From: Micrococcales bacterium
Lineage (GTDB): Bacteria; Actinomycetota; Actinomycetes; Actinomycetales; Microbacteriaceae
NCBI GenBank assembly: GCA_947489235.1
Contig: CANLDE010000007.1
Location: forward strand, 1 to 35,383
Length of the DNA stretch: 35,383 bases
Direction of reading: 5' to 3'
Both the position numbers and the translations under genes were made by a program. Numbering within the stretch: the stretch's first letter is position 1; the number at the start of each line of letters is the position of its first letter. Below, in pieces: positions 1 through 35,383 of this stretch. Under the pieces are notes generated by a model. That model had not been told where the DNA came from, searched no databases, and saw nothing but the letters and a program-made list of their open reading frames with translations.

Positions 1-79
1 CATCAAAATCAGGTAGAACCAAGTGGGCCTCGGTGTATGAAGCATCGGGGCTCACCCCAATCTCTGTAAACTTGAACTA

Positions 80-1342
80 ATGAAAATCTTGGTGCTAGGT
101 TCTGGAGCTCGCGAACACGCGATTGTGAAAGCTCTCATAAGAACTGGAACTGACCCAAGCAACATCACCTGTGCCCCCGGTAACGGTGGAATCTCTCAAG
201 AAGTAAAGACAGTAAGCCTTAACATCAATGACCCTGATGCCGTCAAAGCTTGGGCATTGGATGCACAATCAGATTTAGTTGTTATCGGTCCTGAAGCCCC
301 GTTGGTTGCTGGAGTTAGTGATGCACTTCGCTCAGCTGGAATTGCTGTGTTTGGTCCTTCAAAAGCAGCAGCAGCTCTAGAAGGCTCTAAAGCCTTTGCA
401 AAAGATGTAATGGCAGCAGCCGATGTGCCTACCGGTATGGCTAGAAAATGCACATCTGTATCTGAAGTCGAACAAGCATTAGAAGCCTTTGGTGCACCAT
501 ATGTAGTCAAAGCAGATGGGCTTGCTGCCGGTAAAGGTGTGATTGTCACTAGTGATAAACAAGCAGCTCTAGATCACGCCAATACCTTCCTGTCTCAAGG
601 TATGGAAATACTTGTTGAAGAGTTTTTAGATGGCGAAGAAGTATCGCTGTTCTTCTTGGCTGATGGAATTACAGTTGTGCCTTTATCTCCTGCACAAGAT
701 TTCAAAAGAGCATACGACAACGATGAAGGACCTAACACTGGAGGTATGGGTGCATACTCTCCGCTTCCTTGGTTACCCGAAGGTTTTGTATCTGAGGTTC
801 AGGAAGGAGTTGCGCTGCCTACAGTTAGAGAGCTAGCTCGACAGGGAACTCCTTTCGTTGGTCTTTTGTATTGCGGATTGATTGTGACAAGTAAAGGAAT
901 TCGAGTTATCGAATTCAATGCTCGATTTGGTGATCCTGAAACCCAGGTAGTGCTCCGAAGACTACTAACCCCACTTTCAGGTTTGCTACATAAAGCAGCA
1001 ACTGGACAGTTGGCCGCTGTACTTGAGCCCGAATTTAGTAAAGACGTTGCCGTTACAGTCGTCTTAGCAAGCGAAGGATATCCGGTAACTAGTGCTCCTG
1101 ATAGAGAGATCACGGGTCTGGAAGTAAATGACATTCACGTTGAGATTGCACACGCTGCAACAAAAGACCTCGATGGAAAGTTGTTTACTACAGGCGGAAG
1201 AGTGTTGAGCGTTGTGTCAATTGCTAAAACTTTTCATAAAGCCAGAAAGCGTGCATACAAAGCGATTGCAAACATCAAACTAGAGGGTTCTCACTACAGA
1301 ACAGATATCGCTCTCAAAGTGGACGAGGGAAAAGATGACTAA
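80..1342 (+). CDS. purD: Phosphoribosylamine--glycine ligase
   Basis: MKILVLGSGAREHAI start; GPEAPLVAG, ADGLAAGKGV and GGMGAYSP GARS motifs; overlaps purC by 8 nt. Confidence 0.97.
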   Translation: MKILVLGSGAREHAIVKALIRTGTDPSNITCAPGNGGISQEVKTVSLNINDPDAVKAWALDAQSDLVVIGPEAPLVAGVSDALRSAGIAVFGPSKAAAALEGSKAFAKDVMAAADVPTGMARKCTSVSEVEQALEAFGAPYVVKADGLAAGKGVIVTSDKQAALDHANTFLSQGMEILVEEFLDGEEVSLFFLADGITVVPLSPAQDFKRAYDNDEGPNTGGMGAYSPLPWLPEGFVSEVQEGVALPTVRELARQGTPFVGLLYCGLIVTSKGIRVIEFNARFGDPETQVVLRRLLTPLSGLLHKAATGQLAAVLEPEFSKDVAVTVVLASEGYPVTSAPDREITGLEVNDIHVEIAHAATKDLDGKLFTTGGRVLSVVSIAKTFHKARKRAYKAIANIKLEGSHYRTDIALKVDEGKDD

Positions 1343-2198
1343 AGTAATCCCTGGTTGGCACCATGTATATAGCGGTAAGGTTCGAGATCTTTATGAATCA
1401 GATGATTCATCTTTTTCACACCTAATCCTTGTTGTCGCTAGTGACCGCATCAGCGCTTTTGACACAGTTCTATCTCCTGAGATACCTAATAAAGGTGAAT
1501 ATCTAACCACCCTTACCGGTTGGTGGTTTGATCGACTAGATGTTCCTAATCACCTAAGCCATGAGGTCCCTGTTCCTAATGAAGTATTAGGCAGAGCAAT
1601 GGTTTGTAAGAAGCTAGAGATGTTTCCTATCGAATGTGTGGTCCGTGGATATATCTCAGGATCTGGATATAAGGACTATTTAGCAACAGGCGAGATATGT
1701 GGCAATAAGTTGCCTGCTGGATTAGCTTTCGGAGATAAGTTACCTCACCCAATCTTCACCCCTGCCTTCAAAGCAGAACTCGGCGATAAAGATGAGAACA
1801 TCACCTTTGAAAGAGTGGTTGAACTTATCGGAACTGAAAATGCCAATGCTCTCAAACAACTTAGCCTCGACATATTCACTAAAGCAAGCGCTCTAGCTCA
1901 CAATGCTGGACTTATCCTTGCCGATACGAAGTTTGAATTCGGTATCAACCCAGCTAACGGAGAAATCACTCTAGGTGATGAGGTACTAACTCCTGACTCA
2001 AGTAGATACTGGTCTACAAAATCCTGGGAGTCTGGCGATCGTAAAGAGAGCTTTGATAAACAGCAGGTTCGTAACTGGTTGGCTGCCAACTGGGATCCAA
2101 GTTCCGGAACTACCCCACCTGAGCTCCCTAAAGAGATAGTTGAGCAGACCACTGCTAAGTATTTTGAACTGATCCAACTTCTGACTTCGAAGAACTAG
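1335..2198 (+). CDS. purC: Phosphoribosylaminoimidazole-succinocarboxamide synthase
   Basis: SGKVRDLYE, VASDRISAFD and ECVVRGYISGSG SAICAR synthetase motifs. Confidence 0.97.
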   Translation: MTKVIPGWHHVYSGKVRDLYESDDSSFSHLILVVASDRISAFDTVLSPEIPNKGEYLTTLTGWWFDRLDVPNHLSHEVPVPNEVLGRAMVCKKLEMFPIECVVRGYISGSGYKDYLATGEICGNKLPAGLAFGDKLPHPIFTPAFKAELGDKDENITFERVVELIGTENANALKQLSLDIFTKASALAHNAGLILADTKFEFGINPANGEITLGDEVLTPDSSRYWSTKSWESGDRKESFDKQQVRNWLAANWDPSSGTTPPELPKEIVEQTTAKYFELIQLLTSKN

Positions 2199-2206
2199 GC
2201 AAAGTA

Positions 2207-2236
2207 AAAGGAGCAACCAGTAGCGGTTGCTCCTTT
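2207..2236. terminator. Bidirectional hairpin terminator between convergent purC and the DUF805 gene
   Basis: Perfect 12-bp inverted repeat aaaggagcaacc / ggttgctccttt with a 6-nt loop. Confidence 0.8.
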
Positions 2237-2248
2237 ACCATTTAAAAA

Positions 2249-2599
2249 CTACTTCGCTTGCGGACCATACTTGTTGTCTGCAGCGACACCTGGTGTGCAT
2301 GCTAGAACAAGATTGTAAATAGGGATTAGTAAGAACCAGCCCGATTTAGATACGTCATGCATACGTCGAATACCAATTGCTATTGAAGGCAATAGGTTCA
2401 CAAGTGTCCAGATGCTAACGGCTGGCCCGTTCTGAGCCATTCCTGTTTCTTGGTTTATCGGCTGGCCTTCAACTGCGCTTATTGCGAAAGTAACAATGAC
2501 GTAGAAAAGGACGGCTAGCCAGTAGCCGCTTCTAGAAGTTCTTCCCTTGAATCCAACGTAACCTGTGTAAAAATCTGCTATTGCTTTTCCAAAATTCAT
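2249..2599 (-). CDS. DUF805 family small membrane protein
   Basis: GFKGRTSRSGYWLA...RRMHDVSKSGWFLLIPIYN signature of DUF805; hydrophobic segments. Confidence 0.9.
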   Translation of the reverse strand: MNFGKAIADFYTGYVGFKGRTSRSGYWLAVLFYVIVTFAISAVEGQPINQETGMAQNGPAVSIWTLVNLLPSIAIGIRRMHDVSKSGWFLLIPIYNLVLACTPGVAADNKYGPQAK

Positions 2600-2802
2600 T
2601 TCGCTCCTTTAGGTGAGCCTCTTGGCTCTTTATCAGAGTACCGTTCGGGAATGGTTTATCAGCTCTACTCGCCCAAAGTTCAGCTAACGATTACATTGCC
2701 ATACGAGTAGATAAACTAGACCTGTTCGCACCCGCCAAAGGTGACGCAGGCGAGCGATTCACAAGTAATTCACTAGCCCCACCGACCTTCGGGAGCGTAT
2801 CT

Positions 2803-3051
2803 GTGCCTAAAATCATCGTTGAAGTCATGCCTAAAGCAGACCTACTAGACCCAGCCGGTAAGGCAGTTGCAAATGCTTTGCAGCGCAAGGGCAATGCCGA
2901 GATTACTAATGTCCGTATCGGTAAGCGCATTGAACTTCACTATGAAGTAACTCCAACAGAAGCACAGGTCGAAGCAGCCAAGCAGATTGCTGCTGACTTC
3001 CTATCTAATGGAGTCATTGAAGATGTTGTTGCTGTAACAGTGGAGAACTAA
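2803..3051 (+). CDS. purS: Phosphoribosylformylglycinamidine synthase subunit PurS (GTG start)
   Basis: PKIIVEVMPKADLLDPAGKAV...ADFLSNGVIEDV typical of PurS; followed by purQ and purL. Confidence 0.96.
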   Translation: MPKIIVEVMPKADLLDPAGKAVANALQRKGNAEITNVRIGKRIELHYEVTPTEAQVEAAKQIAADFLSNGVIEDVVAVTVEN

Positions 3052-3055
3052 CTAG

Positions 3056-3751
3056 ATGAAGATAGGTGTTGTTACCTTCCCCGGCACACTAGATGATCGC
3101 GATGCTCAAAGAGCAGTTCGTATTGCTGGCGGTGAAGTAGTCAAGCTTTGGCATGCGGATGCTAACTTGCATTCAGTTGATGCAGTTATCTTGCCAGGTG
3201 GATTTAGTTTTGGTGATTACCTGCGTTGCGGAGCTATTGCAGCGCAAGCTCCAGTAATGGAAAGCATTATCGATGCAGCTAACGGTGGATTACCTGTTCT
3301 TGGTATTTGCAATGGCTTTCAGGTTCTAGTTGAATCACATTTACTTCCTGGTGGACTTATCAGAAATGAACACCAGCACTTCATTTGTAGAGATCAGAAA
3401 CTAATTGTTGAAAATGTTGACACTGCATGGACCAATGGTTTCAAGCTCGGACAAGAAATCACTATTCCTCTAAAGAATGGTGAGGGTGGATACATCGCTG
3501 ATGATGAAACACTTAGAAGACTTGAAGGTGATGGTCTAATCGCTTTCCGTTATAGCGAAGTAAATCCAAATGGTTCGGTGAACAACATTGCAGGTCTTCG
3601 TAATGCTCGAGGAAACGTTGTTGGTCTGATGCCTCACCCTGAGCATGCTGTTGAGCCAGGCTTTGGTCCTGACACTCCCCTTGCTATGAGAAGTGGTATT
3701 GATGGTCTTACCTTCTTCACATCAGTTCTGAACCAGGTGGTGAACTCCTAA
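3056..3751 (+). CDS. purQ: Phosphoribosylformylglycinamidine synthase subunit PurQ
   Basis: GILCNGFQ-type class I amidotransferase motif ([11 protein letters not shown]), [20 protein letters not shown]. Confidence 0.97.
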
Positions 3752-6045
3752 TGGTTAAACAGGTTTCAACAGTGGACACAACTAACAATGCTAAGAAAAC
3801 TCCGGACAAGGAACAGCCTTGGAGAGAGTTAGGGCTAAAGCAAGAAGAGTATGACCGCATCAAACTAATTCTCGATAGAAGACCAACCAGTGCTGAACTA
3901 GCTATGTATTCAGTTATGTGGTCAGAGCACTGCTCATATAAGAGCTCAAAGATTTATCTTCGTCAGTTCGGTGAGAAAGTTACCGATGAGATGAAGAAGA
4001 ACCTAATGGTGGGTATGGGTGAGAACGCAGGGGTAGTTGACATCGGTGAAGGTTGGGCTGTCACATTCAAAGTTGAATCACATAACCATCCAAGTTACAT
4101 CGAACCTTTCCAAGGTGCAGCTACCGGTGTTGGTGGAATCGTAAGAGATATCTTGACTATGGGTGCAAGACCTATCGCAGTGATGGATCAACTTAGATTT
4201 GGAGCGGTAGCTAACCCAGACACAGCTCGTGTAGTTAACGGTGTTGTTTCAGGTATTAGCTTTTACGGTAACTGTTTAGGACTGCCGAATATTGGTGGAG
4301 AAACAGTATTCGACAAGGTTTACCAGGGTAACCCTCTAGTAAACGCTCTATCTGTTGGTGCTTTACGTCACGAAGATCTAAAGCTAGCCAAAGCTTCTAA
4401 CCCAGGCGATCTTGTAATTCTGTTTGGTGCAAGAACAGGTGCTGATGGTATTGGTGGTGTTTCTGTTCTAGCTTCTGAAACATTTGATGCTGATGGCCCT
4501 TCAAGAAGACCAGCAGTTCAAGTTGGAGATCCTTTTGCAGAAAAGGTTCTAATTGAATGCTGCCTAGAACTATATGCAGCCAAAGTAGTTGCTGGTATTC
4601 AGGACCTAGGTGGAGCAGGTTTGTCTTGTGCAACAAGTGAGCTTGCATCTAACGGTCGAGCAGGTATGCGAGTTCAGCTCCAAGAAGTTCTCCTTAGAGA
4701 TGAGTCACTAACTCCTGAAGAGATTCTGATGAGCGAGTCCCAAGAGCGCATGATGGCTATTGTTCCAAAGAAAGATCTAAAGGCCTTCACAGCCATTGTG
4801 AACAAGTATGAAGTTGAGTTCAGTGTTCTAGGTGAAGTAATCAGAGAACCAAGGCTGTATATCAACTGGGGCAAAGAAGAGATTGTTAACGTTCCTCCTA
4901 GATCAGTAGCTCACGATGGCCCTGTCTACGAAAGACCGGTTGCATATCCAGCATGGCTAGATAACCTAAACAACAACTCAGTGAACCACGCTCAGCTGAG
5001 ACGTGCAACAAACCCAAGCAAACTAGCTGAACAACTTATCCAAATAGTTTCTTCACCTAACCAAGCATCTAAGAGCTGGATCACCGATCAGTATGACCAC
5101 TACGTTGGTGGCAATACCGCTCTTGCTATGCCTGATGATTCAGGAATGGTTCGAGTAAGTGAAGAAACAGGGCTTGGTGTCGCAATAGCAACAGATGCCA
5201 ATGGTCGTTACTGCCAACTGGATCCATATAATGGTGCAAAGTTAGCTTTGGCTGAGAGCTATAGAAACGTAGCCTCATCGGGAGCTGTACCAATGGCTGT
5301 TACCAACTGCCTTAATTTTGGTTCACCTGAGAACCCAGAGGTGATGTGGCAATTCAAGCAAGCAACAGCAGGTCTTGCTGATGGTTGTTTGGAACTAGGT
5401 ATTCCTGTTACCGGAGGAAACGTATCCTTCTATAACCAAACAGGTGATGTTGCCATTTACCCAACACCAGTTGTTGGAGTACTTGGCGTTATTGATGATG
5501 TTGCTAGAAGAATTCCTTCAGGCTGGCAAGATGCAGGTAACAACATCTATCTTCTAGGTATTACTAGAGATGAACTAGATGGTTCAGTTTGGTCAGAAGT
5601 TATTCACGATCACCTAGGTGGCAAACCACCAGTAGTTGATTTAGCTGCAGAGAAAGCTCTGGCTGAATTACTGCAAGGTGCTTCTCTTCAAGGACTACTA
5701 GCTTCAACTCATGATCTATCTGAAGGTGGGCTTGCTCAGACACTAGTTGAGAGCACACTCCGCTTCGGTATGGGTGCAAGAGTATGGCTAAATGAAATAA
5801 CGGAGCGAGACCAAGTAGATCTAACAGCCGCTCTCTTCTCAGAGTCAACAGCAAGGGTAATTGTTTCAGTAGGCAGAGAAGACGACGTCAAGTTCGTAGG
5901 TCTTTGTGAAGCAAGAGGCATCCCAGTTCTAAGAATTGGTGTTACCGACGCATCAGGACAGCTAGAGATTCAAGATCTAGCTACCTGGAGCATTGAGGAG
6001 ATAAAGAGCTCTCACAGTGCCACAATCCCAGAGCTTTTTGGTTAG
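3751..6045 (+). CDS. purL: Phosphoribosylformylglycinamidine synthase subunit PurL
   Basis: [34 protein letters not shown] motifs; start overlaps purQ stop. Confidence 0.98.
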
Positions 6046-6058
6046 TTTCACTAAATAC

Positions 6059-6090
6059 CGCTAAATTGTGCCTAATTTAGCGCTTTCTTT
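6059..6090 (+). terminator. Hairpin terminator after purL
   Basis: cgctaaatt-gtgcct-aatttagcg perfect 9-bp stem followed by ctttcttt. Confidence 0.75.
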
Positions 6091-6148
6091 CATTACTGGT
6101 AGTTTGCTGTGTGCCGTGAAAGCGGTTTCTCACGCGCGACTACACAGA

Positions 6149-6161
6149 TAGTCTAAGTAAA
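6149..6161 (+). promoter_or_regulatory. Candidate leaderless -10 element (TAGTCT) of the GH16 gene
   Basis: TAGTCT ends 6 nt before the ATG at 6161, so transcription would start at or next to the start codon. Confidence 0.5.
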
Positions 6162-8131
6162 TGAAGATATCCCTCAAGCACGTTCTGGTCGCAGCAATTG
6201 CGGCACTAATTGGTCTTTCTGCGAACGTGCAGGCTCAGTCAGCTACCATGCCAACAGCCACCATTGCTTTCCCAACGCTACCTAGGGCAGTCTTTGGTGG
6301 GCCAGATGTTCCTCTTCAAATAACTCAGAGCGCTGGAACTACTACCGCGGAATCAACTACTCCTGCAACCTGCAGTGTCATAAACAATTCTTCAGTTCGC
6401 ATACTAGCTGCCGGTATTTGTAAAATTACCGCCACCAACCTAGGAACTACCTCCCACAAACCTGCTCGTGCAGTAAACAGATCTTTCAGTATCTCTAAAG
6501 CGCCTAATGTGCTTACAATTTCAGATTTTGGCTGGTTATCTATGGCTAACCCAACAGCTGATATAACTACTACCGAAACTTCTGGTGTGACACTTCTGAC
6601 TTCCCTAAGCACTCGTTACTGCACAATCTCCGGAAAAAAAGTAACCGCAATCAAAGTTGGCCCTTGTACTATTCGGGCATCAAGTCCTAGCACTGAGAAT
6701 TACCTAACTGCTAAAACTGTTTCTAAAACTGTTTTGATTGGTTTGACCTCAAGCATCCTGCCACCTGTTGTCGTGCCGCCAACCATTACTTATGTAGGTC
6801 CATGGACAATCAGACAAACTACTTTTAATGACACCAACTCATTCAATAGATCAGCTGATGCGAATGCTTGGGTAGCTAACAAGTGGTACATGCCAGGGCT
6901 TCGAGCTCACATAGCTCAGGTAGCAGTGCAGTCAACGACTAAAGTCAGCTACCTAGTAACTGACAGTCTTGGTAGACCAACCCCAAACAAAACAATCAAC
7001 CTAAGTGTTGGTAAACGTCACGGTGGATCTACTGCTTCAGTGAAGGTTGGCACATTTACAACCAACGGAGTAGATAAAACTCCTCTTGATCAGATACTGG
7101 TAACTGGAACAACAGATTCCAAAGGTGTTGTAAGTTTTGACATCATCGGTCTAGAAACAGTTGCTAAAGCTGGCCGATACACCCAGATTGCAGCCTGGAT
7201 CACTGATCTTGAAAAAGACGTCATTGACATCACAAACCTTGAATACAGTCTTCCTGCCGGTGGTTCAAATGGCGGTGGCGGCACAGGCGGAGGCGGAGGC
7301 ACAACCCCAGGTGAAGTTATTGGTGGCCCAACAGACAAGCAACTTCTTTGGTCCGACGAATTCAACTCAGCTGCTGGGTCTGGCCCAACAAGTTCTAACT
7401 GGGGACCAGATATTGGAGATGGCTGTAACACAGCTGCTGGTTGTGGTTGGGGTAATGGTGAGGCTCAGTCCTATGCTGCTTGTGCCAACAAGCAGGATGG
7501 CAATGGCTCGATGATTATCACATCTTCCACAACTGCTGGTGACCCAAGCTGTACAAGCAACAAGACTTGGACCAGCGGTAAGTTCACTTCCTTCGGTAAG
7601 AAGCACTTCGGTTACGGTTACTTCGAAGCACGACTGAAGATGCCAACAGGTGGAGGCACCTGGCCAGCATTCTGGACTCTAGGCACAAACATCAACTCAG
7701 TTGGTTGGCCACTATGTGGAGAGCTCGACGTCATGGAGTATGCCGGTAACAGCCCATTTACGAACACTTCAGCTGTGCACTACCGCAATCCATCCGGTGC
7801 TCACCAATACAAGATGGGTGCTCTAAACAATTCGCTCTCTCTTGCTCAGGGCTTCCACACTTACGGAATGCTGTGGCTACCAAATGAGGTCAAGTTCTAC
7901 ATTGACGACCGTCAAGTATTGGTTGTAAAGAAGAGCGACACCGGTCTTACTTACTGGCCATTTGGACCAAATGCATCGGGAGCAGATCCAAAGATGTACA
8001 TCATCTTCAACCTAGCAATGGGTGGAAGCTACGGTGGCGGAATCCAAGCTGGTTACAGCAAAGCAACCTTCAACATCGACTACGTTCGCTACTACAGCAC
8101 TGGTGGATATGGTTCAGTTCCAACCAACTAA
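6161..8131 (+). CDS. Secreted GH16 family beta-glucanase (laminarinase-like) with N-terminal Ig-like domains
   Basis: Signal peptide; two CS.../GxCxI-A type repeats; Gly-rich linker; GH16 module with intact GELDVMEYAG (ExDxxE) catalytic motif. Confidence 0.93.
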   Translation: MKISLKHVLVAAIAALIGLSANVQAQSATMPTATIAFPTLPRAVFGGPDVPLQITQSAGTTTAESTTPATCSVINNSSVRILAAGICKITATNLGTTSHKPARAVNRSFSISKAPNVLTISDFGWLSMANPTADITTTETSGVTLLTSLSTRYCTISGKKVTAIKVGPCTIRASSPSTENYLTAKTVSKTVLIGLTSSILPPVVVPPTITYVGPWTIRQTTFNDTNSFNRSADANAWVANKWYMPGLRAHIAQVAVQSTTKVSYLVTDSLGRPTPNKTINLSVGKRHGGSTASVKVGTFTTNGVDKTPLDQILVTGTTDSKGVVSFDIIGLETVAKAGRYTQIAAWITDLEKDVIDITNLEYSLPAGGSNGGGGTGGGGGTTPGEVIGGPTDKQLLWSDEFNSAAGSGPTSSNWGPDIGDGCNTAAGCGWGNGEAQSYAACANKQDGNGSMIITSSTTAGDPSCTSNKTWTSGKFTSFGKKHFGYGYFEARLKMPTGGGTWPAFWTLGTNINSVGWPLCGELDVMEYAGNSPFTNTSAVHYRNPSGAHQYKMGALNNSLSLAQGFHTYGMLWLPNEVKFYIDDRQVLVVKKSDTGLTYWPFGPNASGADPKMYIIFNLAMGGSYGGGIQAGYSKATFNIDYVRYYSTGGYGSVPTN

Positions 8132-8322
8132 CTGCGTCTGAGGTATCCGAGACCAACATCAAAACAAGTGCTGGACTCATTCGGGAAAAGTTTTGTCTAG
8201 AAAGAGAATCCCTTGGCAACAACGGAGATATCAAGGCAGATAAATCCCGAAACTTGGGTTGTCATCTGGGGGAATGTCTGTGCTTACTGGCACACTAAAA
8301 ACATAGGCAAATAAGGCAGGCT

Positions 8323-11300
8323 ATGTATCTAACTTCTTCAGCACTCTGGTCCTTCAACACGAGGGACCTCATGAGAGCATCATCTTGCGAACATTGCACC
8401 ATGATTTCTGTTTCCAGAACTCTTGCGGTGAAGAGCGTTCTGTCTAAGCTGCAACCATATGAGGATGAGTTAGCCCGAGCCAAAGCTGAGGGTGAGGATC
8501 AATCTCTCGCACAGAAATACGGTGTGATTTTTGAAGATGCCTTGATTAAAGAGCTAATTGCTTCTGTAGCACCTGGAGTTGTTGGCAGGCCTGAGATAGA
8601 TGGGGACATGGCCCAAACCATCGAGTTGATGAATGCAGGAATCCCAGTAATCTACCAAGGAGGTTTAAAGCGCCAGTTTGAGAGAACCATGTTTAGCGGG
8701 CGTCCTGACTTTCTGGTTCATCAAGACTGGGCTCTAATCTTTGTGGATGGAAAACTAACCGCAGAAAAGCTCTCGAATTCAACTTCTGCAGAAAACAAAT
8801 ACACCGTTTGGGATGCTAAATACGGAGGCCAAGCAAAAGCTGCTTACTTACTTCAGGTAGGTCTATACGTTGACGCTTTGGATCACCTGGGGCTAAAGGC
8901 TGAAGGCGAGCGTCATGGTTTGATCCTAGGTTCAAGAACCACCGAGAGTTTTGAAGAAATTGAAATAGTCCCTGCGATGCGCCTGGCAAGAAAGAAAATT
9001 GCTAACGTTATCGATTTTGCTGAGCAGGCAAAAAATCAAAATGAATTAGGAAAGTTTGAAGCAGACTCATTAACGTGGCACTGCCCTTCGAAACAAAATT
9101 GTGATATCTGTGAATACCCGGAGCTTTGCAAGGACGATCGAAAAGCAACAGATGATCTAGTCCAAGTTGCCAACATCACTCAGGCACAGATAGCAAGACT
9201 TGCTTCTTCAGAAATTACTACGATGACTGCTCTAGCCGAGGCTACTGAAGGCCAACGTCCCTATCGAATGACTCAAGAGACTTTCGACAAGATTAGAAAT
9301 CAAGCATCCGCTCAAGTCGAATCTCTCAAAACAGGCAAGCCAGTCTCCCGACTCATACCCGACCCGATGATTCAGTACTTGCCGCCGAGATCTCGTCTAG
9401 ATGTGTTCTTTGACTTCGAGGGTTTCCCGTATTTCGTTGAGCGCGGGGGTCTTGAGTATCTCTTTGGCAACTACGACTGGGGCACAGGTGAAAACGAAGG
9501 TGCTCCGCGGGATGATCTATTCACTGAGTTCTGGGCACACGACAGAGCATCTGAAAAAATAGCATTTGCAGGTTTCATGGCCTGGGCAATAAAGCGTATG
9601 GAAGAAGATCCCGAAGCGCATATCTATCACTATGCAAGCTACGAAGTGACAGCATTAAAACGGCTGGCAATGAGGCACGGAATTTTTGAAAAAGAAGTTG
9701 CCTGGCTTATTACAAATGGACGTCTTGTTGACATGTTCAACATCGTGCGGAACTCACTGATCATTGGTGAAGAGAGCTACTCAATAAAGAAATTAGAGAG
9801 GCACTATAGGTTTATTCGATCATCGGATGTTCAAAAAGCATCTGCGAGCATCGATGAATATGACCGTTGGTGTGAACTCGATTCCTTAAGCAAGGATCTC
9901 TTACTACCGGAGAGCGAGCGCAAGGTAATAGCAGAGGATGCTGCAAAGATTTACTCGGAGCTGCGACTGTATAACTTAGAGGACGTTTGGTCTACTCGAG
10001 AGCTATATCGCTGGCTTGAGAGCATGCCGGGTGCTAGTTCTAAATACGGATTGCCCGAACCTGGCGATTCAGATGAGGAGGGGCCCGATAGAAAGCCCAG
10101 CAAAAGCGAACTAGAACTAGCCGAGCTTCAAGCCCAGACCAAAGAACTATTCGATATAGTTGCCAATTGGGAATGGGGCAAAGACTCCGAGGCTGACTAT
10201 CGAGCTCAGATTTGGTTGGCTATTACTCACTCCATTCTTTTCTATAAGCGCGAAGAGGTTATGTTCTGGGCAGATGTTGCTATCAAAGTATTGATGGATG
10301 ATGAAGCTCTTGAAGGTGACAGAGCAGCTGCAGCAATTTCCGAAGTTGTTGAAGTAGGCAGAGAAACTAAGACCAGACGTGCCGATGACAGCACTTACAC
10401 GCAAGTTACTTACACATGCCTTTTCCCTGAGGACGACCTTTACGTTCCTAAGGCTGATCAAGAGATTGTTGTTCGCTATCGCGGCGAGGGCAATCGCCAG
10501 ATGCGCGACTTTGGAAGAATCATTGAGGTTATAGGAAGCTCAGTAACTTTCACAAGAGCTATCACCAAAAACTCAGATGCGCATATTCCCAACGCAGTGA
10601 TTAACAAGACTCACATTCCTACCTCATCCAAGCAGTCAGCTTTACTTCAATTAGCTAATGAGATCGCTGCAGCTTGGAAAACTCCACTAAACCCAGCTCC
10701 TGATCGGCCAGCAATCATGGACCTGCTTATGCGAAGGCCTCCCAAGCTTAAAGGTTTGACAGCTTTACCTAAGGCAAATCCTGAGGATTTCCTGCCCTCT
10801 GTTATCGAAGCAGTAAGGTCACTGGATGGCTCAGTTTTAGCTATCCAGGGTCCCCCTGGCTCAGGTAAGACTTACTTAGGATCAAGAACAATTCTTGAAC
10901 TCATTAAAGCCGGCAAACGCGTTGGGGTGACTGCTAACTCACATTCGGCTATTGAGAATTTGTTGGAGGCCTGCATCGAAGCTGGTGTTAATCCAGAGCA
11001 AATTGTAAAAAAGCAAGACGAAGGTGAAGAGCGTCCTTGGGCAGTCAAGAGAAGTAACGGGCCAGTTGTAACGTGGATGAGAAATCAAACGGGTGCTTAT
11101 GTAGTTGGTGGAACTAATTTTTTCTTCAGCAATAGAGATGTCAGAGAACAAAAACTTGACTACTTATTCATTGATGAAGCAGCGCAATATTCACTTGTAG
11201 ATTGCATGTCGGTTAGCGGTATCGCCGAAAACCTCGTGCTGATGGGAGATCCTCAGCAATTGGCTCAGGTTGTCACAGCAGTTCACCCAGGCGGTGTTGA

Positions 11301-11937
11301 AAACTCTGCTTTGGGCCACTACATGGGTAATCATTCAATCCTTCCTGCAAACATGGGCTACTTCGTTGAGGTAACCAGAAGACTTCACCCTTCTATAAAC
11401 CATGCAGTCAGCTGGTTGGCTTATGAAGGAAAACTAAGATCACATCCTTCGACAGATAAGTTCAGGATCGACGGTCATGAACAAGGTCTCATTGCTGTTC
11501 CTGTTCCTCACTTAGGAAACTCGACTTCCAGCGAAGAAGAATCGGTTGTCGTAGTTGATTTGGTTTCTAAGCTAGGCGGCAAGAAAGACCCTTCAAATGT
11601 TTTGGTGGTTGCTGCATACAACGCTCAGGTAGATCTCCTTCGGACAAAGCTCGATGATGCTGGCTTTGAAGAAGTTCTTGTGGGAACTGTCGACAAGTTC
11701 CAAGGTCGTGAAGGATTAGCGGTTATCTATAGCTTTGCTGCCTCCTCGAGCATGGATGCTCCTAGGGGTCTCGAATTCTTGCTTGATAGAAACAGACTTA
11801 ATGTCGCTATAAGTAGGGCCAAGGCCACCTGTTATCTAGTCTTCAGTGAAACGCTCTTGGAAAGTCAGTTCAATAGCGTGGCTGAAGTGAAAGCCGTTAG
11901 CAGGCTTGCTGGTCTATTGGAGATTGCAACTAAATAG
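8323..11937 (+). CDS. TM0106-type RecB-like nuclease / RNase H-like exonuclease / SF1 helicase fusion
   Basis: GRPDFLV...WDAKYGG...LQVGLYVDAL RecB/Cas4-like nuclease; CPSKQNCDICEYPELC four-Cys cluster; DVFFDFEGFPYF RNase H-like start; GPPGSGKTYL Walker A, FIDEAAQ Walker B, VDKFQGRE and NVAISRAK helicase motifs. Confidence 0.88.
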   Translation: MYLTSSALWSFNTRDLMRASSCEHCTMISVSRTLAVKSVLSKLQPYEDELARAKAEGEDQSLAQKYGVIFEDALIKELIASVAPGVVGRPEIDGDMAQTIELMNAGIPVIYQGGLKRQFERTMFSGRPDFLVHQDWALIFVDGKLTAEKLSNSTSAENKYTVWDAKYGGQAKAAYLLQVGLYVDALDHLGLKAEGERHGLILGSRTTESFEEIEIVPAMRLARKKIANVIDFAEQAKNQNELGKFEADSLTWHCPSKQNCDICEYPELCKDDRKATDDLVQVANITQAQIARLASSEITTMTALAEATEGQRPYRMTQETFDKIRNQASAQVESLKTGKPVSRLIPDPMIQYLPPRSRLDVFFDFEGFPYFVERGGLEYLFGNYDWGTGENEGAPRDDLFTEFWAHDRASEKIAFAGFMAWAIKRMEEDPEAHIYHYASYEVTALKRLAMRHGIFEKEVAWLITNGRLVDMFNIVRNSLIIGEESYSIKKLERHYRFIRSSDVQKASASIDEYDRWCELDSLSKDLLLPESERKVIAEDAAKIYSELRLYNLEDVWSTRELYRWLESMPGASSKYGLPEPGDSDEEGPDRKPSKSELELAELQAQTKELFDIVANWEWGKDSEADYRAQIWLAITHSILFYKREEVMFWADVAIKVLMDDEALEGDRAAAAISEVVEVGRETKTRRADDSTYTQVTYTCLFPEDDLYVPKADQEIVVRYRGEGNRQMRDFGRIIEVIGSSVTFTRAITKNSDAHIPNAVINKTHIPTSSKQSALLQLANEIAAAWKTPLNPAPDRPAIMDLLMRRPPKLKGLTALPKANPEDFLPSVIEAVRSLDGSVLAIQGPPGSGKTYLGSRTILELIKAGKRVGVTANSHSAIENLLEACIEAGVNPEQIVKKQDEGEERPWAVKRSNGPVVTWMRNQTGAYVVGGTNFFFSNRDVREQKLDYLFIDEAAQYSLVDCMSVSGIAENLVLMGDPQQLAQVVTAVHPGGVENSALGHYMGNHSILPANMGYFVEVTRRLHPSINHAVSWLAYEGKLRSHPSTDKFRIDGHEQGLIAVPVPHLGNSTSSEEESVVVVDLVSKLGGKKDPSNVLVVAAYNAQVDLLRTKLDDAGFEEVLVGTVDKFQGREGLAVIYSFAASSSMDAPRGLEFLLDRNRLNVAISRAKATCYLVFSETLLESQFNSVAEVKAVSRLAGLLEIATK

Positions 11938-12184
11938 GTTCTTTCCCACAATCGTGCATGTCCACTCTGTGTCTGCAAGATTTGTCAAAAACAATCCAGC
12001 TTCCTTTCGGGGCTTGAATTGCTGCCTGAGCGTGTGGAAGACACATATATTCAAACTGCTGACATTCAGGGCATATGAGCCTGTGCGTGGCTTTATCATC
12101 GCAGTCCACGTAGTCACAAGTGATGTTGAAATCCAGGTGGTCTATTTTCCCAATTAAAGTATTCTGCTGAGTATCTGCCATCAC
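11930..12184 (-). CDS. Small Cys-rich (putative zinc-binding) protein
   Basis: CDYVDC...CPEC...CLPH...CRH pattern; starts right after the stop of the upstream 172-aa gene. Confidence 0.6.
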   Translation of the reverse strand: MMADTQQNTLIGKIDHLDFNITCDYVDCDDKATHRLICPECQQFEYMCLPHAQAAIQAPKGSWIVFDKSCRHRVDMHDCGKEPI

Positions 12185-12185
12185 A

Positions 12186-12704
12186 TTACTTCTCTAATCG
12201 AAATAACTCAGATAAACCAAAGACCGATCTCACCGGATAACTCAAATACTCAGACCATTCGGCAAGCCTTGGTTCTCTCCAAACATAGTCATCTGCTACT
12301 TGAGCCAAGCAAGCCCAATAGAAGACTGTGACTAGATCTATGGTTAGGAAGTTTTGTGTCTCATCCTCAAACACTCTGCCAAGAATTCTTCTAAGCAATT
12401 GAGGAACCTGATGTAGGCCATATTCATGCAAAGTATCTAGCACTAGCAGTTCTACTTGATATGCCCGCTTAGCATTCCATATAGGTGAAGCGTCGGATCT
12501 GTGCAGCATGCTAGTAATAGCTAAAGCTCTTCTGAATGTGGCTGAATCCATGGCTAGGAGCAGACCTTCAAAGCGTTCTAGCTCATAGCCTGCATATCTA
12601 AGGTCCAAGATATCTGGGTAATACAAGACACCGACCAAGCTAGGCCTACCGGCAGGAGGGTTGAGCCTGACCTGGTCTTCCTGGGAGTCATCGAAATCTT
12701 GCAT
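12186..12704 (-). CDS. Hypothetical protein
   Basis: 172-aa ORF, tightly linked to the downstream Cys-rich ORF. Confidence 0.6.
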   Translation of the reverse strand: MQDFDDSQEDQVRLNPPAGRPSLVGVLYYPDILDLRYAGYELERFEGLLLAMDSATFRRALAITSMLHRSDASPIWNAKRAYQVELLVLDTLHEYGLHQVPQLLRRILGRVFEDETQNFLTIDLVTVFYWACLAQVADDYVWREPRLAEWSEYLSYPVRSVFGLSELFRLEK

Positions 12705-12761
12705 GTCTCAATTGTCCTAGGTCTCGGCTAATGTTTGAAGCAACTAACAGTTAGGGGCAAC

Positions 12762-12911
12762 ATGGGTGGTTTGTTCAAGGGTTGTTTCTGGGGCTTCGCC
12801 TGGATTGTTACTCTGATCTACGCTATTGCCTTTCCACCTTTACTTTTTGTTATGTTGGCAGCTCTGCCAATTGTGCTTATCTGGAACTATCTCAAACGAA
12901 GAGGATGGTAA
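12762..12911 (+). CDS. Small hydrophobic membrane protein (49 aa), below the ORF-track cutoff
   Basis: ATG after a purine-rich aggggc; MGGLFKGCFWGFAWIVTLIYAIAFPPLLFVMLAALPIVLIWNYLKRRGW*; 3 nt before the next gene. Confidence 0.6.
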   Translation: MGGLFKGCFWGFAWIVTLIYAIAFPPLLFVMLAALPIVLIWNYLKRRGW

Positions 12912-12914
12912 TAA

Positions 12915-13304
12915 ATGAAGTCACTACTACTGGGATTCTTTGGAGTCTTTGCAGTTGCGCTAGGTCTAGGTTTCCTCAGTCAATACCCTGCAGTCTTTTG
13001 GGTAATAGTTTTCATTTTTGTCGCTGCACTGGTTTTAGGTTTGCGTCAAGGAAGGAAACAGTCAGTTCTTAAAGATCCTGAAAGAACCATGAGGCGCAAC
13101 TCAGCTTTCGGTGGTGACCAGATACTAGAAGATGATATCGTTCACCACCATCAACCTAACCGCCTGCCATTTCAGAACAGAGATAAGCCAGTAGTTGCTC
13201 CTGTGGCCTTACCTGTTGAAGAGGTTGATCCAGAGATAGAAAATGCTGCAGCTATGTATTATGAGGGAAATGCCGAATACTACGAAGAAGAGGGCGAGCA
13301 ATAG
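12915..13304 (+). CDS. Membrane protein with two N-terminal TM segments and an acidic C-terminus
   Basis: Hydrophobic N-terminus (LLGFFGVFAVALGLGFL; VFWVIVFIFVAALVLGL); coupled to the small ORF upstream. Confidence 0.65.
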   Translation: MKSLLLGFFGVFAVALGLGFLSQYPAVFWVIVFIFVAALVLGLRQGRKQSVLKDPERTMRRNSAFGGDQILEDDIVHHHQPNRLPFQNRDKPVVAPVALPVEEVDPEIENAAAMYYEGNAEYYEEEGEQ

Positions 13305-13351
13305 GCTGTAAGTTAGGTACCAACTAGTTTGTTTCTATAGGGAGAAGCACA

Positions 13352-15001
13352 ATGAAAAGATTTATACCAGCTTCTGTAGCTCTAATCCTCTTGAGCGTTT
13401 CTCTAAGTGCTTGCTCACCTGCGGAAACTTCCAAGTCGCTAGATCAATACCTGACTCAAGAATTAAGTTGGACCGAGTGCTCAGAAGACCTTCTCGTTGA
13501 AGCAGATCAGCAGAGCTCTCTCTTCAAAAGCGTCACACCTGATTGCTCAACTGTTTTAGTTCCAGCAAACTATGAAACATCTTCTGCTGAAAACAAGGAA
13601 TTTGGAATCGCTCTTATGCGACTCAGCAAAGCAGCAGAAAGCGATTACCAAGGAACTTTATTCATCAATCCTGGTGGCCCGGGTGGTTCTGGTATCGAGC
13701 AGCTTCAGTGGTCTAATTTCCCAGACGGTTTAGTAAAACACTTTGACATTGTTGGCTTTGACCCTAGAGGCGTGGGGGCTTCTCAATTCACCGATGGAAC
13801 AGAGATTAAGTGTTCTGATGAGCTTGATTACAGAACATACTTTGAGGGAGAAGCCTCTCCTGCAAACTTTGAAGAATACCAGGCAAAAATCCCGCTTTCA
13901 GATGAGTACTACAACGACTGTGTGGCTAGAAATCCACTTTGGTGGACTCTTTCAACCTCTAACGTTGTTGAAGATCTTGATGTGATGAGACAAGTCATCA
14001 CTGGAGATGAACCGCTGAACTTTATTGGCACATCCTACGGAACAACTATTGCTGGCCTTTATGTTTCAAAGTATCCAGAGAATGTCGGCAAGATTGTTCT
14101 AGATAGCCCAACCACAGTCGATGAAGACCCAATCAAGTCAGCTGTTGAGAACTACAAGGCTATGGAAATGAAACTTGACTCCTATCTGGACTACTACGCA
14201 GAGCAGGAAGGCAAGACTAGCGCTGAGGCTTGGCAAGACCTTCTATATGTGAAGCAAATTGCCGATGATGATGAACTTATTGGTTATGCCGGTTTGGTGC
14301 CTAGCGATACAGAACCTAGCCTGATGATAAGTTCCGAATCTCTTCTTAGCCGAGGAATACTTGCCCTGAACTACTTCCCTGAGCAAGATGCTAAAGAGGA
14401 ATTTGCGAAGGCAATTAAGGAAGCTCTCGAATATCGCTCTAACTGGGCTTTTGAATTCTATGCGTTACGCATGGATGGCTATGACCCAGAATCTCTAAAA
14501 GGATCTTCACTATCAGCAAAGAAGCTGAAGCGAACAAACTCTTTCGAAATTATGACAATCGTGAACTCCATGGATTACTCACCAGAAGAATTGAGTATCG
14601 AAGATCAAAAGGAGATGGCCAAGCAAATGAAGGCTGTTGCACCGAAACTCTATGCACTCAACCTAGATTCCAGTGGCTACCAGTACTACGGTGAATCACT
14701 AGGAGTTGATTGGGTAAGCATCGCCAATGAAGATGATTCAATTCCTGACCCACCAACAACTCCCCTGATTAGAGAAAACAAGTCAGGTAAGAAGTTGTTG
14801 ATTGTTGGATCAATCTACGAAGCGGTCACTCCATATCAGTTCTCGAAGGACACAGCCAAGCTATTGAAGTCACCACTGATTTCAGTTGAGTCATCAACAC
14901 ATGGCCCAGCAGCTGGTTATGACATACCTTGCTTGAATGATGTGCTGATTGATTTCTTTGTGAACGATATCGTTCCAGGGGATATGACCTGTAAGGCTTA
15001 G
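13352..15001 (+). CDS. Alpha/beta-hydrolase lipoprotein, TAP/SlpD-like (tripeptidyl aminopeptidase family)
   Basis: Lipobox [17 protein letters not shown] oxyanion motif, [10 protein letters not shown] nucleophile elbow, C-terminal TAP region [16 protein letters not shown] agggagaag. Confidence 0.9.
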
Positions 15002-16284
15002 CCAAGCATGTCGTGCAACACGATTGTTGCATCACGAGCAGGACCAACACCGATGGCTGAGATTCTGCAGTTGCTCATCTTTTCTAGTGCCCTTACGTAA
15101 TCCTGAGCATTCTTAGGTAGATCTTCAAACTTCCTGCAACCAGTGATGTCCTCATCCCAACCAGGGAAGTTTTCATAGATTGGAATTGCGTGGTGGAAAT
15201 CAGATTGTGAAACAGGGACTTCTTCCACTCTCTTGCCATCGACATCGTAAGCAACACAAACAGGAATCTCTTTGATACCAGTTAGTACATCGAGCTTGGT
15301 CAAAACGAAATCAGTTAGTCCGTTGATACGAGCCGAGTACCTAGCAATTGGAGCGTCATACCAACCACAGCGACGTGGACGACCAGTGGTGGTTCCATAC
15401 TCGTGACCTGTCTTACGAAGTAGCTCGCCCCACTCGTCAAATAGTTCTGTTGGGAATGGACCTGCTCCAACACGGGTTGTGTATGCCTTAACAATTCCAA
15501 TCACATTTTGAAATAGTCCAGGGCCAATACCTGATCCAGTTGCAGCACCACCAGCAGTGGCGTTTGATGAAGTAACGAAAGGATAGGTTCCGTGATCAAC
15601 GTCGAGCATGGTTGCCTGTCCACCTTCGAATAGCACGTTCTTGCCAGCTTCAATAGCTTGGTGTAATTCGAGTGCCGTGTCAGCAACCATCGGACGAAGT
15701 CGTTCTGTATAGGTCAGTAGCTCTGCGACAACTTCTTCAACTCGGATTGCCGAGCGGTTATAGACCTTGGTTAGCAATTGGTTCTTCTGAACCAATGCCC
15801 CTTCAACCTTTTGACGAAGAATTGATTCGTCAAACAAATCTTGAATACGAATACCAACACGGTTGATCTTGTCAGCATATGTTGGACCAATACCTCGACC
15901 AGTGGTGCCAATAGCTCTCTTACCTAAGAAACGCTCCGCTGTCTTATCCAGTGATACGTGATAAGGCGTAATGACATGAGCGTTAGCAGAAACACGAAGA
16001 CGACTAGTGTCGATTCCTCGAGCGTTCAGTGCATCCAACTCTTCAAACAACACGTGCAGATCGATGACCACACCGTTAGAAATAACTGGAATAACGCCTG
16101 GGGTTAGGATTCCAGACGGTAAAAGATGTAGTGCATACTTTTCATTACCGATGACTACTGTGTGACCTGCATTGTTTCCGCCGTTGAACTTCACAACATA
16201 CTGAATATGTTCAGCTAATAGGTCTGTAGCCTTGCCCTTGCCTTCATCGCCCCACTGAGCGCCCACAATCACAAAAGCAGGCAT
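14998..16284 (-). CDS. purA: Adenylosuccinate synthetase
   Basis: [50 protein letters not shown] motifs. Confidence 0.98.
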
Positions 16285-16463
16285 GGCAAACTCTTTTCTG
16301 CACTATATAAGGGGTAAAGGCTAAACTGCCTCATCTAAAGTTTAGCCGATGTCTAAAAGATCGGCTTTCGACTCTAGGCCTAGTCGTTGGGATCTGGTAG
16401 TCCTCACATATTGGGCAAATAGGTTGGATTTTCAGGCTAAAACCCCTAAATTTGGCACTTCCT

Positions 16464-16507
16464 GTTAACCGTTGCGACACCACTTCGAAACCTATAAGAC
16501 TTAGATT
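16464..16507 (+). promoter_or_regulatory. PHO-box-like triple direct repeat plus -10 candidate upstream of the first GH13-like gene
   Basis: GTTAACC (16464), CGACACC (16475), CGAAACC (16486) at exact 11-nt spacing, then 9 nt, then TAGATT (16502-16507). Confidence 0.5.
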
Positions 16508-16534
16508 CCTAATAGGAATTCAGTTAGGAGTAGT

Positions 16535-18448
16535 ATGTCCCTCAAACACAAGGTATTCTCTTCCGTTACAGCTCTGGCTATCGCCGTGGCTACGGTCGCC
16601 TATTTCATACACACCAGCCCGAGTAATGCCCAGTTCACGACAGGCTCCGACGGGTCAGTGTATCTCTACAACGGTTCGTACAATCTTGAACAAACAGACT
16701 TCTCTTGGGCTTTTGATGCTGAGGTTTATGCATCGGAATCTGCAGAGAACGCTAGCGATGCGTTCACCTGCCCTGCTTCTGCTACTGGTGCATACACCTT
16801 TATATCTAACCGAGGGCAGGAACGAGCCGGCCTATCCGGTTGGAACGCTGCGGCATCACAGATTTTCCCTGCTGGATCGAAGAACCTGCTAGAAGTCAAT
16901 TTCACTCCGGCAGCCAACATTATTCCTATTCTGTTGCCTCAGTCATCCATCAAGTCAGTCGGTGGGCAGTACAGCCTGGGTGTTGCTTGTACTACAAACA
17001 ACGGTGTAACAGTAATTAATTCCTGGTATCGATACATTGATGTAACCGCAGGAACCGGAGCTTGGAAGGCACTACCAAATAGCGACGGCTCCGGTGGTGG
17101 TGGCGGTGGCGATGACGGTGGTGGCGACGACGGTGATGGAGTGGATCCGACCCTAGGACTTGGTACTGAAGGTCTTACACTTAGCCCAGCAACTTCGACA
17201 ACTTGGTCTAAAAACTCGTTGTATTACAACTTAGATGTTAGAAATTTCAGTTCAACTAGTGACTTCAAAGGTGTGACCGCAAGAATCTCGGCACTGAAAG
17301 CTTTGGGCGTTGGCGTGATAGTGCTCGAACCAATCTTCCCAGTTTCACAGACTGGAAAACCAGGCACTATTGGCAACATTTATGCACCTAGCACTACTGC
17401 ATCAATAAATGAAGCGCTTGGAACTGAAGCCGATTTGATCGAACTGATCTCAGCGGCTCATGCTGCAGAAATCAAGGTTGTTCTGACTTGGGTATCAGGT
17501 CACATCGGTGATGACTCAAGCTGGGTTAGCGAAAAGCCTGATTGGTTCCAATACAGCGGCCTAAATGCCGTACGTCCTGCAGGCATGCCGTACGCAACGA
17601 TGCTTGATTACAGTGTTCCAGAGTTAAGAGCCGAGCTAATTACTCAGATGAAGAACTGGGTAACGAAGTTTGAATTTGACGGAATTGCCTCGGCTAACGC
17701 TTCAAAGCAAACTTCTGAGTTTTGGAACGAGGCGGCCTACAGGATTAACCTAGTACGTCCTATTGTCTTTCTAACCAACAGCCCTGTCACCTCAAGTCAA
17801 ACCAATAACGCCTTTAGCGTTGTGAAAAGAAGCGACTTCTTGACAACCCTGGGAACCCTGTCGAAGGGAAACACGTCTAGTTCAACTTGGGCGACTGCCT
17901 TGAAGAACCTTGGCACCTCAGGTAAGACTTCAACGAACCTGAACTTCACCACGGACTCAGTAACAGCCTCTCTCGGCAAAACAGATGCAACCAGATTTGG
18001 CAAGTATCTGAACAGCGCTATCGCCCTTACCTTTGTGGCTCCAGGTGCTCCTTTGCTGAATGCTGGACAAGAGATTGCTTTAGCTAAAGCTTTAAAGCCA
18101 TTTGACGTCGATTCAATTAGTTGGCCTACTAAAGCTCCTGAAACGACAGCACTAATCACGAAGCTTTCCAAGTTGAGAAAGACTAACACCGTCCTGCTAT
18201 CTGGAGCTGCTACAAGCGTTACGGCAGCATCCAAGTCCGTGTTCGCATTCAAGCGTTCAAGTTCTGCGGGAACTGTGTTCTACCTAACCAACTTGAGCGC
18301 TAAGGCTATAACAACTAAGGTTTCGTTTGGATCAAAGCTCACGGTTTATGATTTTGCAACTGGCAAAAAGATCTCTCTTGCTAGTTCGCAGAATGTTTCC
18401 ATCCCAGCCAATGGATACCTAATTTACTCAACGAAGCAGGTCAAGTAG
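16535..18448 (+). CDS. Secreted GH13-fold protein, predicted catalytically inactive, with an N-terminal domain shared with the WxL-like protein
   Basis: Signal peptide; N-terminal domain matches the protein at 24085-25428; SLYYNLDVRNFSS and APGAPLLNAGQE are GH13-like; nucleophile region FDGIASANA lacks the R and D of GxRxD. Confidence 0.8.
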   Translation: MSLKHKVFSSVTALAIAVATVAYFIHTSPSNAQFTTGSDGSVYLYNGSYNLEQTDFSWAFDAEVYASESAENASDAFTCPASATGAYTFISNRGQERAGLSGWNAAASQIFPAGSKNLLEVNFTPAANIIPILLPQSSIKSVGGQYSLGVACTTNNGVTVINSWYRYIDVTAGTGAWKALPNSDGSGGGGGGDDGGGDDGDGVDPTLGLGTEGLTLSPATSTTWSKNSLYYNLDVRNFSSTSDFKGVTARISALKALGVGVIVLEPIFPVSQTGKPGTIGNIYAPSTTASINEALGTEADLIELISAAHAAEIKVVLTWVSGHIGDDSSWVSEKPDWFQYSGLNAVRPAGMPYATMLDYSVPELRAELITQMKNWVTKFEFDGIASANASKQTSEFWNEAAYRINLVRPIVFLTNSPVTSSQTNNAFSVVKRSDFLTTLGTLSKGNTSSSTWATALKNLGTSGKTSTNLNFTTDSVTASLGKTDATRFGKYLNSAIALTFVAPGAPLLNAGQEIALAKALKPFDVDSISWPTKAPETTALITKLSKLRKTNTVLLSGAATSVTAASKSVFAFKRSSSAGTVFYLTNLSAKAITTKVSFGSKLTVYDFATGKKISLASSQNVSIPANGYLIYSTKQVK

Positions 18449-18450
18449 CT

Positions 18451-18463
18451 TAGATTAAAGCTG
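18451..18463 (+). promoter_or_regulatory. Candidate leaderless -10 element (TAGATT) for the second GH13-like gene
   Basis: TAGATT, 6-nt gap, GTG start at 18463. Confidence 0.4.
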
Positions 18464-20310
18464 TGATTATGGGTAAGCAACGAGGCAGGCTAGCTATTTG
18501 GCTCTCGGCTATGTCTGTCCTGGCAATCAGCTCGACTACCTTATCTCCTCACTATGCATCACCTGCTTTCGGAAATGACGTTTTCTCAATATCCGCGGCT
18601 AAAGACGGTAAAGCTGACTCGTCTCGCACCCAGATCGAATTTGGCGCGCTCAGCGTTGGCGCTAAGAAGTCAGACAATGTGTTAATCAGCAATACAGGTA
18701 GTAGATCACTGGTACTTCTAGTCTTTGCCCGATTCACTCAACTTGCAGAAGATGGGCAAACTACACTTATCTCCGCGACTGATTCTGAGCCTTTTGGTAT
18801 GGCTAGTTGGGCTCTTTTTGGATCCAAAAAAGCCGCTGATTTCAACGTCACCGTTGCTGCTGGTAAGTCGGTAGTGGTTCCTATCGAAATTACCGCGCCT
18901 AAAGACGCGTACCCAGGAGAATACAAGGCCGCCATATTGGTCCAAACCACCCTTGGAACGGGAAATGTGGCTGTGGGTAAAAGGGTAGCGATGTACATGA
19001 CGGCCAATGTCGCAGGTTCTCTGCGACCAGCTGTGAACCCAACCTGGATGAATGACAGCGTATTCTATGAAATGAATATTAGGCAGTACTCTGCGACAAG
19101 GAACTTCGCCGGAGCTGCTGCCCGTCTCAAAGAGCTAAAAACTCTCGGCGTCGAAGCTGTAATCATCAATCCAATATTCCCGATCGGTAAAAGTAAAATG
19201 GTTGGAACGCTGGGTTCGGTTTTTGCCAGCACAGACCTTTCCAAAGTGAATCCATCGCTAGGAACTGCCACCAGTTTCAAGTCGTTCATGACTTCGGCTA
19301 AGGCATCTGGATTGAAGGTTTTACTCACTGTACCGTTGGACACAGCGGCGATAGATCATCAGTGGTCAGTCTCAAAATCAAGCTGGTTCAAGAGAAATAG
19401 CGCATTCAACTTAGAGCCAGTTCCTTCGAAAGCATATTTGGCATACTACGAATATGCTCAAGAGGAACTACGACAAGCGATAATTGAAGACCTCAAGAGC
19501 TGGGTTACAGGCTACGACATCGATGGATTCATTTTCTCTGGTGCCACATCTGTTCCTAGGGATTTTCTGGACGAGCTAACCTTTAGGCTTCAGCGTACAA
19601 AAAGCCTAGCGCTGGGTACAACTGATGAGATAAAAAGTGGTTACTTCACCAACAGCCTCACGCTAACCTCCAACAGCACGTTGCTGGACTCTCTCGCTCT
19701 TCTGCGCACAGGCACCAGAACAAAAGCCCAGCTAACAACCTTGTTGAATTCAGAGGTGTCAAAATACAAATCGCCTTCCCTGCCCCTCAATCACTTGAGC
19801 AGCTATGCGACCATGGAGGGTGGACAAACTGAAACCGCAAGGTTTGCGGCCTCTCTGAGTGCTGCTGCGATGTTGAGTTTTACCATGCCCGGAGCTCCGG
19901 TTATTTTTCAAGGTCAAGAGGCCGGTTCCATTAAGGCTCTCAAGCCATTTGATAGCGACTTCATTGTTTGGCCCACAAGAGCTCCAGCTACTTTTGCTCA
20001 GTACCAAAAACTGATTAAGCTCAAAAAGGCAAATGCCGCGCTCTTCAATGAAAGATTTGGTGGGACAGCTCGTGTCCTAACAACCACATCTAACAGCCTC
20101 TTTGCCTTCAGCAGATCTACATCAACAAATACTGTTTTGGTGGTCGCCAATCTGAGCAGCAAAACACTAAAGTCAAAATTCAATTCCGGGGTTACCGGAA
20201 CACAATTCAAATATTCAGATGGTCGATCAGTAAGAATGACTGCAACATCCTACGAGCTAACACTTCCTGCATTTGGCTTTGAGATATTTACCAAGACTGC
20301 GGTCAACTAA
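18463..20310 (+). CDS. Secreted GH13-fold protein, predicted catalytically inactive, with an N-terminal DUF916/WxLIP-like domain
   Basis: Signal peptide; N-terminus resembles the protein at 22931-23962; VFYEMNIRQYS and MPGAPVIFQGQEAG GH13-like; DGFIFSGA replaces the GxRxD nucleophile motif. Confidence 0.8.
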   Translation: MIMGKQRGRLAIWLSAMSVLAISSTTLSPHYASPAFGNDVFSISAAKDGKADSSRTQIEFGALSVGAKKSDNVLISNTGSRSLVLLVFARFTQLAEDGQTTLISATDSEPFGMASWALFGSKKAADFNVTVAAGKSVVVPIEITAPKDAYPGEYKAAILVQTTLGTGNVAVGKRVAMYMTANVAGSLRPAVNPTWMNDSVFYEMNIRQYSATRNFAGAAARLKELKTLGVEAVIINPIFPIGKSKMVGTLGSVFASTDLSKVNPSLGTATSFKSFMTSAKASGLKVLLTVPLDTAAIDHQWSVSKSSWFKRNSAFNLEPVPSKAYLAYYEYAQEELRQAIIEDLKSWVTGYDIDGFIFSGATSVPRDFLDELTFRLQRTKSLALGTTDEIKSGYFTNSLTLTSNSTLLDSLALLRTGTRTKAQLTTLLNSEVSKYKSPSLPLNHLSSYATMEGGQTETARFAASLSAAAMLSFTMPGAPVIFQGQEAGSIKALKPFDSDFIVWPTRAPATFAQYQKLIKLKKANAALFNERFGGTARVLTTTSNSLFAFSRSTSTNTVLVVANLSSKTLKSKFNSGVTGTQFKYSDGRSVRMTATSYELTLPAFGFEIFTKTAVN

Positions 20311-20330
20311 ATCAAGAGCTGACCTAGCTT

Positions 20331-21122
20331 CTAGCCAAATCGACCATTCACGTAGTCTGTGGTTCTAGGGTCCTGCGGGTAACTAAACATAGCATCAGTG
20401 TCACCGTACTCGACAATAACCCCGGGTGTGCCTTGCGAGGCTAAGAAGAAAGCACACTGCTGAGAAACTCTTTGTGCCTGTTGCATGTTGTGAGTAACAA
20501 TTACGATAGTCACATCCTGAACCAACTCGAGCATAGTTTCTTCAATGACTCGCGTCGAAGTTGGATCGAGCGCTGAACAAGGTTCGTCCATTAGCAGCAC
20601 ACGAGGTTTAATGGCAAGGGATCTCGCGATACAGAGTCGTTGCTGTTGACCGCCTGATAGGCCACCACCTGGAGCTCTAAGGCGATTCTTAACTTCATTC
20701 CAGAGTCCCGCACGTTCGAGTGAAGTTTGTACTAGTTCATCTTTAGCGGCACGATCCGCTTCAACACCTGTGAGCTTGAGCCCTGCAATAACGTTGTCGT
20801 AGATTGACATCGCAGGGAATGGGTTTGGCTTTTGGAAGACCATTCCGATGTTTCTTCGTGCCTCAGTGATTTTTTTGTTTGGATCATAGACATCTTCACC
20901 ATCAAGTTTTACCTCGCCTGCCAAACTTGCGGATGGGACTAGCTCATGCATTCTATTGAGGATTCTGAGGAAGGTTGACTTGCCACAACCCGATGGTCCA
21001 ATTAGAGACGTGATAACACCGGCGGGCATGACCAGTGAGACATTGTTCAGCACCTGTCTGTCGCCAAACCAGGCTGAGATTCCTGTGGCTTCAAGAGTTG
21101 CTAGATTCGAGTTTGCTGACAT
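20331..21122 (-). CDS. pstB: Phosphate ABC transporter ATP-binding protein
   Basis: GPSGCGKST Walker A, LSGGQQQR signature, LLMDEPCSALDP Walker B, RRNIGMVFQKPNPFPAMSIYDNV typical of PstB. Confidence 0.96.
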   Translation of the reverse strand: MSANSNLATLEATGISAWFGDRQVLNNVSLVMPAGVITSLIGPSGCGKSTFLRILNRMHELVPSASLAGEVKLDGEDVYDPNKKITEARRNIGMVFQKPNPFPAMSIYDNVIAGLKLTGVEADRAAKDELVQTSLERAGLWNEVKNRLRAPGGGLSGGQQQRLCIARSLAIKPRVLLMDEPCSALDPTSTRVIEETMLELVQDVTIVIVTHNMQQAQRVSQQCAFFLASQGTPGVIVEYGDTDAMFSYPQDPRTTDYVNGRFG

Positions 21123-21136
21123 TTCCTTCTTCTTTC

Positions 21137-21988
21137 TTAGAGTAAATTCGGGAGTAATCGAGTTGCTTGATCAATGCAGAGAACCAGCACTAAACCGAGA
21201 ATTGGTGAAAAAACTATCCACGCTTTCGTGCTACCAAACTTTCTTGCAAACCAAATGAAACCTATTTGCACAAGCAGCAATACAAGCAGATTCAGAACTA
21301 GGAGCCAAACAAACCTGTTATCTGTGGCAAGCTCTCGGCTCTCAGCTGGGATACTGCCCCATTCGGTTTCCCTTAGCCCTGTTTCAAAAGCGATACCTTG
21401 AAGTTGGGCGTCGACTCGAAGAACCGAAGTTGGACTAAAGAATTCTCCCTTAGCGGTAGTAAGAACCAAATGGTTGGTTCCGGCCTTCACTGGTGCTAGT
21501 CCCTTATCGCCAGCTTCACGCAGCCCTGTAACAACATATTCGGACTTTCCTTGGCCTGTATAAACGAAGAAAGTGTCGCCTGCTTCCAGTTGGGCAAGTT
21601 TGCCAAAAGGCGCTCCATACGACCAGGCTCGCCCAAATAGAACGGTCATACCCTCTTGTCCCGGCAAAACAGTATCCCTGCGGTGACCAACCCCGCTTCG
21701 CATCGTGTTGGAGTCAGTTCCTTCAACCACGATCACATCCAGGCCGAGTTTATCGATTACCAGTCTGGCAACTGGAGCTCCATCTTTGAGAAGAGAGTTC
21801 TCGAAATCCTTCTCTCCAGTTGGTGCAGTGGCAGTACTTACTTGAACAGAGAAGGCATTTTGTAAGCGCACCTGATCAGCTGCGAAAGTCAATGGCGAGA
21901 TTACGAAAAAGTTGATTAGGAAAGCCAGCGACAAAATCAAAACACCTCTGCTGATACTTGCCATAAAGGACAGGTCAAGTCTTCTCAT
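21137..21988 (-). CDS. Sortase-fold membrane protein, predicted inactive (lacks catalytic His, Cys and Arg)
   Basis: SGVGHRRDTVLPGQEGMTVLFGRAWSYGAPFGKL...HLVLTTAKGEFF...SVLRVDAQL aligns by eye with class C/E-like sortases; N-terminal TM and two C-terminal TM segments. Confidence 0.78.
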   Translation of the reverse strand: MRRLDLSFMASISRGVLILSLAFLINFFVISPLTFAADQVRLQNAFSVQVSTATAPTGEKDFENSLLKDGAPVARLVIDKLGLDVIVVEGTDSNTMRSGVGHRRDTVLPGQEGMTVLFGRAWSYGAPFGKLAQLEAGDTFFVYTGQGKSEYVVTGLREAGDKGLAPVKAGTNHLVLTTAKGEFFSPTSVLRVDAQLQGIAFETGLRETEWGSIPAESRELATDNRFVWLLVLNLLVLLLVQIGFIWFARKFGSTKAWIVFSPILGLVLVLCIDQATRLLPNLL

Positions 21989-22941
21989 TACTGCACCTCC
22001 CTATAGGATTTTCGCTTCGTCCTCTTTACTGCTGCTGCAACAATCAGCAGCAGAACAAGTAACCCAATAACAGAAAGAGCTGGGGCAAAGATTGCACTTG
22101 AATAGGAGGTTTTGACCGGTTGATCTGAAACAAAACTGTCCGGCAAAATCAACTCTGTTTTGAGCGTGAAGAAACCAAGTGGCGGTAAGTCGGCAAAGTT
22201 TAGTAATACTGCCTGAGTTCCCTCAGGTGGAAGGTTGTCGATCTTCGAATAAAATGGCTCGCCGACTGGAGTTCCAAACAGAGTGAAGAGAGTCATTTTT
22301 ACTTCTAAATCAACATTCGAATTGGTGTCGTTGTTGAATGACATTACAGCTGAAAGACTTGGTAGAAAGCCTTGCTGTATTTTTACTTGAGGTTCGCTAA
22401 CCCTCAACGTCCCACGAATCGTTTGATAAGTAGGTGGGTTTGGAAACTGTTCTTCTGAATTTGGTAAAAGTACCTGCGCCGGCTTGGTCCCAGCCGGATA
22501 AGAGCCATCCGACTCGGTCAGAATGCCAAAGTCATTGACATAGATTCGGGCAACAGTGTATGAAGCAGCAACGTCTTCAGAGCCAAAGAATGTAAGAACA
22601 TCTATGTCGTGTGGTCCTGGTTCGAGACCATAGGGAAGTTCTAGTTTGACGTTGAGTAGGCCCTGTGGGTCAGATTCAAAGCGGGCTACTGCATCTGGGG
22701 ATGGGGATACTTTGAACAATACTGGCTTGCTAGGTTCCAGTCCCTTGATTGAGAAACTCACCATAGCCGCGTCGGACTTCTTGCCGAAGGGTACTTTCAC
22801 CCCTGCCCTAATCTCAGGAGCTCCGATAGCATTCGCAACCTCCACCTCAACTCCGATGTACTCCTCAGCTATGGATGGAGTAGCCGCTGAGGCTACGGAA
22901 CAGGCCAGCAAAAAGGTGAGTGCCTTGGATTTATAGTTCAC
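21988..22941 (-). CDS. Secreted beta-rich protein with C-terminal TM anchor (GTG start revised from the ORF track)
   Basis: Signal peptide VNYKSKALTFLLACSVASAATPSIA begins at a GTG at 22941; C-terminal FAPALSVIGLLVLLLIVAAAVKRTKRK anchor; the longer ORF-track start would overlap the upstream gene by 77 nt. Confidence 0.7.
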   Translation of the reverse strand: MNYKSKALTFLLACSVASAATPSIAEEYIGVEVEVANAIGAPEIRAGVKVPFGKKSDAAMVSFSIKGLEPSKPVLFKVSPSPDAVARFESDPQGLLNVKLELPYGLEPGPHDIDVLTFFGSEDVAASYTVARIYVNDFGILTESDGSYPAGTKPAQVLLPNSEEQFPNPPTYQTIRGTLRVSEPQVKIQQGFLPSLSAVMSFNNDTNSNVDLEVKMTLFTLFGTPVGEPFYSKIDNLPPEGTQAVLLNFADLPPLGFFTLKTELILPDSFVSDQPVKTSYSSAIFAPALSVIGLLVLLLIVAAAVKRTKRKSYREVQ

Positions 22942-23962
22942 TTGACGCAGCCCTTGTTGCTCGCGACTTACGAAGTCTTCTTGCACTCCTAAACCCAATA
23001 ATGACAAAAACTATTATGCCTAGGTATAAAACGGTTGCAGTTGGGAAAGTGGTAGCACTGAGATCGCTTCTGCCCCTAGGCTGTTGAACATCGATGTTTT
23101 CTGAGGTGAAGATTCCGGTGAATATCACCGAAGTGTTAGTGGACACAAACTGGCCTCCGCCGGACACAGTCTGAGTCACCTCTCTTGTGCTGCCCGGAAG
23201 TAAGTTCGCGACCCTGATGCTTTCTTGATTCCCGGCGAACAGACCTAGAGGTCCTGAAGCTTGAGCAACAACATCAGCGGAGAGTTCGATGTTTCCTGTG
23301 TTTTTCAATTCATAGGTAAGGGTCTGTCTATTGTCAAATGGGTTGAAGAAACTAGTCTCAGTAACACTCTTCAGGTTAGACAGTTCAAGCCTTGCTTTAA
23401 TTTGTCCGCTTAGCCGCGCATACAGTCGAATAGCAACTCTTCTAACAACATTTATTGTCTCCCCCTTGGTGACAGCGGAGGCCACGATTGCACCTGCGTG
23501 ATCACCCGGTGATGCCTCAACCGGGGTGTTCACAGTGAATGGAATAGTCACAAAGTTTCCAGGCTTCAGTGAGAGTTTGTAAGTTTTCTGATTGCCTTCA
23601 AATAGAACCCACGAACCAACATCTGTTGGCTTGACGTTCTCATCTTGTATGAGGAAATCTCCATCACTTCCTGAAAAAGCGTCGCGGGCATAAAGTGTGA
23701 CCTCTTGAACTGAGGTGCCAGTGTTAACTACATATATAGAATCTTTAGCTGGTTGACCAGGGTTGAGTTGATAGTCGAATCTGGTTCGACTCGGATCTGC
23801 TTCTCCATTTGTCGCGGGGTTGACAGCTACTGCGTCTGTCTCTTCGCTTGGACTTGAATCTGGAGCAGCATTAGATCCTGCTACTGGAAAAACTAGAATA
23901 GCGAGCACCAAAGCCACCGAGAGCAAGGCTCGGCCAAGCAAGCCATGAGGCGCTGAAATCAT
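22931..23962 (-). CDS. DUF916/WxLIP-like surface protein with C-terminal TM anchor
   Basis: Signal peptide; PSRTRFDYQLNPGQPAKDSIYVVNTGTSVQEVTLYARDA...SPGDHAGAIVAS resembles the WxL-interacting protein peptidoglycan-binding domain; second Ig-like domain; C-terminal TM and basic tail. Confidence 0.75.
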   Translation of the reverse strand: MISAPHGLLGRALLSVALVLAILVFPVAGSNAAPDSSPSEETDAVAVNPATNGEADPSRTRFDYQLNPGQPAKDSIYVVNTGTSVQEVTLYARDAFSGSDGDFLIQDENVKPTDVGSWVLFEGNQKTYKLSLKPGNFVTIPFTVNTPVEASPGDHAGAIVASAVTKGETINVVRRVAIRLYARLSGQIKARLELSNLKSVTETSFFNPFDNRQTLTYELKNTGNIELSADVVAQASGPLGLFAGNQESIRVANLLPGSTREVTQTVSGGGQFVSTNTSVIFTGIFTSENIDVQQPRGRSDLSATTFPTATVLYLGIIVFVIIGFRSARRLRKSRATRAASSEL

Positions 23963-24041
23963 GTGTAAAGAGTCTCATTTTCGAGTTACCAAATGCACAA
24001 CAGCAGGTAAACCAGAGACTAAAACGGCACATTAAATACCA

Positions 24042-24069
24042 ATGCGGCGGAGCCGAAGCTCCGCCGCAT
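24042..24069 (-). other. Intercistronic GC-rich hairpin with UUCG tetraloop
   Basis: Minus-strand RNA atgcggcggagc-ttcg-gctccgccgcat: perfect 12-bp stem, C(UUCG)G loop, no T-tract after it. Confidence 0.85.
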
Positions 24070-24084
24070 CAGTGTGTGTGGGGA

Positions 24085-25428
24085 TTACTTAGTTGCGAGA
24101 GTCAATGTGACTGTCGATGTGTAAGTTCCCGCAGCTGCGGTACGTGGTGCACGCAAGGTTAGGTTTGCGTTTAGAACTGTGATACCGGTGTCACCTAGGT
24201 CAGCAAGCTTTGCAGCACTTGCTAGAGCGACAGGGTATGTAGCAGATCCAGCTGCAGCGTTTCCAGCTGCCGCAACAACACCAGTAGCTGTTGTTGATGC
24301 GGTTACAACGTTAGGAACCAAAGCAAGATTGCGCTTGTCAATCGTGTTTGATCCGCTAACGAAGTTAGCCACGTCAGCCTGCAGATCCCAACCATCGGTT
24401 GTGACCCAACGGGTGTCGTTGATCTGAACGTTACCTAGAGTTCCTGTTGTTTGTGAGTAGTTGTTCACAATGGTAGGAGACCCGAAGGTGGCTGCAGCGT
24501 TTGCAGGAATTGACAACTCAAGGAAGCCATTCTGCATTGCCTGAACACCTGCGCTCATTGAAACGGTGCCACCAAGAACTGCTGAGCCACCAAGAACCAT
24601 AGGTGTCTGAGTGCTTGACTTAGTAACGCTAACTCCCGCTGCTGTGTAAACAACATCAACAGAGATCTTTGCGTAACCGTCAGCGTCTACAACTGTGTAA
24701 GTTGCTGCAGTCTGGCTAGCAATAGCGTTACCGTTTCTCTTCCACTGGAATGCTGTTGTGTAGTCTCCAGGGAATATAGTCGGCTCGTTCTTAGTTGCTG
24801 TTAGCACATCTCCAACGTATACAGATCCAGCTGCACGGTCACTTGGAGCCGGTGAAACAGGAGTTGTAACTGCCCAAGTTGGTGTTGGTAGAGATGAGCC
24901 TACAGAATCAGTTGCAGTTGCTGCAGCTGTGTAAGCACCTGTGCTAGCTGTAACTGTAATGGTTCTGTAGTACGCAGCCAACACTGTAACACCGCTGTTT
25001 GAGGTACAAGCAACACCAAGGTTGAAAGTTCCACCTGATGTCTTTACACCCAATGCGTTACCGTTCACCTGAGCTGCTGGTGAAAGGTTTGGCTGAAGGA
25101 TGTTCTTGGTTCCTGGACTGAAAGCAATTGGTGCATATGCATTCCATGATCCTGGCACTGTGGTGTTAGCCGCAGTTGAAAGGAAGGTAGCAGCACCGTC
25201 CGCTGTTGCTGGGCAAGAAAGCACTGCATTAGATGCTGTGCTGCTTGCTGATCCAACAACTTCGCCATCCCAAGTAAATGTGTTGCTTAGGACGTAGCTT
25301 CCGTTGTATAGGTGAACAGCACCGAATGATCCGTTGCTCTGGTAAGCGGCTTGTGCTGGTACCAAGCTGCTAATTAGTAGTACTGCTGAGGCTGCAATAA
25401 CGCCTAGGTTTAGAGTTGTCTTCTTCAT
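24085..25428 (-). CDS. WxL-like secreted surface protein
   Basis: Signal peptide; N-terminal domain shared with 16535-18448; Ig-like VGDVLTATK...FQWKRNGNAIASQTAATYTVVDADGY; C-terminal VNDTRWVTTDGWDLQADVANF-like proximal WxL motif and C-terminal TYTSTVTLTLATK. Confidence 0.72.
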   Translation of the reverse strand: MKKTTLNLGVIAASAVLLISSLVPAQAAYQSNGSFGAVHLYNGSYVLSNTFTWDGEVVGSASSTASNAVLSCPATADGAATFLSTAANTTVPGSWNAYAPIAFSPGTKNILQPNLSPAAQVNGNALGVKTSGGTFNLGVACTSNSGVTVLAAYYRTITVTASTGAYTAAATATDSVGSSLPTPTWAVTTPVSPAPSDRAAGSVYVGDVLTATKNEPTIFPGDYTTAFQWKRNGNAIASQTAATYTVVDADGYAKISVDVVYTAAGVSVTKSSTQTPMVLGGSAVLGGTVSMSAGVQAMQNGFLELSIPANAAATFGSPTIVNNYSQTTGTLGNVQINDTRWVTTDGWDLQADVANFVSGSNTIDKRNLALVPNVVTASTTATGVVAAAGNAAAGSATYPVALASAAKLADLGDTGITVLNANLTLRAPRTAAAGTYTSTVTLTLATK

Positions 25429-26984
25429 TAGTCGTTATCCAATACAGCTGACTGTGGCTTTGCTACAAAGTAGCTTACGGCTGAAACAGTTGGAGAAAGA
25501 AGTCCGTATAGTTCCTTGACCTTACCTGCTTTTGATGCTCCGGTTGTTTCAATGTTAGCTAGCTTGTTTAGAGTTGGGTCCACAAGAGCAGCTAGGTTAG
25601 CATCATACTTGGCATTTCCTGAGGTGACACGTGCTCGCTCGACGAACAAGAAGGTGTCTCTACCCCAAGTAGTGTCATAGTAATAAACAGAGTTTGGTAC
25701 CAATTTGGAATCGACTGTGTTAGCTGGGGAATAACCGAGGGTTGTAGTTGTATATATTGAACCCAGAACTGCAGTTCCAGCGCGGTTAAATGATGCACCG
25801 TTCTTCATCGCAATCCACCTTGATGCAGACATAGGCATAACCTGGTCTCCAGTCAAACCAGTTGCATCGTGCTCTTGGCTATAGCCGATTCTTCCAGCCG
25901 CAAAGTTTGCTGCCTCCAAGGTTGGCTCTGTTGCTGTGGCTTTGATGAAGTCATTGTAGGTTCCTGAACCCTGCTGAGGCATGATTCCCTTCATTGCGAT
26001 GCTTGTTGTCCCGATGGTAAGAGGTGTTGCGAGCTTACTGCTTAGGGATTGTGAGCCAGTTAGGGCAGCGCCAGTACCGGTTGAAGCTAAGCTAAGAGCT
26101 GTAGTACCGGTAGAGGTAAACGCAATTGTGTTAGGAGATGCACCGCTTGTTACAGTCCATTCGCCTACCAATTCAGTTGGAATACCAGTGCTTGCGCCAA
26201 TCGTAATTTGTGATCCTACTGGATATGCAGCAAAAGCACCGGAAGCTTGGATTGTCACTTCCGCGTTACCCGCAGTACGTGCAATAGACGTAATTTTGCG
26301 AACAGTAAAACCACCATCAAAAAGTGTCTTCAGCTGTGCTGTGGTCAGGTAAGGAGTGCAACCTGCACCAGCGTCACCATCCTGGCCTGCGTCACACACT
26401 TTAGTTGCCAGAGTAGACGTGAAAGCTAGACCAAAGGCATCTCGTCCGAATGGAATTCGGGCGATAGTGCCGTTTGTTGCATCCTCAGTGGTTGAGGCGG
26501 GTGTTGCGCTTGATGAGCGAGCAATATCTACCTGACCAAAAATATTCACATTTCTCAATGACTTGGCCATCCAGTAATTTGCCACTGCAGTCTTTGACAC
26601 GCTAGCAACACCGACAGGCTGGTATGTGCCAGATGTAAAGATTTGGGTCGCAGCAGCAGTGCTGATAGAAGCACTTAGGGCTTGGAAACCTTCAGATGAG
26701 CCATTTGGTCTAGAGAATCTAACTCCACCTGGACGGGTGATGATAGACGGACCGCCTGTTGCATCGAATGAACCAAGAGTCGCACCGTTCTGGGTAACAC
26801 GAACAGTTGCGCCAGTGATTGCAGTTCCATTGACTAGGGCGTTTAGAACGTCCTCAATGGTGTCTGATCCTACAACTACGTAGGAGTTTGAAACCGGCTC
26901 CGCCTGAACGGTTGAACCGGTGCTAAATGCAGCGAAACCTGCGCCGAATACGGCTACAGTTGCGACTAATTTTTTAACCTTCAA
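25428..26984 (-). CDS. Secreted PstS-like periplasmic-binding-fold protein with inserted beta domain (TTG start revised to codon 11 of the track ORF)
   Basis: YVVVGSDTIEDVLNAL; ARIPFGRDAFGLAF; LTTAQLKTLFDG; QQGSGTYNDF motifs; ggaagag RBS before ttgaaggttaaa; signal peptide. Confidence 0.7.
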   Translation of the reverse strand: MKVKKLVATVAVFGAGFAAFSTGSTVQAEPVSNSYVVVGSDTIEDVLNALVNGTAITGATVRVTQNGATLGSFDATGGPSIITRPGGVRFSRPNGSSEGFQALSASISTAAATQIFTSGTYQPVGVASVSKTAVANYWMAKSLRNVNIFGQVDIARSSSATPASTTEDATNGTIARIPFGRDAFGLAFTSTLATKVCDAGQDGDAGAGCTPYLTTAQLKTLFDGGFTVRKITSIARTAGNAEVTIQASGAFAAYPVGSQITIGASTGIPTELVGEWTVTSGASPNTIAFTSTGTTALSLASTGTGAALTGSQSLSSKLATPLTIGTTSIAMKGIMPQQGSGTYNDFIKATATEPTLEAANFAAGRIGYSQEHDATGLTGDQVMPMSASRWIAMKNGASFNRAGTAVLGSIYTTTTLGYSPANTVDSKLVPNSVYYYDTTWGRDTFLFVERARVTSGNAKYDANLAALVDPTLNKLANIETTGASKAGKVKELYGLLSPTVSAVSYFVAKPQSAVLDND

Positions 26985-27049
26985 CTTCTCTTCCTTCTTT
27001 TGATTTGGACGCAATCATCTTGATGACGCCATCCAAGTCACCTTGGACG

Positions 27050-29527
27050 CTATAACGATGTCCTTCTAGGGTTTACAAGAAAGGAACGAATTCTTATGAG
27101 TCCGTAAAAGATAAATGAACAAAGGAACAACACAATTGCGAAAGGAACGGCAGCAACTGACAGCGGCAGCTCAGGGTTGCTTGGGGTCAACCCGGCAGCT
27201 ATAGCCTGTTGAGTTGGTTGCGGGGAGGCAATTACTTCGGGGTTAACTTCTTGACCAACATTTGTCTCAGGTTCTGTGACTTTTCCACCGGTTCGAATTT
27301 CGCTCGCTACCGCTAAAGCCGTTTTCACAAAAGACGGATTTAGGGGTGCGTAACCTGGGGGTAGTTCTCCGGTTTCGGTACCACCAGTTTGACCTTCACT
27401 AACTGCAAACTTGATGAGATCCGCATACGAAATTCGGGTATCGCTGTCACCTTGATTCGGGTTGGTTGCGGCATAAATTGGAACAGTCAAAGGATAGGCG
27501 CCTTTGGCCTGTTTCACTTTCGTCGAGCTCAGATCCAACTCGTAGACTCCAGAGTTTTTATTCGACGGTGTCATGACATTTTGAGCTTCTTGTAAACTGC
27601 TGAGATTTGGGGCGACGAACTCTCCCGCAGGGTTCAGGAGTGCAACCTGAAAAGCTTGGTAGCGTTCCGCAGCAGTTGTTGTTGTTATGGCGAACACTCT
27701 TCTATAGCCAACCGGGCTTCTGGGAGTTTTTGAAAAGGCTGGTGGAGATCTGAAAGGGTCCCAAGCTCCAAGCTGGTACGCATTCCCCGTGAGAGTAGCC
27801 TTCGCGCCTTCTTCGAAATCTGACAGGTAGGGACGCCAAGTAACAACGTTAATCGGCCCACTTGGGCTGATGCCGCCCGACAGAGTAGTGTCTGGCTTTT
27901 CAATCGGGTCGCTCTTTGGAAACCCAAGGTTTGGCATGTCGAAGGACTTTCCAGAAGGGTTCATTGCTTTGTCGGTACTAAACCAGGGATTTATTCTCAT
28001 GCCGTATGGGTCTGGAATGCCTGCCATGAAGTCTCGGCCATCTGGGTCAGCTTGAATGTATTCCCAAACCCTTTCCGCAAGAAACGATCTGGAGTTAGGG
28101 ACCAAGGCATCAGCGATGCCTCCAAGGGTTAGATCCATGTAGGCCCAGTGTGGCGAATCGCTATTGACCTCGATAAATTCAGGGTCTCTCGTAATGTTTC
28201 TAGGATTCATTTCTATTACTCCCGCGTCCACCTGCGGTGGCAGAGCTTCGCGATAAGAGCTGGTAAGGAGCTTGGCTAACAGTCGAGGGGTTAGCTTTAG
28301 GCTCTTGAAGGGTGTCTCGTTTAGAGCCCTTATGTCAGGTGGTATAAGTTGTGTCTCATCGACTCTCCTGTCAATAGAGAAGGTTACCGATATCCCACCA
28401 ATGGCCAATGGCGCGTAGGCGAGTTTGCTATCTAAATCGTTGCCAAGAGCTCTCGTTGTGATAGCGAGGGGGCTACTTTTTTCTCTGGTAGCAGATACTA
28501 AGGAGTCGCCATCAAACTGATTGCTAATAACAAAAGCAGACTTAGCTCCTTCAGTACAGAGGCGAGGCTGCCAAGACGCAAATGCAGCGCCTGCTAGTTC
28601 ACTTCCTTGGACTAATCTTTCTGGAACCCCTAGAGGGCAACGCACTCCAATAGGGCGAAAGTCCAGCTTGATAGCAAGGTGATGCTTCCATGCGTCCCAG
28701 AAAAGTCCTGACTGAACTATTCCGTTTTGACGATTATCTTTAGACCCGCGCGGCAAGATAACTAGCCAGCAAGGTTGCCCAACAAACTTACCTCCGGCTT
28801 TTACTGCCTTTCCGCAACCCAGCCCAGGTGAGGAAGATGCGGTCTGCAATTCAAATTTGACGTTGCCACTTCCTCGTGAATCTGATCCAGCCCAGGTTAT
28901 TTCATTAGAGGTTAGTCGAGAAAAGAATTGGTTTGAACTCATTGAGACAGAATAGTCTGCAACGAACTTTCCATCATTATCGCGCTTGAGATCCCAAACC
29001 CTCTCGCCGGTAGCTGAATTAAATGGAATTGACGTGTACGGTGGGTCAAAAAAGCTCGTGCCCGGTTTAGTGAATTTGATGTCCTGTGGATCAACTGCCG
29101 CAGCTGAGGTGTTATAGGACCGAGCATTCGCAGGACCGTTGTATCCACCATACTGGCAGGTAGTTCTGTCAGGATGACCAGGTCGGTCAGGGTCTTCACC
29201 CCAGCATTGAAAAATTTGCAGAAAATTAGCGCCACCGCTAGTGATTGGTCTAGAAGAATCAGGTGTAGCGCCTGTCCAAGAAACGTCCACACCTTGATCT
29301 GCTAGGTTCTTGGTCTGAGACACAGTCACCTTCAAATTTGGCATTGGTGAGGTGCGGTAATCAAGTTCGTATTCACTGGCGGAAACAGACTTGGCAGATT
29401 CTGTTAGGAATGAATTAGATGTGGTTTCCGCTGCCAGAGCTGTTGGGCTGAGAAGCAAACTTGAAACCAGACTTCCAAAAATCAAACTAGCAATGACGTC
29501 TCGGGTTAGCAACTTGTGTTTTCTCAT
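27050..29527 (-). CDS. Large PstS-like periplasmic-binding-fold surface protein with C-terminal TM anchor
   Basis: Signal peptide; APLAIGGISVTFSIDR...FKSLKLTPRLLAKLLTSSY and YPLTVPIYAATNP resemble PstS segments; C-terminal LPLSVAAVPFAIVLFLCSFIFYGLIRIR. Confidence 0.7.
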   Translation of the reverse strand: MRKHKLLTRDVIASLIFGSLVSSLLLSPTALAAETTSNSFLTESAKSVSASEYELDYRTSPMPNLKVTVSQTKNLADQGVDVSWTGATPDSSRPITSGGANFLQIFQCWGEDPDRPGHPDRTTCQYGGYNGPANARSYNTSAAAVDPQDIKFTKPGTSFFDPPYTSIPFNSATGERVWDLKRDNDGKFVADYSVSMSSNQFFSRLTSNEITWAGSDSRGSGNVKFELQTASSSPGLGCGKAVKAGGKFVGQPCWLVILPRGSKDNRQNGIVQSGLFWDAWKHHLAIKLDFRPIGVRCPLGVPERLVQGSELAGAAFASWQPRLCTEGAKSAFVISNQFDGDSLVSATREKSSPLAITTRALGNDLDSKLAYAPLAIGGISVTFSIDRRVDETQLIPPDIRALNETPFKSLKLTPRLLAKLLTSSYREALPPQVDAGVIEMNPRNITRDPEFIEVNSDSPHWAYMDLTLGGIADALVPNSRSFLAERVWEYIQADPDGRDFMAGIPDPYGMRINPWFSTDKAMNPSGKSFDMPNLGFPKSDPIEKPDTTLSGGISPSGPINVVTWRPYLSDFEEGAKATLTGNAYQLGAWDPFRSPPAFSKTPRSPVGYRRVFAITTTTAAERYQAFQVALLNPAGEFVAPNLSSLQEAQNVMTPSNKNSGVYELDLSSTKVKQAKGAYPLTVPIYAATNPNQGDSDTRISYADLIKFAVSEGQTGGTETGELPPGYAPLNPSFVKTALAVASEIRTGGKVTEPETNVGQEVNPEVIASPQPTQQAIAAGLTPSNPELPLSVAAVPFAIVLFLCSFIFYGLIRIRSFLVNPRRTSL

Positions 29528-31099
29528 TTACTCTTCCGTCTTCAACTTTCGAGAATTCAGTCTGTTGACAAGAATTGCCGGAATCACAACTACTAGTAGC
29601 GCTAGTGCACCTGCAATCAACATGAGAGTCTGATTCATTCCCCATGGCTGCCTAGGGATCTCATAGGCGTAGGCTTCAAGGTTTGCTTTTCCATTAGCGG
29701 TGGGGCCAACATAGATATTTCCACCCGTATCAACTGTGCCTGGGTTCTCTGGATCAACTACAGGTGTTCCATCTGGGTTCTCTTCTTCAGGTGTGCCAGG
29801 CTTGTTCGCTGTTTGACCGGTAGCACACTGAGTTGATCCTTGCTTATCGCACGGTAGGGGCATTGGTGCAGTTTTAGCCAATAGGTTGTTACCTGGCTTA
29901 TCTCCTGGTTTAAAGGTGGGGTTGTTGCACTTGGAAATATCTGTGTTTGCAGATTTAGATGCGCCTGGGATTCTGGCTATTTGTTTGAAGCCAGCTTGAA
30001 CTAGGTTCAGTGGAAGTGGAGAATAACCTAGCTCCTCGGCTTGACGTTGCCCATCACAAAGCATGTAGTTAGCAAATTCACCCAGGGTTGCGCCTTTTTT
30101 CAAGCTAAATGTTCCAGCCACCTCGGTTGGAATAATCATGTATGAGTAAGCGGACATTGGATAGGCTCTCGGGTCCATTGAGTTATAAACTCCATCGAGG
30201 ATTTGAGTGAGGTAATCAGGAGACTTTGGATTCTCGTTAATTTTCGCTTGTAGCAAAGAAACTGCAACAGCTTCAGCTGTTGGTTCCACGTAATAGCCTG
30301 AGTTGTTTAGAACCTTAGCAACAGGAAAGCCTGCCTTTTTGGCATAGGAGTATTCAACATAGGTAATAGCTCCTTCTCCATAATCCTGAGCAACATATCC
30401 GGCTACACCGTTAGATCCGCTCTGGCTCTTGAACCCTGAGAAATTTGGGTACTGGGATGTTAGACCACATGGAGTTTGACGGCCAAGCTTTACGCAGAAT
30501 GCATTCCAAAGGGAAGAGTGTTGCTTTGCCATCCACAATGTGAACTGGGCTGTTGTTCCAGATCCATCTGAGCGCACTACCGGTGTAATTACTTTATTAG
30601 GCAAGGTCAGTGCTGGGTTATCTTTAGCAATTGCCTTATCGTTCCAGTTAACAATTACTCCAGTGAATATCTTGGTAATGTTTTCACCTGATAGACGTAA
30701 GTTGGTTACTCTCTTGCCACCAATTTTAAGGTTGTACATAAACGATGTTCCACCAGCAACAATTGGCATGTATGCATATTTGCTTAGTGGAACTTCCGGC
30801 TGCGAACCGTCTTCTGGTTTGCTCTGAAAGGGAATCTCGCTAACAGCAAAGTCCACAGTTTTAGATATGAAGTCTCGTCGTCCTGCGGAAGAACCAACAC
30901 CTGTGTAGTTAACCGTTATGCCATAGTTGCTATAAACATTTCTTCGCCACTGATCTAGAGCATTCTGTGACCAGGTGGAACCCGATCCAGTAATCGGAAA
31001 GTATGTTTCTGCTTGTGCTGGTGTCAGTGACCAGGAGAAAATCGAACCTGATAGAAGTATGGAAGCAAATATGGAGCTTACGAATTTTTTCATGCTCAA
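29528..31099 (-). CDS. pstS: Phosphate-binding protein PstS with C-terminal TM anchor
   Basis: ITGSGSTWSQNALDQW, GVGSSAGRRDFISKTVDFAVSEIPF, VVRSDGSGTTAQFTLWM; no lipobox; C-terminal LMLIAGALALLVVVIPAILVNRLNSRK. Confidence 0.92.
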   Translation of the reverse strand: MSMKKFVSSIFASILLSGSIFSWSLTPAQAETYFPITGSGSTWSQNALDQWRRNVYSNYGITVNYTGVGSSAGRRDFISKTVDFAVSEIPFQSKPEDGSQPEVPLSKYAYMPIVAGGTSFMYNLKIGGKRVTNLRLSGENITKIFTGVIVNWNDKAIAKDNPALTLPNKVITPVVRSDGSGTTAQFTLWMAKQHSSLWNAFCVKLGRQTPCGLTSQYPNFSGFKSQSGSNGVAGYVAQDYGEGAITYVEYSYAKKAGFPVAKVLNNSGYYVEPTAEAVAVSLLQAKINENPKSPDYLTQILDGVYNSMDPRAYPMSAYSYMIIPTEVAGTFSLKKGATLGEFANYMLCDGQRQAEELGYSPLPLNLVQAGFKQIARIPGASKSANTDISKCNNPTFKPGDKPGNNLLAKTAPMPLPCDKQGSTQCATGQTANKPGTPEEENPDGTPVVDPENPGTVDTGGNIYVGPTANGKANLEAYAYEIPRQPWGMNQTLMLIAGALALLVVVIPAILVNRLNSRKLKTEE

Positions 31100-32301
31100 G
31101 TTCTTTCTATAACACTGGATTTTGACATCAAAGTCTCTATACGATTTTGATCTTCAGCCGATTTTCTGTTGACTGCTCGCTGGCCTCGTTTAGTGAGATT
31201 GCCTGGGGCTTTTCCACCCAGTGCTCTTGCCAAAGCAAACAAGACTAAAACTACGAGGAGAAGAGTGGCAGCAGTTCCAAACCCTCTGGCAATCATTGTC
31301 GGTTCAGGCGACTTTACGAAGTCAAACACCTGCAATGGTAGGGAAATCATTGGGCCTTCGAATGGGTTGAAGTTTGTTACTGATGACACACCTGAGGTTA
31401 GAAGAACTGGAGAGGTTTCTCCGATACCGCGAGCGGTACCCAGAATCACCGCAGTGACTAGCCCTGACCTGGCAGTTGGTAGAACGATATGCCAGACAGT
31501 TCGCCACTTGGATGCCCCTAGTGCTAAGGATGCTTCTCGTAGATTGTTTGCCACCAGTCTTAGTACAACATCTGATGCCCTAATCACGATTGGCAACATC
31601 ATCACTGTAATAGCTAGTGCGGCGGCAAGCCCTGAGCGTGGCACAACTCCAGTTCGGATAAAGGCAGAAAGCACAAACAGTCCCGCCACAATTGAAGGCA
31701 AGGCTGTCATCGCATCAGCTATCGTGCGGACAAACTTGGCGAACTTACCACCAATCTCATTTAGGAAGACGGCTGTGCCAATTCCTAGTGGAATTGTAAG
31801 AGCCAAAGCGATAGTAATTTGAATTAGAGTACCAACCACCGCGTGCAAGATTCCTCCAACATACAGGGGATCTAGCGGTCCAGCACGCTCCATGCTTTGA
31901 GTAAAGAAGTTTAGGTTGCCCAGAGCCAACTGGCCTCGACTGAGGGTGTAAAACACTACGAAAAGTAGTGCGGATATCAGAATGATTCCAGCACTGAACA
32001 GTAGCACCGATACAAGTCGGTCACGGATTTCCTGACCTCTGTTCTTTATGGAGCTAATCAGTCCATACATGACAAGGAACAGGAAGAAGTTGAAAACCAC
32101 AAATCCAATCGTTGATTGAAGTGGGGTCAGCCAGCCAAACAGCAGCCAGGTAAATGCAAATGAAGAGGCGGCGGATCCAATTAGATCGAGAACATCTTCA
32201 AATCTGAATTTTCGCAGTGAGCGCTTTTTAGGTTGCTGAGCCAAAATGGTGTTATCTGGAAGGTGCGTAGTGCCTTTGTTCTTGCTTGATTTTAGAGTCA
32301 T
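31096..32301 (-). CDS. pstA: Phosphate ABC transporter permease
   Basis: Multiple TM segments; LGASKWRTVWHIVLPTARSGLVTAVILGTARGIGETSPVL permease EAA loop; overlaps pstS by 4 nt. Confidence 0.93.
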   Translation of the reverse strand: MTLKSSKNKGTTHLPDNTILAQQPKKRSLRKFRFEDVLDLIGSAASSFAFTWLLFGWLTPLQSTIGFVVFNFFLFLVMYGLISSIKNRGQEIRDRLVSVLLFSAGIILISALLFVVFYTLSRGQLALGNLNFFTQSMERAGPLDPLYVGGILHAVVGTLIQITIALALTIPLGIGTAVFLNEIGGKFAKFVRTIADAMTALPSIVAGLFVLSAFIRTGVVPRSGLAAALAITVMMLPIVIRASDVVLRLVANNLREASLALGASKWRTVWHIVLPTARSGLVTAVILGTARGIGETSPVLLTSGVSSVTNFNPFEGPMISLPLQVFDFVKSPEPTMIARGFGTAATLLLVVLVLFALARALGGKAPGNLTKRGQRAVNRKSAEDQNRIETLMSKSSVIERT

Positions 32302-33329
32302 CAGTTGCTCTCCGCACCAGAGCGAGAATTGGCGACAATACTTGACGCAGTGAAGTTGATAACAAGCGTGATAAGAAATAGCACTAGGCCTGCCGCCATC
32401 AGAGCTGAGAGCCCGTTATCACTAGCCTCACCGTATCGAAGGGCAATCAGTGACGATACAGAATTTGTTCCAGACTTTAAAATTTGCGGGTTAATCTCGA
32501 AGATTGGAGAAATAATCATGTAGACAGCAATAGTTTCACCTAAAGCTCTTCCAAGGCCCAACATGGTTCCACCGATAATACCCCCGCGACCAAAAGGTAA
32601 AACAACTGCTCTAATCATTCCCCAGCGGGTTGCGCCTAGTGCTAGTGCACCTTCTTTTTCTCCCAGAGGTGTCTGCGAGAAAGCTTCTCTCATGACCGAA
32701 GTCTGAGTCGGAACAACCATGAGCCCAACAACGAATCCTGCAATCACTGCTGATGAAGTGAAGGCACTAGGGTCAGTCAGTGGATTGCCCGAGCCATCGG
32801 TGACAGCTAGAAATGGAATGAAACCAAAAGTGCTGGATACCCAATATGAGATCGGAATAATGTTTGCTTGCAGAAAGAAGACTCCCCAAATACCAAACAC
32901 AACAGATGGCACCGCAGCCATAAGGTCAACCAGTGAAATTGCAAATCCCTTGATTCTTTCAGGCAATACTTCGGAGATAAATAGTGCGGTACCAAGCCCC
33001 AAAGGAACTGAAACAAATAGAGCGATGATCGCTATGGTGACGGTTCCGAACAGCACCGCCGCTATTCCAAACTTGCCGTTTTCAGGTGTCCATGCAGTCT
33101 CGGTAAGGAAATTCCAGCCCTGAGTTTCCAAGGCAGCTTGTGCTCGGAGGGCTAAGAAAATGCCGACGGCCGCCATGATTGCGAGGGTTATGATTCCACC
33201 GGAACGCGCGACGCCCGCAAAGGTTTTGTCGGCGAAATCTGAAACTTGCACCAATTGTCGCTTCTCCGCGAAATCTACATCTGGTGTCTCGGGGTCACGC
33301 AGGCTTGTGCTTCTGATCTTCTTAGCCAA
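32301..33329 (-). CDS. pstC: Phosphate ABC transporter permease (TTG start)
   Basis: LALGATRWGMIRAVVLPFGRGGIIGGTMLGLGRALGETIAV; AGGAGG-type RBS upstream of TTG; 1-nt overlap with pstA. Confidence 0.93.
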   Translation of the reverse strand: MAKKIRSTSLRDPETPDVDFAEKRQLVQVSDFADKTFAGVARSGGIITLAIMAAVGIFLALRAQAALETQGWNFLTETAWTPENGKFGIAAVLFGTVTIAIIALFVSVPLGLGTALFISEVLPERIKGFAISLVDLMAAVPSVVFGIWGVFFLQANIIPISYWVSSTFGFIPFLAVTDGSGNPLTDPSAFTSSAVIAGFVVGLMVVPTQTSVMREAFSQTPLGEKEGALALGATRWGMIRAVVLPFGRGGIIGGTMLGLGRALGETIAVYMIISPIFEINPQILKSGTNSVSSLIALRYGEASDNGLSALMAAGLVLFLITLVINFTASSIVANSRSGAESN

Positions 33330-33349
33330 AACATACCTCCTCGACGTTC

Positions 33350-33393
33350 AAGTTAGTCATTTTTGGTGAATAAGAGGTTTCATAAAGGTAAAG
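33350..33393 (-). promoter_or_regulatory. PHO-box-like triple direct repeat and -10 candidate upstream of pstC
   Basis: Minus strand CTTTACC-tttA-TGAAACC-tctt-ATTCACC at exact 11-nt spacing (plus-strand GGT at 33365, 33376, 33387), then 9 nt, then TAACTT (33350-33355). Confidence 0.55.
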
Positions 33394-33461
33394 TTTGTAA
33401 AATACTAGTCAGCTTCGCTTTTGAGCCGTGTCTTTAGCTAGTGACAAATACCGTCGATAAT

Positions 33462-34118
33462 TTAGGCAAAAACATGTTGCTGCACCCATGCGTGCATGGT
33501 TATAGCTGCGGCAGCTGAGGCGTTGATGGATCTGGTTGAACCGAACTGGGTTATCTCTAGGACTACGTCACTGGCTTCGATGGCTTGTTCACTTAATCCT
33601 GGTCCTTCTTGGCCGAATAGAAAGACGCAGGATTCAGGGAGTTTATACGTCTCTATCTTTTGGCAGCCTGGAACGTTGTCTATGGCGATGATGGGTAGGT
33701 TCTCTGACTTAGCCCAGGTTAGAAACTCTTCGACTGTCTCATGGTGTCTAATGTGTTGGTAGCGGTCAGTGACCATAGCTCCACGTCTATTCCAACGTTT
33801 ATTACCGATGATGTGTACTTCTTGAGCTAGGAAAGCATTGGCATTACGGACTATTGAGCCGATGTTTAGATCATGTTGCCAGTTCTCAATAGCTACGTGA
33901 AAAGGATGACGTTTGGTGTCTAGGTCAGCCACAATGGCTTCCATCTTCCAATACCTATACTTATCCACCACATTACGGGTGTCCCCGTTAGCTAGTAACT
34001 CAGGGTCATAGATCGACTCTGGGTGGTCATGACCCTCTGGCAGGTCTCCTTGCCATGGGCCTACGCCCCATGTGCTGAGCTCATGGCTTGGATTGTTTGG
34101 TTGCTCTTTATCTGACAT
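33462..34118 (-). CDS. SpoU/TrmH family RNA methyltransferase
   Basis: NIGSIVRNANAF, VFLFGQEGPGLS, ITQFGSTRSINASAAAAITMH SPOUT motifs. Confidence 0.93.
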   Translation of the reverse strand: MSDKEQPNNPSHELSTWGVGPWQGDLPEGHDHPESIYDPELLANGDTRNVVDKYRYWKMEAIVADLDTKRHPFHVAIENWQHDLNIGSIVRNANAFLAQEVHIIGNKRWNRRGAMVTDRYQHIRHHETVEEFLTWAKSENLPIIAIDNVPGCQKIETYKLPESCVFLFGQEGPGLSEQAIEASDVVLEITQFGSTRSINASAAAAITMHAWVQQHVFA

Positions 34119-34125
34119 CCACTCA

Positions 34126-34150
34126 AGCCTAACTTTGCTAAAGGTAAACT
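34126..34150. promoter_or_regulatory. Divergent leaderless -10 candidates for the TrmH-family and HAD genes
   Basis: Minus TAGGCT (34126-34131), 7 nt, ATG at 34118; plus TAAACT (34145-34150), 6 nt, ATG at 34157. Confidence 0.45.
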
Positions 34151-34156
34151 TGAACC

Positions 34157-34930
34157 ATGGCTGAACGAAGAAAAATAGAGTGTTGGTTAACGGACATGGA
34201 CGGCGTGCTTGTGCACGAAGGACATGCCCTACCTGGAGCTGCTGAAGTATTAAAGCAGTGGCGAGAAGAGGGCCTTAGGTTCCTAGTTCTAACTAATAAC
34301 TCTATGTATACCCCTAGAGACCTTTCAGCAAGACTTAAGTCCACTGGCTTAGACATTCCATCAGATGCCATCTGGACTAGTGCTCTGGCAACAGCTGACT
34401 TTATTGCATCCCAGAAACCTAAAGGCTCAGCCTATGTATTAGGTGAAGCAGGTTTAACTACAGCAATGCACGAAATCGGTTACGTGATGACTGATGTGAA
34501 CCCTGACTATGTTGTTCTAGGAGAATCTAGAAACTTCAACTTTGATTCACTAACCAAGGCAATCAGACTTATTAACAATGGTGCAAGATTTATTGCCACC
34601 AACCCGGATGCAACTGGTCCTAGCGCTGACGGTGTTCTTCCTGCAACAGGATCTGTTGCAGCTCTAATTACAAAAGCTACAGGTCGCGAACCATATATCG
34701 TAGGTAAGCCAAACCCAATGATGTTCAGATCAGCTATGAACAAGATCAATGCTCACTCAGAGACCACAGGAATGATTGGTGACCGTATGGACACCGACAT
34801 CGTTGCTGGTATCGAAGCTGGTCTGCACACTGTGCTAGTTCTAACCGGTATTGCAGATGATGCAGAGATTAACAAGTATCCGTTTAGGCCAAATGAGATT
34901 CTGAACTCTATTGGAGATTTAGTCAAGTAG
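34157..34930 (+). CDS. HAD-IIA (NagD-like) phosphatase
   Basis: LTDMDGVL motif I, VLTNNS motif II, VGKPNPMMF motif III, MIGDRMDTDI motif IV. Confidence 0.93.
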   Translation: MAERRKIECWLTDMDGVLVHEGHALPGAAEVLKQWREEGLRFLVLTNNSMYTPRDLSARLKSTGLDIPSDAIWTSALATADFIASQKPKGSAYVLGEAGLTTAMHEIGYVMTDVNPDYVVLGESRNFNFDSLTKAIRLINNGARFIATNPDATGPSADGVLPATGSVAALITKATGREPYIVGKPNPMMFRSAMNKINAHSETTGMIGDRMDTDIVAGIEAGLHTVLVLTGIADDAEINKYPFRPNEILNSIGDLVK

Positions 34931-34940
34931 TTCTTAAATA

Positions 34941-34973
34941 AAAAACCGGTTACTTATTAGGTAACCGGTTTTT
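34941..34973. terminator. Bidirectional rho-independent terminator
   Basis: aaaaaccggttac-ttattag-gtaaccggttttt: perfect 13-bp stem with A/T tracts on both sides. Confidence 0.92.
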
Positions 34974-34990
34974 TATTCTTTAAGGAGAAA

Positions 34991-35383
34991 CTACTTGACA
35001 GTAAATACCTTGGTAAGTGTCTTTCCGTTTGAGACTACCTTCACAGTAATCTTTCCCTTCTTGACGGTGTATGAATAAGCCTTCTTATCAACAGTTGGTG
35101 TAACTGATGATGCCTTTAGGCCTGTAATAGTAATTGATGACTTCTTAGCTTTTGCATTTGTAAGTGTCACAGTGATCTTGCGACCTGACGCTGCAATAGC
35201 AATTGAAGTTGGAAGAACAACAACTGGCTTGTAGTAGTGGAATTCAACTTCAGTTCCAGCGTTTGCCTTGCCAGTGATTCCAGCAAAGATTCTTGCGTAC
35301 TTCGAACCTGCAGCCGGTGCAGATGTTGGAGTTGCTGGCTTAGCACCTGCAGTTGTGTCTGTGTTGTTCAAAGTGAATACAAC
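34991..35383 (-). CDS. C-terminal part of a surface protein (5' end outside the window)
   Basis: Frame stays open to the window edge (VVFTLNNTDTTAG...); Ser/Ala/Pro-rich stretch followed by a Lys-rich beta domain ending KTLTKVFTVK. Confidence 0.7.
   Translation of the reverse strand, partial: VVFTLNNTDTTAGAKPATPTSAPAAGSKYARIFAGITGKANAGTEVEFHYYKPVVVLPTSIAIAASGRKITVTLTNAKAKKSSITITGLKASSVTPTVDKKAYSYTVKKGKITVKVVSNGKTLTKVFTVK

Follow-up and report, generated by a model that had tools for sequence, protein, structure and literature searches.

Probably non-catalytic GH13-fold proteins beside a phosphate-uptake operon with WxL/WxLIP-like genes in small-genome Microbacteriaceae

Introduction

Firmicutes carry gene clusters for WxL and WxLIP (DUF916-DUF3324) proteins, including the Csc clusters of Lactobacillus plantarum (PMC10599100; PMC1534035). 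In these bacteria, it is predicted that a strand of the DUF916 domain inserts into the WxL domain, although the evidence for binding consists mainly of predictions (PMC10599100). An earlier proposal gave the WxL clusters a role in the use of carbohydrates (PMC1534035). Among proteins with a GH13 fold, the ectodomains of rBAT and 4F2hc, which belong to amino-acid transporters of vertebrates, have been described as fake or orphan alpha-glucosidases, and provide a precedent for pseudo-amylases as transporter subunits (PMC8537225). The AmyB-like alpha-amylases, with a solved structure from Thermotoga neapolitana (PDB 4gkl), form a group that was proposed as a new GH13 subfamily (PMC11239784). We found no open-access literature on an association of pst genes with WxL or GH13 genes.

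Here, we describe a locus that combines these elements. The window, by which we mean the whole stretch of 35,383 nucleotides that was analyzed (contig CANLDE010000007.1 of assembly GCA_947489235.1), belongs to a 1.16-Mb metagenome-assembled genome (MAG) of the Microbacteriaceae. Its genus consists of small genomes, while other members of the family mostly have 3–4 Mb. The isolate names of the nearest MAG records suggest a freshwater habitat.

Results

Position and layout of the gene pair

Two genes, here called W637 (16535..18448, plus strand, 637 aa, ATG start) and W615 (18463..20310, plus strand, 615 aa, GTG start with an in-frame ATG two codons further on), follow each other at a spacing of 14 nt. 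W637 has a signal-like N-terminus, an N-domain at ~aa 31–185 of the type found in the 447-aa operon protein, a Gly/Asp-rich linker at ~aa 186–205, and an inactive GH13 barrel with a C-terminal domain at ~aa 211–637. W615 has a signal-like N-terminus, a domain resembling DUF916/WxLIP-PGBD at ~aa 39–190, and again an inactive GH13 barrel with a C-terminal domain at ~aa 190–615. Signal peptides and anchors of both proteins and of the operon proteins were judged by eye; on this basis neither W637 nor W615 has an obvious C-terminal anchor, and a C-terminal hydrophobic segment was not seen in W615.

The pair is convergent with pstB, at a gap of 20 bp, and forms a separate two-gene unit outside the transcript of the pst-WxL operon. 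No promoter-like site was found directly upstream of W637, and its upstream region showed no common motif with the pst promoter upstream of pstC and no convincing regulatory repeats. Hence, co-regulation of the pair with the operon is unsupported.

The pst-WxL operon

All operon genes lie on the minus strand. The permease genes pstC (32301..33329) and pstA (31096..32301) were named from their sequence and operon position. They are followed by the phosphate-binding protein PstS (29528..31099; TIGR00975, E 3e-62), which has a C-terminal hydrophobic segment, and by an 825-aa protein (27050..29527) with a PstS-like C-terminal part (TIGR00975, E 8.5e-6) and a hydrophobic segment at its C-terminus. 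The 528-aa protein (25428..27014) is conserved in the operon; it is possibly PstS-like, as judged by eye without a Pfam or NCBIfam match. Both the 825-aa and the 528-aa genes are present as alleles that diverge from those of the related genome G080.

The next two genes encode the partners whose N-domains are homologous to those of the pair. The 447-aa protein (24085..25428) combines the N-domain that it has in common with W637 with a WxL-like C-terminal domain. It has no Pfam match of its own. Its homologues match PF13731 at E 0.001–0.017, under the cutoff, in the C-terminal part that is absent from W637. We saw a single WxL motif (GWDL), while the definition of the WxL domain has two. The 343-aa protein (22931..23962), whose N-domain is homologous to that of W615, matches the WxLIP PGBD profile PF06030 narrowly, at 27.6 bits against a cutoff of 27.3, and its homologue in G082 scores 35.7 bits. 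DUF3324 (HBD) gave no Pfam match in this protein (E 0.1) or in two homologues (E 10). At its C-terminus it has a hydrophobic stretch, TVLYLGIIVFVIIGF, followed by basic residues, as read by eye. Thus, of the labels in the original prediction, WxLIP-like holds for the 343-aa protein by a narrow pass, and the 447-aa protein is WxL-like only. As a separate observation, in the Firmicutes model DUF916 binds the WxL domain, a domain that W637 is without.

The operon continues with a secreted 339-aa protein (21988..23007, TTG start) that has a C-terminal hydrophobic segment and no Pfam match, and with a protein of sortase fold with hydrophobic C-terminal segments (21137..21988). In all 10 operons (10 loci), the catalytic His of the latter is replaced by Arg and no Cys is found at the Cys position; the His position was checked against PDB 5uus and 5go5, and the Cys position was derived from motif spacing. 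Covalent sorting by this protein therefore seems unlikely. The last gene is the ATPase gene pstB (20331..21122), which has orthologues in the relatives. All five cassette-bearing genomes have a second pstB elsewhere, and the cassette-free pst loci in the relatives G028 and G006 are ordinary pstC-A-B-S sets.

N-domains matched to operon partners

The N-domain of W637 is 45% identical to that of the 447-aa protein over 152 aa (a BLAST score of 115 bits, where 1000 shuffles reached 32 at most), and hhalign gives a probability of 100 at E 1.9e-42 (42% identity). Similarly, the N-domain of W615 is 28% identical to that of the 343-aa protein over 151 aa (BLAST 71 bits, against 25 in shuffles), with an hhalign probability of 99.6 at E 8.8e-24 (25% identity). 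In line with the original prediction, W637 thus begins with the N-domain of the 447-aa protein and W615 with the DUF916-like domain of the 343-aa protein. The crossed pairs (W637 with the 343-aa protein, W615 with the 447-aa protein, and W637 with W615) scored at shuffle level, with hhalign probabilities <2%, so a merely generic Ig-like likeness was ruled out.

A homologue of W615 in G017 matches PF06030 at E 2e-5, just under the cutoff. Compared to the WxLIP layout, W615 has the DUF916-like domain followed by a GH13 barrel instead of the HBD and transmembrane helix.

The model of the W637 N-domain is confident (pLDDT 86.7, core >90) and yielded no match to a known fold in the PDB, either by structure (E<0.001) or by sequence (E<=1). 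Two cysteines are kept in most of the 34 aligned members of this domain type and may form a disulfide. The same N-domain also occurs as stand-alone proteins of 177–187 aa inside other such operons. It therefore behaves as a reusable, pluggable module.

Barrels that keep the fold without the catalytic residues

The barrels of W637 and W615 are related to each other, as had been predicted (33% identity over 428 aa; 256 bits against 34 in shuffles). Both match PF00128 (E 7e-13 and 3e-13, respectively), and both match PDB 4gkl and 3dhu at E ~1e-19 to 1e-22. An AF2 model of W615 (pLDDT 87.6) superimposes on 4gkl with a TM(target) of 0.88 and an rmsd of 2.9 A, and on 3dhu with a TM of 0.86 and 3.1 A (Foldseek). 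The (beta/alpha)8 barrel with its C-terminal beta domain is present in both proteins.

The catalytic residues are gone. The catalytic Asp of strand b4 is Ala387 in W637 and Ser359 in W615, the catalytic Glu of b5 is Asn415 and Thr387, the catalytic Asp of b7 is Val476 and Ala449, and the invariant Arg of region II is Ala385 and Ile357. Hence, the replacements at the lost catalytic sites differ between the two paralogues. The Asp and Asn of region I, the Arg of region II, the acid/base Glu and the His of region IV are kept in none of the nine fused barrels, counted per site among the sequences covering that site. The W615-type protein of G029 has an Asp at each of the two positions that align with the nucleophile and the transition-state stabiliser, two of the three catalytic carboxylates, and is without the Arg, Glu and His. 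By comparison, DxVxNH, the region II Arg and Asp, the acid/base Glu and the NHD motif are each kept in at least 26 of 27 stand-alone relatives (24 within the genus and three outside). Such stand-alone secreted GH13 proteins (~450–590 aa, some of them fragments) occur in 29 of the 67 genomes of the genus.

The stand-alone relatives have 58 conserved columns. All fused proteins retain 22 of them (including one gap artefact), chiefly glycines, prolines and further scaffold positions together with a GQE motif. None of the eight catalytic-region columns is among them, which has a chance of ~0.016 (hypergeometric, calculated by hand). Because the catalytic residues are gone and the W615 model keeps the fold, the barrels look catalytically dead, with their fold retained and their known chemistry lost. 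This loss, set against intact stand-alone relatives, is new here and goes beyond the original prediction.

Linkage, insertion and distribution of the cassette

The whole cassette (16285..33461) lies between purA (14998-16284) and spoU (33462-34118). In relatives without it, purA and spoU are adjacent (G028 and G006), have one gene between them (G086) or enclose other genes (G013). The full-length 447-aa protein occurs in five of the 67 genomes of the genus (G000, G080, G017, G029 and G082), and G075 has a fragment of it. Those five genomes, and none of the others, also have the fused barrels. The barrels adjoin pstB in G000, G080, G017 and G082; in G029 the pair is split over contigs, whose ends match the pstB-adjacent order. 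The block borders on purA in the window and G080, and on other genes in G029 and G082; overall, the barrels remain linked to the operon across at least three flanking contexts and at identities of 47–61%. Had the fusions occurred independently of the operon, this would have spoken against the original prediction; instead, they are confined to operon-bearing genomes of the genus and inserted as one block.

In 500-base steps, the window and G080 are 94–99% identical at 16.5–25 kb and 30–33.5 kb, while the flanks are mostly at 74–93%. The exception within the cassette is the segment of the 528-aa and 825-aa genes, a divergent allele at 66–83%. Given these blocks of high identity against lower flanks, the cassette appears to be inherited or exchanged largely as one unit.

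Five family members with larger genomes have an operon of the order pstC-A-S-825-528-447-343-339-sortase-pstB, in some cases partly cut by the end of the retrieved stretch. No GH13 gene was seen beside it at the locus in these five Microbacteriaceae-like relatives; several genomes are incomplete MAGs, for which absence at a locus is firmer than absence from the genome. Several other relatives encode one more N-domain protein, standing alone, between the 447-type gene and the 343-type gene. Since related genera have the core operon without GH13 at the locus, the GH13 fusions seem to be a lineage-specific, optional addition. No fused barrel was found outside the genus in the family and class samples. 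A 670-aa protein of G854, considered as a fused homologue outside the genus, was rejected, having a different N-terminus and intact active-site motifs.

Within the genus, G082 has a protein with two N-domains and a dead barrel beside pstB, plus two more N-domain proteins, and no DUF916-barrel protein. The strict mirror of one barrel per partner, as originally proposed, is therefore derived and not universal; it fails in G082 and in the larger-genome operons without GH13 at the locus.

History and selection of the barrels

In a tree built without the catalytic columns, the barrels of W637 type and those of W615 type fall into two clades (100/99 for both) that are sisters at 100/100. This disfavors the idea that W637 and W615 each go back to an amylase captured separately. 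The fusion of G082 attaches to the two clades with a support of 94/92 and likely branches next to them; the tree program flags long branches, and the G082 placement was not starred. The tree fits a history in which an amylase was captured once, then inactivated and then duplicated.

W637 and W615 are 97% conserved between the window and G080. Their dN/dS is 0.136 and 0.142, respectively, compared to about 0.10 for pstS and pstA. At dN/dS ~0.14, both genes are maintained under purifying selection.

Discussion

A proposed surface complex with non-catalytic barrels

The best explanation, which we consider reasonably probable, is that W637 and W615 are secreted and belong, as subunits without catalytic function, to a surface complex centered on the second PstSCAB and its WxL/WxLIP-like scaffold. 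It builds on the domain identities, the sister barrels, the catalytic loss, the purifying selection, the exclusive linkage to the operon and the cassette insertion, all of which are apparent at the level of sequence. A secreted alpha-amylase of the lineage would have been fused to an operon module, lost its active site and then been duplicated, so that the two copies now carry different modules, the N-domain of the 447 type in W637 and the DUF916 (WxLIP) domain in W615. Each barrel could then be mounted on the scaffold via a module in common with an operon protein. By analogy with Firmicutes, W615 might bind the 447-aa protein at the WxL-like C-terminus of the latter, while W637 would join the complex through its N-domain. 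Rather than acting as an enzyme, the barrel may be a head that binds glycans or polymers, or it may contribute structural mass. We infer that the benefit would lie in capturing phosphate from a surface or polymer that bears phosphate or is rich in sugar. Since an obvious C-terminal anchor is absent, W637 or W615 could also be released from the cell.

Alternatively, W637 and W615 might be lectin-like secreted proteins that bind alpha-glucans and ride in a mobile cassette without a physical link to the pst-WxL complex. Cassette neighbors can indeed hitchhike, the pair is a separate convergent unit outside the operon transcript, and no common promoter motif was seen. However, each protein has a domain whose homology is specific to one operon protein, the linkage persists across the diverse flanking contexts and at low identity, and the N-domain-barrel proteins of G082 sit in the same place beside pstB, which makes this alternative rather unlikely. 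It is quite improbable that they are surface decoys or receptor variants, i.e. exposed dead enzymes diversifying under phage or grazer attack. The apparent exchange of the cassette between species, the sharply divergent alleles of the 528-aa and 825-aa genes and the probable surface exposure of W637 and W615 would fit such a role, but both proteins are strongly conserved at low dN/dS between the two exchanging genomes, and the divergent segment sits elsewhere in the operon.

We give little credence to the idea that the barrels are active enzymes with rearranged catalytic machinery or a new substrate. The intact barrels, the purifying selection and the two aligned carboxylates of the G029 protein would be compatible with activity; yet every fused barrel has lost region I, the Arg of region II, the acid/base Glu and the His of region IV, and the paralogues replaced them differently. 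Loss of the active site might also point to decaying amylase pseudogenes. This is hardly conceivable, as the reading frames are full-length in the window and G080 and the genes are kept in three diverged lineages, and the low dN/dS led us to reject it.

The original prediction of matched modules of a single assembly is thus supported in essence by the duplicated barrels, the fused partner modules and the linkage, with two amendments, namely that the barrels are pseudo-enzymes and that the strict mirror is derived. The locus offers a traceable case from enzyme to pseudo-enzyme, with active relatives, a fused inactive form and a duplicated pair within one genus. It would also place surface assemblies of the WxL/WxLIP-like kind in a phosphate-uptake operon of Actinobacteria, and it suggests a concrete idea of a surface complex for phosphate capture in small-genome freshwater bacteria.

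Comparison with known systems

Our locus resembles the WxL/WxLIP clusters of Firmicutes, including Csc of L. plantarum (PMC10599100; PMC1534035), in having a DUF916/PGBD protein with a putative hydrophobic anchor at its C-terminus beside a WxL-like protein, modular proteins with common domains, a cluster that is mobile as a unit, and a proposed surface complex. In contrast to these clusters, it is found in Actinobacteria, inside a pst operon, and with a sortase-fold protein without catalytic residues and dead GH13 barrels; it also has no DUF3324 match and a weak WxL signal.

By sequence, no solved fold is closer than AmyB (4gkl) and the L. plantarum structure 3dhu, which also rank among the best Foldseek matches. 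Unlike these, W637 and W615 have operon-type N-domains and are without catalytic residues, whereas the stand-alone relatives in the genus keep the motifs.

Like W637 and W615, rBAT and 4F2hc (SLC3) have a GH13 barrel without confirmed catalysis; they serve a transporter as ancillary or scaffold subunits, a role that we propose for W637 and W615. Our proteins differ in being bacterial and secreted, with no known covalent link, and with an ABC phosphate transporter rather than SLC7; their proposed association with the transporter is based on gene linkage and common domains. The two cases are likely of independent origin. Tentatively, and with more doubt than conviction, one may see here a phosphate transporter that recruited a pair of dead amylases as non-enzymatic subunits on a WxL/WxLIP-like scaffold, together with a sortase-fold protein without catalytic residues. 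This would be an independent prokaryotic counterpart, and so a bacterial parallel, to the pseudo-amylases that form part of animal transporters and are themselves poorly explained.

N-domain proteins in related genomes

The N-terminal domain of the WxL-like 447-aa protein (N-domain) recurs in several arrangements among relatives. G082, a genome of the same genus, encodes three N-domain proteins in tandem (L133:893-5424; 184, 456 and 854 aa), the third of which combines two N-domains with a barrel lacking catalytic residues and is convergent with pstB. The N-domain also occurs singly, in stand-alone proteins 177-187 aa long that each start with a hydrophobic segment at the N-terminus; these lie at L167:2840-3373, L170:1456-1995, L172:2889-3428 and L188:1501-2064. 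A 447-like gene adjoins them at three of these four loci (L167, L172 and L188); none adjoins the L170 protein within the fetched stretch.

Variation of the cassette and its operon

The cassette inserted between purA and spoU (16285-33461) carries a second pst system, and a further pstB of this genome lies outside it (G000:C2:44789-45565). The region of the 528-aa and 825-aa operon genes (25428-29900) is a divergent allele, sharing 66-83% identity with the congeneric G080, whereas the rest of the surrounding block shares 94-99%. Possibly, this divergence reflects diversifying selection or allele replacement. Elsewhere in the window, 6161-8131 encodes a secreted GH16 glycosidase whose N-terminal region is long; G080 lacks this gene between purL and the helicase gene. 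In G075, also of this genus, a 1.7-kb contig (G075:C114, L134) holds a homologue of the 528-aa gene and the beginning of a 447-like gene, and may represent an operon remnant, a contig end or a contaminant.

The operon also encodes a sortase-fold protein with hydrophobic C-terminal segments (21137-21988), in which Arg replaces His and the catalytic Cys is absent. This pattern is kept in all ten pst-WxL operons examined (10/10), where a C-terminal LLPNLL is nearly invariant in the protein.
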